Positions 1 through 64,000 of a stretch of 64,000 nt of DNA are shown here, piece after piece (within the stretch, counting starts at the first letter, position 1; each line of letters begins with the position of its first letter). The DNA comes from Bacteroides fragilis NCTC 9343 (GTDB lineage Bacteria; Bacteroidota; Bacteroidia; Bacteroidales; Bacteroidaceae). The notes under the pieces were generated by a model that ran no database searches, was not told where the DNA came from, and saw only the letters and a list, made by a program, of their open reading frames with translations. The translations under genes and the position numbers were made by a program. The stretch covers positions 1,798,001 to 1,862,000 of the forward strand of contig NC_003228.3 in NCBI RefSeq assembly GCF_000025985.1, in the 5' to 3' direction.

Positions 1-302
1 TATCTCATTTTAATGATCTACTAATAACTTGTAAAGGTACTATTGGTGAAATGGCTTTTAATAGAATCGGTAGTATTCACATAGCTCGCCAAATAATGGC
101 ATTAACTGGCATTGTTGGTGACTTGGATTATATTAGATGGTTCCTTTATGCCAATGTATCATCTATAGAAAGGCAAGCTAACAGTATGATTCCTGGCATC
201 TCAAGGGATACATTATTGAAAACATTATTACCTCTTCCACCCAAACTTGAGCAGAAGAGGATTAATAATAAAATAGTGCGTTTATTAGATGAACTGAAAT
301 AG
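1..302 (+). CDS. hsdS: Type I restriction specificity subunit HsdS, 3' end only
   Basis: The frame is open from base 3 and stops at 302, so only the last ~99 residues are in the window. They contain the phrase LPLPPKLEQKRI, the conserved end of a target-recognition domain where the second long helix of HsdS begins, and the preceding KGTIGEM/ISRDTL elements of such domains. HsdS selects the DNA sequence methylated and cut by the HsdMR complex. The stop codon overlaps by 18 bp the 3' end of a convergent hsdS on the other strand. With hsdM expected further left, this is probably the expressed copy and the minus-strand gene a silent partner. That is inference, because the rest of the locus is outside the window. 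Confidence 0.85.
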   Translation, partial: SHFNDLLITCKGTIGEMAFNRIGSIHIARQIMALTGIVGDLDYIRWFLYANVSSIERQANSMIPGISRDTLLKTLLPLPPKLEQKRINNKIVRLLDELK

Positions 303-1658
303 AGAACTAATTTTTGAAGTAATCCGAATTTGTTCATTTATAGGAGGTAGCGGCACCAACATATTATGCAGGGCTTTGGATGAAAGCCCTTGTATGCCAA
401 TGCCCTTACCTCCTATATAACCATTATACTTATATGCCTGAAATATGTAGTAATAGAAGAGGGTATCTAGCTGATTGTATGAGCGTAGTTTATGAATATG
501 GTTTTGAATACACATTGGCGTATCATAAGGCCATATAGCAGCTCGACCGATATCTCCACCTTCACATACCAACAGGTCACCATTGCTCACCGAGCACTTT
601 TCTATTTCAGAATCTTTGAAATACATCTGTCTTACGCTAGATAAATCAAATTGCCCCCAATAGAGATTCGAAGTTGTTATATATGGAAGCATGCTACCTT
701 CCTTGTTAGAGGCATTTAGGGCTTTACCTGTATTATGATTGAATAAAAAGCCAAGCCTGCACCATACCCAAGAATCTGGAATCTCAAAGAGGATTTCATC
801 GTCAATACAAATATCTTTGCCGCCTATCCTCTCATAATACTTGTTATCATCACCTTTGAAGATAATGGAATCAGTGAGCGCAGATTTCTTTAGCTTACCT
901 TCTTTTACAAGGCGTTCTTTCTCCTTGTGAATTTCGGCAAGCAACTCTTCGGCAGTTCCTTCTTCTGCTATTTGGGGCACAAGTTTGCCCTGAATAGCAT
1001 CCTGAAGAATACTCTTTTTAAGAATCGAATATATGTTATTATTAAGTTCTCTCAAACACGTTTCTTGTTTTTGATACTGTTTAACCTTTGTGTCGAGTAT
1101 CGTCATTCTATCAACAATTCTATTCTGTTCACAAAGTGGAGGCAGTGGAATTAGCAAGTTGTTCATTGCCATTAAAGATACATTTTTTATGGTGGTTCCA
1201 GTTGCTGCTTTAAGTGTATACTCCATAAAGAATGGCGATTGAAGTAATATATAGACGTATTCCTTTAGATCCTCTACTATTAAATTGAAATAACAAGCAC
1301 TCTTTCCAAGCATAATGGGTTCATCATTATAAAAACCGATATTACCTAAAGTTCCATTTATAGAGACGAGTACTGTATGCTTATTCAGATTTTTCTTGTA
1401 TTTGAGATATTCTTCCCTACTTACTTTTTTTGTATCTGGTTTTATAACTATTTTCTTATCTTGAAGATTATTACCATTAACAAAGTAGTATTCGCCATTT
1501 GGGTCATATTCAGGTGTTCCATGAATACCGTCTCCTAATAACGAAGTAATCTGACGTAATCTACACCATTCCCATCCCTTTGGAATCTCAAACGGAATCT
1601 CCTCATCAATGCACTTAACCTCACCTGTAGCAATAATCTTCTCATAATAGGAATTCAA
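285..1658 (-). CDS. hsdS: Type I restriction specificity subunit HsdS, probable silent partner
   Basis: A 457-residue protein with the normal two-domain HsdS layout. Each half opens with a related block (residues ~18-34 CIDEEIPFEIPKGWEWCRL and ~283-301 CIDDEILFEIPDSWVWCRL) and ends with an LPLPP..EQ.RI block (near 170-185 and 433-445). The halves are joined by a helical linker (LQDAIQGKLVPQ...EELLAEIHKEKERL). The start MNSYYEK is a few residues shorter than the equivalent point before domain 2 (SIIFKGDDNKYYER), which suggests that the 5' end is a recombination boundary. Only 58 bp separate it from the divergent recombinase, and no hsdM is upstream. I infer a donor copy that is exchanged by inversion with the plus-strand hsdS to the left. 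Confidence 0.9.
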   Translation of the reverse strand: MNSYYEKIIATGEVKCIDEEIPFEIPKGWEWCRLRQITSLLGDGIHGTPEYDPNGEYYFVNGNNLQDKKIVIKPDTKKVSREEYLKYKKNLNKHTVLVSINGTLGNIGFYNDEPIMLGKSACYFNLIVEDLKEYVYILLQSPFFMEYTLKAATGTTIKNVSLMAMNNLLIPLPPLCEQNRIVDRMTILDTKVKQYQKQETCLRELNNNIYSILKKSILQDAIQGKLVPQIAEEGTAEELLAEIHKEKERLVKEGKLKKSALTDSIIFKGDDNKYYERIGGKDICIDDEILFEIPDSWVWCRLGFLFNHNTGKALNASNKEGSMLPYITTSNLYWGQFDLSSVRQMYFKDSEIEKCSVSNGDLLVCEGGDIGRAAIWPYDTPMCIQNHIHKLRSYNQLDTLFYYYIFQAYKYNGYIGGKGIGIQGLSSKALHNMLVPLPPINEQIRITSKISSLFQFI

Positions 1659-1680
1659 TGAATTTATAGTAAGTTATTAA

Positions 1681-1696
1681 TGGAACAATGTCGTTC
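1681..1696. repeat. Short inverted repeat between hsdS and recombinase
   Basis: GGAAC-aatgtc-GTTCC: 5-bp arms around a 6-bp centre, in the 58-bp gap between the divergent hsdS and recombinase genes. Its size and place would suit a recombinase or regulator binding site, but short palindromes are common and no second copy was found in the window. Confidence 0.35.
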
Positions 1697-1716
1697 CCTC
1701 TAAATATAATTACTAT

Positions 1717-2523
1717 ATGACAGAAGAAACATTTGAAACGCTACTCGTCCAAGCGAATATGGCGAAAAATACGGTTGCAGCATATCTGTATGCCGTAAAG
1801 GAGTACAACAAGAGGCATAAAGAATTGAACAAACGCAACCTCTTGATTTATAAAACGTATCTAATTGAGACTTACAAGCCCAAGACTGTTAATCTCAGGA
1901 TTCAGGCAATCAACAAGTACCTTGAATATATGGGTAAGCAGAAACTTCGCCTTAAATCCGTTAAGGTGCAACAGCGTTCTTACTTGGAAAATGTAATCAC
2001 CAATGCGGATTATATCTTTCTAAAGAAAAAGTTGAAAAAGGAAGATAACCTGACGTGGTATTTCGTTGTCCGCTTCTTAGCTGCTACTGGAGCGAGAGTA
2101 AGTGAACTTATCCAGCTAAAAGTAGAGCACATTTATTTAGGCTACTACGATATTTATGCGAAAGGAGGTAAAATTAGACGAATTTATATCCCTAAGTTGC
2201 TTAAAGAAGAAACCATTGTTTGGTTGGAAGAGCACAAACGAACCTCCGGTTATCTCTTTCTGAATAGATATGGCGAAAGAATCACTACTCGTGGTATATC
2301 GCAACAACTTAAAAACTATGCTAACAAGTACGGTATGAATGAAAAAGTCATTTATCCCCACTCGTTCAGGCATCGGTTTGCCAAAAACTTTTTGGAGAAG
2401 TTCAACGATATTTCTCTGCTTGCTGACCTGATGGGACATGAAAGTATAGAAACCACCCGTATCTATCTGCGAAGGAGCAGTTCCGAACAACAGGCTATCA
2501 TTGACAAGGTTATCACTTGGTAA
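1717..2523 (+). CDS. Tyrosine recombinase of the hsdS inversion locus
   Basis: A 268-residue site-specific recombinase. Residues ~1-85 form the SAM-like core-binding domain. The catalytic domain carries the expected residues: R127 (TGARVSEL), K149/K152 (YAKGGKIRR), H215 and R218 (HSFRHRF), H241 (LMGHESIETTRIY) and nucleophile Y250. All catalytic positions are present, so it should be active. Recombinases of this size next to convergent hsdS genes in Bacteroidota invert DNA between hsdS copies and change restriction specificity. The gene is followed at once by a stem-loop. Which repeats it acts on cannot be read here, because the partner hsdS is cut by the window edge. Confidence 0.9.
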   Translation: MTEETFETLLVQANMAKNTVAAYLYAVKEYNKRHKELNKRNLLIYKTYLIETYKPKTVNLRIQAINKYLEYMGKQKLRLKSVKVQQRSYLENVITNADYIFLKKKLKKEDNLTWYFVVRFLAATGARVSELIQLKVEHIYLGYYDIYAKGGKIRRIYIPKLLKEETIVWLEEHKRTSGYLFLNRYGERITTRGISQQLKNYANKYGMNEKVIYPHSFRHRFAKNFLEKFNDISLLADLMGHESIETTRIYLRRSSSEQQAIIDKVITW

Positions 2524-2530
2524 ATTGAAA

Positions 2531-2569
2531 TCAGTAGATTAGGCGATTTGGTATCAACTAATCTACTGA
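2531..2569 (+). terminator. Stem-loop after the recombinase gene
   Basis: Perfect 11-bp arms (TCAGTAGATTA at 2531-2541, TAATCTACTGA at 2559-2569) with a 17-nt loop, 8 bp after the recombinase stop. No clear T-run follows on the plus strand, so it is either a weak terminator or a recombination-related palindrome. Confidence 0.5.
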
Positions 2570-2965
2570 CTTAAAAAATAGCCCGTTTGCTTTGTCGGGT
2601 ATTGAATATTCCTCCCGCTGCAATGTTGGTTTTTTAAATTGAGGGTTATGATACATGTAAATGAAAAGGCTGGATTTATGTGGCGTGTTGCTCCGCAAAG
2701 TTTCATGGTTGCCAATGTGAATCTTCGGATTGTGTTTATTACCGACATCAAATTCAAATATAAGAAATCATTTTGGATATAAGTAAGTTCCTGTTTAAAT
2801 TTTTATTGGAAGAGAATAATTGTTATTATACTTAATCCGGGATAGTTTTGATAGATCCAGTTGGAGCTATCAAAGCTATCTCAGATTTTAGACAATTTCC
2901 CTATGATAATAAGAGTAAAATACCTCATGTATCTTTTATTACCATAAAGACTTTTGAAATCATTT
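2570..2965. other. Non-coding stretch
   Basis: About 400 bp with no convincing gene. A 44-codon frame (2648-2782, +) has no recognisable features and no good ribosome site. The stretch separates the restriction locus from the leftward surface genes and probably holds the 3' untranslated end of the latter. Confidence 0.5.
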
Positions 2966-3529
2966 TTAGAAAATCACTCCAATGCCTAAAGACAAGGAGT
3001 TTCTAGTACTATTCTCACGCTGCATTATATCACTGGTTACATATGAATTAATATTTCGGAATTGTTTTAGATTATATCCAAACTGGAAATTAAGTCCAAA
3101 ATGTGAACGAAACATCTTTTTATAACCTATTCCTAAATCCCACATCATACCTGTATAAGTCTCTTGTTTACCTATTACCGCATATCCTATATTAGTAAAG
3201 GCATATAAATCAGTATGTTTTTTAAAAGGCGCATAATGTAAACTAGCGAACAAAGGAAACGTATTATAGCCTGGATTTTCATATCTGTCAGCTCCTACTC
3301 CTACACCCGCGGACAACTGCTGAGTAAAATTATACAATGCAGATAAATGTAAAGAGTTACCATACATCTTACTATCTTTCCTCGAAATGCTATATCCTGC
3401 TTTCTCAAATAACCCAAACTGGTAATGATAATCTAAGAATATGTTTATTTTAGATTGAGCAAAAGAAGATATAGGGAGTATACCTAATAGGAATAGAATT
3501 ATACTTAATGTTAAAAATCTTTTTTTCAT
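2966..3529 (-). CDS. Outer-membrane beta-barrel protein
   Basis: 187 residues with a clear signal peptide (residues 1-25, cleavage after SSFAQ). The rest alternates polar and hydrophobic residues with many aromatic ends (FLDYHYQFGLF, LHLSALYNF, LGIGVIF) and finishes in a C-terminal strand, as expected for a small 8-stranded outer-membrane barrel. No enzymatic motif is present. It is the last gene of a leftward run of three: 18 bp separate it from the gene before it, which itself overlaps the lipoprotein gene upstream. The three products probably work together at the outer membrane. The function is unknown. Confidence 0.75.
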   Translation of the reverse strand: MKKRFLTLSIILFLLGILPISSFAQSKINIFLDYHYQFGLFEKAGYSISRKDSKMYGNSLHLSALYNFTQQLSAGVGVGADRYENPGYNTFPLFASLHYAPFKKHTDLYAFTNIGYAVIGKQETYTGMMWDLGIGYKKMFRSHFGLNFQFGYNLKQFRNINSYVTSDIMQRENSTRNSLSLGIGVIF

Positions 3530-3547
3530 TTCTTGTATTGTTTAAAT

Positions 3548-4183
3548 TTATATATAAAAGTTTATACCTGCAGCATAGGGAAGTGTTTCTTTTGAGTAAT
3601 ATTTTTCTCCCGATGGAATATTGCCGTTTAGAATATTATCTAATCTAAGTGTACTTCCACCAACCCACACGGTAAATTTACACCCTTTTGGCGTTTTTAA
3701 AGTTAAGCCTATTTTTACTGTATAATAAAATTGAAAAAATTTACTATTTCTCCTTACGTGAATAGAGTTTTGATCTTTAATGTTTGCAAACCCATTTAAT
3801 AATGAGAATTCATTCTCTAAAGAAAGAAGTATATTATTATCTGGATTGAGCGAACAGTATACTTTGGGTGATATACTAGTTGTAAAACAAGTTATACCGT
3901 AATTTGCAACGACAGCAGTACTAAGTGTACTTGTCTTATTACCGCCAAAATATCCAACTCCTATCTTAGGTTCTACACTCAAAAAAGATATTCGATGAAA
4001 AAAGAAATCATATCCTCCATGTAATATTCCACCGCCTAACTTCTGATTAGAATCAAAATCTCCAAACAAACCATCCAATCCAATAGAAAAAGATCCCTTA
4101 ATAAAATCTCTGGAATGGACGGTAATATGACTACATGTGACAAATATACAAAATATAATCAGTCTTCTTACACTCATAGTCAT
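3548..4183 (-). CDS. Predicted secreted or outer-membrane protein, unknown
   Basis: 211 residues. The N terminus (residues 1-25) looks like a signal peptide and cleavage after VHS is plausible. The body has repeated beta-strand phrases rich in Gly and aromatics (KGSFSIGLDGLFGDF, GGGILHGGYDFFFH, PKIGVGYFGG, AAGINFYI), and so is probably a small barrel. The start ATG overlaps the stop of the upstream lipoprotein gene by 4 bp (ATGA), a sign of translational coupling. I do not recognise the family. Confidence 0.65.
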   Translation of the reverse strand: MTMSVRRLIIFCIFVTCSHITVHSRDFIKGSFSIGLDGLFGDFDSNQKLGGGILHGGYDFFFHRISFLSVEPKIGVGYFGGNKTSTLSTAVVANYGITCFTTSISPKVYCSLNPDNNILLSLENEFSLLNGFANIKDQNSIHVRRNSKFFQFYYTVKIGLTLKTPKGCKFTVWVGGSTLRLDNILNGNIPSGEKYYSKETLPYAAGINFYI

Positions 4184-5568
4184 TTTGCTTCCTTCACAAT
4201 TTTCATGCCTCTCCAGTCATTACCTAAACGTCCACAAATAATGGCTTCCCCTCCTCTCATTTTAAAACTATTCTGACTTAATGTTTTAGAAACTGCTTTA
4301 GCCCAACTTATAATATTTGATGGAAGTTTTTCTGGATTTATTGTCACATAGATATTAAATTTACTAGAGAACACATGAGTTATGGATTTTTCATCATAAG
4401 TTTTTCTTACGTCATTTAAAATAATCAAATATACTTGTGATCTAGTGGCTAAGGATACGGCATGAACGGTGGGTTTACGCCCTGAACCTATGGCAGAATT
4501 ACCCCTTTTTAGGAAAATTTTGAGGCCTTCTCCCACGACATTAAGAATATCTTTCATCTCTACCTCAGCAACATACAGGTCAAGAAGATTACCTTTTCCG
4601 ATTGAAGATATTTGAGCCGGTGTAATGCCACCAACGATCGGGATAGATTGTTTGGGAATTCCCTTAAGCGAAGGATCATCAATCTTAGTGACCAATATGA
4701 TATTTTTCCATCCGATACGTAATTCATCAGCCTTAGTTTTGGTCCATCCAATAAAATTCTTCTTCTGCATCATTCCGGTAACACCTGACTCAGAATATAC
4801 AACATAATGATATGCATATAATCTTCCCCGTACTCGTCTTTTCTTATTGAATTTTACGCTGTAGTATTTATCGTTGCCAAAGAGTCCTTGTCTAATCCCT
4901 CCTAACCATGTATGCCTATCTGCATTAAATTTGGGAAAACTATTATAATTAGGCTCGGAAACGGACGCTCTAGTCGAAATATCCTCAGTATTCCAACTAT
5001 CATCAGGCAAATATATTTCTTCCTCTAAGATACTATCAGGAAATGTTTTGTAACGGTAAATTCCATCAGATAACTTATATAATTTATCACCGACCAGAAT
5101 TCCCAAAGAATCCATCTTGTATACATTACGAAATTGGGTTTCTTTTTCTTTAGGAAAAAAGTAGGTACCATTATGATTTATCTTATAAATAGTATCATTG
5201 ACTTGTAGTTCTCCCAAGGGATTCAAAAGTGCAGCGAAAGCTTTGTTAGGCACTAGCGTATCGTAGCCAAGAGCTTCATAATAACTCTCACCAGTCGCAC
5301 GGGTAAGTTTGTTGCATGGTGATAATAAACTCTCAAAAGTAATACTTCGTGTTTGATTTATTTTACTCGTACTCTTTTCCCCCATTTGTATTGCAGAAAG
5401 TAAATCTTGCGATGATTTAAAAGTTAATCTCTCAAAACGATTCAATTCTTTAAAGACTGTTTGTTGCGATCCTTGCTCAATAAAAGGATAAGTTTCATCT
5501 TTACATGATCCCCAAAGTGCAGTACAGACGATAGTAAAAAAATAAATAGAAATACTTTTCATTCTCAT
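4180..5568 (-). CDS. Surface lipoprotein of unknown function (possibly DUF4848)
   Basis: 462 residues with a lipoprotein signal (MRMKSISIYFF...LWGSC, lipid on Cys22). The mature part begins with an acidic stretch and a segment (KELNRFERLTFKSSQDLLSAI) resembling the start of Bacteroides DUF4848 lipoproteins, though I recall that name without a way to test it. The C-terminal half is rich in beta-strand phrases and contains no catalytic motif I can name. It is first in a three-gene leftward operon with two predicted barrel proteins. A second start (MKSI) lies two codons in and would not change the lipobox. Confidence 0.65.
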   Translation of the reverse strand: MRMKSISIYFFTIVCTALWGSCKDETYPFIEQGSQQTVFKELNRFERLTFKSSQDLLSAIQMGEKSTSKINQTRSITFESLLSPCNKLTRATGESYYEALGYDTLVPNKAFAALLNPLGELQVNDTIYKINHNGTYFFPKEKETQFRNVYKMDSLGILVGDKLYKLSDGIYRYKTFPDSILEEEIYLPDDSWNTEDISTRASVSEPNYNSFPKFNADRHTWLGGIRQGLFGNDKYYSVKFNKKRRVRGRLYAYHYVVYSESGVTGMMQKKNFIGWTKTKADELRIGWKNIILVTKIDDPSLKGIPKQSIPIVGGITPAQISSIGKGNLLDLYVAEVEMKDILNVVGEGLKIFLKRGNSAIGSGRKPTVHAVSLATRSQVYLIILNDVRKTYDEKSITHVFSSKFNIYVTINPEKLPSNIISWAKAVSKTLSQNSFKMRGGEAIICGRLGNDWRGMKIVKEAK

Positions 5569-5570
5569 AA

Positions 5571-5845
5571 TTAAGAGGTTGTTTTAAAATATTTGAAATA
5601 TTCTTTAGTGGATGTATATATATCTTTGATGTTGAAGTAGTGTTGATATACTCCACAGAACAGATATACAGTAAGCAGTTCCTCATCAGTGAAGACAGGA
5701 TTTGCATTGTTACTGAATCTTCGGCAGTTGAACTTCAGTGAAAACCGATAACATCGCAGATATACATATATATTTTTATAAGTTTTAGCTCTTTCTCCTT
5801 GGGAATCATAATTAGAATAATGAGTAGTTTTATTCTTCTAATATA
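5571..5845 (-). pseudogene. Transposase remnant, N-terminal part only
   Basis: On the minus strand an open frame runs from about 5845 to a TAA at 5571. It contains RRFSNNANPVFTDEELLTVY and the continuing LFCGVYQHYFNIKDIY, the pattern of the N-terminal helical part of IS4/IS982-like transposases of Bacteroidota. There is no start codon: the expected ATG position reads TAG before KNKTTHYSNYDSQGE. Everything after about 85 residues is missing, including all catalytic acidic residues. No terminal inverted repeats were found. It is a decayed insertion between the small lipoprotein gene at 5918 and the three-gene surface operon. The family assignment is tentative. Confidence 0.6.
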
Positions 5846-5917
5846 CTGATTTTTAAGGAGATTAAGAAATAGACAAATAAGCTAACTGGCTGATTGATAA
5901 TGTTTTAATAAACAGAG

Positions 5918-6280
5918 TCAGAAAGCGTTTTCAACTACTGATTCGCATAAATAATAGGAATTGTGTTCAGGATTATCCTGTGCTAGCAGAGGAACACATA
6001 AATGGAGTGTGTCTTGTTTCTGAAGAACCATAGAAACATTTTCCCATTTAGGGCTTAAAATCAAGTTCTTATAAAGTTCTGTATTATTAAAGTTTTCATC
6101 AAAATTGATTTTGGAGTAATTAATGATGTCAGTTATTTGGCTCTTTAATAGTCCTGAGGAATCAGATTGTTCATTAAGAGTAATAATAGGGATATTATTA
6201 TCCCAAGCATTGTCTTCATTGCCACAGGACATAAAAACTAAAAAAAATAGACTGAGAAAGAGTGATACAAAATACTTCAT
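5918..6280 (-). CDS. Small lipoprotein, unknown
   Basis: 120 residues with a lipobox: hydrophobic stretch LFLSLFFLVFMSC, lipid on Cys19. The mature protein is acidic and short (about 100 residues), with no domain I recognise. A candidate promoter -7 box TATATTTG lies upstream (minus strand, 6322-6329). Its product might belong with the surface operon further downstream, from which it is separated by a transposase remnant. Low complexity is not evident, and codon use resembles the neighbours. Confidence 0.6.
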   Translation of the reverse strand: MKYFVSLFLSLFFLVFMSCGNEDNAWDNNIPIITLNEQSDSSGLLKSQITDIINYSKINFDENFNNTELYKNLILSPKWENVSMVLQKQDTLHLCVPLLAQDNPEHNSYYLCESVVENAF

Positions 6281-6321
6281 AATGTTTAGGTTAGGTCATA
6301 AATTATCTAATGTATTTGCCG

Positions 6322-6329
6322 CAAATATA
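6322..6329 (-). promoter_or_regulatory. Candidate promoter -7 box for the small lipoprotein
   Basis: Minus-strand TATATTTG fits the Bacteroides TAnnTTTG consensus, about 42 nt before the start codon. No good TTTG -33 box was found, so support is partial. Confidence 0.4.
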
Positions 6330-6387
6330 TTATAATGCAACTTAATTTAAGTTCTTAATCTTACAGAAAATGTTGGGCAAGATAAAA

Positions 6388-6407
6388 AATACCTAATTGT
6401 AGGTATT
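6388..6407 (-). terminator. Intrinsic terminator for the leftward small-gene cluster
   Basis: AATACCTA-attg-TAGGTATT, an 8-bp stem with a 4-nt loop. On the minus strand it is followed directly by a run of T (from the A-run at 6384-6389). It lies 340 bp beyond the stop of the Lin1244-type gene and is the first good terminator met by that leftward transcript. Confidence 0.6.
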
Positions 6408-6750
6408 TGTTGGAGGTGTGGAAAATGTTTTTGCAACAAGGGTATATCCTTAGGTGAGAATAATATCGTAACAATTAACATTGTTAACTCCCCTTCTCAG
6501 CCATTTTTATTCTTGTGTGCAAATAACAAGTCTTTTGCATTTAAAACACTTGTTATTTGCATCTAAAGAATAAACTTTAACTTTGTGTTAAAACAAAGCT
6601 TTTACTGACAGATGTTTTGAACTTTTAATAGTTTGTATTTCAGCTTATTAAGTTTGATCTTTACTTCTTAGGCTCACTGAAGATCTCTGTAGACTAAAAC
6701 CGATATACTTGCTTTTTTGTCAACTACAAATCGGGGACTCATACTCCCTG
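6408..6750. other. Non-coding stretch with a 14-bp inverted repeat
   Basis: No gene was seen. It contains a perfect inverted repeat: TGCAAATAACAAGT at 6518-6531 and its complement at 6548-6561, with a 16-bp centre. There is no T-run on either side, so it is not an ordinary terminator. Confidence 0.5.
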
Positions 6751-7665
6751 CTATCTTCTTTTCGCCTTGTTCAGTGCCGCTATCAGATATCTTCCTTTTG
6801 CCCCTATGTCACTCCAGCAAGTGTTGGCAATCAGCCGCCACACCGTCGTTCCCTTTCTTCCATAGTCCGACAGCCTGAGAATGCCATTTACCTCGCTTAC
6901 CTCGTTGATCCCCAATCTTTGGAGCGTATCCGTCAGTCCCGGATAATTGTGCGTCATCGTATTGAAAGCGTATCCCGGTATCGGGAGAGAAGCAGAATCC
7001 TCCTTCCTTTCTTCCTCCTTCCCCTCGGGGGGAGCTGAGGGGGGGAATTCTTTATTTTCCTTTGCTCTACTTTTCTTTACTTTACTTTGTCCGAAATTGC
7101 ATGCATTTTTTGCGTTAACGGCTACATCGTGTACTACATTTCCCGGGCTAACGGCTACATCTCCTGTGCCGACAGCTACTTTTCCTTCTTTAAGCGGTTT
7201 GGGTCGTTCAATTTCCTGTTGTGTGGATGCATTGTCCGGTTTGCCGCTTTCCTTTTCCGGTTTATCGTTTTCCTTTTCCGTTTTCACCATCAGGTAGGGG
7301 AGTTCCGACAACTCTCTCTTTCTCCGCTTTGTCGCCTCCATCCATACCTTCTGTATGTTTTCCGAAGTCAGTATTCCGTTTTCCAGATAACTGTTTCTGT
7401 CCATTATCCCTTTGATAAAGAGGATCTCAATGATCCCCTGCACCTCAGCGACCTGTACCTCCCTTCCTGCCTTGTTGGCAAAAATCAGGCACTGTTCTTC
7501 ATCCCAACGGATGAAGTATCCCTCCTTGTATATTTTACACAGCAGTTTCAGTACGATTGCCGGGCCCTTTATTCCGTATTTAGCTTCTATCACTTCCATT
7601 GCGTTCTCTTCCATGAAGTTTACGCCCACCGGGAAATAGTTGATCCCGTCATATATTGTTGCCAT
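6751..7665 (-). CDS. Lin1244/Lin1753-type (DUF4373) protein
   Basis: 304 residues from the ATG at 7665; an in-frame TTG 12 codons earlier is less likely. The first ~110 residues (NYFPVGVNFMEENAMEVIEA, GPAIVLKLLCKIY, GYFIRWDEEQCLIFA) match the Lin1244/Lin1753 N-terminal domain, a winged-helix-like replication/phage-associated domain. The middle (~135-240) is a low-complexity hydrophilic linker rich in Lys and Glu, and a small conserved C-terminal block (VNGILRLSDYGRKGTTVWRLI) ends the protein. Such genes often sit upstream of Bacteroides capsule loci. The role is unknown; a DNA-binding function is inference. Confidence 0.75.
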   Translation of the reverse strand: MATIYDGINYFPVGVNFMEENAMEVIEAKYGIKGPAIVLKLLCKIYKEGYFIRWDEEQCLIFANKAGREVQVAEVQGIIEILFIKGIMDRNSYLENGILTSENIQKVWMEATKRRKRELSELPYLMVKTEKENDKPEKESGKPDNASTQQEIERPKPLKEGKVAVGTGDVAVSPGNVVHDVAVNAKNACNFGQSKVKKSRAKENKEFPPSAPPEGKEEERKEDSASLPIPGYAFNTMTHNYPGLTDTLQRLGINEVSEVNGILRLSDYGRKGTTVWRLIANTCWSDIGAKGRYLIAALNKAKRR

Positions 7666-7816
7666 ATTTGTTTTTTTTAGATTAGTTGTTTGTACTTTCA
7701 ATAATACATTAATATATTCACCACAAATTACTCCGGATTCCCAAAGACGTTTTCACTTGATTCCTTAAAATAGAAATCATTCATCTGTGAAAATCCGTGT
7801 AATCTGTGGTGGCGCC

Positions 7817-8164
7817 CTATACGATCGGTCGCCACTCCATGAAGTTCTCCACCTGGAATGTCGTCCATCGCTGTTCGTCCACATTCCAGTAGACTACTGC
7901 ACCTTCAATTTGTGTGGGATCATACTTCTTGTGGAATTCCGCTTCATAGTAGATCAGTGTCGCTTTCACCAACCTGAAGTCTCCGTTCTGCTTCTGATAA
8001 GCGATGGCTGCGTGCCCGTATTGCAGGTGGTCGGTCAACGCTTCCAGGCGTTCCGCCATCCATTCGGCACATTGTACGGTATATCCTTTCTCAAAGACAA
8101 TCCGTCTCTTCCATCTCAGTTTCATGGCTTCACTTTGTGATGCCGGTCTTTTTTTCCGTTTCAT
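7817..8164 (-). CDS. SH3-like barrel (WYL_2/DUF2693-type) small protein
   Basis: 115 residues. The basic N-terminal tail (MKRKKRPASQ) is followed by a compact beta domain: YQKQNGDFRLVKATLIYYE, then GAVVYWNVDEQRWTTFQVEN. This pairing (a 'knob' with a modified NGD turn, then tyW-D...W..F.v..) is the signature I associate with the WYL_2/SH3-like barrel family common in Bacteroides mobile and capsule-adjacent DNA. It lies between the Lin1244-type gene and a frameshifted small gene, all leftward. The function is unknown. Confidence 0.65.
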   Translation of the reverse strand: MKRKKRPASQSEAMKLRWKRRIVFEKGYTVQCAEWMAERLEALTDHLQYGHAAIAYQKQNGDFRLVKATLIYYEAEFHKKYDPTQIEGAVVYWNVDEQRWTTFQVENFMEWRPIV

Positions 8165-8234
8165 ACGTATATTTTTTAAGTTGATAAAATGTTATCGCCA
8201 CGAAGATAGGGGACGTTTCATGTAAGGCGGATTA

Positions 8235-8631
8235 TCATAATTCATTGTGCGTATTTTTGTGGATGGCGGGTTTGTGCTGTCTATTCTTTTCCACTTCTTC
8301 CCAAATGCTGCTGATATAGACTAATATTGAACTGATGGATAATGGTTTAAATACTCCGTTTTTAATATTTCCGATTAGTCTTTTTTCATTGATGTAGCGT
8401 GCGAGTGAAGCCTGACATGTATTGATATTTTGTATGTTCGCATCTTCTATGTAGGATTCTATCAACGCTTTGATAAGTTCTCCTTTATGCGAAATTATTC
8501 CACGTATCGGTATTCCTTTCTTTCTGCCTCTTGTTTCTTTAACTATTTCTGTATTAGATTGTTGCGCTTTGTTAATAGCGTTTTTTTACACTTTTGTCCA
8601 CAATCTGAAATAATCCTTTTTCTTTGTCCAT
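8235..8631 (-). pseudogene. Small unknown gene interrupted by a frameshift at an A7 tract
   Basis: An ATG at 8631 opens a frame (MDKEKGLFQIVDKSVKK) that stops after 19 codons, at 8572. Downstream of a run of seven A (plus-strand T, 8581-8587) the next frame stays open to 8235 and reads AINKAQQSNTEIVKETRGRKKG and onward for over 110 residues. With six A in the run the two parts join into one protein of about 131 residues. The downstream part has no ATG of its own (best start is a TTG at 8465), which supports a single broken gene. It could be a decayed gene, a sequencing error, or a slippage-controlled gene. The product is unknown; RGRKKG may be a basic DNA-binding patch. Confidence 0.6.
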
Positions 8632-8675
8632 AATTTCTTTTATTTTGTTAATAACTAAATGTTGTTAATTTGTTG

Positions 8676-8707
8676 CAAAGGTAGAAAGGAATCTATCGGT
8701 AGGCAAG
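8676..8707 (-). promoter_or_regulatory. Candidate fixed promoter of the leftward small-gene cluster
   Basis: Minus-strand TACCTTTG (8676-8683) fits TAnnTTTG, with CTTG (8704-8707) 20 nt upstream as an imperfect TTTG. Transcription would start about 38 nt before the ATG at 8631. This promoter lies outside the invertible segment and is therefore not switched. Confidence 0.5.
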
Positions 8708-8789
8708 TAAAGATGGAATTAAAGAGAAAATGAACGCTTCTGATTAGATAACTATTTGGTATATAGTATGATATTAATTGAAAAAGTGA

Positions 8790-8813
8790 GTGTTTCAATA
8801 GACGTTCGTTTAA
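8790..8813. repeat. Left inverted repeat of the invertible capsule promoter
   Basis: A 24-bp arm beginning GTGTTTCAATAGACGTTCGT. Its exact reverse complement is at 9001-9024. The inner part AGACGTTCGT fits the ARACGTWCGT core I recall for Mpi-inverted capsule promoters of B. fragilis. Confidence 0.9.
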
Positions 8814-9000
8814 TTGAACGCAAAGATAGGGGGTATTTTTAGAACTACAAAATGTTTAATAAAAAAAATGATTTTTCTCTTTTGATTGTTATCCCAATAT
8901 CTTAAACCACAGGTATTTATGAATTAACAAAAAACAGTTTATTATCTGTCTGATTTTGTTTTCTGTTCTCTTCTGATTTATATACAAAAATCATGTGTTT
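8814..9000 (-). promoter_or_regulatory. Invertible capsule promoter, present in the OFF orientation
   Basis: 187 bp between perfect 24-bp inverted repeats. On the minus strand it contains a textbook Bacteroides promoter: TTTG (complement of 8848-8851), a 19-nt spacer, and TATCTTTG (complement of 8821-8828). Transcription would start near the left repeat and run left, away from upxY. No TAnnTTTG box was found on the plus strand of the segment. Inversion, by an Mpi-type serine recombinase encoded elsewhere, would point the same promoter at upxY. The orientation may be mixed in the population; the assembly shows one state. Confidence 0.85.
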
Positions 9001-9024
9001 TTAAACGAACGTCTATTGAAACAC
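9001..9024. repeat. Right inverted repeat of the invertible capsule promoter
   Basis: 24 bp (TTAAACGAACGTCTATTGAA and four more bases), the exact reverse complement of 8790-8813. Confidence 0.9.
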
Positions 9025-9161
9025 TTTTTGTTTTCAATACCCTCGTTTAAAGGCTATTATAATAAATAACTATTTTCTGCCTCTCCTTCTGTGATAGTGG
9101 AGGGTCATTAAATAACATGGATGCACTGAATTTTTCATTAAAATCCGCATTACATAACTTG

Positions 9162-9189
9162 ACCGGGAGGTATGCTTCGCTACTCCGGT
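9162..9189 (+). promoter_or_regulatory. Leader hairpin upstream of upxY
   Basis: The RNA from ACCGG (9162) to CCGGT (9189) can fold on itself: ACCGG with CCGGT, then AG/GTA with TAC/T around two bulged G, with GC-ttc-GC at the tip. It lies in the 5' leader, 30 nt before the preferred upxY start. Leaders of this operon class are needed for UpxY antitermination, so a recruitment hairpin is possible. This is inference from position and shape. Confidence 0.4.
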
Positions 9190-9219
9190 GTCCCCAAAGA
9201 ACATCCTGACGTGAACGAC

Positions 9220-9810
9220 ATGACAACATCCGCATCTATCGAATCTTCGATGGAGCGTTCTCAATCCCTCCTGTCTTCTTCCGCTTTGAACTGGTATGCC
9301 TTGCGTATCACTTACGGGCGTGAACTGGCTTTGCAGGAGTACCTCAATTCGGAGGGGATCGAGAATTTCATCCCCATGCACTACGAATATACCATTAAAA
9401 ACGAGCGTCGGGTTCGTAAGCTTGTTCCCGCAGTTCATAATCTGGTTTTTGTCCGTTCCTCGCGTAGTTGTATCGATGCCATCAAAGAGAGCAAGGGCAC
9501 CACGCTTCCTATCCGTTACATTATGGACCGTGAATACCATCGTCCCATCATCGTTCCTGATTCTCAAATGCGTAATTTCATGGCGGTCTCTGCGAATTAT
9601 GATGAATCCCTGCTTTATTTCGAACCTTCCGAGTTGAACATCCGCAAGGGTACCCGTGTGCGTATCACCGGGGGGCTTTTCGAGGGGGTGGAGGGCGAGT
9701 TTGTCCGTGTCCGCAATGACCGTCGTGTCGTAGTCACCATTGAAGGAGTCATGGCTGTCGCCACCACTTTTGTCCATCCTTCATTGGTCGAACCTGTCAT
9801 CGAAAAATAA
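9220..9810 (+). CDS. upxY: Capsule operon antiterminator UpxY (NusG/RfaH-like)
   Basis: 196 residues from the ATG at 9220; the frame is open back to an ATG at 9172, but the family's conserved region starts only at WYALRITYGRELALQEYL. The N-terminal NusG domain holds that motif plus ENFIPMHYEY and LVPAVHNLVFVR. The C-terminal KOW domain reads KGTRVRITGGLFEGVEGEFV. UpxY proteins act on their own capsule operon, letting RNA polymerase pass early termination in the leader. It is first in the operon, directly behind the invertible promoter, and 11 bp before upxZ. The residues before WYAL are longer than usual, so a later start such as 9250 is possible. Confidence 0.93.
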   Translation: MTTSASIESSMERSQSLLSSSALNWYALRITYGRELALQEYLNSEGIENFIPMHYEYTIKNERRVRKLVPAVHNLVFVRSSRSCIDAIKESKGTTLPIRYIMDREYHRPIIVPDSQMRNFMAVSANYDESLLYFEPSELNIRKGTRVRITGGLFEGVEGEFVRVRNDRRVVVTIEGVMAVATTFVHPSLVEPVIEK

Positions 9811-9821
9811 CATAAAAAGAT

Positions 9822-10304
9822 ATGAACTATTTAGAATCCGAAATCTCCGCCCTTTATGCTTCTGCCCATGAACTTTGCTACTTAGGCATGGACGGTCGGC
9901 CGATCTACAGTGATCAATTCACCCGTCTGAATCGTGATGTTTTTTCTCAGGCTAATGCCTTGTACGACAAGCGTGGCAATAGTCATGAAGAAGAGGCCCG
10001 GTTGTGCCTGTCGCTCCTGATGGGATATAATGCGACTCTCTATAATAACGGTGACAAGGAGGAACGTATTCAGCATATTCTGGATCGTTGCTGGGATGTA
10101 CTGGAACATCTGCCTGCTTCTCTGTTGAAAGTTCAACTGTTAGTTTATTGTTACGGAGAGGTTTTCGACGAGGAATTGGCCCGGGAAGCTCAAGCTATCA
10201 TCGATACGTGGCAGGACAGAAAGTTGTCGGAAGAGGAGCGTGAGGTGGTAGAACGCCTGAAGGATGTGCAAGAGAATCCGTATCCTTGGAGTGAGGTGGA
10301 GTGA
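9822..10304 (+). CDS. upxZ: Capsule operon cross-inhibitor UpxZ
   Basis: 160 residues, acidic and largely helical ([50 protein letters not shown]). UpxZ proteins block the UpxY antiterminators of other capsule loci in the same cell, so that one capsule dominates. The identification rests on the family pattern together with its place immediately after upxY. No transmembrane or DNA-binding motif is visible. The operon continues to rmlA 32 bp downstream. Confidence 0.9.
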
Positions 10305-10336
10305 TATGTTTGTATAGTAATTTAATAAGTATATTG

Positions 10337-11227
10337 ATGAAAGGTATTGTCTTGGCCGGTGGTTCGGGCACTCGCTTATATCCGATCACCAAAGGAGTCA
10401 GTAAGCAGTTGCTTCCGATATTTGATAAGCCGATGATCTATTATCCTATCTCTGTACTTATGTTGGCAGGGATTCGTGAAATATTGATTATCTCCACTCC
10501 TTATGACTTACCCGGCTTTCAACGTTTGCTGGGTGACGGTTCTGACTTTGGAGTACGTTTTGAGTACGCCGAGCAACCTTCTCCCGACGGCTTGGCACAG
10601 GCATTTATTATTGGTGAGAAGTTTATAGGCAATGATTCTGTATGCCTGGTTCTTGGCGATAATATCTTTTATGGGCAAAGTTTTACCCGTATGCTGCGTG
10701 AAGCAGTCCATACAGCCGAATCGGAGAACAAAGCAACTGTTTTTGGTTATTGGGTAAGCGATCCCGAACGCTATGGTGTAGCGGAGTTTGACAAGGCTGG
10801 GAATGTTCTCAGTATCGAAGAGAAACCTGAGGTCCCTAAGTCCAATTATGCCGTTGTGGGTCTTTATTTTTATCCCAATAAGGTGGTGGAAGTAGCCAAG
10901 AGTATTCAGCCTTCCCCTCGTGGAGAATTGGAAATCACGACGGTCAATCAATGGTTTCTGTCCGATCGGGAACTGAAGGTCCAGCTTTTAGGGCGGGGTT
11001 TCGCCTGGTTGGATACAGGCACTCATGATTCTTTGTCCGAAGCAAGTACATTTATCGAGGTTATTGAAAAGCGCCAAGGGTTGAAAATAGCATGTCTGGA
11101 AGGCATTGCACTTCGTCAAGGGTGGATTAATTCTGATAAAATGAAGAAATTGGCTCAGCCTATGTCGAAAAACCAATATGGGCAGTACCTTTTGAAAGTA
11201 ATTGATGAATTAGCTGCAGACCAATAA
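10337..11227 (+). CDS. rmlA: Glucose-1-phosphate thymidylyltransferase RmlA
   Basis: 296 residues from the ATG at 10337 (an upstream in-frame start at 10301 overlaps upxZ and precedes the conserved start). It catalyses dTTP + glucose-1-phosphate to dTDP-glucose. Visible motifs are GGSGTRLYP at residues 8-16 (nucleotide-binding loop), [23 protein letters not shown] (metal-binding Asp), [19 protein letters not shown], and [14 protein letters not shown]. Length and motifs match the short RmlA class. The stop overlaps the rmlC start (ATAATGA region). rmlB and rmlD are not in this operon. Confidence 0.96.
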
Positions 11228-11802
11228 TGAATATAATAGAAACTGATATAAAGGGCCTTGTGATTATTGAACCTCGTTTGTTTCGTGATGAACGCGGTTA
11301 TTTCTTTGAATCTTTTAATCAAAATGTGTTTATAGAGAAAGTTTGTAAAACGATGTTTGTCCAGGATAATGAATCTAAGTCGAGTTATGGAGTGATTCGT
11401 GGTCTGCATTTTCAGAAACCACCTTTTGCACAAAGTAAGTTGGTCCGGGTTGTGAAAGGCTCTGTTCTTGATGTAGCTGTCGATATCCGCAAAGGCTCTC
11501 CCACATTTGGAAAACATGTTTCGGTTGAATTGACAGAGGATAATCATCGTCAGTTTTTTATTCCCCGTGGCTTTGCTCATGGCTTTTCTGTTTTAAGTGA
11601 AGAAGTGGTTTTTCAATATAAATGCGATAATTTTTATGCTCCTCAGTGTGAAGGAGCTATTGCTTGGAACGATCCTGATTTAGGTATTGATTGGAAAATA
11701 CCAATGGAGGAAGTCATTTTGTCAGAGAAGGATTCTTGCCATTCAGCCTTAAAAGATGCCGCCTGGTTATTTGATTATTATGATAAACAAGATATGCTCT
11801 AA
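11227..11802 (+). CDS. rmlC: dTDP-4-dehydrorhamnose 3,5-epimerase RmlC
   Basis: 191 residues, the usual size of a cupin-fold RmlC. RGYFFESFNQ (substrate loop), FVQDNESKSSYGVIRGLHFQ with catalytic His61, and FIPRGFAHGFSVLSE are all present. It epimerises C3 and C5 of dTDP-4-keto-6-deoxyglucose on the way to dTDP-rhamnose. It directly follows rmlA with a one-base stop/start overlap. Supply of its substrate requires RmlB from elsewhere in the genome. Confidence 0.95.
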   Translation: MNIIETDIKGLVIIEPRLFRDERGYFFESFNQNVFIEKVCKTMFVQDNESKSSYGVIRGLHFQKPPFAQSKLVRVVKGSVLDVAVDIRKGSPTFGKHVSVELTEDNHRQFFIPRGFAHGFSVLSEEVVFQYKCDNFYAPQCEGAIAWNDPDLGIDWKIPMEEVILSEKDSCHSALKDAAWLFDYYDKQDML

Positions 11803-11822
11803 GGCGGACATTGACAATTAAT

Positions 11823-12212
11823 ATGTTTTTAAATGAGTTAAAAGACATAGCTTGGCAGTCTGCTCAGATTGTGGAAGAGTATAATCCTGCTCGCATTCGT
11901 AAAGATGCCTGTGGAGCTTGGATTGCCTATGCTGATTTTAATAATCGCAATAGCCTCTTTGGATGGGAATTGGATCATATTTATCCTGTTTCGCGTCTAA
12001 AGTTGCAGAATGTACCGGAGGAACTGTGGGATAATCCGTTAAATATTCGTGCTTTTCATTGGCAGAACAATCAGAGTAAAGGTAATTCTTATCCTATGTA
12101 TACGGCTGTTGTTTCAGATGAAGGTGCAACCAATATGAAATGTGAAGCTGTTTATTTGGTGAATGAAGCATTACAATACAGCCTTCGCAAACTTTTTAAA
12201 ATAACCGAATAA
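11823..12212 (+). CDS. HNH-nuclease-like protein inside the capsule operon
   Basis: 129 residues from the ATG at 11823 (a TTG four codons earlier is the other option). The core has an HNH layout: WELDHIYPVSRL with D51-H52, then NPLNIRAFHWQNNQSKGNS with N74, H79, N83 and K86. His replaces the usual Cys at the 'C...N..K' step. HNH folds bind a metal and nick DNA or RNA, but such proteins in polysaccharide operons have no established role that I know. It sits in the middle of the operon between rmlC and ugd, with tight spacing, so it is co-transcribed. Activity is inferred, not shown. Confidence 0.7.
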   Translation: MFLNELKDIAWQSAQIVEEYNPARIRKDACGAWIAYADFNNRNSLFGWELDHIYPVSRLKLQNVPEELWDNPLNIRAFHWQNNQSKGNSYPMYTAVVSDEGATNMKCEAVYLVNEALQYSLRKLFKITE

Positions 12213-12231
12213 TCATTATTTATTATAGCTT

Positions 12232-13548
12232 ATGAATATTGCAATAGTAGGTACAGGCTATGTTGGGCTTGTATCAGGAACTTGCTTTTCCGAAATGGGT
12301 ATCAATGTTACTTGCGTGGATGTAGATGAAAAAAAAATCCAGAAACTTCAGGATGGTGTTATGCCTATCTATGAACCGGGGTTGGATGAATTGGTGGAGC
12401 GCAATGTCAAAGCCGGACGGCTCCATTTTACCACCGATTTAACTACTTGCCTGGATGAAGTGGAAATTATTTTCAGTGCGGTAGGTACTCCGCCGGATGA
12501 AGATGGCAGTGCCGATTTGAAGTATGTTTTGGAAGTGGCCCGTACAGTAGGGCGCAATATAACAAAACATATTGTTTTGGTTACAAAGAGTACTGTTCCT
12601 GTAGGTACGGCAAAGAAAGTTCGTGGGGTTATTCAGGAGGAGCTTGACAGGCGGGGTGTGAACATCGAATTTGACGTGGCATCCAATCCCGAATTTTTGA
12701 AAGAAGGAGCTGCCATTAAAGATTTTATGGCGCCCGATCGGGTAGTAGTCGGTGTTGAAAGTGCAAAGGCAAAAAAAATAATGGAGAGACTTTACCGTCC
12801 GTTTACCTTGAACGGTTATCCTATCCTGATGATGGATGTTGCTTCTGCTGAAATGACAAAATATGCTGCCAATGCTATGCTTGCCACACGTATCAGTTTC
12901 ATGAATGATATAGCTAACCTTTGTGAACGTGTTGGCGCTAATGTTGACAATGTTCGCAAGGGCATGGGGGCGGATTCCCGTATTGGAAGTCGTTTCCTCT
13001 ATGCCGGATGCGGCTATGGGGGATCTTGCTTTCCGAAAGACGTAAAAGCATTGGTTCATACCGGTATTCAGAATGGTTACCATATGCAGGTGATTGAAGC
13101 GGTTGAGGCAGTGAATGAAAAGCAAAAAAGCATTGTCTTTGATAAATTGCTGAATGCTTTTGGAGGAAACCTGCAGGACAAAACTGTTGCTATGTGGGGA
13201 TTGTCGTTTAAGCCTGAAACTGATGATATGCGTGAGGCCCCGGCGTTAGTTGTTATTGAAAAACTGTTGCAGGCTGGTGCTATCGTGAAAGTTTTTGATC
13301 CGGTTGCAATGGAAGAAACGGAACGCCGTATCGGCAAGCAGGTAATTTATTGCAAAGACATGTATGAGGCTGTGATAGATGCTGATGCCATTGCCTTGAT
13401 GACGGAGTGGAAACAGTTCCGCATGCCAAGTTGGGCAATCATCCGTAAAGCGATGAAGAATTTTGTTGTAGTGGATGGTCGTAACATTTATGATGGTGAA
13501 GAGTTGAAAGAGTTAGGTTTTACATATTCTCGTATCGGACAAAAATAA
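12232..13548 (+). CDS. ugd: UDP-glucose 6-dehydrogenase
   Basis: 438 residues. It oxidises UDP-glucose to UDP-glucuronate in two NAD-dependent steps. Seen: the Rossmann loop [10 protein letters not shown] (residues 6-15), [20 protein letters not shown], the catalytic Cys266 in [10 protein letters not shown], and the C-terminal UDP-binding domain ([24 protein letters not shown]). Length and order match the UDP-glucose/GDP-mannose dehydrogenase family. The next gene uses its product, so the two form a UDP-sugar branch of the capsule operon. Confidence 0.96.
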
Positions 13549-13557
13549 AAAACTTTG

Positions 13558-14499
13558 ATGAAACGAATTTTAGTAACGGGTGGTGCCGGATTCATAGGTT
13601 CCCATCTTTGTGAGCGTTTGCTCAATGAGGGTAATGATGTTATCTGTTTAGATAATTATTTTACAGGGAGTAAAGACAATATTCGTCATCTTCTGGATAA
13701 TCATAATTTTGAGTTAGTCCGCCATGACGTGACTACTCCTTATTATGCGGAAGTGGATGAAATTTATAATTTGGCTTGTCCGGCTTCTCCTCCCCACTAT
13801 CAATATAACCCGATTAAGACCATGAAGACTTCTATTTATGGTGCCATGAATATGTTAGGATTGGCTAAACGTACGAGGGCTAAGATTCTTCAAGCTTCTA
13901 CAAGTGAAGTTTATGGCGATCCTTCCATTCATCCACAGGTTGAGGCTTATTGGGGAAATGTGAATCCTATCGGCATCCGCTCTTGCTATGATGAAGGTAA
14001 ACGTGCTTCGGAAACCTTATTCATGGATTATCATCGTCAGAATGGGGTACGTATAAAGATTATTCGTATTTTTAATACCTATGGTCCTCGAATGAACCCG
14101 AATGACGGGCGTGTGGTGTCTAACTTTATTGTTCAGGCTTTAAGGAATCAGGATATTACAATTTACGGTAATGGTAGCCAGACCCGTAGTTTTCAATATG
14201 TGGATGATTTGATTGAAGCAATGACCCGGATGATGGCTACGAATGATAGTTTTATCGGTCCGGTCAATACAGGTAATCCAAGTGAATTTACGATGCTTGA
14301 ATTAGCTCAAAAAGTAATAGACTTAACTAATTCAAAATCTAAAATTGTTTTTTGTCCGTTGCCAAGTGATGATCCTAAACAGCGCAAACCGGATATAAGT
14401 CTGGCAAAAGAAAAGCTGGCAGGGTGGGAACCTCAAATAAAGCTTGAAGAAGGACTGAAGAAAACGATTGCATATTTTGAGCAGAAAATAGATGAGTGA
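13558..14499 (+). CDS. UDP-glucuronate decarboxylase (UDP-xylose synthase)
   Basis: 313 residues from the ATG at 13558 (the TTG three bases earlier is less likely). An extended short-chain dehydrogenase: [10 protein letters not shown] (NAD loop), [20 protein letters not shown] (diagnostic of UDP-xylose synthases), STSEVYGDP, and catalytic Y144 and K148 in [11 protein letters not shown], followed by [15 protein letters not shown]. It converts UDP-glucuronate to UDP-xylose via a 4-keto intermediate. It follows ugd at 9 bp, giving a complete UDP-glucose to UDP-xylose route. The product or its keto form is probably polymerised in the capsule. Confidence 0.93.
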
Positions 14500-15931
14500 G
14501 TCTTTAAAACATCAAGCCGTTAAAGGTATGGTGTGGAGCGCTGTAGAACGATTCTCTGTTCAAGGTGTTCAGTTTATTCTTGGTATTATTATTGCCCGTT
14601 TGGTTTCTCCTTCTGAATATGGATTGATAGCTATGTTGGGGATATTCCTCGCTATAGCACAGACTTTTATAGATAGTGGTTTTTCGAGTGCATTGATTCA
14701 GAAAAAAGATAGGACGGATATAGATTATTCTACAGCGTTTTATTTCAATCTTGCTATAGCTGTTATTGTTTATGGCATTCTGTTTTTAACTGCTCCACTT
14801 ATTGCAGATTTCTATGAAGAATCGCAGTTGGAGGTTATTACAAAATGGATTGGACTAAATTTAATAATATCAGGATTTTCTATCGTTCAGCGTGCGAAGC
14901 TTACTGTGAAACTTGACTTTAAAACACAAGCTAAAGCCTCGTTGCTTGCAGTCCTGTTTAGTGGAGTAGTAGGAGTTGTATTGGCATATAAAGGATTTGG
15001 CGTATGGGCATTGGTGATACAAGCATTATTAAATAATTTATTAGATACGTTGTTGCTGTGGATTTGCACTAAATGGATGCCATCATTTGTATTCTCGTGG
15101 AATTCTTTTAAAACTTTGTTTTCATTTGGATCAAAACTTCTTTTATCTGGTTTATTGCATACTGTTTATATTAATTTATATAGCTTGGTTATTGGTCGGA
15201 AATATTCGGCTACAGATGTTGGATATTATAATCGTGCTTATTCTTTAGCACAGTTTCCTTCAATAAATATTGTGGGCATTATTACTAGGGTTATTTACCC
15301 GGTGCAATGTGAAATGCAAGGTGATGATGAACAATTAAATAGATCTTTTATTCAGTATCTTCGTATATCTTGTTACATCATTTTTCCATTAATGGTTGGC
15401 CTGTCAGTATTGGCAAAACCCTTGGTTCTTGTATTATTGACAGAGAAATGGTTGCCCATGTCAGATTTGCTTTCTATTCTTTGTATTGCCTATATGTGGT
15501 ATCCCATGATGGTTATTAATAATCAAATATTAAACGTAAAAGGGCGTGCTGATTATTTTTTGAAAGCTGAGATCATAAAAAAAATATTGGCTATAGGAAT
15601 TTTAGTGACAACAATTCCATTTGGAATAAAAATACTTTGCTTAGGCGTTTTATTGTATAATCTTTTAGATGTCATTATTATAATATACTTTGCAAAGAAA
15701 GTTGTATTGACAGGGTATTTTCAACAGATAAAGTCGGTACTTCCTCTCTTAATGTTATCTTTAGGCATGGGAGGATGTACTTATATTTTTATGCATTTAT
15801 TTACTAATCCATGGATTCAGCTTTTTATAGGTATTCTTATTGGGCCTATTTCATATTTTATATTTAGTTGTTTTTTCCGTATAAGAGAATTTAAACTTGT
15901 TTTATCTATTGTAAAAAGAAATAGATTGTGA
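14492..15931 (+). CDS. wzx: Polysaccharide unit flippase (Wzx-like, MOP/PST family)
   Basis: 479 residues with about 14 predicted membrane segments. The N terminus ([39 protein letters not shown]) is typical of the PST branch of the MOP exporters. It would flip undecaprenyl-linked repeat units across the inner membrane. The start overlaps the previous stop by 8 bp. From here to about 22 kb the base composition drops to strongly AT-rich and stays so through the glycosyltransferases, as usual for exchanged capsule cores. Confidence 0.9.
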
Positions 15932-15934
15932 AGT

Positions 15935-16120
15935 ATGAGTACATTGGCTATGGCAGTATATAATGTTAAAAGGTATATTGAACAAGTTTTACTATCAGCA
16001 TTGAATCAAGTTTTTGAGAGTGTTGAATGTCTTATAAATAATAAGAAGATAGTACGAAGATTATTTAAATATATGGTGGAGAGGGGAAAACTTGTATGTA
16101 TAATTAAATCTGGAATTTAG
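15935..16120 (+). pseudogene. Remnant of a family 2 glycosyltransferase
   Basis: 61 codons. The first ~35 (MAVYNVKRYIEQVLLSALNQ followed by VFESVECLI) match the start of GT2 enzymes (vPVYNve.YieecllSAlnQtfesiE.li). The reading then jumps to a tail (KKIVRRLFKYMVERGKL) that resembles a GT2 C terminus. The DDGS/DxD catalytic region and about 200 residues are missing, so an internal deletion joined the ends. It lies between the flippase and an intact GT8 gene and cannot be an enzyme. Confidence 0.65.
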
Positions 16121-16125
16121 TAATT

Positions 16126-17052
16126 ATGGATATAGTGCATTGTATAGATAATAGTTATGTCGCTCAATGTGGAGTAACTATAACTTCTGTTTGTGTGAAT
16201 AATGTAAATGAAGTAATTCTATTTCATATATTGACAACTAACTTATCGATCTTCAATCGAGAAATGTTAAAAAAAATAGTGGATAAGTATAGACAAAAAA
16301 TAATATTTTATAATGTAGATGAGTATCTTTTGAATAAATGTCCTCTACGTGAAGGAGATCATGTTAGCTTAGCCACTTATTTTAGAATTCTGATGCCGGA
16401 TATTTTGCCTAAGAGTTTAAATAAAGTTTTGTATCTAGATTGTGATTTAGTTGTTTGCAAGAATATCAAACGTTTATGGGATACAGATATTTCAACCCAT
16501 TCATTAGGAGCTGTGTACGATGGAGGCACAGATGATATTCGAACTTATAATCGCTTGAAATACGATATTCGACAAGGGTATTTTAATGCAGGCGTTCTAT
16601 TGGTTAATTTGGCATATTGGCGTGAATTTCATATTTCTAATAAGTTGTTAAAGTTTATAGAGCAATATCCTGAGCGTTTAATGTTTTGGGATCAAGATGC
16701 TTTAAATAGTGTTTTGATTCAAACGACTAAAATTTTACCTTTTAAATATAATATGTTAGATGCATTTTATACAAAGGAATTAGCTTTACGAGAAGAGTAC
16801 TTGTTTGAAATAGAAGGAGCATTGTGCGATCCTACTATTCTTCATTTTTCATCTCCTAATAAACCTTGGCTCAAAACATGCGATCATCCTTTGAAATCTT
16901 TCTTTTTTGAATATTTGAAAAGAACATCTTGGAATGATAAATTCCCAATATATCCATTTAATATGAGTCTCAAAAGTCGTTTATGTTTGTTTTTGTGGAA
17001 TAAGGGGATTGTACTTAGTAGAAAAGAATTAAAATATCGTGAATTGTCATGA
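16126..17052 (+). CDS. Family 8 glycosyltransferase
   Basis: 308 residues. MDIVHCIDNSYVAQCGVTI is the usual N terminus of GT8 retaining transferases. The metal-binding DxD is D105-C-D107 in LYLDCDLVV. Further conserved blocks are YFNAGVLLVNLAYWR (GT8 'NAGV.l.nl..WR'), WDQDALNSVL, and HFSSPNKPW with the C-terminal His. It would add a hexose from a UDP-sugar to the lipid-linked unit at the cytoplasmic face. The stop overlaps the next start by 4 bp. Confidence 0.9.
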   Translation: MDIVHCIDNSYVAQCGVTITSVCVNNVNEVILFHILTTNLSIFNREMLKKIVDKYRQKIIFYNVDEYLLNKCPLREGDHVSLATYFRILMPDILPKSLNKVLYLDCDLVVCKNIKRLWDTDISTHSLGAVYDGGTDDIRTYNRLKYDIRQGYFNAGVLLVNLAYWREFHISNKLLKFIEQYPERLMFWDQDALNSVLIQTTKILPFKYNMLDAFYTKELALREEYLFEIEGALCDPTILHFSSPNKPWLKTCDHPLKSFFFEYLKRTSWNDKFPIYPFNMSLKSRLCLFLWNKGIVLSRKELKYRELS

Positions 17053-17963
17053 AAACTGCTGTACTTTTTTTAGTCTTTAATCGTCCAGATACTACTGTTC
17101 GTGTATTTGAAACAATTCGGCAAGCCCGTCCTCCTCGTCTGTATGTAGCTGCGGATGGTCCTCGTAAGAATAGAACAGATGAAAATGAAAAATGTGAAAA
17201 AACTCGTTCTGTAATTAAACAAATAGATTGGAATTGTGAAGTCAAAACATTGTTCCGTAATGAAAATTTGGGTTGTGGAAAAGCCGTTAGTGAAGCTATT
17301 ACCTGGTTTTTTGATCAGGAGGAAGAAGGTATTATATTAGAAGATGATGTATTGCCTCATTCCGATTTCTTTTCTTATTGTGAGGAGCTATTAGAGAAAT
17401 ACAGGGATACTGAGCAGGTTGGGTTTATTTCTGGGCGTAATAATCTTTATGGAGATAGAGTAAGTGACGATTCTTATTTTTTTTCGCCTATTAATCATGT
17501 GTGGGGATGGGCTACTTGGAGAAGAACGTGGAAGTTATATCAGTTTGATATAAGAAATATACCTTTTTCTAAATTTGAGAAAATAGTAAATGAATATTAT
17601 GATGAAAAGAAAGTTAGAAGGTATTGGAGTTTAGTTTATAAAATGATGAAATATAATCTTATAGATACATGGGATTATCAACTTTCCATAATTCTATATA
17701 TGAATAGAATTTATTCTATTGTACCTAATATAAATATGATACAAAATCTTGGCTTAGGAGAAAATGCCACGCATACTGTAACGGTTGATTATAGAGAAAA
17801 AAACTATTCTGGCAAATCTATTCTTCCACTAATGCATCCGCAAGAAATATGTGTAAATAAATTAGGGTTAAGAAAGGAGGTGGAATTTGAACGTCTATAT
17901 GTTTCGTTGAAAGGATATTACTATGTGTTGTTAAGACTTTATTTGAAAAAAATGAAAAAATAA
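17049..17963 (+). CDS. GT-A fold glycosyltransferase
   Basis: 304 residues. MKTAVLFLVFNRPDTTVRVF starts a family of capsule transferases often annotated as glycosyltransferase family 2-like or HlpA-like. LYVAADGPRKNR follows, then the acidic metal site E98-D99-D100 in IILEDDVLPH, and VWGWATWRRTW, a conserved acceptor-side motif in this group. No membrane segments are seen. It overlaps the preceding GT8 gene by 4 bp and the following gene by 1 bp. The sugar specificity cannot be read from the sequence. Confidence 0.8.
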   Translation: MKTAVLFLVFNRPDTTVRVFETIRQARPPRLYVAADGPRKNRTDENEKCEKTRSVIKQIDWNCEVKTLFRNENLGCGKAVSEAITWFFDQEEEGIILEDDVLPHSDFFSYCEELLEKYRDTEQVGFISGRNNLYGDRVSDDSYFFSPINHVWGWATWRRTWKLYQFDIRNIPFSKFEKIVNEYYDEKKVRRYWSLVYKMMKYNLIDTWDYQLSIILYMNRIYSIVPNINMIQNLGLGENATHTVTVDYREKNYSGKSILPLMHPQEICVNKLGLRKEVEFERLYVSLKGYYYVLLRLYLKKMKK

Positions 17964-18916
17964 TGAATAAGTACTCAATTCTATTACTGAAAACTATCCG
18001 TAAGCTCTATACAAAGTGTAGAAATAATTTTGGTGAGCATTGCTTGAGTTATGAGACTAATCCAGATATTGTTTCCGAGCGAATTTTTAACTTATTATCG
18101 AATGATAACCCTTGTATGATAGCTCGTTTAGGAGGTACAGAGTTAAATGCTATGGCGAATTATTTAGGGGTTAGCCAATATCGAAATTCTTATCTATCTT
18201 TTATAAAACATAGGACACCTGCTTGGTGGTGGGAATCTTATGTGAAAAATAACATGATGATATATAGTGGATTCTTTCCTATTTCTGAAGCTTCTCTAAC
18301 TAAGTTTGCCAAAATGATGATTGAAGATTGTGCTCTGGTAGATATATTAGGCTCTTGGAGAGCAGAAGAACTTTATTTTCAAAAGGAACTTCGTAATACT
18401 TATAAGGTTGGTTTAAGTCTGTTGGAGCCGTGGTGGGCAGATAAACCATGGACAAGGATTCTTACTGGAAAGAATGTGCTTGTTGTTCACCCATTTGCAG
18501 ATAGTATATGGCAACAATATCACTACAAACGTGAAAAATTATTTCGTAATGACTCCATTCTTCCTGTTTTCAATTTGAAAGTATTGAAAGCAGTGCAATC
18601 TTTAGGTGGAAATTCTAATTATAATGATTGGTTTGAAGCTTTGGAATATATGAAAAAAGAAATAGATAAAGTAGATTATGATATTTGCTTAATAGGTTGT
18701 GGAGCTTACGGTTTTCCATTGGCTGCTCATGTGAAAAGAACAGGTAAGAAAGCAATTCATCTAGGAGGAGGACTGCAATTATTGTTTGGAATTCGTGGAA
18801 AGAGATGGGATATGCGGGATGAATATAAATCTTTGATGAATGAATATTGGATTAGACCTTCTGAAGATGAAACGCCTGTAGTAGCAAAAAAAGTGGAAGG
18901 TGCTTGTTATTGGTAA
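17963..18916 (+). CDS. Unknown capsule gene, possibly a GT-D-like glycosyltransferase
   Basis: 317 residues, soluble, with no signal peptide. The segment CMIARLGGTELNAM resembles the 'RfGdGE' metal/nucleotide site of GT-D fold (DUF1792) transferases. Later, VLVVHPFADSIWQQY and DYDICLIGCGAYGFPLAAHVKRTGKKAIHLGG look like Rossmann-type strands, with an Asp-rich turn as in that fold. It lies in the glycosyltransferase run, overlapping its upstream neighbour by one base. A transferase is the best guess, but I do not recognise it with certainty. Confidence 0.55.
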   Translation: MNKYSILLLKTIRKLYTKCRNNFGEHCLSYETNPDIVSERIFNLLSNDNPCMIARLGGTELNAMANYLGVSQYRNSYLSFIKHRTPAWWWESYVKNNMMIYSGFFPISEASLTKFAKMMIEDCALVDILGSWRAEELYFQKELRNTYKVGLSLLEPWWADKPWTRILTGKNVLVVHPFADSIWQQYHYKREKLFRNDSILPVFNLKVLKAVQSLGGNSNYNDWFEALEYMKKEIDKVDYDICLIGCGAYGFPLAAHVKRTGKKAIHLGGGLQLLFGIRGKRWDMRDEYKSLMNEYWIRPSEDETPVVAKKVEGACYW

Positions 18917-18929
18917 ATTTTAATATTGT

Positions 18930-19727
18930 ATGGAATATTTTTTACCTTTGATTTCTATCGTAACCATATCTTATAATGCGGTTAATCTTATTGAGAAAAC
19001 AATATTAAGTGTTGTTGAGCAGGACACAGCTGATTTTGAATATATTGTTATTGACGGGGGAAGTACAGATGGAACTGTTGAAGTAATCAGAAAATATGAA
19101 AATGCTATTTCATATTGGGTCAGTGAATCTGATAAGGGAATATTTGATGCTATGAATAAGGCACTGTCGGTTGCTAAGGGGGATTGGGTCATTTTTATGA
19201 ATAGTGGAGATTGCTTCTATAATAATCATGTTCTTTCTGAAATAGCTATTTACATGAAAGATGAAGAAACTGAACTTATATATGGAGATGTAAATTTATT
19301 CTCGGGTAAGCGGAATTTTATCTTTAAACAAAGGGTCTCAGGCATTAATATAAATTTGAATTCAGTTTGTCATCAGACGGTATTCATACGTAGAAAATTG
19401 CATCCTTATTTTGATGTGCGTTATAAACTGACGGCAGATCATGATATTATATTTGATTTCATAAAGAGGGGACAGTATATTCATGCTAATATAGTAATAG
19501 CAAAGGTTTTATTGGGTGGAGTTAGTCATGATGTTATTAAAACTAGTCTGGAAAAATTACTCATTTCTTACCGGAAAGGCACTTTTATGGATTTGTTATT
19601 ATCGCCTCTTTGTAATATTTATCAGGTAATTAAATATTTTGTTAAGAAATTGCTAATCAGTGCTCTCCCTATTGAACTATTTAATAAAATGTCACGTATG
19701 AAATCGAAAATGGAATCGAATTTTTAA
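18930..19727 (+). CDS. Family 2 glycosyltransferase (WcaE-like)
   Basis: 265 residues. ISIVTISYNAVNLIEKTILS, the UDP-binding YIVIDGGSTDGTVEVI, SESDKGIFDAMNKAL and MNSGDCFY (in place of DxD) are the markers of the colanic-acid WcaE-type GT2 group. An acidic pair follows in LTADHDIIFD. It transfers a sugar in the cytoplasm to the growing lipid-linked repeat unit. The stop and the next start overlap by one base (TAATG). Confidence 0.88.
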   Translation: MEYFLPLISIVTISYNAVNLIEKTILSVVEQDTADFEYIVIDGGSTDGTVEVIRKYENAISYWVSESDKGIFDAMNKALSVAKGDWVIFMNSGDCFYNNHVLSEIAIYMKDEETELIYGDVNLFSGKRNFIFKQRVSGININLNSVCHQTVFIRRKLHPYFDVRYKLTADHDIIFDFIKRGQYIHANIVIAKVLLGGVSHDVIKTSLEKLLISYRKGTFMDLLLSPLCNIYQVIKYFVKKLLISALPIELFNKMSRMKSKMESNF

Positions 19728-20863
19728 TGAAAAATCCGGCGTTTTTCTTTTCTTCTGTTTGGGTAATGGTTCTGTGGCTTTATAGTCACCATTATGCTTT
19801 GGTTTTGGAAAATTTGAAACAAGAAACAGGTATTTTCATATTATTATCTATCACTGTTTTTTCTTTACCGTTTTTTTTATCCTTTTATCTAAAAAACAGA
19901 AAAGAGTACTCCTTAATATTATCCGGAAAGTTAGATGTTAAACTGAAAAAACTTTTAAAATGTTGGATATTGTTTTCTTTTGTTGAAATTCTTGTTTTTC
20001 GTTCATTGCCTATATTATCTTTTGCTGGAGTTGAATCCTTTTATACAGAATGGGGAATTCCTAGTCTGCATGGATTACTCAATGCAATAATTATAACAAT
20101 ATCGAATATTATTTTTTATAAATATATGGTACATAAAAAGAAGAAATATTTGATATTTTATTTTTTATGTTTATGCTGGCCTATTTTGTTGTTAACAAGA
20201 CAAGTTCTGATGAGCATGATATTACAAATGGGGCTTATTTATTTGTATTGCAATAAGATTCAAATTACAAAAATATTTCGATCTGTAGCTATTGGTATCA
20301 TTGTCATAGTGTTATTTGGTTTATTGGGAGATTTACGCTCTGGAAAAGATGCTATGGAAAACATAGCTGGTATTTCAGATGACTATCCATCTTTTCTACC
20401 CAGTGGCTTTATATGGGTATATGTCTATGTAACTAGTCCTTTGAATAATTTGAATCATAATTTATATTTATATCCTGATTTAAACTTCTTACCGTTGATT
20501 GCTTTTGGAAATTTATTTCCATCTTTTATAAGAGAAAAACTGTTACCTAACAATATAGGAGTCGCTACAGATTTGGTTAATGATAATTTGAATGTGATGA
20601 CTATGCACCCTCAGTATCTCAGTGCTTTTGGCTATTTAGGAGCGTTAGTATTTTATTTTCTTTATGGGTGTTTTGTTTTTTATGTTTATCTGAAATTTAG
20701 AAAGGAGAGCAATGCTAAATGGATGTTTATGACCGTTGTTCTTACACATAATCTCATTTTATCTGTTTTTGTGGATTTCAATATTAATCTTGTTTTTTTA
20801 TTTCAACTATTTCTTCACTATTACTTAGGAACTAACTTTTCATTAAAACGTATAGAACGTTAA
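19727..20863 (+). CDS. wzy: Probable polysaccharide polymerase (Wzy-like)
   Basis: 378 residues with about 10 hydrophobic segments and a larger central extracytoplasmic loop (roughly residues 205-290, LLGDLRSGKDAMENIAGISD onwards). This topology, with no soluble domain, is typical of Wzy polymerases, which are poorly conserved in sequence. DLRSGKD and the later loop residues resemble the O-antigen polymerase loop. It is the only multi-pass protein in the operon apart from the flippase and the initiating transferase, which supports the role. Confidence 0.75.
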   Translation: MKNPAFFFSSVWVMVLWLYSHHYALVLENLKQETGIFILLSITVFSLPFFLSFYLKNRKEYSLILSGKLDVKLKKLLKCWILFSFVEILVFRSLPILSFAGVESFYTEWGIPSLHGLLNAIIITISNIIFYKYMVHKKKKYLIFYFLCLCWPILLLTRQVLMSMILQMGLIYLYCNKIQITKIFRSVAIGIIVIVLFGLLGDLRSGKDAMENIAGISDDYPSFLPSGFIWVYVYVTSPLNNLNHNLYLYPDLNFLPLIAFGNLFPSFIREKLLPNNIGVATDLVNDNLNVMTMHPQYLSAFGYLGALVFYFLYGCFVFYVYLKFRKESNAKWMFMTVVLTHNLILSVFVDFNINLVFLFQLFLHYYLGTNFSLKRIER

Positions 20864-20870
20864 TTTATCA

Positions 20871-21650
20871 ATGTCGGATATTTTAAAATTTTCTGTAGTT
20901 ATTCCCGTGTATAATGGGAGTAATACAGTGACAAGAGCAGTTGATTCTTGTTTGAAGCAAACTACTTTGCCATGGGAAATTATCATTGTAAATGATTGCA
21001 GTAAAGATAACACGTTAGATGTCTTAATTGAAAATTATCAAGGGAATAATATCGTGAAAATATATTCTTTACCAAAGAATAGTGGAGTTTCTGTTGCTCG
21101 AAATTTAGGGTGGGACAAGGCAACCGGAGATTTTATTGCTTTTTTGGATGCTGATGATGTGTGGCATCCGTCCAAATTAGAAGTTTTGAACGAATTGAAG
21201 CATGGTTATAAGGATGTTTCTTGTATTGCTCATAAATACACTGAGAATAGCTTGCCTGAAGAAAAAAAAATCATGCCAAAATGTAAAATTTTGAAGTTTA
21301 GACATTTTTTAATTCGTAACTATTTTAATACTTCTTGTTTGGCTGTTTGTAAATGTATCGGAGAGAGATTTAATGAAACTATGAGATATACTGAGGATCA
21401 TGACCTTTGTCTTAGAATAGCAAATAAAATGAATATATATTATATTGATTTACCATTGACATCCTTAGGGAGACCACAGCTATCTAAGGGGGGGCTAAGT
21501 GGTAATCAATGGGCTATGAGGAAAGGAGAAATGAAATTATACTTTCATGCTTGTAAGCTTCGTTGGTGGCTTTTCCCTTGTCTGCCTCTCTTTTTTCTTT
21601 TTTCTATTGCAAAACACCTGTTAAAACTTGGAATGAGATGTATGAAATAA
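20871..21650 (+). CDS. Family 2 glycosyltransferase
   Basis: 259 residues. FSVVIPVYNGSNTVTRAVDS, IIIVNDCSKDNTLDVL, and the DxD block FLDADDVWHPSKLE are all intact, followed by YTEDHDLCLRIANKM with the catalytic-base acidic pair. The C terminus has a hydrophobic, basic end (LRWWLFPCLPLFFLFSIAKHLL) that may lie against the membrane. The last 13 bp overlap the next gene in another frame. Confidence 0.9.
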   Translation: MSDILKFSVVIPVYNGSNTVTRAVDSCLKQTTLPWEIIIVNDCSKDNTLDVLIENYQGNNIVKIYSLPKNSGVSVARNLGWDKATGDFIAFLDADDVWHPSKLEVLNELKHGYKDVSCIAHKYTENSLPEEKKIMPKCKILKFRHFLIRNYFNTSCLAVCKCIGERFNETMRYTEDHDLCLRIANKMNIYYIDLPLTSLGRPQLSKGGLSGNQWAMRKGEMKLYFHACKLRWWLFPCLPLFFLFSIAKHLLKLGMRCMK

Positions 21651-22456
21651 CTGCTACTATTGTTACATATAAGAATCCTGATTCTGTTTTATTGAAAGCT
21701 ATCAATAGCTTTTTGAATACAAAGTTGGAAGTACGGTTATATATTATTGATAATTCTCCCACAGATTATTTAAAAGATATTTCTTATGATCCTCGGGTAG
21801 AGTATATTTTTATGAACTCGAATAATGGCTTTGGAGCCGGACATAATGTTATATTGAGAGATCCTGAAAAGATGGGAAAATATCATTTAATACTAAACCC
21901 AGATATATCATTTGAGGAAGGGACTTTGGAGAAGTTATATGATTACATGGAGGGTAAGCTGGATGTGGGAAATGTAATGCCTAAGGTTATTTATCCTAAT
22001 GGGGAATTGCAATATTTATGTAAGCTTCTTCCTACGCCAAAAGATTGGATAGTTCGTATGTTTCTTCCTATTAAAAGCATCAAAAACAGAATTGACTATA
22101 ATTTTGAAATGAAGTTTGCAGATTATGATAGAGAAATGAATATTCCTTATTTATCAGGCTGTTTTATGTTTCTTCGGAAATCTGTGATAGAAGGAATTGG
22201 AGTGTTTGATGAAGGTATTTTTATGTATGGAGAAGATACAGATCTGAATAGGCGTATTTATCGGAAATACAAAACGATGTATTATCCTCAAGTAACTATA
22301 ACTCACCATTTTGAGAAAGGATCTCATAAAAGTTTACGTTTATTGTGGATACATGTAAAGGCTGCTATTTATTATTTAAATAAATGGGGTTGGTTCTTTG
22401 ATAAAGAAAGAAGTATAATAAATATAACAGTGAAGCAACAATATATTAGAAAGTAA
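21638..22456 (+). CDS. Family 2 glycosyltransferase (rhamnosyltransferase-like)
   Basis: 272 residues from the ATG at 21638, which overlaps the previous stop by 13 bp; the frame is open further upstream, but those codons belong to the previous gene's coding region. It shows ITATIVTYKNPDSVLLKAI, YIIDNSPTDYLKD, NNGFGAGHN, LNPDISFEEGTLEKL (the NPD in place of DxD) and MYGEDTDLNRRIY with the acidic catalytic pair. NPD/GxGxxxN is typical of rhamnosyltransferase-like GT2 enzymes and would fit the rmlA/rmlC genes, but substrate use is inference. Confidence 0.88.
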   Translation: MYEITATIVTYKNPDSVLLKAINSFLNTKLEVRLYIIDNSPTDYLKDISYDPRVEYIFMNSNNGFGAGHNVILRDPEKMGKYHLILNPDISFEEGTLEKLYDYMEGKLDVGNVMPKVIYPNGELQYLCKLLPTPKDWIVRMFLPIKSIKNRIDYNFEMKFADYDREMNIPYLSGCFMFLRKSVIEGIGVFDEGIFMYGEDTDLNRRIYRKYKTMYYPQVTITHHFEKGSHKSLRLLWIHVKAAIYYLNKWGWFFDKERSIINITVKQQYIRK

Positions 22457-23364
22457 TGATAGATAGAATGAATCTTCTTTTTACAGGTGCTTCTGGCTTC
22501 TTGGGGTATAATGTACTTCCATTATTGAAGAAAAAGTATTCAGTAGAAACTATAGGACTAACTTCTCAGGATGATTATATAGTGAATTTAGCAGCAGAGA
22601 TTCCTAAGTTGGCCGGAAAATATGATGTTATATTGCATGTTGCAGGAAAAGCACACTCTCTGCCTAAGACGGAGGCAGAGAAACGACTTTTTTTTGATGT
22701 GAACCTTCAAGGGACTAAGAATTTGTGTACTGCTTTGGAACAAAGTGGCATTCCGAAGTCATTCATTTTTATTAGTACTGTTGCTGTTTATGGTTGTGAT
22801 TCGGGTGAGAATATCACGGAAGAATATCCTTTGAATGGAACAACTCCTTATGCTCTGAGTAAGATCAAGGCGGAGAAATATCTGGAAGAATGGTGTGCCA
22901 TGCATAATGTGAAATTAAGTATACTTCGTCCTTCTTTAATTGCCGGTCCTAATCCTCCGGGAAATCTGGGAGCAATGATCCATGGGATTAAGAGTGGTAA
23001 GTATTTGAGTATTGCCGGAGGAAAAGCTCAAAAGAGCGTTTTGATGGTTCAGGATATAGCTAATCTTGTTCCTCTATTGATTGAAAAGGGAGGGATATAT
23101 AATGTTTGTGACAGTTACCAGCCGAGTTTTCGTGAACTGGAGATGGTGATATGCAAACAATTGAATAAGAAGTTACCTTTGTCTATTCCTTATTGGTTTG
23201 CTAAGAGTATGGCCGTTTTTGGTGATTGTTTCGGGGAAAAGGCTCCAATAAACAGTTTAAAACTTCGTAAGATCACGCACTCTTTGACTTTTAGTAATGA
23301 AAAGGCAATGCGGGAGCTTGGATGGAAGCCTATGAATGTTCTGAAAAATTTTCGGATAGAATAA
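22456..23364 (+). CDS. NAD-dependent sugar epimerase/4-reductase (WbpV-like)
   Basis: 302 residues (or 298 from a second ATG at 22468). An extended SDR: LLFTGASGFLGYNVL (NAD loop), HVAGKAH, FISTVAVYG and the catalytic Tyr/Lys in TPYALSKIKAE. The set resembles UDP-4-keto-6-deoxy-HexNAc reductases (WbpV/WreQ type), which make UDP-QuiNAc or UDP-FucNAc for a WbpL-type initiating transferase. Such a transferase is encoded just downstream (23480), which supports this pairing. A simple C4 epimerase is the alternative. Confidence 0.8.
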   Translation: MIDRMNLLFTGASGFLGYNVLPLLKKKYSVETIGLTSQDDYIVNLAAEIPKLAGKYDVILHVAGKAHSLPKTEAEKRLFFDVNLQGTKNLCTALEQSGIPKSFIFISTVAVYGCDSGENITEEYPLNGTTPYALSKIKAEKYLEEWCAMHNVKLSILRPSLIAGPNPPGNLGAMIHGIKSGKYLSIAGGKAQKSVLMVQDIANLVPLLIEKGGIYNVCDSYQPSFRELEMVICKQLNKKLPLSIPYWFAKSMAVFGDCFGEKAPINSLKLRKITHSLTFSNEKAMRELGWKPMNVLKNFRIE

Positions 23365-23377
23365 GGAGGTGCTCTAA

Positions 23378-23476
23378 ATGGAAATTTTTCTTTGGATTAT
23401 AGGAATTCTAATAGGGATTTTTTTCGCCTTTTTAGGACTTCAATTCTTGTTTTATTTCATTAAAAAGAACGAATAG
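23378..23476 (+). CDS. 32-residue single-span membrane protein
   Basis: An ATG at 23378 follows a perfect AGGAGG (23364-23369, spacing 8 nt), the strongest ribosome site seen in this operon. The 32 codons encode MEIFLWIIGILIGIFFAFLG, then LQFLFYFIKKNE: one hydrophobic span of about 25 residues and a positively charged tail predicted to stay in the cytoplasm. It ends three bases before the start of the initiating transferase gene. The tight fit and strong ribosome site indicate a real small protein, perhaps a partner of that membrane enzyme. I know of no characterised homologue. Confidence 0.7.
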   Translation: MEIFLWIIGILIGIFFAFLGLQFLFYFIKKNE

Positions 23477-23479
23477 TTT

Positions 23480-24427
23480 ATGTACTATCTGATAATCTTA
23501 GTTCTGCTATTTCTGGCAGAACTTTTTTATTTTCATATTGCCGATAAATATAATATTATCGACAAACCGAATGAACGGAGTTCGCATACCCGGATTACAC
23601 TGCGGGGTGGAGGAATTATCTTCTACTTGGGTGCATTGGCTTATTTTCTGACAAATCAGTTTGAGTACCCTTGGTTTATGTTGGCTCTCACTCTGGTGAC
23701 GGTGATCAGCTTTGTAGATGATATCCGCTCCATATCACAAGGACTTCGTCTTGTTTTTCATTTTACGGCGATGGGCTTGATGTTCTATCAGTGGGAGTTG
23801 TTTACTCTTCCCTGGTGGACTGTAGTTGTGGCTTTGATCGCATGTACGGGGATTATCAATGCCTATAATTTTATGGATGGAATTAATGGCATCACGGGGG
23901 GATATTCGCTGGTTGTACTTGGATCTTTGGCGTTTATCAATCATTGGGTTGTTTCGTTCGTTGAACCGGGTTTGATTTATACCATGCTGTGTGCGGTGCT
24001 GGTTTTTAATTTCTTTAATTTCCGTAAGAGGGCAAAATGCTTTGCCGGTGATGTGGGGTCGGTCAGTATTGCTTTTATTATTCTGTTTTTAATCGGTAAG
24101 CTGATAATCGATACGGAAGATTTTAGTTGGATTGTGCTTCTGGCAGTATATGGAGTAGATAGTGTGCTGACTATTGTCCATCGATTGATGTTGCATGAAA
24201 ATATTGGTTTGCCTCACCGGAAACATTTGTATCAGATAATGGCTAATGAACTGAAGATACCTCATGTCGCGGTATCATTGACCTATATGGTGGTGCAGGG
24301 CGTAGTTGTGGCGGGATACCTGGTATTACGGGAGTACGGATATGTATATTTGGCAGGAAGCATATTGCTGTTGAGTATATTATATCTGTTGTTCATGAAG
24401 AGATTCTTTCAACTGCACCAGTTTTGA
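23480..24427 (+). CDS. Initiating sugar-1-phosphate transferase (WecA/WbpL family)
   Basis: 315 residues with about 10 membrane segments. Family motifs: DKPNERSSHT (residues ~28-37), RGGGIIFYLG, FVDDIRSIS (the DD metal site), NAYNFMDGINGI, and the cytoplasmic PHRKHLYQ loop. These enzymes move a sugar-1-phosphate from a UDP-sugar to undecaprenyl phosphate, starting each repeat unit. The specificity is likely the amino sugar made with the preceding SDR enzyme. It is the last gene of the capsule operon, as usual in Bacteroides. Confidence 0.93.
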   Translation: MYYLIILVLLFLAELFYFHIADKYNIIDKPNERSSHTRITLRGGGIIFYLGALAYFLTNQFEYPWFMLALTLVTVISFVDDIRSISQGLRLVFHFTAMGLMFYQWELFTLPWWTVVVALIACTGIINAYNFMDGINGITGGYSLVVLGSLAFINHWVVSFVEPGLIYTMLCAVLVFNFFNFRKRAKCFAGDVGSVSIAFIILFLIGKLIIDTEDFSWIVLLAVYGVDSVLTIVHRLMLHENIGLPHRKHLYQIMANELKIPHVAVSLTYMVVQGVVVAGYLVLREYGYVYLAGSILLLSILYLLFMKRFFQLHQF

Positions 24428-24447
24428 GTTAGTCGGTGGTGGGAAAT

Positions 24448-24487
24448 AAAAAGAAAGGCGACTTGATTGCAAGCCGCCTTTCTTTTT
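24448..24487. terminator. Bidirectional terminator between capsule operon and RNase G
   Basis: AAAAAGAAAGGCG (24448-24460) pairs with CGCCTTTCTTTTT (24475-24487), with a further inner ACTTG/CAAG pair and a loop of 4. A T-run exists on both strands, so it ends both the capsule transcript and the convergent RNase G transcript. Confidence 0.92.
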
Positions 24488-26060
24488 ATTTAATCTCAAA
24501 TTCTTCCTTCATATCAATCTCTTCTCCATGTGAATCGTAGAATACGTATTCAAGAAAAGCGAGTTTCTGACTCGGAATAATTTTAATACCAAATCCGTAT
24601 TTCATCTGCCATTTGCGTTTCAGCGACATAAGTCCCTGATTCAAATAAGCAGCCACATACGGGTGGATGTGCAGTGAGAATTTCTTTATCTTCAGTTTAT
24701 TGACCAGATAATCAATTTTACTCTCCAGTGTGTCCGTAAAGAGGATGGACGATTTGATGGTGCCTTTACCAAAGCAAGTCGGACAGGTTTCTGTAGTGTT
24801 CACGTCCATGGCCGGGCGAACCCGTTGGCGTGTAATTTGCATCAGTCCGAATTTGCTTAAGGGCAGAATGTTGTGACGCGCCCTGTCTTTTTGCATATTG
24901 GCACACATACGTTCGTAAAGCTTCTGACGATTTTCGGCTTCATTCATGTCGATGAAATCCACCACAATGATACCACCCATATCCCTTAGTCTTAACTGGC
25001 GTGCCAACTCATCGGCAGCTCCCAGGTTAACTTCGAGTGCATTACCTTCCTGTCCGTTGGCATTCTTGGTGCGGTTACCGCTGTTCACGTCTACTACGTG
25101 AAGCGCCTCAGTGTGCTCAATAATCAGGTAGGCACCACTCTTGTAGGATACTGTTTTACCAAAAGACGATTTAATCTGTTTGGTGATACCAAAATTGTCA
25201 TAAATGGGAAGCTGACCTTTGTATAATTTGACAATGCCTGCCCGTTCGGGGGCAATCAGTGTCACATAATCCCTGATTTCGTTGAATACCGCTTCGTTGT
25301 TGACGTAGATATTTTCGAACGAGGGATTGAAAAGGTCGCGTAACAAGGCTACGGCACGGCTGGTTTCCTCATAAATCAGTGTAGGAAACTTTGTAGCCTT
25401 TTGTACCTTGGTGATACTTTCTTCCCAGTGCTTCAGCAATACTTTAAGCTCTCCGTCGAGTTCGGCAACACGTTTGCCTTCTGCCACTGTGCGTACGATC
25501 ACTCCGAAGTTTTTCGGTTTGATACTCATCAGTAACTGTTTCAGGCGCGCACGTTCTTCGCTCGATTTAATTTTTTGAGAAACGGAAACCTTATCATTAA
25601 AAGGAATCAGTACCAGATATCTTCCTGCAAACGAGATTTCGGAAGTCAGGCGTGGTCCCTTGGTAGAGATAGGTTCCTTTACGATTTGCACCACTACTTC
25701 TTGTCCTACCTTTAATGTATTGGCTACAGTGCCATCCTTGTCAAGGTCGGGAAGCAGGGTTGCTTTCGAAATGGGATTAAGCTTTTTTTTGTCGCTTAAA
25801 GTCTGCTTTACGTACTTTTCGAGTGAGTTAAATTGAGGACCCAGGTCTAAATAATGAAGGAAAGCATCTTTCTCATAACCGACATCCACGAAGCAAGCAT
25901 TCAGTCCGGGCATCAATTTCTTGACACGGCCTAAATACATATTGCCCACCGAAAAAGAAATATTTCTTCCTTCGCTTTGAAGTTCCACCAGACTCTTGTC
26001 CTCAAGTAGGGCGATGGATACTTCTTTGGGCTGTACGTCTACTACTAGTTCGCTTGTCAC
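24486..26060 (-). CDS. rng: Ribonuclease G (RNase E/G family)
   Basis: 524 residues. N-terminal S1 RNA-binding segment (NMYLGRVKKLMPGLNACFVDVGYEKDAFLH, about residues 40-70, given here in parts: GRVKKLMPGLNACFVDVG). The catalytic DNase-I-like region contains HVVDVNSG and VVDFIDMN, whose Asp residues bind magnesium, and the zinc-link CPTCFGKG follows near the C terminus. The enzyme matures 16S rRNA and degrades RNA. It is last in a leftward group with HU and a 30-residue ribosome-type protein; a hairpin lies in its leader. Confidence 0.93.
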   Translation of the reverse strand: MTSELVVDVQPKEVSIALLEDKSLVELQSEGRNISFSVGNMYLGRVKKLMPGLNACFVDVGYEKDAFLHYLDLGPQFNSLEKYVKQTLSDKKKLNPISKATLLPDLDKDGTVANTLKVGQEVVVQIVKEPISTKGPRLTSEISFAGRYLVLIPFNDKVSVSQKIKSSEERARLKQLLMSIKPKNFGVIVRTVAEGKRVAELDGELKVLLKHWEESITKVQKATKFPTLIYEETSRAVALLRDLFNPSFENIYVNNEAVFNEIRDYVTLIAPERAGIVKLYKGQLPIYDNFGITKQIKSSFGKTVSYKSGAYLIIEHTEALHVVDVNSGNRTKNANGQEGNALEVNLGAADELARQLRLRDMGGIIVVDFIDMNEAENRQKLYERMCANMQKDRARHNILPLSKFGLMQITRQRVRPAMDVNTTETCPTCFGKGTIKSSILFTDTLESKIDYLVNKLKIKKFSLHIHPYVAAYLNQGLMSLKRKWQMKYGFGIKIIPSQKLAFLEYVFYDSHGEEIDMKEEFEIK

Positions 26061-26141
26061 CTCTATTTCCTATATTATTTAATTTTGTAAAAAATGAACG
26101 AATAACTCAATGGGTTTGTTCATTCAATCGGGCATTTAAAC

Positions 26142-26184
26142 AAAGAACAAACTCGAAAGACATAGCTTCACAAGTTTGTTCTTT
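26142..26184 (-). promoter_or_regulatory. Stem-loop between the 30-residue gene and rng
   Basis: Perfect 11-bp arms: AAAGAACAAAC (26142-26152) and GTTTGTTCTTT (26174-26184), with a 21-nt loop. It lies in the 150-bp gap upstream of rng on the transcribed strand with only a weak T-run, so attenuation or RNA processing is as likely as full termination. Confidence 0.5.
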
Positions 26185-26210
26185 ATTTCTGTCCAGATTC
26201 AGACTAAAAA

Positions 26211-26303
26211 TTACTTTTTGCTTTTATGTCTGTTCTTTCTTAGTCTTTTTTTACGCTTGTGCGTAGACATTTTATGTCTTTTTTTCTTCTTTCCGCTTGG
26301 CAT
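26211..26303 (-). CDS. 30-residue basic protein, AURKAIP1/COX24-like
   Basis: ATG at 26303, TAA at 26211, 30 codons. The product starts MPSGKKKKRHKMSTHKRKKR and ends LRKNRHKSKK. This is the pattern annotated in Bacteroidota as AURKAIP1/COX24 domain protein, related to mitochondrial ribosomal protein mS38. More than half the residues are Lys, Arg or His, which fits a peptide that embeds in rRNA. It follows HU by 35 bp on the same strand. It is easily missed because of its size. Confidence 0.8.
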   Translation of the reverse strand: MPSGKKKKRHKMSTHKRKKRLRKNRHKSKK

Positions 26304-26338
26304 AGCTTCAAAATTTTATGGGTTAATACTCTTGTTTA

Positions 26339-26614
26339 TTATTTCTTTACCGAAAGGGTGAATGTCTTAGCTGGTTTGAACGCCGGAATGTTGTGTTCCG
26401 GAATGATGATAGTCGTATTCTTAGAAATATTACGAGCGGTTTTTTGAGCTCTTTTCTTTACGACGAAGCTACCAAATCCACGGAGGTAAACATTCTCGTC
26501 CTTAGACAAAGAATCTTTCACTGCATCCATAAATGCCTCAACTGTTGTAAGTACTGTTACTTTGTCAACACCGGTGTTCTTTGCAATTTCGTTTACAATA
26601 TCTGCTTTAGTCAT
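26339..26614 (-). CDS. hup: HU family DNA-binding protein
   Basis: 91 residues, the normal HU/IHF length. The helical dimer part is MTKADIVNEIAKNTGVDKVTV, the beta arm begins LRGFGSFVVKKRAQKTARNI and the DNA-inserting tip reads IPEHNIPAFKPAKTF (Pro in the usual place). It compacts and bends DNA. A candidate -7 box TATATTTG lies upstream (26666-26673, minus). It is the first gene of the leftward HU, 30-residue protein, rng group. Confidence 0.93.
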   Translation of the reverse strand: MTKADIVNEIAKNTGVDKVTVLTTVEAFMDAVKDSLSKDENVYLRGFGSFVVKKRAQKTARNISKNTTIIIPEHNIPAFKPAKTFTLSVKK

Positions 26615-26665
26615 TTTTCCTTAAAAAAAATATTATTACTATGTTCTTTCTAATTTTTTGGACTG

Positions 26666-26673
26666 CAAATATA
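26666..26673 (-). promoter_or_regulatory. Candidate -7 box for hup
   Basis: Minus-strand TATATTTG fits TAnnTTTG, about 52 nt upstream of the start. A run of A/T at the expected -33 position gives no clear TTTG. Confidence 0.4.
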
Positions 26674-26768
26674 TAGCTTTTTAGTCTCCCAAAAAAATAT
26701 ATCCCGAACAATTTTCTAAAAAAGTCGCTTCATTAAGCTTTCTTAGTTCGTAATTAAACGAAAATGAC

Positions 26769-26776
26769 TACTTTTG
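26769..26776 (+). promoter_or_regulatory. Candidate -7 box for mutY
   Basis: TACTTTTG fits TAnnTTTG, 44 nt before the ATG. The -33 region (GTTCG) matches poorly. Confidence 0.4.
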
Positions 26777-26819
26777 TGCAAGGATAAAGTTAACAAAAAG
26801 TAGAATCCGTCCAAAAAGC

Positions 26820-27866
26820 ATGAACCGGAATTTCAGCAATGCAATAGAGAATTGGTACAAGGAATATAAACGTGAACTTCCCTGGAGGGATTCGGCAGAT
26901 CCGTATGTAATATGGATATCGGAAATCATTCTTCAGCAAACGCGTGTGGTGCAGGGGTACGATTATTTCGTCCGCTTTATGAAACGTTTTCCCGATGTTG
27001 CCACTTTGGCCGAGGCGGATGAAGACGAAGTGATGAAGTATTGGCAGGGACTGGGCTATTATTCGCGTGCCCGTAATTTGCATGCCGCCGCCAAGAGCAT
27101 GAATGGGGTGTTTCCGAAAACTTATCCTGAGGTGCGCGCCCTCAAAGGGGTAGGGGAGTATACAGCCGCTGCCATTTGTTCTTTTGCATATAACATGCCT
27201 TATGCGGTGGTCGATGGAAATGTATATCGAGTGCTGTCGCGTTATCTGGGCATCGATACTCCGATTGATTCTACAGAAGGGAAAAAATTGTTTGCGGCTG
27301 TGGCGGATGAATTGCTGGATAGAAAGAACCCCGCATTATACAATCAGGCTATTATGGACTTCGGAGCGATCCAATGTTCTCCTCAAACTCCCAACTGCAT
27401 GTTTTGTCCATTGGCTGACAGTTGTGCGGCGCTGGCAAAGGGGACAGTGGCGGAGCTTCCGGTCAAGCAGCACAAAATAAAAACGACCAATCGTTATTTC
27501 AATTATATATATGTACGCATGGGCGTGCATACTTTCATAAATAAAAGGACGGGAAATGATATTTGGAGAAATCTGTTCGAGCTTCCGTTGATTGAAACTC
27601 CGGTTGCTGTTTCGGAGGAGGAATTTTTGGCACTGCCCGAGTTAAAGGCATTGTTTGCCCCCAAGGAACTTCCGGTAGTCCGTTCGGTTTGCCGGGACGT
27701 GAAACACGTGCTTTCCCACCGGGTGATTTATGCCAATTTTTATATAGTAGATCTTCCGGAAGATAGTCATTCGTTTACTGCTTATCAAAAAATAAAGGCT
27801 GAAGAGCTGGAACAATATGCCGTCTCAAAATTGGTGCATGCCTTTATAGAGAAATACATCGATTGA
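26820..27866 (+). CDS. mutY: A/G-specific adenine glycosylase MutY
   Basis: 348 residues. It removes adenine paired with 8-oxoguanine. Catalytic Glu35 lies in SEIILQQTRV; the helix-hairpin-helix is LKGVGEYTAAAICSFA; the catalytic Asp132 is in AVVDGNVYRVLSR. The iron-sulfur cluster cysteines are C186, C193, C196 and C202 with the exact C-x6-C-x2-C-x5-C spacing. The C-terminal NUDIX-like domain (from ~225) recognises 8-oxoG and holds LSHRVIYANFYIV. Length matches the family. Confidence 0.95.
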   Translation: MNRNFSNAIENWYKEYKRELPWRDSADPYVIWISEIILQQTRVVQGYDYFVRFMKRFPDVATLAEADEDEVMKYWQGLGYYSRARNLHAAAKSMNGVFPKTYPEVRALKGVGEYTAAAICSFAYNMPYAVVDGNVYRVLSRYLGIDTPIDSTEGKKLFAAVADELLDRKNPALYNQAIMDFGAIQCSPQTPNCMFCPLADSCAALAKGTVAELPVKQHKIKTTNRYFNYIYVRMGVHTFINKRTGNDIWRNLFELPLIETPVAVSEEEFLALPELKALFAPKELPVVRSVCRDVKHVLSHRVIYANFYIVDLPEDSHSFTAYQKIKAEELEQYAVSKLVHAFIEKYID

Positions 27867-27911
27867 AATAGAAACTGAATATATTTTGTTGAATTATAAA
27901 TATCTAAAATT

Positions 27912-29480
27912 ATGAAACGACCTTACTTACTATTAGCCTGTCTTTCTCCCGTAGCTTGCCTGATGGCCGCAAGTGGACAAAAAGGAGGAAAAAACAAACA
28001 GAAGGTGAATGACCGACAACTGCCGAATGTGGTGTTTATCTATGCAGATGATTTGGGATATGGCGATCTGGAATGTTATGGAGCTAAAAATGTACAAACT
28101 CCTAATGTTAACCGTTTGGCATCCGAAGGTATTCGCTTTACTAATGCGCATGCTACTGCGGCTACCAGTACTCCTTCACGTTACTCCATGCTTACGGGAG
28201 AATATGCCTGGCGTCGTCCGGGAACGGATGTAGCAGCCGGAAATGCCGGAATGATTATCCGTCCGGAAGATTACACGATGGCCGATATGTTTAAAAATTC
28301 CGGTTATGTGACTGCTGCTCTCGGTAAATGGCATTTGGGACTGGGAGATAAAAGCGGAGAGCAAGACTGGAATGCTCCACTTCCCGCTGCATTGGGGGAT
28401 TTGGGATTTGACTATTCATACATTATGGCTGCTACTGCCGACCGTGTGCCCTGTGTATTTATTGAAAACGGAAAAGTGGCAAACTATGACCCGAGTGCCC
28501 CTATCGAAGTCAGCTACCGCAAACCTTTTGAAGGAGAACCTTTAGGGAAAGATCATCCGGAGCTGTTGTATAACCAGAAACACAGTCATGGACATGATAT
28601 GGCTATCGTAAACGGAATCGGCCGCATCGGTTATATGAAAGGGGGAGGCAAGGCTTTATGGAAAGATGAAAATATTGCCGACTCGATCACTACACATGCC
28701 ATCAACTTTATTCGCGAACATAAGGATGAACCGTTTTTTATGTATTTTGCAACGAACGATGTGCACGTTCCACGCTTTCCACACGAGCGTTTCCGTGGTA
28801 AGAATCCGATGGGGTTGCGCGGAGATGCCATTGTACAGTTCGACTGGAGTGTAGGGCAAATCCTGGAAACACTTGACAAGCTGGGGCTTTCTGAAAACAC
28901 ATTGATTATTCTTTCCAGTGATAACGGTCCTGTTGTGGATGATGGTTATCAGGATCGTGCAGAGGAGCTGCTCAACGGGCACAGTCCGGCAGGTCCGCTG
29001 CGTGGCAACAAATATAGTGCTTTCGAAGGTGGAACCCGTATTCCCGCCATTGTGCGCTGGCCTAAGAAAATTACTCAGCCGCAGGTGTCGGATGTATTGG
29101 TTTCACAAATCGACTGGCTGGCCTCTTTAGCTTCCTTGGTTGATGCAAGGGTTCCCAAAGGAGCGGCTCCCGATAGTTTTGACCGTCTGGGCAACTGGCT
29201 GGGAACGGATTCTACCGACCGTCCTTGGGTGATTGAGCAAGCCTCTAACCACACACTGTCAGTACGTACCAAGGACTGGAAATACATTGAACCTAACGAC
29301 GGTCCTCACATGATAACCTGGGCACCTAAAATAGAAACGGGTAATCTGAGCATTCCGCAATTGTATGACATGACTAAAGATTATGAACAGGAGAATCTTG
29401 CAGAGAAGAATCCAGCCAAGCTTTTTGAATTGCAAACCATTTTGAGAAAAGTGCGCAATAAAACTTATAGAGCTTTATAA
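27912..29480 (+). CDS. Serine-type sulfatase
   Basis: 522 residues with a signal peptide (residues ~1-21). Metal-binding Asp46-Asp47 lie in YADDLGYGDL. The maturation motif is S86-T-P-S-R90 (STPSRYSMLTGEYAWRR), so Ser86 rather than Cys becomes formylglycine, which in Bacteroides needs the radical-SAM anSME. GKWHLG, SHGHDM and SSDNGPVVDDGY are further active-site blocks. It hydrolyses sulfate esters, probably on host or dietary glycans in the periplasm. The substrate cannot be told. No SusC/D pair is adjacent. Confidence 0.92.
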   Translation: MKRPYLLLACLSPVACLMAASGQKGGKNKQKVNDRQLPNVVFIYADDLGYGDLECYGAKNVQTPNVNRLASEGIRFTNAHATAATSTPSRYSMLTGEYAWRRPGTDVAAGNAGMIIRPEDYTMADMFKNSGYVTAALGKWHLGLGDKSGEQDWNAPLPAALGDLGFDYSYIMAATADRVPCVFIENGKVANYDPSAPIEVSYRKPFEGEPLGKDHPELLYNQKHSHGHDMAIVNGIGRIGYMKGGGKALWKDENIADSITTHAINFIREHKDEPFFMYFATNDVHVPRFPHERFRGKNPMGLRGDAIVQFDWSVGQILETLDKLGLSENTLIILSSDNGPVVDDGYQDRAEELLNGHSPAGPLRGNKYSAFEGGTRIPAIVRWPKKITQPQVSDVLVSQIDWLASLASLVDARVPKGAAPDSFDRLGNWLGTDSTDRPWVIEQASNHTLSVRTKDWKYIEPNDGPHMITWAPKIETGNLSIPQLYDMTKDYEQENLAEKNPAKLFELQTILRKVRNKTYRAL

Positions 29481-29494
29481 AAGTTGTAACAATT

Positions 29495-29526
29495 CTTGCA
29501 TTCTATTGTTATTCTATTTAATTTTG
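29495..29526 (+). promoter_or_regulatory. ssb promoter
   Basis: CTTG (29495-29498), 20-nt spacer, TAATTTTG (29519-29526), a good fit to the Bacteroides TTTG/TAnnTTTG pair, 42 nt before the ssb start. Confidence 0.6.
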
Positions 29527-29567
29527 GCAACGAAATTCGGTATTTAGAAACATAAAATTCTGAGAAT

Positions 29568-30026
29568 ATGTCAGTAAATAAAGTGATATTGATAGGAAAT
29601 GTCGGAAAAGACCCTGAAGTGAGATATTTGGATACAGGTATTGCTGTAGCCAGTTTTCCTTTGGCTACGACCGACCGCGCATATACTTTGTCGAATGGTA
29701 CACAAGTGCCCGAACGGACCGAATGGCACAATCTTGTCCTTTGGCGTGGACTGGCAGAAACTGCCGAAAAGTATGTACATAAAGGTGATAAGCTCTATGT
29801 GGAGGGGAAAATAAGAACCCGTTCTTATGATGACCAGAATGGGGCTAAACGCTATGTTACCGAGATTTTTGTGGATAATATGGAAATGCTCACTCCGAAA
29901 GGTACCGGTTCGGGATCGTATGCTCCGGCACAGCAGCAGGCTGCTGCTCCCGTGAGACCTCAATCGCAACAACCGCAGCAACCGGTGTCTTCGCAAGATA
30001 ATTCGGCGGATGACCTGCCGTTTTAA
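29568..30026 (+). CDS. ssb: Single-stranded DNA-binding protein
   Basis: 152 residues. The OB fold (residues ~1-108) begins MSVNKVILIGNVGKDPEVRY and contains the conserved WHNLVLWRGLAETAEKYVHKG. A Gln/Pro/Ala-rich linker follows, and the acidic tail DNSADDLPF ends the protein as in functional SSBs. It coats ssDNA in replication and repair. It has its own promoter, and the gene order with gldE next is common in Bacteroidota. Confidence 0.96.
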   Translation: MSVNKVILIGNVGKDPEVRYLDTGIAVASFPLATTDRAYTLSNGTQVPERTEWHNLVLWRGLAETAEKYVHKGDKLYVEGKIRTRSYDDQNGAKRYVTEIFVDNMEMLTPKGTGSGSYAPAQQQAAAPVRPQSQQPQQPVSSQDNSADDLPF

Positions 30027-30036
30027 TGGTTAATGG

Positions 30037-30087
30037 CTACAAGTTAAGAGTTAGAATTGCCATCCGGCATCTAACCTTAACTTGTAG
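30037..30087. terminator. Long stem-loop after ssb
   Basis: CTACAAGTTAAGAGTTAG (30037-30054) pairs with CTAACCTTAACTTGTAG (30071-30087) with one bulged A, a 17-bp stem with a 16-nt loop. A-U rich and without a long T-run after it, it may end ssb transcription or be an intergenic repeat. Confidence 0.5.
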
Positions 30088-30161
30088 TGATAACTTTTAG
30101 CTGACAACTTGTGGCACATGATTTGCATGTAGCTACTTATTATTAACTTAAAACCAATATT

Positions 30162-31508
30162 TTGGACCCAGACGCTTATTTATGCCAATTGGCAGAAATT
30201 TTTAACGGAATATCCGTAAACACACCTTCATTATCGGCAATAATAGCCATTATTCTGGCAGGTTTGCTCCTGCTCGCCTCGGGCTTTGCTTCGGCATCCG
30301 AAATCGCTTTCTTCTCACTTTCGCCTTCCGATCTGAATGATATAGAAGAAGGCAATCATCCTTCTGATGGGAAAATCAGCAATCTGCTCGCAGACTCCGA
30401 ACGTTTGTTGGCAACCATTCTTATCACAAACAACTTTGTGAATGTTACCATTATCATGCTCTGTAACTTCTTCTTCATGAATGTCTTTGTCTTTCATTCG
30501 CCTCTTGCAGAGTTTTTGATACTGACTGTTATCCTGACTTTCCTCTTGTTGCTTTTCGGAGAGATTATGCCTAAGATCTATTCGGCCCAGAAGACATTGG
30601 CTTTCTGCCGTTTCTCCGCTCCGGTCATCTATGTGTTGCGTAAAGTATTTGCTCCTATCTCTGCTGTGTTAGTACATTCTACGGCTTTCTTGAATAAACA
30701 TTTTGCCAAAAAGAATCACAATATATCGGTTGACGAACTTTCTCATGCCCTTGAACTGACCGACAAGGCCGAACTTACGGAAGAAAATAATATACTGGAA
30801 GGCATCATTCGTTTTGGTGGCGAAACAGCCAAGGAGGTTATGACTTCCCGCCTCGACGTGGTCGATCTTGATATACGTACTCCTTTTAAAGATGTAATTC
30901 AATGTATTATCGACAATGCATATTCCCGTATCCCCATCTATTCGGGCACACGTGATAATATCAAGGGGGTACTTTATATCAAGGATTTGTTGCCCCACCT
31001 TAATAAGGGTGACAATTTCCGTTGGCAGTCACTGATCCGTCCGGCGTATTTTGTGCCGGAAACTAAAATGATCGATGATCTTTTACGTGATTTTCAGGCA
31101 AATAAGATTCATATTGCCATTGTTGTGGATGAATTCGGGGGTACATCGGGAATTGTGACAATGGAGGATATCATTGAAGAGATCGTTGGGGAGATTCATG
31201 ATGAATATGATGATGAAGAGCGTACCTATACGGTGATTAACGATCATACCTGGGTGTTTGAGGCTAAAACGCAGTTGACCGATTTTTATAAGATTACGAA
31301 GGTCGACGAAGATGATTTTGACAAAGTAGATGGAGATGCCGATACACTGGCCGGACTGTTGCTCGAGATAAAGGGAGAATTTCCGGCACTCCATGAGAAG
31401 GTTCTCTATCATCGATACGAATTTGAAGTGCTGGCTATGGATAGCCGGAGAATCCTGAAAGTGAAGTTTACCGTTAACGAGCCTTCCACAGAGGAAGAAG
31501 CTTCCTGA
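30162..31508 (+). CDS. gldE: GldE-like CNNM/CBS membrane transporter-type protein
   Basis: 448 residues starting from a TTG (MDPDAYLCQLAEIFNGIS); no ATG exists near the family start. The N-terminal CNNM (DUF21) domain has four membrane segments and LLLFGEIMPKIYSAQK. A CBS pair spans ~205-330 (VMTSRLDVVDLD, YIKDLLPHL, VVDEFGGTSGIVTMEDIIEE). The C-terminal CorC_HlyC domain (~345-435) has GDADTLAGLLLE. GldE is known from gliding in Flavobacterium; in non-gliding Bacteroides a role in ion transport or protein surface sorting is possible. It lies between ssb and a PPTase. Confidence 0.88.
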   Translation: MDPDAYLCQLAEIFNGISVNTPSLSAIIAIILAGLLLLASGFASASEIAFFSLSPSDLNDIEEGNHPSDGKISNLLADSERLLATILITNNFVNVTIIMLCNFFFMNVFVFHSPLAEFLILTVILTFLLLLFGEIMPKIYSAQKTLAFCRFSAPVIYVLRKVFAPISAVLVHSTAFLNKHFAKKNHNISVDELSHALELTDKAELTEENNILEGIIRFGGETAKEVMTSRLDVVDLDIRTPFKDVIQCIIDNAYSRIPIYSGTRDNIKGVLYIKDLLPHLNKGDNFRWQSLIRPAYFVPETKMIDDLLRDFQANKIHIAIVVDEFGGTSGIVTMEDIIEEIVGEIHDEYDDEERTYTVINDHTWVFEAKTQLTDFYKITKVDEDDFDKVDGDADTLAGLLLEIKGEFPALHEKVLYHRYEFEVLAMDSRRILKVKFTVNEPSTEEEAS

Positions 31509-31522
31509 TATCAGCTTTTGCC

Positions 31523-32197
31523 ATGGCTTTGTTACGGGAATATAAAGAAATTGCTTATCAGTGGGGAATCTGGAAAACAGAAGAGTCCCCGGAAGAACTT
31601 TTGGCACTGTTGCCCGATCCGGAAAGATATGAGCAACAGTTGACGCTCTTTTCTTCACCTCATCGTAAATTGGAATGGCTTTCCGTACGTGTATTGCTAT
31701 ATCAGTTGCTGGGGGAGGAAAAGACAATTGAATATGCTCCCAGTGGCAAACCCCATTTGGCGGATTCTTCTTATTTCATCAGCATTTCTCACACTCGCGG
31801 CTATGTCGCAGTTATACTGAGTCCCGTGTCCGAAGTGGGAATCGATATCGAGCAATACGGGCAGCGGGTGCACAAGGTCGCTCATAAATATATGCGTCCG
31901 GACGAGTTGATTTCTGAATATCAGGGAGAAGATACCTGGTCTTTACTTTTACATTGGTCAGCAAAAGAAGTGATGTTTAAGTGTATGGATACTTCAGAGG
32001 TCGATTTTAGGGAGCATCTTCGCATCATGCCGTTCCAGGTATGTGAACACGGGGAGTTTCCGGCGGAAGAATACCGTACGGAACATAAGAAGAAGTTCAT
32101 GATCCGCTATTTGCTGCATCCGGACTTTGTGATGACGTGGCAAGTGACATCTGCGTATTCCGTGAATGAATGTGATATTATGAAGAAAATGCAATGA
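31523..32197 (+). CDS. 4'-phosphopantetheinyl transferase
   Basis: 224 residues. It attaches phosphopantetheine from CoA to carrier proteins. The magnesium site is VGIDIEQYG (Asp108, Glu110) and the second motif WSAKEVMFK (145-153). The N-terminal half SVRVLLYQLLG, and SGKPHLADSSYFISISHT with His90, are as expected for the two-domain Sfp-like type. It follows gldE at 14 bp, an arrangement repeated in Bacteroidota. The stop overlaps the next gene by 4 bp. Confidence 0.9.
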   Translation: MALLREYKEIAYQWGIWKTEESPEELLALLPDPERYEQQLTLFSSPHRKLEWLSVRVLLYQLLGEEKTIEYAPSGKPHLADSSYFISISHTRGYVAVILSPVSEVGIDIEQYGQRVHKVAHKYMRPDELISEYQGEDTWSLLLHWSAKEVMFKCMDTSEVDFREHLRIMPFQVCEHGEFPAEEYRTEHKKKFMIRYLLHPDFVMTWQVTSAYSVNECDIMKKMQ

Positions 32198-34521
32198 TAA
32201 AGCGTATCCTATTATTGGCGATCGTTATTGGGGGTGGTATGACAACCGTTGCTCAAAACAGCATAGATACTTTGTTTATGTCTGTCAGTCAACGTTTGTC
32301 CGGGCATCCCTCTGAACTCATCTATTTGCAGACCGGCAAAGATATATATGAAACGGGAGAAGATTTATGGTTTAAGGCCTATCAATTGGATGCCAAATCG
32401 TTCGCGCTGTCGGAACAAAGCGAAACGCTCTACTTGCAGATGCTTAATGATAAGGATAGTGTGGTTTGGGCCGAAAAGTATCCCATAGAGAAGGGGATTG
32501 CTGAGGGCCATGTATATATAGATACAAAATTATCGGAGGGCAATTATCGGTTGGGAACCTATACCCGCCACTCATATTATAATGATACGACCGGAATATC
32601 TCCGGAACGTAAAATCAGGATAGTCAGGAATATCGCTCTTGATTCTTTGCCGGAGCATCGAGAGAAGCCGGGTGAGTTCCGGTTCAATCTTTTTCCCGAA
32701 GGAGGAAATCTGGTTTCAGGTTTACCGTTCCGTTTGGCGTTTAAAGCGACGGGCAGCGGAGGATGTCCGGTCGATGTGGAAGGAACATTGTATCAGGATG
32801 AAATTCCTGTTTTGTCTTTTAAAAGTAGCCACGATGGGATGGGAGTCATACCTTTTACTCCTTCCTCCGGCAAAGAATACCGGATAGAGCTGGCGAACGG
32901 GTATAGTTATGCTTTACCTGAAATCTATCGGCAGGGGATGGGGCTCCGGTTATCCGGGCGGGACGGGAAACAGCTTGAATTCCTTATTTCCCAAACGGAA
33001 GGATTGTCCGATCAGGAGGTATATCTGGTGGGACAGATACGAGGAACCGTCTGCTGTGTGGCAAAAGGGTTGCTGAAAGATCGTTTGAAAATGAAGATAC
33101 CTCTTTCGGAGTTTCCTTATCAGGGCATAGCGGAGTTTACCTTGTTCAATGCGGCTATGCAGCCTGTGGCGGAAAGGTTGGTATATGTGCATCCGGAAAA
33201 GAAGCTTCATATTGATATTGTAACGGAGAAAGAGAGCTATGTTCTTCGGGAAAAAGCTACATTGAAAGTAAAAGTGACAGATGATAATGGACAGCCTGTG
33301 AAAGCCGATTTGGGTATCAGTGTGTTTGACAAAGCATACAGCAATCCGGATGACCGGGTGAACATGCTGGCTTATTGTTATTTGTCATCACAGATACGTG
33401 GTGCTGTCTGCCGGCCGGCTTATTACTTTGACGAGAAGAATGCTGATCGTATGCAGGCAATGGATCTGTTGTTGCTGACTCAGGGGTGGAGGCGATACGT
33501 CTGGGAACTTAACGGAGCGGTCCGTCATGGCGAGATGTTTTTGAGGGATGATGTAACGGGAATTCAGACCTTGGGCAGTAAGAAGAAAAGTAAAGGAACG
33601 GGAGGTGCTAAACAACTTATTCAGGTTTCGGGCGCCGAAGGAAATTCCACCTATCTGATGACGGATTCCTTGGGGCGTTTTACGGTCGATACTGATTTGA
33701 TGAAGACACTTCGTGGCGGGTATGTGTATCTGAAACCCATGTTGTCGAAAGAGTTTAAACCTGAATTGGAGATTCAGGATTACTTCCCTGCCATCGATAG
33801 CATACGGAGAAAGAAGTCTTTTGACTGCTCGCTGATAAATTGTACACAGAGACCCAAAGAGGAGATTTACGATGCACCGGTCGTGAGTGGTGACAGTACC
33901 ATTCTGCTGGATGAAGTGGTCATTGCCCGCAAGGCTCGTAAGCCGTTCAGAGATAAGCTTATGGGACGTCTGGATAGTTTGGCTCAAATGAATCTGAATA
34001 GTGTCTATGTTTGTACTTCGTGTGGGCTTTTATTGAATTATAATCCGGATTATCAGGGACATCATGCACTGGTGGGAGAAGGTGGATGTCCGGCTAAGGG
34101 AAGGAAACAACCGGTTGACGGAGAAACTTATAGGATAGCCAAGTATAAATATTATGGGGACTCAAAAGGTGGGGGAGTCTATTTTAGTGTGGTCGATGCA
34201 CATTCCGTGGTTTATCATGCTACTGAATTTACCGAAGAGGAACTGCTCCGTATGAATAATATGTGGCGAGTGAAAGGGTATTACGGTAAGCGTGAGTTTT
34301 ACCAACCGGATGAAATAGATATGCAGTTGCCTGTACCTGATGCCCGCAATACATTGCTATGGGCTCCGTCCGTAGTGACTGACGAAAAAGGTGAGGCTAC
34401 CGTTTCTTTTTATTGCTCCGACATTAATACCGGTTTTATTGGAGTGGCAGAGGGAGTAGATGGAACAGGACTTTTAGGGACTGATCAATGTGAGTTTAGA
34501 GTGATCAGGAGAGCAGACTAA
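32194..34521 (+). CDS. Large secreted protein with MG2-like domains, unknown
   Basis: 775 residues with a signal peptide (cleavage after ~TVAQ, residue 21). The region YLQTGKDIYETGEDLWFKAY near 45-64 and the later IVTEKESYVLREKATLKVKV (345-365) are macroglobulin-type (MG2) beta-sandwich starts. A compact Cys cluster follows (C607TSC610 and a later EGGCPAKG) and may bind metal. The end (LLWAPSVVTDEKGEATVSFY, then SDINTGFIGVAEGVDGTG) recalls the plug-linked surface proteins of Bacteroidota, but no barrel is present. It is coupled to the PPTase gene by a 4-bp overlap. The function is unknown. Confidence 0.65.
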   Translation: MIKRILLLAIVIGGGMTTVAQNSIDTLFMSVSQRLSGHPSELIYLQTGKDIYETGEDLWFKAYQLDAKSFALSEQSETLYLQMLNDKDSVVWAEKYPIEKGIAEGHVYIDTKLSEGNYRLGTYTRHSYYNDTTGISPERKIRIVRNIALDSLPEHREKPGEFRFNLFPEGGNLVSGLPFRLAFKATGSGGCPVDVEGTLYQDEIPVLSFKSSHDGMGVIPFTPSSGKEYRIELANGYSYALPEIYRQGMGLRLSGRDGKQLEFLISQTEGLSDQEVYLVGQIRGTVCCVAKGLLKDRLKMKIPLSEFPYQGIAEFTLFNAAMQPVAERLVYVHPEKKLHIDIVTEKESYVLREKATLKVKVTDDNGQPVKADLGISVFDKAYSNPDDRVNMLAYCYLSSQIRGAVCRPAYYFDEKNADRMQAMDLLLLTQGWRRYVWELNGAVRHGEMFLRDDVTGIQTLGSKKKSKGTGGAKQLIQVSGAEGNSTYLMTDSLGRFTVDTDLMKTLRGGYVYLKPMLSKEFKPELEIQDYFPAIDSIRRKKSFDCSLINCTQRPKEEIYDAPVVSGDSTILLDEVVIARKARKPFRDKLMGRLDSLAQMNLNSVYVCTSCGLLLNYNPDYQGHHALVGEGGCPAKGRKQPVDGETYRIAKYKYYGDSKGGGVYFSVVDAHSVVYHATEFTEEELLRMNNMWRVKGYYGKREFYQPDEIDMQLPVPDARNTLLWAPSVVTDEKGEATVSFYCSDINTGFIGVAEGVDGTGLLGTDQCEFRVIRRAD

Positions 34522-34563
34522 ATCTTATAACCGCAGTTTGTGGACGGAGAGGAAATATAAAAG

Positions 34564-34612
34564 TCGCCGGGAATATCGTTTGAAAGATGTTTCCGGCGAT
34601 TTATCTTATTTC
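34564..34612. terminator. Bidirectional terminator
   Basis: TCGCCGGGA (34564-34572) pairs with TTCCGGCGA (34591-34599) with further pairing of ATATC/GATGT inside; TTTATCTTATTT follows. It serves the 775-residue gene (+) and the convergent ferredoxin-like gene (-). Confidence 0.75.
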
Positions 34613-34821
34613 TTTAGTTTATAACTCAACGCTCCCGACGGACACATTTTGATTTGGGCAATCAGTTCTTCCGTGGTAGCATTCTCCATCTTTATCCACG
34701 GACGTTCTTTCGGGTGATATACGTTAGGCAGTGTCTTTACGCAGATTCCGGCATGCCGGCAGAGTTCCGGTTGCCATACAATGGTCAGTTCGCCATTGCT
34801 GTATTCTATTTGTTTTCCCAT
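34606..34821 (-). CDS. YjdI-like (4Fe-4S) mono-cluster protein
   Basis: 71 residues from the ATG at 34821; longer starts run into the upstream acetyltransferase gene. The sequence QPELCRHAGICVKTLPNVY followed by IKMCPSGALSYK is the Fer4_19/YjdI pattern with its cysteines spaced for one Fe-S cluster. It sits 13 bp after a YjdJ-like acetyltransferase, the same pair seen in E. coli yjdI-yjdJ. The function is unknown; a redox role is inferred from the cluster. Confidence 0.85.
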   Translation of the reverse strand: MGKQIEYSNGELTIVWQPELCRHAGICVKTLPNVYHPKERPWIKMENATTEELIAQIKMCPSGALSYKLKK

Positions 34822-34834
34822 AACTGTTTTTATA

Positions 34835-35140
34835 TTATTGAATGTGAATACCACGAAGTACAATACGCTTCCATTCCGGATGCTTATGTATATATCCCGC
34901 AACGAACGGACAGAGAGGAACCAGGCGCAATCCCTGCCGTTCAATGTCAGTGAGAACTTTCTCTGCAAGTTGTGAACCTATTCCGTGTCCTCCCAAGGCG
35001 GCCGGTACTTCGGTATGTGTCAGATAGATCTCGCCATTTAAGGATTTTATGTATTCTATCCGGGGAACATAACCTTCAACATGAAATTCATATTGATGTT
35101 TTTCTTCATTATCTATCAGTTCATAATTTTCAGTTATAAT
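34835..35140 (-). CDS. YjdJ-like GNAT acetyltransferase with a non-ATG start
   Basis: On the minus strand a frame of about 102 codons ends in TAA at 34835. It encodes ENYELIDNEEKHQYEFHVEG, IYLTHTEVPAALGGHGIGSQ (acetyl-CoA loop) and LVPLCPFVAGYIHKHPEW, the full short GNAT fold of the YjdJ (PF14542) family. The frame contains no ATG at all. The best start by family length is ATT at 35140 or the ATA next to it, preceded by AAGAAG. An ATT start, or a lost ATG, are the options. Its partner yjdI follows at 13 bp. Confidence 0.7.
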   Translation of the reverse strand: MITENYELIDNEEKHQYEFHVEGYVPRIEYIKSLNGEIYLTHTEVPAALGGHGIGSQLAEKVLTDIERQGLRLVPLCPFVAGYIHKHPEWKRIVLRGIHIQ

Positions 35141-35426
35141 CTTCTTACTTTTAAATCTTGTTTTATTCTACAACATTTAGAGGATAAACTTTGTTTTCTC
35201 CTCTTGTTTATTTATGAATCATTTAAACAATTGGATGACGGGATATAACTTTAACAGATAATAATGATTCATGGCAAAACAAATGCATAATCTTTCTGTT
35301 GATATTTGACTTATGCGGAGCAACGGTGCCTCGCTTACAAAACTACCATAGGGAAAGTATCTCGGTTTTAGGATACTGATTTCTGAGTGATTGAACGAAT
35401 TGTTTTATATTTAAACTTTAGAGATT
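35141..35426. other. Divergent intergenic region before the fimbrial operon
   Basis: No gene seen. It must hold the promoters of the acetyltransferase (-) and the fimbrial operon (+), but no full TTTG/TAnnTTTG pair could be assigned; TATATTTA just before the fimbrial start is a partial match. Confidence 0.4.
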
Positions 35427-36290
35427 ATGAATAGAAGAGTAATACAGATCTTCTGCATGGTAGTTGGCATGGTACTTGCTTCCTCTTGCGGAGACGAATG
35501 TCCGGTAGAACAACCTTACTCGGTTAGGGTATCTGTTAAGGACAAGAACTATTTGAATATATCGCAGTTTCCACAGTTGAGCCAGGTAGACGAAAATCTG
35601 CCTTTCCGGACTTATGCGGGAACTCTCTATTACGCCTTGTACGATGCATCTACCGGAGCATTGATCAGAGAGTCGGCGGTCGTCTCTACGGAAGGTGAAG
35701 AAAAGGAATACACCCTTACTTTTCCGGGCGTACCCGACGGTGACTACAAATTGGCCGTATGGGGAAATCTGACCACGGACTATCCCGCCGGTATCTTGCA
35801 TCAGGATGGGAAGGAACATACGGATATTTATGTGACAAGCGGGGACTTGCATTTCTCTCCCGATTATCAGACAGAAGAATTGACACTGGAACGCACGAAG
35901 GGAAAGTTGTTACTGCTCTGTTCAAATTTCCCGTCTGAGATAACACGCATTGAACAGAATGTAAGTCATGTTTATCAGTCGACGGATGCCGGCCTCAACT
36001 ATTCCGGAAGCACTCAAGTTGACAAAAATGTGCCGTTCACCAGTGTCCTGGAGACATTGCTTGCTCCTACTTCGGCAGAGGGACATTCCAAATTAACTTT
36101 GACTTTCTATACCGGTGGTACACGTGCATCAGAAACTCCATATCTGAAATTGCCGGTGATGGAGATGGATATGCGGCGTAATGAAATAACTGCTGTTTCT
36201 ATAGACTACAATACATCAGAAGGAATCTGGGAAATCAAGATGTTCATCCGTGGAGAATGGATCACGATACATCGCCTGGATATTTTCTGA
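35427..36290 (+). CDS. FimB/Mfa2-type fimbrial anchor lipoprotein
   Basis: 287 residues with a lipobox (MVLASSC, lipid on Cys21). The mature sequence SVRVSVKDKNYLNI, YYALYDASTGAL and GDYKLAVWGNL matches the Mfa2/FimB family, which anchors type V fimbriae to the outer membrane and limits their length. It is first in a four-gene operon of fimbrial lipoproteins, as in Porphyromonas-type loci where anchor and major subunit genes adjoin. Confidence 0.85.
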   Translation: MNRRVIQIFCMVVGMVLASSCGDECPVEQPYSVRVSVKDKNYLNISQFPQLSQVDENLPFRTYAGTLYYALYDASTGALIRESAVVSTEGEEKEYTLTFPGVPDGDYKLAVWGNLTTDYPAGILHQDGKEHTDIYVTSGDLHFSPDYQTEELTLERTKGKLLLLCSNFPSEITRIEQNVSHVYQSTDAGLNYSGSTQVDKNVPFTSVLETLLAPTSAEGHSKLTLTFYTGGTRASETPYLKLPVMEMDMRRNEITAVSIDYNTSEGIWEIKMFIRGEWITIHRLDIF

Positions 36291-36333
36291 TCACTTTTTC
36301 TCTTATCTATTTATTAAACTAAACTTTGCTATT

Positions 36334-37419
36334 ATGAAAAAATTAATGTTTCTGGTGGCAGCAAGCTTATTTGTGTTTGCTGCTTGTTCCAGCGAAGATG
36401 ATTCTTCACCCGAAGTGAATCCTGAAAATGCTGCAATTACATTTGAGCTGTCTGCGGTTAATGGTCTGACAGACGGAATTGGAACCCGGATGCCGGTGTA
36501 TAGCCAGGAGGCCACACAGCATGTCACTCGTGTCAGTGTTTATGCTTTTGTGCAGAACGGCTCGACCTATCTGCATCAAAAGACTTATGATATCACCGGC
36601 TGGACCGATGGTACTACCTTTAAACGTTTCGCTGTTCCCGATGCGGATAAACTTCCTGTCGGCGTATATAAGTTTCTGGCCGTAGGACGTGATGCAACTG
36701 ACCGCTTCTCTGTGACTACACCCACTTCCGGCAATACCAATTATACGGATATGCTTGCTTCTATTGTGAACTCGGGCGATGAATCGGAAATCTTTGCGGG
36801 TTCGGCCGATGCGGAAGTGATGGCCCAGGGAGGAACTCGTGTCAGCATTGAGATGACCCGTAAGGTGGCCGGTGTGCTGGGATACTTCAAGAATGTTCCT
36901 CAAGTGCTAAACGGAAGTACCGTGAAGTATCTGCGTCTGAAGGTCAGCAACTCCAACCAACAGGTGAACCTGACTAATGGTGTGGGGATCAATACAGCGC
37001 CTACTCCTTATAATATAATAGACATGGATCTTTCCGGGCAGGCTGTTTCCAACGGTGTGTATGTAGGTAACGATCTTTCTGGTCAGGGAGTGGTAAAAGT
37101 ACCTAATTCGCAATTGGGAGGTTCTTTCTATATACCGGTTAGTGGCGTGAGCATGACTTTGGGACTTTATGACGCAAGTGGTGTAGCTATCAAGGAGTGG
37201 ACTGTGAGTGATACTAACAGTTCGGGAGCAACACAGTTCAATCTGATGGCCAATCATTTTTATTCATTGGGTGTGAAAGGTGCTACGGGCAGTGTGGATG
37301 GCGGAACACCGGGTAACCCGGGTGACGATGATGCTCCGGTAGATTTGCTGACCGATCAGAATATTGTGATCACTATCAGTCCGGCATGGGAATTGATACA
37401 TAACTTGGTAATTCAGTAA
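36334..37419 (+). CDS. Fimbrillin family protein, probable major subunit
   Basis: 361 residues from the ATG at 36334 (the frame is open 28 codons upstream, inside the previous gene's end). Lipobox FVFAACS, lipid on Cys18. The two transthyretin-like domains of type V pilins are suggested by VSVYAFVQNGSTYLHQKTYD, KFLAVGRDATDRF, VAGVLGYFKNVP and the final strand LVIQ. Precursors are transported as lipoproteins and cleaved after an Arg before polymerising; a candidate Arg lies at GIGTRMPVYS. It is the longest-spaced gene of the operon, as expected for a major subunit. Confidence 0.8.
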   Translation: MKKLMFLVAASLFVFAACSSEDDSSPEVNPENAAITFELSAVNGLTDGIGTRMPVYSQEATQHVTRVSVYAFVQNGSTYLHQKTYDITGWTDGTTFKRFAVPDADKLPVGVYKFLAVGRDATDRFSVTTPTSGNTNYTDMLASIVNSGDESEIFAGSADAEVMAQGGTRVSIEMTRKVAGVLGYFKNVPQVLNGSTVKYLRLKVSNSNQQVNLTNGVGINTAPTPYNIIDMDLSGQAVSNGVYVGNDLSGQGVVKVPNSQLGGSFYIPVSGVSMTLGLYDASGVAIKEWTVSDTNSSGATQFNLMANHFYSLGVKGATGSVDGGTPGNPGDDDAPVDLLTDQNIVITISPAWELIHNLVIQ

Positions 37420-37445
37420 AAGTAACTCAAAAACAGAATCATGGT

Positions 37446-38474
37446 ATGGCTATGAGAAAGGCAGGCTATATAACTATCCTTCTGACGGGATTTCTGGCAA
37501 CGCTCTTGTTGGGCAGCTGCTCAACAGATGATGTTGCCGAACTCCCCTTGGAAGAAGGGGTTTCGGTCCGTTTTGAAATAAAGCGGGACGGGGTCATGAG
37601 TCGTGCGCCGGGAGATGCAGCTCTTTCTGTCAACAGGATACTGATTCTGCCGTTTCGGAAAACGGATGAGGCATCGTCCAACGATGCAGCTAATTTCGTT
37701 CCGGAATATAGCGCAGCCCGACAATTGGATGTCAATTCGTTTCCGGCAGTAGTCACGATGCTTACTCTTTCAGCAGCCTCTACCTATCAGTTGTTGGTGA
37801 TCGGATATAATCGGAGTGATTATGATTTTGCCAGTGGCGGAGGTGCAACGAAGCGGTTTAATATCGGTTCGACAGGTAATCCGGCTACGTTGGCTAATTT
37901 GTATTTGCAACCGGTCAATCCGACGGTAGTTCCGGAGTTCTTCTCGTGTTTCGGAAACGGTTACCGGGGTACAACGTTGGTTGGTCCCATTTTTAAACCT
38001 TCACAGATCAACTATGTGACGGGTACGCTGAAAAGGCTGGTTAGCGGTTTTACACTTGAAGTGACCAATGTTCCTGCGTATGTCAACTCTATGACATTGA
38101 TAGCCGAGCAACTTGTGACGGCTACCCGTGCAACGGATGGGACGGCACTGACATGGCAAACAGCCGGTGACGGCGGTACGAAGACGTTGGCTACTCAGGC
38201 ACCGGTTTCGGGAAAAGTCAGCTTCAACCAGTTTCTACTGGCTATTCCGGATAGTAGAAAGACTCTGTTCTATCTGGATGTGTCCTATGGAATCTTCACC
38301 GAACGTTATACGGTGAAACTGCCGGATACTCCGGGTGTGGTTTCGGGAAACCGGATTATCTTTACTCCTAATCATTGGGTGAAAGTGACCGGAAGTTATG
38401 CGAATATCAATATAGGTTTCACTTTGGCAGGAAACATCAATCTGGATGACAATGCCTGGGATGGCCTTCAATAG
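37446..38474 (+). CDS. Fimbrial accessory lipoprotein (fimbrillin/Mfa-like)
   Basis: 342 residues with lipobox LLGSC (Cys25). The mature start VSVRFEIKRDGVMSRAPGDA contains an Arg where type V pilins are cut. SVNRILILPFRKTD, YQLLVIGYNRSDYDF and RLVSGFTLEVTNVP are fimbrillin-type strands. It follows the major subunit at 26 bp. A minor or tip subunit is most likely, but the assignment to a single role is uncertain. Confidence 0.7.
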   Translation: MAMRKAGYITILLTGFLATLLLGSCSTDDVAELPLEEGVSVRFEIKRDGVMSRAPGDAALSVNRILILPFRKTDEASSNDAANFVPEYSAARQLDVNSFPAVVTMLTLSAASTYQLLVIGYNRSDYDFASGGGATKRFNIGSTGNPATLANLYLQPVNPTVVPEFFSCFGNGYRGTTLVGPIFKPSQINYVTGTLKRLVSGFTLEVTNVPAYVNSMTLIAEQLVTATRATDGTALTWQTAGDGGTKTLATQAPVSGKVSFNQFLLAIPDSRKTLFYLDVSYGIFTERYTVKLPDTPGVVSGNRIIFTPNHWVKVTGSYANINIGFTLAGNINLDDNAWDGLQ

Positions 38475-38499
38475 AAACTGAAAGCAAAAAGAACCGGAG

Positions 38500-40038
38500 A
38501 TGAAAACGAAAGTGATAATAATGATGAGCCTTTTTATTTCTCTCTTCCTGACGGGATGTGAGAAAGAACTGGTCGAAGTGCCCGGTGAAGTTCCCGGGCA
38601 ACTTCCTCCGGAAGGTAAGCCTTCGGACTTGCCCGACGGATATTTTGAAGTAACCTTCTCAGCCGGATACGGAGGAGGCGATACCCGTACACCCGTCACC
38701 GGGACTGATTCACGGGTTCGCCACCTGCGTTACGTCATTTATAAGTCGACAGGTGAGTTTGTGAAAGAAAAGGTGGTGCTGAATACTACGGATGCCGCTC
38801 CTTCCTGGCCGATGGCGGCCTTGAAAGATACGCTTCCGAAAGGACAATATACAGCTGTATTTCTGGCCAATGTAGAGAAAACACAGTTTCCGATTCCCGT
38901 TTCGGGCGGAGGAACCAACTATGCGGATGTGCTGACGAACTACCGGACAACGCGTGCGAATGCCCGGATCGTGTTACCCGGTGCCGAGTTTACCGACACT
39001 TCGGAATTTTATCTGGCCAATGTATCTTTCTCGGATACCTCTGCTCAACCTTATGTACTGTTGCAGCGTATTATCAGTATGCTGAATTTGCGAAGAGTGT
39101 TTGTGGATGCACAAACCGCTTTGAATTCTCTGACCAATAATATTGTGACGCAAGTAGGGTATAAGAATATAATCCGGACGACGGTACAAGGCATTTTGCC
39201 CGGGTTACTGAAAACGGCAATGAACTTGGGGCCGGTTGGTAATCTTGTCTATGACGTTGTTGGCGGACTCGATGCCGCAGTCAATCTGGTGGTGGCAGCA
39301 TTGGTAGAACCGGTCGTGGATGCACTGTATGCACAACTTTTGCAAGGGCTGGTCAATCAGATAGGGCTGACTCTTTCCGGTAATGCCACGCAGAACGGTG
39401 CATTGGGAGCGTTGGGCGATTTACTGAATCCCTGGCGGGGCAGTGATGCTGCTTATGCTTTAGTGACTATAAACAATTTCCCGAAGACTATGGACTTAGA
39501 CCTGAATGTAAAGGATTTCTATACGGGCAATCATCGTTTCCGGTATGGATTCACACCTACACCCGGTACGACAAATAGTGAGAAAGATATTCTGATCAGA
39601 GGTTTTCATGGCCTATATGATGTGCGGGAGATTCATGTTGCCAAACCCGGACTGATCTCCGGACTATTGGTGGATGACGTGATTGACGGTCCGTTGTTAC
39701 TGAACGGAGTGTTTGTGAATATCACAGATCCGATACAGGCAACAGTCAATACGAATTACCGATATCGTTCGAACTATTCGTTTGTCAGCCTGGGGCTGAA
39801 ATCGTATGCACAGCAGAGCGACGGAAACCATTCGCTGACACTCTCTGTACAGTTGAAGAATATTGCTAACCTGGATGGTATCTTGGGAGGAATTCCTGTG
39901 CTCGGTCCTGTGTTGAATGGAACCGTTAGATTATTGATTGGCAATATAACGGTTACCGTTCCGGTGAATCTTCCTTTGCTTGGAACCGATAACCTGACGC
40001 TGTCCGGTAGCTGGAGTACACCACCGGTGCAGTATTAA
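38500..40038 (+). CDS. Large fimbrial lipoprotein, possible tip subunit
   Basis: 512 residues, lipobox FLTGC (Cys20). The N-terminal part (DGYFEVTFSAGYGGGDTRTP, RHLRYVIYKSTGEFVKEKVV) is FimB/Mfa2-like. A hydrophobic alanine- and leucine-rich middle (~220-310: LLKTAMNLGPVGNLVYDVVG and on) is unusual for a fimbrial subunit and may form a helical domain. The last part returns to beta strands. It is last in the operon and much longer than the other members, so a tip or adhesion role is a fair guess. Confidence 0.65.
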   Translation: MKTKVIIMMSLFISLFLTGCEKELVEVPGEVPGQLPPEGKPSDLPDGYFEVTFSAGYGGGDTRTPVTGTDSRVRHLRYVIYKSTGEFVKEKVVLNTTDAAPSWPMAALKDTLPKGQYTAVFLANVEKTQFPIPVSGGGTNYADVLTNYRTTRANARIVLPGAEFTDTSEFYLANVSFSDTSAQPYVLLQRIISMLNLRRVFVDAQTALNSLTNNIVTQVGYKNIIRTTVQGILPGLLKTAMNLGPVGNLVYDVVGGLDAAVNLVVAALVEPVVDALYAQLLQGLVNQIGLTLSGNATQNGALGALGDLLNPWRGSDAAYALVTINNFPKTMDLDLNVKDFYTGNHRFRYGFTPTPGTTNSEKDILIRGFHGLYDVREIHVAKPGLISGLLVDDVIDGPLLLNGVFVNITDPIQATVNTNYRYRSNYSFVSLGLKSYAQQSDGNHSLTLSVQLKNIANLDGILGGIPVLGPVLNGTVRLLIGNITVTVPVNLPLLGTDNLTLSGSWSTPPVQY

Positions 40039-40047
40039 AAAATAAAA

Positions 40048-40077
40048 GGGGTTGTGTCAAAACGTTGATACAACCCC
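40048..40077. terminator. Bidirectional terminator between fimbrial and B12 operons
   Basis: GGGGTTGTGTCA (40048-40059) pairs with TGATACAACCCC (40066-40077), 11 of 12 plus one G-T, loop 6. It ends the fimbrial operon (+) and the B12-uptake operon (-). Confidence 0.85.
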
Positions 40078-40090
40078 ATATTTGTATTAA

Positions 40091-41458
40091 TTATTTAAAA
40101 ACTATGCTTGAAGGAAACCAATATTTACCTGTATAGTCAATTATTTGCTTTTGTGTTCCGGATTGACCATCAGCCACATAAATATTAGTATTTAAATAAT
40201 GCGTACCATAGCCATCCTCAGTGTAAATAAGATAGACATCTCCATTTTGAGGATTCACTTGTATGCCTGCACCATATATTGATTGTATTTTGGAAGGGGC
40301 TTTGAAAAATTCTTGAGCAATTTTGCTTTCCGTGTTGTATTTGTAGATGTTTTTTCCATAGTAACTATCGCCATAAGCACCTGGCACGACAGTAGTATTA
40401 ACTATATACAATGCATTTTCTGTTGTAGATGCACATAATCCTGTAGGAGTATATGCCCATTGATTATAAAACACATTTATATTATCAGGTAGCTCAACAG
40501 TGGTTTCGTCTAACGTTTTAGGATCGATTTTTATTAACGATTGGCCGTTGGCGGCCCAGATATTTCCATCTTTTGTCTGCGCGAATCCCGTTTTCATTAA
40601 AGCGGTTAGTTTTTTTACGAAAGAGAGGTCGGAAGATTTGTAGATCTTTATTGTATCCATATTATTTACGAATACATAATCGCCTGACTTTAAGATGTCT
40701 TTACAGCCATTTCCGTTGGCTGACTCGCTATTGAGTTGTGGGAGCATATTGCCGATAGATAATGGATTTAAATTAATTTTATAGGCACCTCTGCTTGCGG
40801 TCAATATACCTGTAGTTTCATTAATTGTACAGAAACTGTTTGCTTGTCCGTAGTCTAATTGTTCTTCTATTTCTGTACTTAATTGTTTGGTGATGTTGAA
40901 GTTAGCCAGCTCGATTTGGGTTAGATATGGAGCATCTTTAGCTACGATATACATGTATGAATCTTGAATGACTCCAACAGTTCCTGTTTGGCCAAGTGAT
41001 TCAACAATGTTAAAGTTCCATTTTCCATCTTTATAATAATTTACGGAGGCTGGATCGTGACCTGCCCATCCTTCGTTAATCACATAGAAACCACCGTAAT
41101 ATGCGAAAACATCTACTGTTATTTGGGCTTTATCCGTGTTCCCTTTAGAGTCTTGTGCTTCGAAAATGATCTCGTGTTTTCCTCCAACCGAAGTGCTGAA
41201 AGTGTAGTTAACCTCATTGGATACCTCTTTGCCATCTATTTTCCAAGAATAGATTTTAGGGTTAATTAGGTTTAGGGTAGGCTTTAAAGTTAAATCTTCA
41301 CCTTTAGCAATGATAGTGTCATTGGGAAGACTCAGATTTTCGAAATTCGTAGGATAATAATATTTATCATCATCGTCATTACATGAAGAGATGATTATTG
41401 GCAAAGCACAAAGTGCAATAAAGCACATTTTAGTAATTAAAGCATTTATTTTTTTCAT
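40091..41458 (-). CDS. BtuG-like surface beta-propeller lipoprotein with Ig domain
   Basis: 455 residues with lipobox IIISSC (Cys26). Residues ~40-118 are Ig/PKD-like (IIAKGEDLTLKPTLNLINPK, KHEIIFEAQDSKGN). From ~125 the sequence has the repeated strands of a DUF5074/YncE-type beta-propeller (GGFYVINEGWAGH, VNPQNGDVYLIYTED). Such propellers on the outer face (BtuG) bind vitamin B12 and hand it to BtuB. It is third in the operon behind a cobalamin riboswitch, so a B12 role is well supported by context, less by sequence. Confidence 0.75.
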   Translation of the reverse strand: MKKINALITKMCFIALCALPIIISSCNDDDDKYYYPTNFENLSLPNDTIIAKGEDLTLKPTLNLINPKIYSWKIDGKEVSNEVNYTFSTSVGGKHEIIFEAQDSKGNTDKAQITVDVFAYYGGFYVINEGWAGHDPASVNYYKDGKWNFNIVESLGQTGTVGVIQDSYMYIVAKDAPYLTQIELANFNITKQLSTEIEEQLDYGQANSFCTINETTGILTASRGAYKINLNPLSIGNMLPQLNSESANGNGCKDILKSGDYVFVNNMDTIKIYKSSDLSFVKKLTALMKTGFAQTKDGNIWAANGQSLIKIDPKTLDETTVELPDNINVFYNQWAYTPTGLCASTTENALYIVNTTVVPGAYGDSYYGKNIYKYNTESKIAQEFFKAPSKIQSIYGAGIQVNPQNGDVYLIYTEDGYGTHYLNTNIYVADGQSGTQKQIIDYTGKYWFPSSIVFK

Positions 41459-41493
41459 GTTACAAAAATTAAATATATAAATAAGTGAGATAA

Positions 41494-43536
41494 TTATTTC
41501 TTGTAGTGTAAATCTTCCACCGCCTGTATCTCCGTAGAGGCTTCACCCAGCCAACCGCAGTTCTGGTTGACCGCTGTATAAATCTTCACGAAGTCGATGC
41601 CGTCCAGATGAACCGGTTTTCCGTCTTTATCTACCGCCCAGTCTATCTTGAATTGAGAATATTCCGTATTGTTCGGATGGTTGTCGGCATATCCCCAGGC
41701 ATAACAGTAGCCTACCCAATGCTCGGGCATGCCCGGACGCGGCTCGTTGATGGAGTTGTCCGCCAGGCGGCTTCCGCGGAATGTGATTTCAGCCGGCATC
41801 CATGCCGGATAATAAGAACCCTGGGTGTGATACGTGTTCCGGTAGATGTATCCCTCTTTGCCTTGATTGTCTTTCCACTTCACATCCCCGTCTGCCGGAG
41901 TGGGACGGTAGTAAGTGATTTCGTAGTTGCGGATGGTGGCAGGCGAGTTATATTCGCTTCCTGCCAATTCGTACCACTCATCATCCGGCAATCCGTTGCC
42001 ATTCGTGTCTTTGGATACAAGCACGATTCCCGGTTCGGAGTTTCCTCCGGGTTTATCCAGCAGAGTGCCATACATATCATAGTAGGCGTTGCCGTATATC
42101 TTGAAGTCATATTCACCGGGGACGTTGGGGATGGTATGGTCGAATCCCACGGTAATGTTACCTCCGAATCCTCCGAGCGTGAAGAGACAGGTGGTGCGGT
42201 CCTGCAGCAGTTTGGTGGCGCGTGCCAACACTTGAATACCGGTGAATCCCTCTTCGTAAGCAGTATAAGAGGTATTCATATATTGTGATGGCGCCGGATT
42301 ATACTCCAATACTTTATTGGCGAAAGCGCCTGCTTCCGGGTCTGCGAGATTTTCATCGGGATTGCCTTGGGAGGCTTTGTTCCGGAACAGGACGGTATTG
42401 GAGTTGATTCCCACATTGGGCAGCTTAAATATAAGTTGTCCCTGCGGACTAAAGCATAACACATCTCCTTTCACCTTATAGTCGTAAGCGTCGGTGATGT
42501 AGACGTTTCCACTGTAAGGGTTGACACTGATGCTGTAAGGAGTGCGTATCGTGGTGTCGTCTGTGATGAAGTTTTCCCGCTCTGTCTTTCCGGCTTTCAG
42601 ATTGAAGACTTTGATTTGAGAATCTTGGGTGCGGTAGTCGTAGTTATACAGATAGGCCATGTTGTCGTGAATGGTGAAGCTCAACACCTTTTCGTCGAAA
42701 GTCCGTACCACTTGATCGGTATGACCGTCTATTTGTACGAAGTGATAGTCACCCGCCTCTATGTTTTCGCCGTGCGTGGCTACATAGACGCTGCCATCCG
42801 GCCCGGCCTGTATATCTCCTGGATTGGGACCTACTTCTATCTTCTTGATTTCAGTGAAAGAAGGGATGTCGATCACAGAGACCGTGCGGTCTACCCCGAT
42901 GCCTTCCCAGTCCAGTCCTCCGGAATTGGAAACATACAGCTTTCCGTTCTGCACGCAGATGCCGTCAGGGTTTCTGCCCGCCCGGGTCAGTGCGTCGATG
43001 GAAAGAGAGGCAGTATCTATTCGCGCCACTGTTCCGTCGAAGGAACACACGTATGCCTTGCCTCCGTCGAAAGCGATGTTGCGGGGTTGCCGGGAACTTC
43101 CGTTTTCTGACAGCATGGGTATCTGCTTGACAGACTTGCCGCTTTGCAGGTCGACCACTTCTATCTGGCTCGATACATTGACCACGATATAGAGTTTGCT
43201 TCCATAAATGCCCATGTCATTGGCGGTATCCCCCAGGCCGCGTCGGTTGATGCTGCGGAAGTAGTCGGTGTTCAGCTGATTGTTCTTGAAGGAATACAAA
43301 GCCAGCGAGCTGTTGTTCAGGTTGAAGAGTCCTTCGCTGAGGATGTAGAGTTCGGCTGTTCCGGTTTCGGCGGGCATACCGTCGTCGCCACCCGAAGGGG
43401 TATCCGTGTCTTCCAGGTCATCGCACGAGGCGAAGAGAAGCAGGAAGAGGAGGAAAAAGAAGGACACGCCTCCGATACCTCTCCGAAAGAGGGAAGAGGA
43501 ATTGCTTCTGCCGTTATTGAATGAAGTTGTTTTCAT
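41494..43536 (-). CDS. BtuG-like beta-propeller fused to an extra C-terminal domain
   Basis: 680 residues with lipobox LLFASC (the Cys before DDLED). Residues ~45-390 form a YncE/DUF5074 propeller (ELYILSEGLFNLNNSSLALY, GSKLYIVVNVSSQIEVVDLQ, NAYLYNYD-type strands, VNPYSGNVYITDAYDYKVKG). Residues ~405-680 are a separate domain (GGFGGNITVGFDHTIPNVPG, DTNGNGLPDDEWYELAGSEY) with a calcium-loop-like DTNGNGLPDD. A propeller of the BtuG type next to BtuB fits surface B12 capture; the second domain may be a BtuH-like or other ligand-binding part. It lies 46 bp after btuB. Confidence 0.8.
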   Translation of the reverse strand: MKTTSFNNGRSNSSSLFRRGIGGVSFFFLLFLLLFASCDDLEDTDTPSGGDDGMPAETGTAELYILSEGLFNLNNSSLALYSFKNNQLNTDYFRSINRRGLGDTANDMGIYGSKLYIVVNVSSQIEVVDLQSGKSVKQIPMLSENGSSRQPRNIAFDGGKAYVCSFDGTVARIDTASLSIDALTRAGRNPDGICVQNGKLYVSNSGGLDWEGIGVDRTVSVIDIPSFTEIKKIEVGPNPGDIQAGPDGSVYVATHGENIEAGDYHFVQIDGHTDQVVRTFDEKVLSFTIHDNMAYLYNYDYRTQDSQIKVFNLKAGKTERENFITDDTTIRTPYSISVNPYSGNVYITDAYDYKVKGDVLCFSPQGQLIFKLPNVGINSNTVLFRNKASQGNPDENLADPEAGAFANKVLEYNPAPSQYMNTSYTAYEEGFTGIQVLARATKLLQDRTTCLFTLGGFGGNITVGFDHTIPNVPGEYDFKIYGNAYYDMYGTLLDKPGGNSEPGIVLVSKDTNGNGLPDDEWYELAGSEYNSPATIRNYEITYYRPTPADGDVKWKDNQGKEGYIYRNTYHTQGSYYPAWMPAEITFRGSRLADNSINEPRPGMPEHWVGYCYAWGYADNHPNNTEYSQFKIDWAVDKDGKPVHLDGIDFVKIYTAVNQNCGWLGEASTEIQAVEDLHYKK

Positions 43537-43582
43537 ATTGCTGATTCTTTTGATAATTACTGATTCAATGTCTGGAGTATCT

Positions 43583-45619
43583 TTAGTATCTTACTTTCAT
43601 CGTCACTCTCACCGAGCGTCCCGGCATGGGGAAGTTCTTCACTATCTCGTAATTCTTGTCCAGTAAGTTCAGCACTTCCACTGTCAGGGATGTGTTTACG
43701 TTACGGATACGCAGATCGCGGCTGACGGATACACTGTGGTCGCTGTAACTGTCCAGCCGGTTTTCGCGAAGGTTCTGTCCCAGCATATAGCGCTTGCCCG
43801 AAAAGAGGAACGAGTAGGAGAGGTTCACCCACGGAGTCTCGATGCCGGCTTGTCCCGATCCGGATACACGGGGAGTATAGGCGATTTGTTGCTTGTAGGT
43901 TTTCCCTCCCGGTTCGGTCATATCCAGTGCACGCTGATAAGTGTAGTTCCCCGAAAGGTTCACCCGTAGTTTCTCCCAGGGTTGCAGGCTGATGTTTCCG
44001 GCAATGTCTATTCCCTTGATGTCCACTTTGCCGAGGTTCACCATGCTCCATATAAAGAGGTTCTTGGTGGGGATGGCGATGATTTTGTCTTTCACCTTAT
44101 TATAATAAGCATCTGCCGTGACGGATACGTAGGGGATCAGTTCATTGATCGATCGGCTGTACGTCAGTCCCAGGTTGTATTGTGTGGTGCTTTCCGGTTT
44201 CAGGTTCGTGTTGCCCACCTGCCCGTAGTACAGGTCGTTGAAGCTGGGCAACCGGAAGATGTCTTTATAGAACAGGCGGATGCGGAACTCTTCGCTGGCA
44301 AAGGGCTTGAACGACGCGCTGACGTACGGAGAGAGTTTCCGCCGGTTGGCTGCGGCGCTGCCTTGGCGCACCTCTTCGTTGATGACCGTTGCCAGTACCG
44401 AGGCGGATGCCGTCAACCAGTCGTTAACGTATTTTCCGGCAAAAGCCGTCAGCCACGAATAACGGGTAGGATATGCGAAATCTTTCAGGTTCGCGTTCAG
44501 CCGGTTGATGCTCGCGTCTGTCGAAAGCGAAAAAGAGAGGTTGCTGAGCACCCGGTAGAGCGCCGAAGCCGAGAGGTAATACTCTTGCTGGTAATAACTG
44601 TTCTCCGTTTTGCCTTCCGAACCTTTATAGTCGGGGTCGAGATAACGTTGGTAGCTCCAGTTCCATTTGGCCGAAGTCTGGAAGACCCATTGGCGGCTGA
44701 ATTCTTTTTTGTATTGGCTTTGCACGAAGACATTCTTATCCCAGAGATGCTGTGAAGAGTAGTCGTAATAGTAAGTCGTGGCATTGGGCAGTCCGCGGGA
44801 CGACTGATAGTAATAGGCCTTTAGCCGCCATTGTTCCGTATCCGAGAAGTTGCCGAACAATCCCGCTTCGGCACGGAGGTTTTTCACTTCCGTGTTTTTC
44901 CGTTTCTCACGGGAGGTCAGGTCATTGTCCTCGCCATAATGCAATGTGAAAGGATAATGACCATCGGCCGACATCCATTCGCCGTTGGCGGAGAGCACCC
45001 ATTTACGGCTCAGTTTCTGTTCGAGCAGGAGAGACGGATTGACCAGTCCCCACGAACCCGTTTTGAACGAGGCACTCAGGTTGGTACGCCGGTTGTCTTT
45101 GAATTGCGGTGTCAGTGTCTGTATGTTCAGTATCCCGGCGGAAGCGAAAAACCTTGCGGGCTGAAAGATGTTGTCGCTTTGTCCGTTGCTGAGTGACAGG
45201 CGGTCTACATTGTCCAGTGAGAAACGTCCGATGTCTATTTGCCCCGTCTGGCAGTCGCTGATCGTTATTCCGTCATATCCCACGGCGGTATGCTCGGCTC
45301 CGAGACTCCGCAATGAAACGGTTTTCAGTCCGCCGATGCCGCCGTAGTCTTTCACCGTAACTCCGGCAAAGTGTTTCACGGCATCCGACACTTGCAATAC
45401 GTTGAGGCTTTTGAGTTCTTCTTTAGAGAACACCTGAGTGGGAGCCATGGCTCTCACTTCGCGGGTGTGGTATGCTTCGGCAACGGTTACTTCGGGGATT
45501 GAATAAGTACGGGCAGTATCTACTTTCTGCTGCTGGGCGGAAAGCGAAACGGTAAGAGCCTGGCAGCAACAGAAAGCAACACAGGAGTATAATAGCTTAG
45601 GTAATCTGAGTATATTCAT
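43583..45619 (-). CDS. btuB: TonB-dependent B12 receptor BtuB
   Basis: 678 residues with a signal peptide (cleavage near SLSAQQ, residue 28). A TonB-box-like PEVTVAE is followed by the plug (LNVLQVSDAVKHFAGVTVKD, KTVSLRSLGAEHTAVGYDGI) and a 22-strand barrel (~170-678), ending in a C-terminal aromatic strand (VRVTMKVRY). Preceding this gene is a cobalamin riboswitch, which identifies the substrate class. It is the first gene of a three-gene leftward operon with two BtuG-like lipoproteins. Confidence 0.92.
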   Translation of the reverse strand: MNILRLPKLLYSCVAFCCCQALTVSLSAQQQKVDTARTYSIPEVTVAEAYHTREVRAMAPTQVFSKEELKSLNVLQVSDAVKHFAGVTVKDYGGIGGLKTVSLRSLGAEHTAVGYDGITISDCQTGQIDIGRFSLDNVDRLSLSNGQSDNIFQPARFFASAGILNIQTLTPQFKDNRRTNLSASFKTGSWGLVNPSLLLEQKLSRKWVLSANGEWMSADGHYPFTLHYGEDNDLTSREKRKNTEVKNLRAEAGLFGNFSDTEQWRLKAYYYQSSRGLPNATTYYYDYSSQHLWDKNVFVQSQYKKEFSRQWVFQTSAKWNWSYQRYLDPDYKGSEGKTENSYYQQEYYLSASALYRVLSNLSFSLSTDASINRLNANLKDFAYPTRYSWLTAFAGKYVNDWLTASASVLATVINEEVRQGSAAANRRKLSPYVSASFKPFASEEFRIRLFYKDIFRLPSFNDLYYGQVGNTNLKPESTTQYNLGLTYSRSINELIPYVSVTADAYYNKVKDKIIAIPTKNLFIWSMVNLGKVDIKGIDIAGNISLQPWEKLRVNLSGNYTYQRALDMTEPGGKTYKQQIAYTPRVSGSGQAGIETPWVNLSYSFLFSGKRYMLGQNLRENRLDSYSDHSVSVSRDLRIRNVNTSLTVEVLNLLDKNYEIVKNFPMPGRSVRVTMKVRY

Positions 45620-45799
45620 CTTTGTTTTTTGTTGTTAAAATGTCCGGACGAACTCACTTCGGCCGGACACACTAAATAAACTTGGCAGAGTTTATTATCA
45701 TAACTTACTTTCTCTGAATCAGAGTGATGAATAAAATGACGGATGGAATAGTTCCGGCTCATTAGACTCAACGCTTTTTCCTCGAAAGCAATGAAAAAG

Positions 45800-45975
45800 A
45801 TGCACAGGCAGGTCTTCTGACTCGTTTCTGTTGATAAGCGCCTTCCCAGGAAACGTTTCCCAGTGGCAAGTGGTGGTTGCTTACAACAATCTGATGTGAA
45901 ACTTACAGCAGCGGGACTGTTCAGGATTTGCACCTGATTCCCTTTTAATTGCATCCCCGGAACACGGAGAATACA
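45800..45975 (-). promoter_or_regulatory. Cobalamin riboswitch
   Basis: On the minus strand the order is GGGAATCAGGTGCAAATCC, the core CAGTCCCGCTGCTGTAA, GCCACTGGGAAA, CTGGGAAGGCG, and the B12 box AGTCAGAAGACCTGCC (complement of 45808-45823). These are all the conserved parts of a cobalamin riboswitch. It lies in the btuB leader, 180 bp before the start, and will reduce expression when B12 is present. Confidence 0.95.
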
Positions 45976-45988
45976 AACCAATGCACTG

Positions 45989-45996
45989 CAAAGATA
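45989..45996 (-). promoter_or_regulatory. Candidate promoter of the B12-uptake operon
   Basis: Minus-strand TATCTTTG fits TAnnTTTG and lies just upstream of the riboswitch, giving a transcript start near 45982. The -33 region is a weak match. Confidence 0.55.
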
Positions 45997-46180
45997 AAAA
46001 GAATATTAGAAATAGCATACTAATTTGTGATTATTCTTTGTGCATCGCAGAGCGGACGGAACAGCATCGGGCAGGTGATCGGAATAACGTAAACAGTCGG
46101 TGTCATTTGTCTTGACCCCGGGCGATAATGATGTCAGAATGACGGATAATCGCTCTTTGGGCTGACACACTCTTTCTCTA

Positions 46181-46356
46181 AAACCGGTGAACCGGAAGAA
46201 AAAACGGAGGAAAGCCCGGCTTTTCTGCCCCGAAAGCCGGGTTTTGAGTGGTGAAGAGCCGGGCTTTTGCAGAAAAGAAGCAGGCGTTCACTCCAAAAGA
46301 CGGGTACATTTGCTCCGAAAGAAGTAAGCATTTTCCAAAAAGGTTTACTTCTTTTT
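46181..46356. repeat. Degenerate 22-bp tandem repeat array
   Basis: Eight consecutive 22-bp blocks can be laid out from 46181, 46203, 46225, 46247, 46269, 46291, 46313 and 46335. Typical blocks read with GAAAG at positions 8-12, a G/C-rich centre (GCCGGG) and TTTT at the end; examples start at 46225, 46247 and 46313. Blocks are only partly alike (a core of 8-12 conserved positions). Two further blocks that fit lie at 46462-46505. It is in non-coding DNA upstream of the B12 riboswitch. The function is unknown. Confidence 0.5.
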
Positions 46357-46640
46357 CAAATATCTCTATATGTTATGCTCCATTACATATATTGTCATGA
46401 AAACCGGGACTTATAGCTCCGGGTTTTGTTCCGGTTGCTTACCGGATATGATCGTTCGGGGAGTGTCGGAAAGAGCGGGTTTGTCTCTAAAAAACTGCTT
46501 TATGGACGGAACATTTCCAGGTAGCTTTCTTCCGGTGGATAAAAGGAGGTAATTACTGTCGAATGGATGAACGGGCAATCGAATAGGGAGCGTTTTTCAG
46601 AACCTTGCCGTGTATCGGCCCGAAAGAACGGAAAATAGAG
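46357..46640. other. Non-coding stretch between repeat array and terminator
   Basis: No gene seen; short frames here lack ribosome sites and domain features. It contains further patches resembling the 22-bp blocks (46462-46505). Confidence 0.45.
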
Positions 46641-46679
46641 AGGTCGGATTATCATTCTGTCAAAATGATAACCCGACCT
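46641..46679 (-). terminator. Terminator of the DUF5106 gene
   Basis: AGGTCGG..TATCATT (46641-46656) pairs with AATGATA..CCGACCT (46664-46679). It lies 45 bp beyond the stop of the leftward gene at 46724; on the minus strand CTCTATTTTCC follows. Confidence 0.75.
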
Positions 46680-46723
46680 TCCGTATGTCTTTGGAGTGAA
46701 ATGCCCCGCTTCGGTATGCTTGT

Positions 46724-47659
46724 TCAGCCGCGTTCTGCCAGATACTGCTCTACCTTTTGCAGGGTGGCGTCTTTCAGCAATACGGTTTTGTTCTTATCCA
46801 GTAAATAAAGAGTGGGAATGGCTCTCAGGTCATACAGGTTTTTGTTTTTGATGACCAGTTCTTTATCATATCCGTTGGTCCATTCTTTCGCAAAGTCGTT
46901 GCGGTGCTTTTTCCATTCATCCAATTCTTCATCCGGATAGATGGACAGGACTTTCAGTTTCTTGGCGGCTGTGAATCCGTTGATGACCGGAGAAGCCTTT
47001 AACCCCTCTATCATCTCCGCGCACGCATGGCAACCCGGATTGTTGATAAACAGCAGTGTGTATTCCGCAGGGAACTGATAAAGCGTACCCTTGACGCCCG
47101 AATCCAATGTGTAGGTGAAGTTGAGTGCCTTAGTGCCTAACCGGTTCTTCTGTGCCAGCTCCAACCGTGCCTGCGGACGTATCTTCGCCGTTTCGTCCAG
47201 TGCGGGAGAGGCAATCAGGGCTTCCAGTACCGGGATATAGAATTCTTCGTTGCGCATAGGCGAGTTGGGATCGTACAGATATTTATCGGCCAGTTCCTCA
47301 AAGAAATGAAGCATCTTCCGGTTCTTCTCCGCCCGGTTGAAAGTTTCTTTCATGGCAGTTTGTGCCACAGGCAAGGGCACATGTTCCAACAGGTCACAAT
47401 AGTCTACCCAAGCCTGTTCGGGCACTTCGGCCTGATTGATGTAGGTGGTGTCCGAGAAGTCGAAACGATCCCAATAGTGTTTTACCATATAGTCCGTACG
47501 TTGTTCTACGGTATTCAGTACTACAGGTATCTGGGGTAAATTGAAAATTTTAACCGTATCTTGCTTTTCGGAAGGCTCCTGACTAGAGGCGGAACCGCTT
47601 TTACAGGCACTGAATGCCAGTATCAAGGCAAATGAAAGGTATTTTACATTGTTCATCAT
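46724..47659 (-). CDS. Thioredoxin-like lipoprotein (DUF5106)
   Basis: 311 residues with lipobox FSACK (Cys19). Residues ~45-165 fit the DUF5106 helical domain (QRTDYMVKHYWDRFDFSDTT, LADKYLYDPNSPMRNEEFY). The C-terminal part is a TlpA/AhpC-type thioredoxin fold with the redox pair in PGCHACAEM (CHAC) and the cis-Pro in RAIPTLYLLD. It is probably a periplasm-facing or surface disulfide oxidoreductase. A candidate -7 box TATCTTTG lies upstream (47682-47689, minus). A second Met precedes by one codon. Confidence 0.82.
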   Translation of the reverse strand: MMNNVKYLSFALILAFSACKSGSASSQEPSEKQDTVKIFNLPQIPVVLNTVEQRTDYMVKHYWDRFDFSDTTYINQAEVPEQAWVDYCDLLEHVPLPVAQTAMKETFNRAEKNRKMLHFFEELADKYLYDPNSPMRNEEFYIPVLEALIASPALDETAKIRPQARLELAQKNRLGTKALNFTYTLDSGVKGTLYQFPAEYTLLFINNPGCHACAEMIEGLKASPVINGFTAAKKLKVLSIYPDEELDEWKKHRNDFAKEWTNGYDKELVIKNKNLYDLRAIPTLYLLDKNKTVLLKDATLQKVEQYLAERG

Positions 47660-47681
47660 AATCTTTTGTTTTGATATGGGA

Positions 47682-47709
47682 CAAAGATAGTATTTTTATT
47701 CTATATTTG
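47682..47709. promoter_or_regulatory. Divergent promoter boxes
   Basis: Minus-strand TATCTTTG (47682-47689) faces the DUF5106 gene and plus-strand TATATTTG (47702-47709) faces the 612-residue gene; both fit TAnnTTTG. -33 boxes are not convincing. Confidence 0.45.
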
Positions 47710-47753
47710 TACTTAGTCATGAAAACGTCAGACACACAACAAGCAAATTGAAC

Positions 47754-49592
47754 ATGGAGAATAAAAAAGGACAACCTACTACAGAGGCAATCTTTAGGGG
47801 AATACAGTCAGGAAAAGTATTAGAGCTTTTTGACAAACTACAATATCAGATCGCCATTCATGGTGATCTGACTTATAGTGATCCTTGGGGGGAGGTACAC
47901 CGGTTCAGGGATCAATTTGAAAGTGCGAAACACGACTCGGATTCACCAACGGCGATAGGGCGCTATCCGTTTGCCGATGTATGGATACATTTTTATGAGA
48001 CGGAAGTGAAGGATTATTCGCTTCTACTGGAAATGTGCCTGATGGCATCCCATTCACGGACTAGTGTCTGGCGTAAAGGTTTCGGGACGTTACTCGATAA
48101 ATTATACGGAAAAATACCTTTGGTGGAGTACGAACAGGCATTGGAACATCTGGAACATCCCTATGCCCTGAGTGAAATTCTCTGGGCTTTGGAGTGGGAC
48201 TATCGGGACCAGGAGGTGTATCTGAAGTTTTCACATTACATCCTGCTCCATCTTTTGCCCTTGCTTACTCCCCGGAATATCACCTTCCTGTATAGCGTGC
48301 GCGAGTGGTTTGGTTCCACCAGTGATCATCGTGTCGTGCTTGTTCATTGTTATTGGATAGACTGCTGGCTGAAGCACCCGAAACGTTTACTGACCGATGA
48401 TGAATTTACGGCCGATTTCAAGATACGTTACGAACTCTATCGTTTGTGTAATTTCTTATCCTATAAGGAAGAGCCCTATCCGCTTGAGTTCCCTATTCGT
48501 GCTGTCGACTTCGGGAGAGCCTGTCAGATGGGGCTTCTGTCCGAAGATACACTGATGGTCGAACTGATGGATCGTCCCCTGTCGCCTGTGTTGATAGAAG
48601 AGGCTGTGGACTTTTTCTATAAGAAAGACCAAAAGGAGAAACGGCTGTATACCGATTGCCGGGATTATGATTTCAGCCGTTTCAAGAAAGTATTGGAAAA
48701 AGTAACGGAACGTATCCTCGACATCGAGCTGGAAAGGGGAGAAGCCTGTACCGATGTCACTTCGTTGGCTCGGAAGCTGGACGGGGTGACCGGAGCCGAA
48801 CTAATGATCCGCTTGTTGAGTCTGATGGGTAAGGAGAAATTCATACGGCTCGATAAATGGTACTACGATACCGGAGAAAGCCGTACAGGTATGTTCTGTC
48901 ATCTGATGTTACATTGCGCTCCTTCGCCGACAGATACGCCGGACTGGTTGAAGATGCTCGTCGAACGGGCGGGTATCACTCCGAAGCGCCTGGTGGAGAT
49001 GGCCGTGTATTCTCCCCGTTGGCTGGAGATGGTAGAAGAGGCTATCGGATGGAAAGGCCTGACCTGTGCGGCAAATTTGTTTTATGCTTACACAAGGGAG
49101 TGTTATGATGATGTGGATGAGGCAAGAATCACGCCTTATACACTCTTGTCACCTTTGGAGATCTCGGTGGGAGTGGTGGATACGGCATGGTTTTGGAAAG
49201 CCTACAATGCACTGGGACGCGAACGTTACGAAAAAGTTTTCGCGGCTTCCAAGGCTGTTACGGAATCTTCCGGTGTATATAGCCGTTTCCGGAAGTATAC
49301 GGATGCTCTTGTGGGAAAGTATACGATAGCACAGTTGGAAAGCCTGGTGATGGACAACCGGAATAAAGATTGGGTGCGTGCCTATCCGCTTGCCCCGTTT
49401 GCCGGAAAAGCCCGGAAGAAAGAGGTAGATGCGCGGCTCCGCTTCCTCAAGGCTTTCTGGCTAAGCAGTGACACCCTGTCCGGACGTCATACTGCTGAAA
49501 AGGAGGCCGTACAGGTGGCTCTTGACAACCTTACCGGAAATTCCGGACTGGGGAATCTGGATACCAGGTGGTTTAAAAAGAAGGTCTGGTGA
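47754..49592 (+). CDS. Unknown 612-residue soluble protein
   Basis: 612 residues from the ATG at 47754 (a TTG two codons earlier is the other start). There is no signal peptide and no membrane span. It is rich in Trp, Tyr and Leu with an even helical pattern (LYGKIPLVEYEQALEHLEHP, YALSEILWALEWDYRDQEVY), suggesting an alpha-solenoid. I recognise no domain. The gene is alone between the DUF5106 gene (divergent) and a convergent histidine kinase gene 5 bp after it. Confidence 0.65.
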   Translation: MENKKGQPTTEAIFRGIQSGKVLELFDKLQYQIAIHGDLTYSDPWGEVHRFRDQFESAKHDSDSPTAIGRYPFADVWIHFYETEVKDYSLLLEMCLMASHSRTSVWRKGFGTLLDKLYGKIPLVEYEQALEHLEHPYALSEILWALEWDYRDQEVYLKFSHYILLHLLPLLTPRNITFLYSVREWFGSTSDHRVVLVHCYWIDCWLKHPKRLLTDDEFTADFKIRYELYRLCNFLSYKEEPYPLEFPIRAVDFGRACQMGLLSEDTLMVELMDRPLSPVLIEEAVDFFYKKDQKEKRLYTDCRDYDFSRFKKVLEKVTERILDIELERGEACTDVTSLARKLDGVTGAELMIRLLSLMGKEKFIRLDKWYYDTGESRTGMFCHLMLHCAPSPTDTPDWLKMLVERAGITPKRLVEMAVYSPRWLEMVEEAIGWKGLTCAANLFYAYTRECYDDVDEARITPYTLLSPLEISVGVVDTAWFWKAYNALGRERYEKVFAASKAVTESSGVYSRFRKYTDALVGKYTIAQLESLVMDNRNKDWVRAYPLAPFAGKARKKEVDARLRFLKAFWLSSDTLSGRHTAEKEAVQVALDNLTGNSGLGNLDTRWFKKKVW

Positions 49593-49597
49593 TGGCT

Positions 49598-51379
49598 CTA
49601 CCTCTCCTTAGCCAGGGTGAATACAAACTCCAGACCGCCTCCCTGGTTGTTTTTGGCCGATATGTTTCCGCCGTGGAGGATAACGGCATTCTTGACAATG
49701 GCCAGTCCTAACCCCGTGCCTCCCAGTTTGCGAGAGCGCCCTTTGTCCACTCGGTAAAAGCGTTCGAAAAGACGGTTCAGGTGTTCGGGCGACACTCCGA
49801 CGCCTGTGTCGGCAAAGCTGAAGTAGTAGAACTTCTCGTCTTCGCGGAAACAGTTGATGTGGATTTGGATATTGTTTCCGGCGTAAGCGATGGCATTGTC
49901 CATCAGGTTGCGGAAGATGGAGTAGAGCAGCGAGTAGTTGCCCCGTATCTGAATCTCTTTCTTCAGTGAATTGACCACCGTGATGTGTTTCTCTTCCAGT
50001 TCCAGGGATACCTCGTTCACGATGTTGGTCACCAGGACACTGATGTCCATCTTTTCCATGTCGATCATGTTGGCGGCCTCGTCCATACGCGTCAGTACGG
50101 AGATGTCACGCAATAATCGGCTCAGGCGGTTACTCTGTGCATAACAGCGTTCAAGGAACACATTCATCTTTTCCTTCGGGAGGTTTTCGTTGTTGACAAT
50201 GGTCTCCAGGTAACCCTGGATACTGCTGACCGGAGTTTTCAATTCATGCGCGATGTTTTGTGTCAGTTGCCGTTTCAGGCGGATCTGCTCTTCTTCCTGA
50301 GTGACGTCGTTGATGCTGATCTCAAAGCTCATATCCTGGAAGATGATGCACTCCACGATAAAAGTTTTCCCGTTTTTATTGATAGTGATGGACATTCGTT
50401 TCTCCTCCTTGCCGACGGGACGTTTGGGAGCTTTGTTGATGAAGTCCGTTATCTCTTTGAGCTCGCTGATATTGAATACCTCTTCTGCCGTTTCCAGGTT
50501 TGAGTCCGATATCAGATTGCTGTATTGGGTAAACAAGTTGTTGACCAGGATCTCTTTTTTGTCTTTATTGAATACTCCCAGCCCTTCATGCGAAATCTGC
50601 AGGTGTGTGATCAGCTTCTCCCTCTCGATGTAGAGTGCCTCTTTCGTTTCGTGGAGACGTTTGTATATCTGAATGATGTGTTGCGAAATCTCACCCAGTT
50701 CATTGTGGGGGAAGGCCGACTGCATCGCCATTTCGATAGGTTCATTGCGGTCGGCACGCATAGCGAATTCGCGGAGCTGGCTGATGGAAGTGCCCAGCTT
50801 GTTGGTAAACTTATAGAAGATGATCATCAGCAACAGGGTGACGATAACGGTGAACCAGATGTAATGCGGGTCCGCTTTCAGGTTATTGATCAGGCTGACA
50901 CTGTAGGGCAGAGCCGAGCGGATGATGTAGTCCTTATATAAGGTGGCGGAGTAGAAGTAGGGGACTCCGGTTGTTTCGGAGGTGCGGCGTACATCGAAGC
51001 CGACCCCATTGTACAAGGCCTTTTGTACCTCTTCCCGGTCGAGATGATTGCCCAACTGCTCCACATTCTGTTCCTGACTGTCGAAAAGCACTTTCCCATC
51101 GAGGTTTACTACAGTGATGCGCAAATCTTTCAATACGTTATGTTGCAGGTAATCGGAGATCACCTCAGTCATATCCTGTGGGTGATCGTACAACTTCTCG
51201 TACAGCAGATTATTGCAATCCTGTAACTGTATATTCAGTAACTCTACTTTATACTCTTTCTCCCTCTGATACTGATAGGCCATGAAGCAGGCGGCAAACA
51301 CCAGGAACAGGGAAATGACCGAAAGGAATAACTTCCGGCTGAAAGAGAGAAAGTGCTTTTGGGTGACAGGTAGGTTCAT
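49598..51379 (-). CDS. Sensor histidine kinase (PhoR-like)
   Basis: 593 residues from the ATG at 51379 (the frame is open 17 codons further). First membrane span LFLSVISLFLVFAACFMAYQ, a periplasmic part of ~150 residues, second span WFTVIVTLLLMIIFYKF, HAMP, a PAS-like region, then HisKA with the phospho-His in NIAHELKTPVSSI. ATP-binding boxes: N (NLMDNAIAYAG), G1 (FADTGVGVS) and G2 (GGTGLGLAIVKN). The response regulator gene lies 140 bp upstream on the same strand. The signal is unknown. Confidence 0.93.
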   Translation of the reverse strand: MNLPVTQKHFLSFSRKLFLSVISLFLVFAACFMAYQYQREKEYKVELLNIQLQDCNNLLYEKLYDHPQDMTEVISDYLQHNVLKDLRITVVNLDGKVLFDSQEQNVEQLGNHLDREEVQKALYNGVGFDVRRTSETTGVPYFYSATLYKDYIIRSALPYSVSLINNLKADPHYIWFTVIVTLLLMIIFYKFTNKLGTSISQLREFAMRADRNEPIEMAMQSAFPHNELGEISQHIIQIYKRLHETKEALYIEREKLITHLQISHEGLGVFNKDKKEILVNNLFTQYSNLISDSNLETAEEVFNISELKEITDFINKAPKRPVGKEEKRMSITINKNGKTFIVECIIFQDMSFEISINDVTQEEEQIRLKRQLTQNIAHELKTPVSSIQGYLETIVNNENLPKEKMNVFLERCYAQSNRLSRLLRDISVLTRMDEAANMIDMEKMDISVLVTNIVNEVSLELEEKHITVVNSLKKEIQIRGNYSLLYSIFRNLMDNAIAYAGNNIQIHINCFREDEKFYYFSFADTGVGVSPEHLNRLFERFYRVDKGRSRKLGGTGLGLAIVKNAVILHGGNISAKNNQGGGLEFVFTLAKER

Positions 51380-51405
51380 ATATGTAATGTTTTTGAGTTT
51401 TGATT

Positions 51406-51503
51406 CACCACAGAGTAACAGGAGTCTCACAGGGTTTTAATCTCTTGTTTATAGGATATTAAGAGAAAATAATCTTTGTGGAACTCTGTGCTACTCTGTG
51501 GTG
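51406..51503. repeat. Inverted repeat between response regulator and kinase genes
   Basis: CACCACAGAGTA (51406-51417) and its exact complement TACTCTGTGGTG (51492-51503), continuing with mismatches for about 14 bp further inward. Phrases of this kind ('cacagagtaacacagag') recur in Bacteroides intergenic DNA. It could fold in the mRNA between the two genes. Confidence 0.5.
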
Positions 51504-51518
51504 AGGTCCGATTCGCCT

Positions 51519-52208
51519 CTATTCCGTTTCGAAGCAATAACCGTATCCCAGGCGGGTGACGATACGTTTACCGTAGGTACCGATCTTTTTCCGTAACCGG
51601 GTGATGTTGACGTCTATGGTGCGGTCCAGTACATAGACTTCGTCGCTCCAGATCCGGCTCAGAATATCTTCGCGCGAGAAGACGCGTCCCTTGTTTTGTA
51701 ACAGCAGGAAGAGGATTTCGAACTCTTTCTTGGTCAGGGGTACTTCTTCGCCGTCGATGCTTACTTTCTTTTTGGTAATATCGATCACCAGAGACTGGTA
51801 GCAAAGTTGTTCGGGTGCTTTTTCCGTATCGGAGGTAGCAGTACGCCGGAGCACGGCCTTTACACGGGCAATGACCTCACGCAGGGAGAAGGGCTTTGAA
51901 ATATAGTCGTCCGCTCCCAGGTTGAATCCGGTGACGGTGTCATTTTCCGTATCTTTGGCAGTGATGAATATAATGGGAACCTGCGCTGTCTTTTTATCCT
52001 TTTTCAGCAGATTGGCCATTTTGAATCCGGAAATTTCCCCCATCATGACATCCAATAACAGCAGGTGATAGCTGCTGATATTCATTTTCAGGGCCTCTTC
52101 CGCAGAGTTGGCAGTATCTACTTCATACCCTTCGTTCTCAAGATTGAACTTCAGAATCTCACAGAGGTCTTCTTCATCGTCGACCACTAAAATACGGTAA
52201 TCGTTCAT
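51519..52208 (-). CDS. OmpR/PhoB-family response regulator
   Basis: 229 residues. The receiver domain has the acidic pocket D10-D11, phospho-acceptor Asp53 (LLLLDVMMGE), Thr83 (FITAKD) and Lys105 (YISKPF). A winged-helix DNA-binding domain follows (LTKKEFEILFLLLQNKGRVF, SDEVYVLDRTIDVNITRLRK). It pairs with the kinase encoded downstream on the same strand, and is first in the two-gene unit behind its own promoter. Confidence 0.95.
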   Translation of the reverse strand: MNDYRILVVDDEEDLCEILKFNLENEGYEVDTANSAEEALKMNISSYHLLLLDVMMGEISGFKMANLLKKDKKTAQVPIIFITAKDTENDTVTGFNLGADDYISKPFSLREVIARVKAVLRRTATSDTEKAPEQLCYQSLVIDITKKKVSIDGEEVPLTKKEFEILFLLLQNKGRVFSREDILSRIWSDEVYVLDRTIDVNITRLRKKIGTYGKRIVTRLGYGYCFETE

Positions 52209-52233
52209 TGTATTCTTTGTTAATGTAATACTA

Positions 52234-52266
52234 CAAAGTTAAACTTTATTTCTTTTCTTTTGCAAA
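52234..52266 (-). promoter_or_regulatory. Promoter of the response regulator/kinase genes
   Basis: Minus-strand TTTG (complement of 52263-52266), 21-nt spacer, TAACTTTG (complement of 52234-52241), a good match to the Bacteroides consensus, 26 nt before the regulator start. Confidence 0.6.
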
Positions 52267-52360
52267 GATGGAGGCTTTTTGTTACGAGGGGATGAAACAC
52301 GTATTACGATTCGATTACATTTCCATCCCGTCTGCAACCCTCTGTAGGCATGATTCCGTT

Positions 52361-52448
52361 GGTTCTAAACCGACCGGACCTACCTTTTAAACCAATGCCC
52401 TTTGGGTTTAAAACCAACGGGGCTTTGCTTTCAAACCAACAATCCCGA
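52361..52448. repeat. Four 22-bp degenerate tandem repeats
   Basis: Units begin at 52361, 52383, 52405 and 52427; the core AAACC falls at 52367, 52389, 52411 and 52433, exactly 22 bp apart. Typical units read GG/CTTTTAAAACCAAC and then vary. It lies between the divergent regulator promoter and the transglutaminase-like gene. Confidence 0.55.
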
Positions 52449-52481
52449 GGTTCGGGAGACACTTTATCAACAAAAATGTTG

Positions 52482-52489
52482 TATCTTTG
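52482..52489 (+). promoter_or_regulatory. Candidate -7 box for the transglutaminase-like gene
   Basis: TATCTTTG fits TAnnTTTG, 27 nt before the start ATG. Confidence 0.5.
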
Positions 52490-52515
52490 TTATGTCAATA
52501 AATTGAAATATCAAA

Positions 52516-53709
52516 ATGATTAAGATAGATTTCAAGCAACGCAAACGTGAGGTGCTTTGGACGGTTGTCGCTTTGTTCTTTATAGCTATAGGAGTGTCTG
52601 TGTTCAAGTTCTCTTCCGCAACTTCCGGCTTTGAGATAACTGACGAGCTGGGAGGAAATATTTTTCCTTCTGCCATTCTCTCGGTGGCTACGACCGATGC
52701 CCAGGTCATTCAACCGGCCGACTCCATATATCTGGGTAACCCCAAGTCGTGCATTGCCATAAAAGTAAAATCACGTTCGGCTTATAGCCGTGTGCGGATC
52801 GATGTTGCGGAAACACCATTCTTTTCACGTTCGGTGTCGGAGTTCGTGCTCAATAAGCCTCGTACGGAATATACCATTTATCCCGATATCATTTGGAACT
52901 ACGAAGCGTTGAAAAACAATAACCAGGCGGAACCCATCAGTGTGGCCGTTACGGTAGAGATGAATGGGGAAGATCTGGGACAGCGTGTACGCACTTTTTC
53001 TGTACGGAGTGTCAACGAGTGTCTGTTGGGGTATGTGACTAATGGCACAAAATTTCACGATACGGGGATTTTCTTTGCCGCATATGTCAACGAAGAGAAT
53101 CCGATGATCGACCAGTTGCTTCGCGAAGCATTGAACACACGGATAGTCAATCGCTTCCTGGGCTATCAGAATCCGGCTCCCGGAGCTGTGGATAAACAGG
53201 TATATGCATTATGGAATGTTTTGCAGAAACGTAAATTCCGTTACAGTTCGGTGTCCAACACCAGTCTGTCCAGCAATGTGGTTTATTCTCAGCGTGTACG
53301 TACGTTTGATGACGCATTGGAGTCATCACAGATCAACTGTGTGGACGGCAGTGTCCTGTTTGCTTCCTTGCTCCGTGCCATCAATATCGAACCGATTCTG
53401 GTACGTACTCCCGGTCACATGTTTGTGGGATACTACACCGACAATTCACATAAGGATATGAATTTTCTGGAAACAACGATGATAGGTGATGTCGATCTGG
53501 ACGACTTCTTCCCTGATGAACAACTGGACTCCACTATGGTAGGCAAGTCACAGAATCAAATGTCCCTGCTCACCTTTGAGAAGTCGAAACAATATGCCAA
53601 TAAGAAGTATAAGGAAAACGAGAAAGGCATTCATTCCGGCAAGCTGAACTATATGTTCCTGGAGATTTCGAAAGATGTACGCCGGAAGATACAGCCGATA
53701 GGAAAGTGA
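52516..53709 (+). CDS. Transglutaminase-like membrane-anchored protein
   Basis: 397 residues. One N-terminal membrane span (VLWTVVALFFIAIGVSVF, residues ~13-30) with the body outside the cytoplasm. The later part holds a transglutaminase-type site: Cys275 in INCVDGSVLFASLLRA and His301 in TPGHMFVGYY, followed by an acidic FLETT. Such folds cut or cross-link peptide bonds or peptidoglycan. The Cys/His/acid order fits, but the overall match is distant. It has its own promoter. Confidence 0.7.
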   Translation: MIKIDFKQRKREVLWTVVALFFIAIGVSVFKFSSATSGFEITDELGGNIFPSAILSVATTDAQVIQPADSIYLGNPKSCIAIKVKSRSAYSRVRIDVAETPFFSRSVSEFVLNKPRTEYTIYPDIIWNYEALKNNNQAEPISVAVTVEMNGEDLGQRVRTFSVRSVNECLLGYVTNGTKFHDTGIFFAAYVNEENPMIDQLLREALNTRIVNRFLGYQNPAPGAVDKQVYALWNVLQKRKFRYSSVSNTSLSSNVVYSQRVRTFDDALESSQINCVDGSVLFASLLRAINIEPILVRTPGHMFVGYYTDNSHKDMNFLETTMIGDVDLDDFFPDEQLDSTMVGKSQNQMSLLTFEKSKQYANKKYKENEKGIHSGKLNYMFLEISKDVRRKIQPIGK

Positions 53710-53827
53710 TCTGGAGACGCCAAAGTAAAACGAAGGCGGGGACTTACTTAAAAAACGATTCGTACGGTTCGTAGCTAAATAATCCTAATAAAACTCTAAT
53801 ATATAGATTAGTTTCATGTCTTTGTTG

Positions 53828-53835
53828 TACTTTTG
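53828..53835 (+). promoter_or_regulatory. Candidate -7 box for the wzi gene
   Basis: TACTTTTG fits TAnnTTTG, 39 nt before the preferred start. Confidence 0.45.
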
Positions 53836-53873
53836 CCGTTCAATATTTGGATGTATTCCAAACACACGTTAGA

Positions 53874-55349
53874 ATGAAACGAAGAAACTATTTCATATTC
53901 AGCTGTTTGATGCTGATGGCTCCTGCGGCTGTGCAGGCGCAATTTGACAAAGGCCTAAACTATAAGATTGAAACCAGTGCAACCGTAAGTGGTGGGCACA
54001 ACACGCCTTTTTGGCTCGTGGCAAATAAGCACGGGCTTTCGTCTATTCGAAAAAACAATGCTTATTTGGATGCAGGTATCTTTCGGGATTTGGAGAAGGA
54101 TAAAAAGTTCTCTTATGCCTTTGGGTTGGAAATGGTGGGTGCAAGTCGCTTCACTTCTAAATTCTTCATCCAACAGGCTTATGTGGATTTGCGTTATCGG
54201 GGGATGGAAATAAGTGTCGGCAGTAAGGAGCGTGGCAACGAAATGAAAAATGATCAGTTGAGCTCCGGTAGTATGACTTTTTCTACCAATGCCCGTCCTA
54301 TTCCGCAAGTTCGGGTTTCTATACCCGAGTATATTCCTTTTCCGTGGACCAAAAACTGGTTGCATATCAAGGGACACGTGGCTTATGGGATGTTTACGGA
54401 TGAAAAGTTCCAAGAGCGTTTCACTGCCGGGCGTTCTAAATATACGAAAGAGACTCTGTTTCATTCGAAAGCAGCTTTCCTGAAGGTGGAGAATTTGCAG
54501 AAGTCACCTGTTTCGGTGGAATTGGGTATCGAGATGGCAGCTCAGTTTGGAGGCGATTGCTATTATCCGGACGGGACGGTATTGCGTACACCGGACAGTT
54601 GGAAAGACTTTTTCCGTATTTTCTTTCCAAGCAACGGAGACAGTGGAGCTTCGGAGAGCGACCAGATCAATATTCTGGGAAATCACGTCGGAAGTTACAG
54701 TGCCGCTGTGGGATATCATTTTCCGACCTGGAAAATAAAGGCTTACTGGGAGCACTTTTTTGAAGACCGCTCGGGAATGACACTGACTTATGGTATGTGG
54801 AGAGATTGTCTGGCCGGATTAGAGGTGACGTTGCCGGAGAATCCTTTTGTGAAAACGATTGTCGGAGAGTTTTTGTATACGAAACACCAATCGGGAGCTT
54901 TCCATTACTTTGCTACTCCGGCCATTGATCATTCGTTTACCGGAGCTGATAATTATTATAATAATTCGCAGTATGCCGGTTGGGAACATTGGGGACAGGG
55001 TATTGGTAATCCGTTGGTTACCTCACCTATATATAATAAGGATGGAAACCTGGCTTTTGAGAGTAACCGTGTGAAAGGATTCCATATCGGTTTGAATGGC
55101 AGTCCTACCTCAGAGATAGATTACCGCATTCTGGTAAGTGTTGCTAAGCATTGGGGAACTTACGGTAGTCCGTACCGGAATATCAGAAGAAACCAGAACG
55201 GGTTGTTAGAAGTGACTTATAAACCCGAACAGATTCGGGGATGGAGTTTCACGCTGGCCGGTGCGGTAGACGGTGGCAATATGTTAGGAGAAAGTTGGGG
55301 AGGTATGCTCACCATTCGTAAAACAGGTTTAATTGGTAAGAAGAAATGA
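53874..55349 (+). CDS. wzi: Capsule assembly outer-membrane protein Wzi
   Basis: 491 residues from the ATG at 53874 (the frame is open to a TTG nine codons upstream). A signal peptide (cleavage after AAVQAQ, about residue 25) precedes a barrel rich in aromatic strand ends (HNTPFWLVANKHG, FFIQQAYVDLRYRG, PFPWTKNWLHIKGHVAYG, WSFTLAGAVDGG). Wzi holds capsular polysaccharide at the outer membrane. It is 29 kb away from the capsule operon of this window, so it may serve several capsules. The stop overlaps the next start by 4 bp. Confidence 0.88.
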   Translation: MKRRNYFIFSCLMLMAPAAVQAQFDKGLNYKIETSATVSGGHNTPFWLVANKHGLSSIRKNNAYLDAGIFRDLEKDKKFSYAFGLEMVGASRFTSKFFIQQAYVDLRYRGMEISVGSKERGNEMKNDQLSSGSMTFSTNARPIPQVRVSIPEYIPFPWTKNWLHIKGHVAYGMFTDEKFQERFTAGRSKYTKETLFHSKAAFLKVENLQKSPVSVELGIEMAAQFGGDCYYPDGTVLRTPDSWKDFFRIFFPSNGDSGASESDQINILGNHVGSYSAAVGYHFPTWKIKAYWEHFFEDRSGMTLTYGMWRDCLAGLEVTLPENPFVKTIVGEFLYTKHQSGAFHYFATPAIDHSFTGADNYYNNSQYAGWEHWGQGIGNPLVTSPIYNKDGNLAFESNRVKGFHIGLNGSPTSEIDYRILVSVAKHWGTYGSPYRNIRRNQNGLLEVTYKPEQIRGWSFTLAGAVDGGNMLGESWGGMLTIRKTGLIGKKK

Positions 55350-55729
55350 AAAAAGGAATCCTATTGTTGTTTGTCGTCCTGATGGGTTTCACGTCGTGTG
55401 GAAAGAAATTCGGGCATCGCTATCTGGATGGAATGTGGCAGATGCAACGTATAGAATATAAAGATGGTAATATCGATACTCCACTGGACACTTATTTCAG
55501 TTTTCAGATGGATATCATCCACTTGAGGAAGTTGGGTAATAGTGAGTTCTATGGAAAATATGTCTACGAGAACGACTCCATGCACATACAAGTACTCGAC
55601 GCTACGGCGGAACAGATGAAAGTTTTCGGCATGGATGGCCGGGTACAGGACTTTGCCGTAGAGAAGCTGAACAGTAACAAATTGGTTCTTCAGTCGGACT
55701 ATGCCCGGTTGGAATTCAGAAAATATTGA
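55346..55729 (+). CDS. Small lipocalin-like lipoprotein
   Basis: 127 residues with lipobox FTSCG (Cys18). The mature part YLDGMWQMQRIEYKDGN is the Gly-x-Trp start of a lipocalin-like barrel, followed by short strands (KYVYENDSMHIQVLD, KLVLQSDYARLEFRKY). It is translationally coupled to wzi (ATGA overlap), so it may act with Wzi at the outer membrane. No ligand can be named. Confidence 0.75.
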   Translation: MKKGILLLFVVLMGFTSCGKKFGHRYLDGMWQMQRIEYKDGNIDTPLDTYFSFQMDIIHLRKLGNSEFYGKYVYENDSMHIQVLDATAEQMKVFGMDGRVQDFAVEKLNSNKLVLQSDYARLEFRKY

Positions 55730-55769
55730 GGACGCTAAAAAGCTGTCTTCATTCATAGATGATGATTGG

Positions 55770-55804
55770 AACAGCCGGTTCGTGAGAATCGGCTGTTTTT
55801 TTAT
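55770..55804 (+). terminator. Terminator after the wzi operon
   Basis: AACAGCCGGTT (55770-55780) pairs with AATCGGCTGTT (55787-55797), loop 6, then TTTTTTAT: a classical intrinsic terminator 40 bp past the lipoprotein stop. Confidence 0.9.
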
Positions 55805-55811
55805 GCTATTT

Positions 55812-55843
55812 TTTGCATATCAGCGATGGGATTGTTACTTTTG
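55812..55843 (+). promoter_or_regulatory. Promoter of the DUF3805-like gene
   Basis: TTTG (55812-55815), 20-nt spacer, TACTTTTG (55836-55843): a full match to the Bacteroides consensus, 28 nt before the start. Confidence 0.7.
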
Positions 55844-55870
55844 TAAGGTTATCAACATTCAGAAAGCAAT

Positions 55871-56701
55871 ATGATACAAGGCAAGAAATTTATCTCCCCG
55901 GGGACATGGTTCTCAATGATATATCCGTCAGACTGGAGCGAATTTGAAGACGGCGAAGGCTCCTTCCTTTTTTATAATCCCGAACATTGGACGGGTAATT
56001 TCCGTATATCAGCCTATAAAGAAGATGCTGCCGCACCTGGCGGTATGAATTATGGAAAGGATTCCGTCCGTCAGGAACTGAAAGAAAACCCTTCGGCCTC
56101 CCTGGTGAAGGTGGGACATCTGGAATGTGCCTACAGCAAGGAGATGTTTGAGGAAGAAGGTATCTATTACACCAGCCATCTCTGGGTGACAGGCATTGAC
56201 AATGTTGCTTTCGAATGTTCGTTTACCGTACCGAAAGGAGAACATGTGGATGAGGCGGAAAAGATTATATCCAGCCTTGAGATCCGTAAAGACGGGCAAA
56301 AGTATCCTGCGGAAATCATTCCTATTCGCCTTTCTGAGATTTATCAGGTGAACGAAGCCTACGAGTGGGTGACAGATACGGTGAAAACGCAATTGAAAAA
56401 AGACTTTCAGGGACTGGAAGAAGACCTGCAAAAGATACAGGATGTGATTGACAGTGGCGTTCTCTCTCCTAAGAAAAAAGAACCCTGGCTGGCGTTCGGT
56501 ATCGCCATCTGTACGATTCTGGCTAATGAAGTGGAGGGTATGGAATGGATGACGCTGGTTGACGGTAACCGTGAAGTGCCGGTGTTGCGGTATGAAGGTT
56601 CGGAACAGTTGATTGATCCGATGAAATTGCTGTGGAGCCGGGTGAGAGCCGGAGAAACCTGCGAAGTGGCAGAGGCATATAAGCAGGCGCTGATACACTA
56701 A
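55871..56701 (+). CDS. DUF3805-like cytosolic protein
   Basis: 276 residues, no signal or membrane span. The first ~140 residues (ISPGTWFSMIYPSDWSEFED, YTSHLWVTGIDNVAFECSFT, HVDEAEKIISSLEI) are a PsbP-like/DUF3805 fold. The second half (~180-276) is helical, with EPWLAFGIAICTILANEVEG. The name is my recollection of the family. It has its own promoter and precedes an ABC-F gene by 25 bp. Confidence 0.65.
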   Translation: MIQGKKFISPGTWFSMIYPSDWSEFEDGEGSFLFYNPEHWTGNFRISAYKEDAAAPGGMNYGKDSVRQELKENPSASLVKVGHLECAYSKEMFEEEGIYYTSHLWVTGIDNVAFECSFTVPKGEHVDEAEKIISSLEIRKDGQKYPAEIIPIRLSEIYQVNEAYEWVTDTVKTQLKKDFQGLEEDLQKIQDVIDSGVLSPKKKEPWLAFGIAICTILANEVEGMEWMTLVDGNREVPVLRYEGSEQLIDPMKLLWSRVRAGETCEVAEAYKQALIH

Positions 56702-56726
56702 CCACCTATTATCACATTCGATTATT

Positions 56727-58592
56727 ATGACCCCTTATTTACAAGTAGATAATCTTACCAAATCTTTTGGCGATTTGGTTCTTTTCGAAAATATTTCCTT
56801 CGGTATTGCCGAAGGCCAGCGTATCGGCTTGATCGCTAAAAACGGTACGGGTAAAACCACCTTATTAAATATACTCTCCGGAAAGGAGGGATATGATAGC
56901 GGCAATATTGTGTTCCGCCGTGACCTCCGGGTTGATTATTTGGAACAAGATCCGCAATATCCTGAAGAATTGACCGTGTTGGAAGCCTGCTTTCACCATG
57001 GTAACAGTACCGTGGAGTTGATAAAGGAGTACGAACGGTGCATGGAAACCGAAGGACATCCGGGACTGGATGACCTGCTGGTACGTATGGACCATGAAAA
57101 GGCCTGGGAGTATGAACAGAAGGCTAAACAGATACTTTCGCAACTCAAGATACGGAACTTTGACCAACAGGTGAAGCATCTCTCCGGAGGACAGCTTAAG
57201 AGGGTAGCTTTGGCCAATGCTTTGATTACCGAACCGGATTTGCTGATTTTGGACGAGCCTACCAACCATCTGGATCTCAACATGACCGAATGGCTGGAAG
57301 AGTATCTTCGCCGTACGAACCTCAGTCTGCTGATGGTGACGCATGACCGTTACTTTCTCGACCGTGTCTGTTCCGAAATCATCGAGATAGACAACCGCCA
57401 GGTTTATCAATACAAAGGAAATTACAGTTATTATCTGGAGAAACGCCAGGAACGCATCGAAGCGAAATCGGTCGAGATAGAGCGTGCGAACAATTTATAT
57501 CGTACCGAGTTGGACTGGATGCGTCGTATGCCTCAGGCACGCGGACACAAAGCCCGGTATCGCGAAGATGCTTTTTATGAACTGGAGAAAGTTGCCAAAC
57601 AACGATTTAACAATGACAATGTGAAGCTGGAAGTGAAAGCTTCTTATATTGGCAGCAAGATATTCGAGGCTGATCATCTCTATAAGAGCTTTGGTGACCT
57701 GAAGATATTGGAAGATTTCTCTTACATCTTCGCCCGTTATGAAAAGATGGGAATTGTGGGGAATAACGGTACGGGGAAGTCTACTTTTATAAAAATATTG
57801 ATGGGACAGGTGCAGCCTGACAGTGGTACACTGGATATTGGAGAGACCGTACGTTTCGGATACTATTCGCAGGACGGATTACAGTTTGACGAGCAGATGA
57901 AAGTCATTGACGTTGTGCAGGATATCGCCGAGGTCATTGAGTTGGGTAACGGCAAGAAGCTAACGGCTTCCCAGTTTCTGCAACACTTCTTATTTACTCC
58001 CGAAACTCAACATAGTTATGTATACAAATTGAGTGGGGGAGAACGCCGTCGACTTTATCTCTGTACCGTGCTGATGCGTAACCCGAACTTCCTGGTACTT
58101 GACGAGCCGACGAATGATCTCGATATTATTACCTTGAATGTGTTGGAGGAATATTTGCAGAACTTCAAGGGATGTGTCATTGTCGTTTCGCACGACCGCT
58201 ACTTTATGGATAAAGTGGTCGACCACCTGTTGGTATTCAACGGACAGGGAGATATTCGTGACTTTCCCGGTAATTACAGCGATTATCGTGACTGGAAAGA
58301 AGCCAAATCCCAAAAGGAAAAGGAGGCGGAGAAACCACAGGAAGAAAAAACAGCCCGTGTCCGCCTGAACGAGAAGCGCAAGATGAGTTTCAAAGAGAAA
58401 CGGGAATTCGAACAACTGGAAAAGGAAATAGCCGAGCTGGAAACAGAGAAACTACAGATAGAAGAACTGCTCTGCAGTGGTACGCTTTCGGTAGACGAAC
58501 TGACGGAAAAATCGAAGCGATTGCCCGAGGTAAACGATCTGATAGACGAGAAAACCATGCGTTGGCTTGAACTTAGCGAAATAGAATCATGA
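56727..58592 (+). CDS. ABC-F family ATPase (Uup-like)
   Basis: 621 residues with two ABC domains in tandem. Walker A: AKNGTGKTT and GNNGTGKST; signatures LSGGQLKRVALA and LSGGERRRLYLC; Walker B LLILDEPTNHLD and FLVLDEPTNDLD. A P-site linker joins the domains, and a coiled-coil tail follows (~540-621: EKREFEQLEKEIAELETEKL). No membrane part is present. Family members act at the ribosome or on DNA intermediates; the tail favours the Uup type. The stop overlaps the next gene by 4 bp. Confidence 0.93.
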   Translation: MTPYLQVDNLTKSFGDLVLFENISFGIAEGQRIGLIAKNGTGKTTLLNILSGKEGYDSGNIVFRRDLRVDYLEQDPQYPEELTVLEACFHHGNSTVELIKEYERCMETEGHPGLDDLLVRMDHEKAWEYEQKAKQILSQLKIRNFDQQVKHLSGGQLKRVALANALITEPDLLILDEPTNHLDLNMTEWLEEYLRRTNLSLLMVTHDRYFLDRVCSEIIEIDNRQVYQYKGNYSYYLEKRQERIEAKSVEIERANNLYRTELDWMRRMPQARGHKARYREDAFYELEKVAKQRFNNDNVKLEVKASYIGSKIFEADHLYKSFGDLKILEDFSYIFARYEKMGIVGNNGTGKSTFIKILMGQVQPDSGTLDIGETVRFGYYSQDGLQFDEQMKVIDVVQDIAEVIELGNGKKLTASQFLQHFLFTPETQHSYVYKLSGGERRRLYLCTVLMRNPNFLVLDEPTNDLDIITLNVLEEYLQNFKGCVIVVSHDRYFMDKVVDHLLVFNGQGDIRDFPGNYSDYRDWKEAKSQKEKEAEKPQEEKTARVRLNEKRKMSFKEKREFEQLEKEIAELETEKLQIEELLCSGTLSVDELTEKSKRLPEVNDLIDEKTMRWLELSEIES

Positions 58593-59422
58593 ACCTGACC
58601 AATTATCATAGTCATACCCTCTATTGTGACGGCCGTGCCGGCATGGAGGATTTTATCCGTTTTGCCATCAGCCGGGGATTTACGTCCTATGGTATTTCTT
58701 CGCATGCCCCTCTGCCGTTTCCGACTCATTGGACGATGGAATGGGATCGTATGGACGACTATCTGGATGAATTTACCCGGATGAAAGAGAAATATGCTTC
58801 GGAAATCGAACTGGCTGTCGGGCTGGAAATAGATTACCTGAACGAAGACAGTAATCCTTCCGTCCGGCGTTTCCAAGAGTTGCCGCTCGACTACCGTATC
58901 GGTTCGGTACATCTGCTTTACAATGACCGGGATGAAGTAGTGGATATCGATGTATGTGCAGAGGTGTTCCGGGATATCGTCGATCAGCATTTCGGCGGTG
59001 ACCTCGACCGTGTGATTCATCTGTATTATGACCGTCTGCTACGAATGGTCGAACTGGGAGGCTTTGATATTCTGGGACACGCCGATAAGATGCATCACAA
59101 TGCAGCCTGTTACCGCCCCGGTCTGTTGGACGAGTCTTGGTACGATGCATTGATACACGACTATTTCTCCGCTGTTGCAGCCAAAGGATATATTGTAGAG
59201 ATCAATACAAAAGCTTTGCATCATTTGAATACTTTCTTCCCGAACGAACGGTATTTCCCGTTGCTGAAGGAGTTGGGAGTTCGTGTACAGGTGAACAGTG
59301 ATTCGCATTATCCCGAACGGATCAATAGCGGACGTCCCGAGGCATTAGCCGCGTTGCAGAAAGCAGGCTTTGAAACAGTGACCGAATGGCACGGGGGGAA
59401 ATGGATAGAGATGCCACTTTAA
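58589..59422 (+). CDS. PHP-domain histidinol-phosphatase-type hydrolase
   Basis: 277 residues. NYHSHTLYCDGRAGMEDFI at the N terminus is the first metal-binding motif of the HisJ/PHP family; later motifs are GLEIDYLNED, RIGSVHLL, ILGHADKMHHN and VNSDSHYPE. All metal-binding His and Asp positions appear present, so it should be an active phosphoesterase. The target could be histidinol phosphate or another phosphate ester. The start overlaps the ABC-F stop by 4 bp. Confidence 0.9.
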   Translation: MNLTNYHSHTLYCDGRAGMEDFIRFAISRGFTSYGISSHAPLPFPTHWTMEWDRMDDYLDEFTRMKEKYASEIELAVGLEIDYLNEDSNPSVRRFQELPLDYRIGSVHLLYNDRDEVVDIDVCAEVFRDIVDQHFGGDLDRVIHLYYDRLLRMVELGGFDILGHADKMHHNAACYRPGLLDESWYDALIHDYFSAVAAKGYIVEINTKALHHLNTFFPNERYFPLLKELGVRVQVNSDSHYPERINSGRPEALAALQKAGFETVTEWHGGKWIEMPL

Positions 59423-59433
59423 ACCAATATATC

Positions 59434-60258
59434 ATGAAACACAAAAACTTATTGTTAGCTTTGCCGTTTGCTTTCTTTGTATTTGCCGGCATATCATTGT
59501 CCTCTTGTAAAGACACTCCTGTCCGTAAACTTTATAAAAGTGATATAGACTGGAAACTTACCTGGCAGGACGAGTTCGATAAAGACGGTGCACCCGATCC
59601 CGAAAAATGGGTATTCTCTCCCTGGCACCCTTTCTGTCGGGATAATAACTTTGTCACCTTTGTAAAAGACGGCAAGCTCGTCTTGCGTGCTTTGCCCAAT
59701 AACGATCCGAATGACACGATCCGCTATATGGCCGGCTGTGTGGAGACTTTGGGCAAAAAAGATTTTTTGTACGGGCGCTTTGAAGTATGTGCCAAATTGG
59801 GCAGTGCTAAAGGTTCCTGGCCTGCCATCTGGTTAAAACCAACCGATTCGACCACATACGGGGCATGGCCTAAATGTGGAGAGATCGATATTATGGAGCA
59901 GCTGAATAAGGATACATTTGTCTACCACACCATGCATACGGAATATATTAAGGTATTAGGGCATAAAACAGATCCGGATTATTACACCACTGCGTCCTAT
60001 AATCCGCATGAATTTAATGTGTTCGGCATGGAATGGACACCGGACAAAATAGATATGTTTATCAACGATTCCCTGACCTTCAGTTATCCCCGTATTCAAG
60101 AAGAAGGTTCTGTGCAATGGCCTTTTGACGTTCCGTTCTTCCTCTTGCTCAACCAGATACTCGGAGGATGGGCAGGCGAGATAGACGACACTGAACTTCC
60201 CGTACAGATGGAGGTAGACTGGGTGCGTTATTACGAATTACCGGAAAATAAAAAATAG
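59434..60258 (+). CDS. GH16-family glycosidase lipoprotein
   Basis: 274 residues from the ATG at 59434 (the frame is open upstream into the previous gene). Lipobox SLSSCK (Cys25). The catalytic motif is CGEIDIMEQ, with the nucleophile and acid/base Glu in the E-I-D-I-M-E pattern of GH16. WQDEFDKDG, GSWPAIWLKP and the final VDWVRYYELP are usual GH16 parts. It hydrolyses beta-1,3 or beta-1,4 glucans or galactans. It lies convergent to a PL8 lyase 14 bp away. Confidence 0.92.
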   Translation: MKHKNLLLALPFAFFVFAGISLSSCKDTPVRKLYKSDIDWKLTWQDEFDKDGAPDPEKWVFSPWHPFCRDNNFVTFVKDGKLVLRALPNNDPNDTIRYMAGCVETLGKKDFLYGRFEVCAKLGSAKGSWPAIWLKPTDSTTYGAWPKCGEIDIMEQLNKDTFVYHTMHTEYIKVLGHKTDPDYYTTASYNPHEFNVFGMEWTPDKIDMFINDSLTFSYPRIQEEGSVQWPFDVPFFLLLNQILGGWAGEIDDTELPVQMEVDWVRYYELPENKK

Positions 60259-60272
60259 ACTGTAAGAAGGCT

Positions 60273-62297
60273 TTATTGTATGCCTTTTTTCGGGAAAACA
60301 GCTTGGGACACCGGGGCTCCGTCTGCACGATACAGATAGGTTCCCGGTGTTTTTATACATATCTCTTTATTGCCGGACAGTCTGATGGTTGCAGTCTGCC
60401 AGGCGGCAATGTAATACATTCCACCGGTAAAAGCCACCTGTGCCTCTTCATCATTTCGCAAGATCTGTATCCTCGAAGTATCGAATGTGGCTGTCTTCTC
60501 CTGAGTAGAGCCCGGAAGAAGTAGGTACCGATAGCTGGCAGGGGCTCCGGGCGAATGTTTTATGTAAATAGAGAAGATATTACTTTCCAGCATTTTTGGA
60601 GCATACATTCCCATAAAGTCATGCCATTGTCCTTTCTTCTTTTCTGTTTGTACCGGACAAAGTTCGTCTTGCAGGAGGATATATCCGGTGTTATCATGAA
60701 AATACCGGCGGTTTCCTTCCGACCATACTTCTCCTTTCTTAAAACGCTGGTCGATGGAGGTGATCAGTGTGGCTGTGCTGTCTGTGTGGATATTGCTGCC
60801 CAGGCACAGGATAAATTCATCGGTAAATATCCATACTTTGTTTGCAGACAGTCCGTTACGGTTCAGGTGCATGGCTGTGATTCCATGTTTCCCATCCGTT
60901 GTTCCGCCTACGAGATTGGTTTGATTGCGTGAATCCGCTCCGCTTTCTGTTGGAATAGGAGCGTCACTTTCGTAGGTTGTAATACCGGGTATCCGCCGCC
61001 AGTCCCAGAAAGGAAAAATATTGTGGTATTCATCACCACGAATGTATGTATAGATAGCTCCGTCTGCCATATAATAGCCTTTCAGGTTATCTTCATTTAC
61101 CAGCTCCGTCCCGATCACCCTGTCGGATGCCATGCGTACGGATGCCATCCAATGGGGGGTGCGGTGGATGGTGAGGTCCGAATCTCCGAAGAACTTGTTT
61201 CCGGTAAACTCATTGTTCGTATCCGGATGGAGGAAGTTGCGTGCAATCAACTCTTTTATCTCCCGCGCTTGTTGATCATTGCTTCCTTTCATCAAAGAAC
61301 AGGCTGCGAAAAGTAAATTGAATGATTTATGAATGTCAGCACTATGGAAGAGTTGTCGGTTCAGTCCGTTCACATCCCAGTACCCTCTCCATACAATCCA
61401 TTGGTACCCTTTCAGGAGCAGAGATACGAGAATATCCTGCTGCCGACGGTCGAATGCCAGCGGCGTACCGGCAAATAGTTCGGAGTAAAAACTCATATTA
61501 CAGAGAAAAGAGAGTCCGTAATTGCCGAACTGTTGCTGGGGACCGTGCTGATGAAAACTCCAGTCCGGTTGAATCCCCTCTTTCTGTCCCAGTACGATTT
61601 CCGAGCATATATTTTCCCGTGCTTCCTTTATCAGTTCGGTATCGTTCAGAAGTAATCCCCGGATCAGTACGTTGCCTGCCAGCCATACTTTATTTTGTCC
61701 GGTCATGCCAAACTGTGATTGTTCCATCACCCGGATGGCCTCTTGTTTTTCTTTCTCCGTCATTTCGGTTTCGAAAAGGAGGAAGGCCGGACCCAAGGTG
61801 CGGGGAATACCTATCTGATTGTACCACCAGTTTTTGCAGACCGGCTTTTGGACGAACCAGTACTTCATAGCCTGATGGATGATGCTGACTACTGCGGAAA
61901 TCTCCTGTGCAGATACGTTCTCTTGTTCACGGGCATAGTATTTGGTCAGTTTCAGTATTCGTTCGGCATGTTGTTTCGGTTCCCATCCCGAGCGTTTTGT
62001 GTCAGCGTAATTAATATCCGGCCATGAACCGTCTCCCCGGATCGTGCTGATCAGGCGATGTATCTCCTCCTGTCGGATGGGATAAAGTTGTTGTAGTTCG
62101 ATAACGTTCTGGTCGGAAACCTCTTTTTCGGGAGGAATCTTCGACAATAATTGTAAATAGGGTTGTTTCTCTTCATCCATCCCGATTATAGACCGGATGT
62201 AGTTCTGCTTGATACGTTCATTCTCTTTGTCGGTTTGTGCAGAAAGGCAGGAAAAGATCGTGCAGATAAATAGCACGAACAGGGAGATTCTTTTCAT
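60273..62297 (-). CDS. Family 8 polysaccharide lyase
   Basis: 674 residues with a signal peptide (residues ~1-20). The aromatic substrate patch NWWYNQIGIP (157-166) precedes the catalytic Asn202 (TGQNKVW), His251 and Tyr260 (HQHGPQQQFGNYG), spaced as in PL8 chondroitin/hyaluronate lyases. The beta-sandwich part follows from ~380. The enzyme cleaves uronic-acid polymers such as chondroitin, hyaluronate or xanthan by beta-elimination. The substrate is not predicted beyond that. Confidence 0.9.
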   Translation of the reverse strand: MKRISLFVLFICTIFSCLSAQTDKENERIKQNYIRSIIGMDEEKQPYLQLLSKIPPEKEVSDQNVIELQQLYPIRQEEIHRLISTIRGDGSWPDINYADTKRSGWEPKQHAERILKLTKYYAREQENVSAQEISAVVSIIHQAMKYWFVQKPVCKNWWYNQIGIPRTLGPAFLLFETEMTEKEKQEAIRVMEQSQFGMTGQNKVWLAGNVLIRGLLLNDTELIKEARENICSEIVLGQKEGIQPDWSFHQHGPQQQFGNYGLSFLCNMSFYSELFAGTPLAFDRRQQDILVSLLLKGYQWIVWRGYWDVNGLNRQLFHSADIHKSFNLLFAACSLMKGSNDQQAREIKELIARNFLHPDTNNEFTGNKFFGDSDLTIHRTPHWMASVRMASDRVIGTELVNEDNLKGYYMADGAIYTYIRGDEYHNIFPFWDWRRIPGITTYESDAPIPTESGADSRNQTNLVGGTTDGKHGITAMHLNRNGLSANKVWIFTDEFILCLGSNIHTDSTATLITSIDQRFKKGEVWSEGNRRYFHDNTGYILLQDELCPVQTEKKKGQWHDFMGMYAPKMLESNIFSIYIKHSPGAPASYRYLLLPGSTQEKTATFDTSRIQILRNDEEAQVAFTGGMYYIAAWQTATIRLSGNKEICIKTPGTYLYRADGAPVSQAVFPKKGIQ

Positions 62298-62380
62298 ATA
62301 TCGAGTGTGTTTTTCATTGTATATATTAATAGGGCCGAACGAATCAGAAAAAGTTTCTGACCCGTTCAGTCTCTGTGTGG

Positions 62381-63616
62381 CTATTCTGTACGTTTACAAG
62401 AGTTTGCCATTAGGAATTCATTCAGGGAGTTTTCATAATTGCCTTGTAACAGGATATGGTGATTACCCAGTGGGTTTTTCAGGAAATAGTCGGCCGGTGT
62501 ATTCATCTTTACACGTACTTGTGTACGGCACATATTGATGTAATTGGTGTTTTCGGTCAGAGTTCCGGTAGACAGGTAATATTCGTCCAGGCATTCGCCA
62601 CCACATTTCACAATGGTGACATCTCCTTCCGGTAGCAGTCCTTGAATACCGATGCCGCTTTCTGTTTCAAAGTGATTACGAATGATGTAACGTTCGGTCT
62701 GTTTCATTCCGATTGTGCAATGGGCCAATATAATTTCGTTGTTACGGGCGTTTATCATCGAAGGATTTGCCATGAAACCCACTTTCCCGGTCAGTGCTTT
62801 AGCCACTAATAATGTAAATACGGATTGTAAGTCGCCTTCACATCCGGCAATGATCCCTTCGTCGTTCAACATGGCAAGGGCAAGACAGCCTGTAGTGCCT
62901 GTACGCTCTATCAGTTTGAAGCAGCTCACTGTCACTGCACTTAGTTTTTCTTCTTTACAGATTCGCTTAATGGCCCGATAGAGACGCATGGCTTTAATCA
63001 TATCTTCGGGAGTGCCTTCGCGGCAAGCCAGTGCCTGTGAAGCCACAGCGGCACACGAAGCGCCGACTTCGTTATCCTTAATCCGGTCATATACATCATA
63101 AATCCGTTCCAACGGGATGTCCAGATACTCGATCCCCCAACGTCGTTTTGCGAGCAGGTAGTCCACATTGCTTGCAATCAACCAGGAAGAGGGAGTGCCG
63201 ATCACCCCGATGCGGAGTCCTACCAACGAACGCTGCGCCTTGAAATTGGTATATAGTACCTGTATTCTCTGGACGATACTCATAAAGTCCCCGTGGAGGA
63301 TCTCACTCTTCATGCCCCGGCCGCGCAACCAGGAAGAGATTTCAAGCGCCGCCGCCAAGGAGTTTTGCATTCCGTCGGCCAGAATAATGGCAGGGCGGGG
63401 GAGCGATTCAAAGCATTGCATGACCAATCTTTCTACCCCTCCGGTAGCTATGAAGATGATGCTGAAATCATCTTTTGTCAACTGGTGGATGTCCCGGTAA
63501 TCGACAAACTTCACGGTGAAATATTTTTCCAGTTCACTAAGTACGGCTTCGTGCGAACTACGTATAGTTACCTGCTTATGCAGAATCGATGCAAATGTGA
63601 TTAGGTTTATGGTCAT
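62381..63616 (-). CDS. L-fucose/L-arabinose isomerase C-terminal-like protein
   Basis: 411 residues, soluble. The N-terminal half has alternating Rossmann-type strands (DFSIIFIATGGVERLVMQC, LRIGVIGTPSSWL); later LSAVTVSCFKLIERTGTTGC, AMLNDEGIIAGCEGDLQS and LAHCTIGM match the L-fucose isomerase C-terminal-like superfamily. Sugar isomerases of this fold use Glu/His to bind a metal; GCEGDL holds the likely Glu. It may isomerise a sugar or be a non-catalytic relative. It has a candidate -7 box TACATTTG upstream (63646-63653, minus). Confidence 0.7.
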   Translation of the reverse strand: MTINLITFASILHKQVTIRSSHEAVLSELEKYFTVKFVDYRDIHQLTKDDFSIIFIATGGVERLVMQCFESLPRPAIILADGMQNSLAAALEISSWLRGRGMKSEILHGDFMSIVQRIQVLYTNFKAQRSLVGLRIGVIGTPSSWLIASNVDYLLAKRRWGIEYLDIPLERIYDVYDRIKDNEVGASCAAVASQALACREGTPEDMIKAMRLYRAIKRICKEEKLSAVTVSCFKLIERTGTTGCLALAMLNDEGIIAGCEGDLQSVFTLLVAKALTGKVGFMANPSMINARNNEIILAHCTIGMKQTERYIIRNHFETESGIGIQGLLPEGDVTIVKCGGECLDEYYLSTGTLTENTNYINMCRTQVRVKMNTPADYFLKNPLGNHHILLQGNYENSLNEFLMANSCKRTE

Positions 63617-63645
63617 TATGTTATCGTTTTAGGTTTGTAGTTATA

Positions 63646-63653
63646 CAAATGTA
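63646..63653 (-). promoter_or_regulatory. Candidate -7 box for the isomerase-like gene
   Basis: Minus-strand TACATTTG fits TAnnTTTG, about 30 nt before the start codon. Confidence 0.45.
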
Positions 63654-63737
63654 TCGTTTTCCGTTGAGATTATCATAACGTTTTTAACCTTGATAAGGTT
63701 TTTAAAGTTTTTATGTCTTTGTGTCCGATTTATTATG

Positions 63738-63745
63738 TACATTTG
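63738..63745 (+). promoter_or_regulatory. Candidate -7 box for the aminotransferase gene
   Basis: Plus-strand TACATTTG, 42 nt before the ATG; TTTG at 63718-63721 lies 16 nt upstream, closer than the usual 19-21. Confidence 0.45.
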
Positions 63746-63786
63746 CCGCTCATATTTATTAATTGACCATTATATAATTAAAGATT

Positions 63787-64000
63787 ATGCCAACCATATC
63801 GATTCGCGGAACAGAGATGCCTGCATCTCCTATCAGAAAGCTGGCTCCCCTGGCAGATGCTGCCAAACAGCGGGGAATCCATGTATTTCACCTGAATATC
63901 GGACAGCCAGACCTGCCCACTCCTCAGGCCGCGATTGACGCGATACGCAACATCGACCGCAAGGTGCTCGAGTACAGCCCCAGTGCCGGTTATCGTAGCT
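63787..64000 (+). CDS. Class I/II aminotransferase, 5' end only
   Basis: The frame starts at ATG 63787 and is open at the window end, giving 71 residues: MPTISIRGTEMPASPIRKLA, then HVFHLNIGQPDLPTPQAAID and VLEYSPSAGY. 'LNIGQPDLPTP' and 'YSPSAGY' are the N-terminal substrate-arm motifs of PLP-dependent aspartate-type aminotransferases. The lysine that binds PLP is beyond the window, so activity cannot be assessed here. Confidence 0.88.
   Translation, partial: MPTISIRGTEMPASPIRKLAPLADAAKQRGIHVFHLNIGQPDLPTPQAAIDAIRNIDRKVLEYSPSAGYRS

Follow-up and report, generated by a model that had tools for sequence, protein, structure and literature searches.

The capsule operon in the 64,000-nucleotide window of Bacteroides fragilis NCTC 9343 analyzed here (the whole stretch of DNA examined) is preceded by a perfect inverted repeat that encloses a promoter, an arrangement that raises the questions of whether this promoter is a switch, which enzyme would turn it and in which state the sequenced DNA stands. 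As set out below, the enclosed segment is almost certainly the invertible PSF capsule promoter, with the recombinase Mpi as the enzyme that inverts it. The features that bear on this reading are collected in Table 1.

Table 1. Features of the PSF promoter region and its flanking genes (window positions)
Feature	Position	Strand	Details
Left inverted-repeat arm, 25 bp	8789..8813	+	Mpi-type core AGACGTTCGT at 8800-8809
Right inverted-repeat arm, 25 bp	9001..9025	-	Perfect reverse complement of left arm; core at 9005-9014
187-bp segment between arms, probably inverting	8814..9000		
Promoter TTTG-N19-TATCTTTG	8821..8851	-	Bacteroides type; points left, away from capsule genes
upxY (upfY)	9172..9810 (start maybe 9220)	+	NusG-like antiterminator; NF033644 181 bits, cut-off 100; PF02357
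upxZ (upfZ)	9822..10304	+	Antiterminator antagonist; PF06603 161 bits
15 more ORFs	10301..24427	+	Taken as PSF biosynthesis genes
g1	8631-8235	-	DUF1670-like (below cut-off)
g2	8164-7817	-	WYL_2
g3	7701-6751	-	Lin1244_N

An earlier note, made from the bases alone, had described perfect 24-bp arms spanning 8790-9024 around 187 bp; the perfect match and the spacing hold, but one base had been missed on each side. Among perfect inverted repeats of the window whose arms lie 100-400 bp apart, this 25-bp one is the longest; in 20 simulated Markov-1 sequences of 64 kb the maximum was 15 bp. Each arm contains a match to ARACGTWCGT, the motif that the note gave for Mpi targets. Three matches to this motif are found in the window against 0.27 expected, and the largest number in 100 shuffles was two. 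The third match, at 53298-53307 on the minus strand, has no partner. The repeat surrounds one promoter, its cores have the spacing of about 170-200 bp expected of an Mpi-controlled capsule promoter, and a promoter reading in the ON direction would meet upxY and upxZ first.

The promoter within the segment carries the TAnnTTTG sequence that PMC4747536, in the passages used here, gives as the -7 consensus of Bacteroides promoters. It is the single complete promoter that had been claimed, on the minus strand and pointing away from upxY (8851-8821), and a motif scan found no Bacteroides-type promoter on the plus strand of the segment. When 8814-9000 was flipped in silico, the same promoter appeared on the plus strand from 8963. 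By itself, the motif could be a chance occurrence in 64 kb, as one exact match to TTTG-N19-TAnnTTTG on both strands compares with a simulated mean of 0.6 and a largest count of four. What gives it weight is that it sits inside the repeat and recurs at sister loci. A sigma-70 scan, which gave five matches against 3.1 expected, proved ill-suited to Bacteroides promoters and was set aside.

The promoter reads left, away from the plus-strand genes upxY and upxZ to its right, and the DNA was therefore sequenced in the OFF state. The OFF call made from the bases alone was correct, which speaks for the method; the accompanying statement that the orientation of the operon can be read from the sequence is true of the sequenced DNA and does not extend to the population, of which only one state is visible. 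In the proposed mechanism, Mpi would act on both arms and could rejoin the 187-bp segment either way round. Once flipped, the single promoter would point right, with transcription starting near 9000 and proceeding through upfY and upfZ into the biosynthesis genes. As sequenced, the capsule operon would be left without this promoter, and little or no PSF would be expected.

From upxY through 24427 there are 17 plus-strand ORFs, excluding a nested ORF at 9296-9637, which fits upfY and upfZ followed by 15 genes. The predicted products among these 15 include a nucleotidyl transferase, epimerases, a UDP-sugar dehydrogenase, a flippase and glycosyltransferases (the Pfam scan took in 11 of the 15, two of which had no match). 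An Rfam search over 6500-10500 gave no match at gathering scores. The locus sits between those taken as PSA and PSB, which fits PSF, and PSC is presumably the capsule locus without an inverting promoter. The order of the seven invertible capsule loci, together with the CDS numbers in Table 1 of PMC3090145, identifies the locus as PSF (CDS 1551-1565).

An mpi-type serine recombinase gene, whose presence in the genome the earlier note had proposed as a check, is indeed found at C1:3237951-3238541. Its 197-residue product scores 318.5 bits against NF009949, the NCBIfam equivalog "master DNA invertase Mpi family" (cut-off 272). It stands head to head with a gene for a tyrosine recombinase, which we name after published descriptions in which mpi/finA adjoins tsr19 (passages of PMC4747536 and PMC3090145), and two further genes nearby occupy the places of the WbaP-like and Wza-like proteins described in part of PMC3090145, from which their names are taken. 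According to passages of PMC12632263 and PMC4747536, seven of the eight B. fragilis capsule promoters invert by means of one invertase, Mpi; the former credits Krinos 2001 and Coyne 2003 for capsule promoter inversion.

The same layout recurs at other capsule loci of the NCTC 9343 genome. On both strands genome-wide, ARACGTWCGT occurs 78 times, compared with 50 for a reversed control pattern, and core pairs are present at PSA, PSB, PSE, PSG and PSH as well as PSF. The exact core motif misses PSD. At this locus (L079, operon-oriented positions 5424 and 5629) the core takes the variant forms AAACGATCGT and ACGATCGTCT, with a palindromic ACGATCGT, and the copy in genome G134 (L080) is alike; exchange between PSD and the other capsule sites might be limited by this variant core. 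Including PSD, we found 13 Mpi-type promoter segments, seven at capsule loci and six elsewhere, near 89.8, 91.9, 129.4, 1442, 4866 and 4868 kb, by a search that was guided by exact matches to the core and by resemblance to PSF and may miss further variant sites. The published count of regions for Mpi is also 13 (a passage of PMC4747536), an agreement in number. Judged from the direction of their promoters, PSA and PSE are ON and PSB, PSD, PSF, PSG and PSH are OFF. The ON call for PSA agrees with the state given for the reference genome in the relevant part of PMC10939037.

Comparison with other genomes supports inversion at sister loci. The PSA-type segment is ON in NCTC 9343 and B. fragilis S82 (G017) and OFF in B. 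fragilis Q1F2 (G022), and the PSE-type segment is ON in NCTC 9343 and OFF in both other strains; segments of these two types thus stand in both orientations between genomes, which shows, by comparison, that inversion occurs at those loci. The whole PSF segment is 99% identical in S82 and 93% identical in Q1F2 and is OFF in all three genomes, so that no inversion at PSF itself is seen among them.

Among 157 genomes of the genus, 27 encode a protein with 69% or more identity to Mpi (a line set after viewing the list, at its gap to 57%), 22 contain the paired-site pattern and 20 have both. The Fisher p value for this co-occurrence, 2e-17, is overstated, the genomes being related. The exact site pattern is absent from seven of the 27 genomes with a close Mpi, and a close Mpi is absent from two of the 22 with the pattern, both incomplete assemblies. 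The reversed control gave one match each in 16 of the 157 genomes, and so single site-pattern matches may be due to chance. One match in G016 looks to be inside a gene.

Orientation was scored from 73 loci, comprising 70 of the 89 exact-pattern matches and three variant-core loci; the other 19 matches lay at contig ends or in a gene or were not listed. Thirteen loci lacking a upx match within 2.5 kb, one lacking the required site pair and two lacking a callable promoter were dropped. Each assembly displays a single orientation state, and of the 57 scored loci, 43 are OFF and 14 ON (binomial p 0.00015), although several come from close relatives and are not independent events. None has promoters in both directions. 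Two loci of G048 (L082 and L083) have a site pair before upx genes and no promoter match of the usual form.

At PSF the OFF promoter points at g1, and one could suppose that the switch works two ways, with the OFF promoter driving a conserved leftward set, g1, g2 and g3 (8631-6751), such that OFF is a second ON state. Consistent with this reading, no terminator-like site was found on the minus strand of 8500-9300, and 14 of 21 loci compared have g2 and g3 in divergent orientation next to the segment, 12 of these also having g1, though 14 of the 21 loci had been selected for resemblance to the PSF segment. Moreover, among the seven loci of NCTC 9343 the five that are OFF are the five whose left neighbor points left. 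This match failed across the genus. Among the 55 of 57 scored loci that could be classed, 23 OFF loci have a leftward and 19 a rightward neighbor, compared with six and seven ON loci (Fisher p 0.75), with left-neighbor ORFs picked by length, a procedure that errs at some loci; an earlier version with shorter ORFs gave 20 and 22 for OFF and again six and seven for ON. In addition, at PSD, in G022 (L076) and in G134 (L080), a full consensus promoter belonging to g1 lies outside the repeat; upstream of g1 at PSF, a -7 box alone is seen. Because orientation is independent of the direction of the left neighbor, we do not claim a two-way switch and regard it as unlikely. A partial survey of the literature on these genes, on invertible promoters that act in two directions and on switching at homopolymers did not find the leftward set, and we make no claim that it is unpublished.

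The g1 gene itself is unusual. The frame opened by its ATG runs for 18 to 20 codons and stops just beyond a run of A; the body of the gene lies in another frame with no usual start beside it. Each of the eight PSD/PSF-type copies read at the 5' end has the identical offset, and in three PSG-type copies the ATG and the body are likewise in different frames; nine of the 19 g1 proteins found in the protein database have a single open frame. For the g1 body, dN/dS is 0.15-0.32 in comparisons of distant copies, where dS (0.9-1.4) is close to saturation, and 0.38-0.96 within the PSF-like group of L042, L074 and L078, of which L074 has one further stop; in the same pairs, g2 gives 0.05-0.13. Slippage, recoding or decay may each account for the offset. 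The fuller proposal that the locus has two useful states, with capsule-OFF being ON for the leftward set and g1 carrying a second switch or recoding site at the homopolymer, is decidedly improbable.

The preferred reading, inversion of a capsule promoter by Mpi, can also be questioned as to its agent and as to whether the segment moves. Another recombinase could invert the segment, for example the adjacent tyrosine recombinase (Tsr19) or a plasmid resolvase, as the genome contains three serine recombinase genes above the Pfam cut-off and at least one tyrosine recombinase gene, the latter named from the papers. However, the passages of PMC4747536 and PMC12632263 cited above credit the seven PS inversions to Mpi, and the site pattern tracks Mpi across the genus, which makes a different agent very improbable. 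That this is a non-inverting repeat (a hairpin, attenuator or relic) is scarcely credible, even with PSF seen in one orientation in its three genomes, given that PSA- and PSE-type segments are found both ways round and that PMC3090145, in the parts consulted, describes seven loci with conserved invertible regions, shotgun data of 638R that contain both orientations, and inversion that is active in NCTC 9343 as well.

Inversion of the PSF segment by Mpi can be set against known systems at three distances. Among serine invertases and resolvases (Tn3, gamma-delta and Tn552 bin3), Mpi matches the solved chains 5cy1, 2r0q and 4m6f over nearly its full length; unlike those enzymes, it is reported, in a passage of PMC4747536, to have 13 target regions in one genome. 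In B. thetaiotaomicron and other Bacteroides, part of PMC12632263 describes CPS loci whose upstream promoters lie between inverted repeats. For B. thetaiotaomicron the likeness is the one described there; within the genus, paired Mpi-type sites occur in 22 of 157 genomes. The closest counterparts are the published Mpi-controlled PS promoters of B. fragilis, with which the PSF segment shares the strain, arms, core, promoter, upxY, upxZ and the Mpi gene, no difference having been found. A figure legend in PMC5729914 refers to an invertible promoter of PSF for strains 638R and HMW615, and this, together with the seven such loci found in the present genome, places PSF among the published seven. 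Our contributions are accordingly the count of orientations over part of the genus and the negative test of the two-way reading, and the PSF switch itself, already known, appears to be one of the seven capsule switches described in the species.
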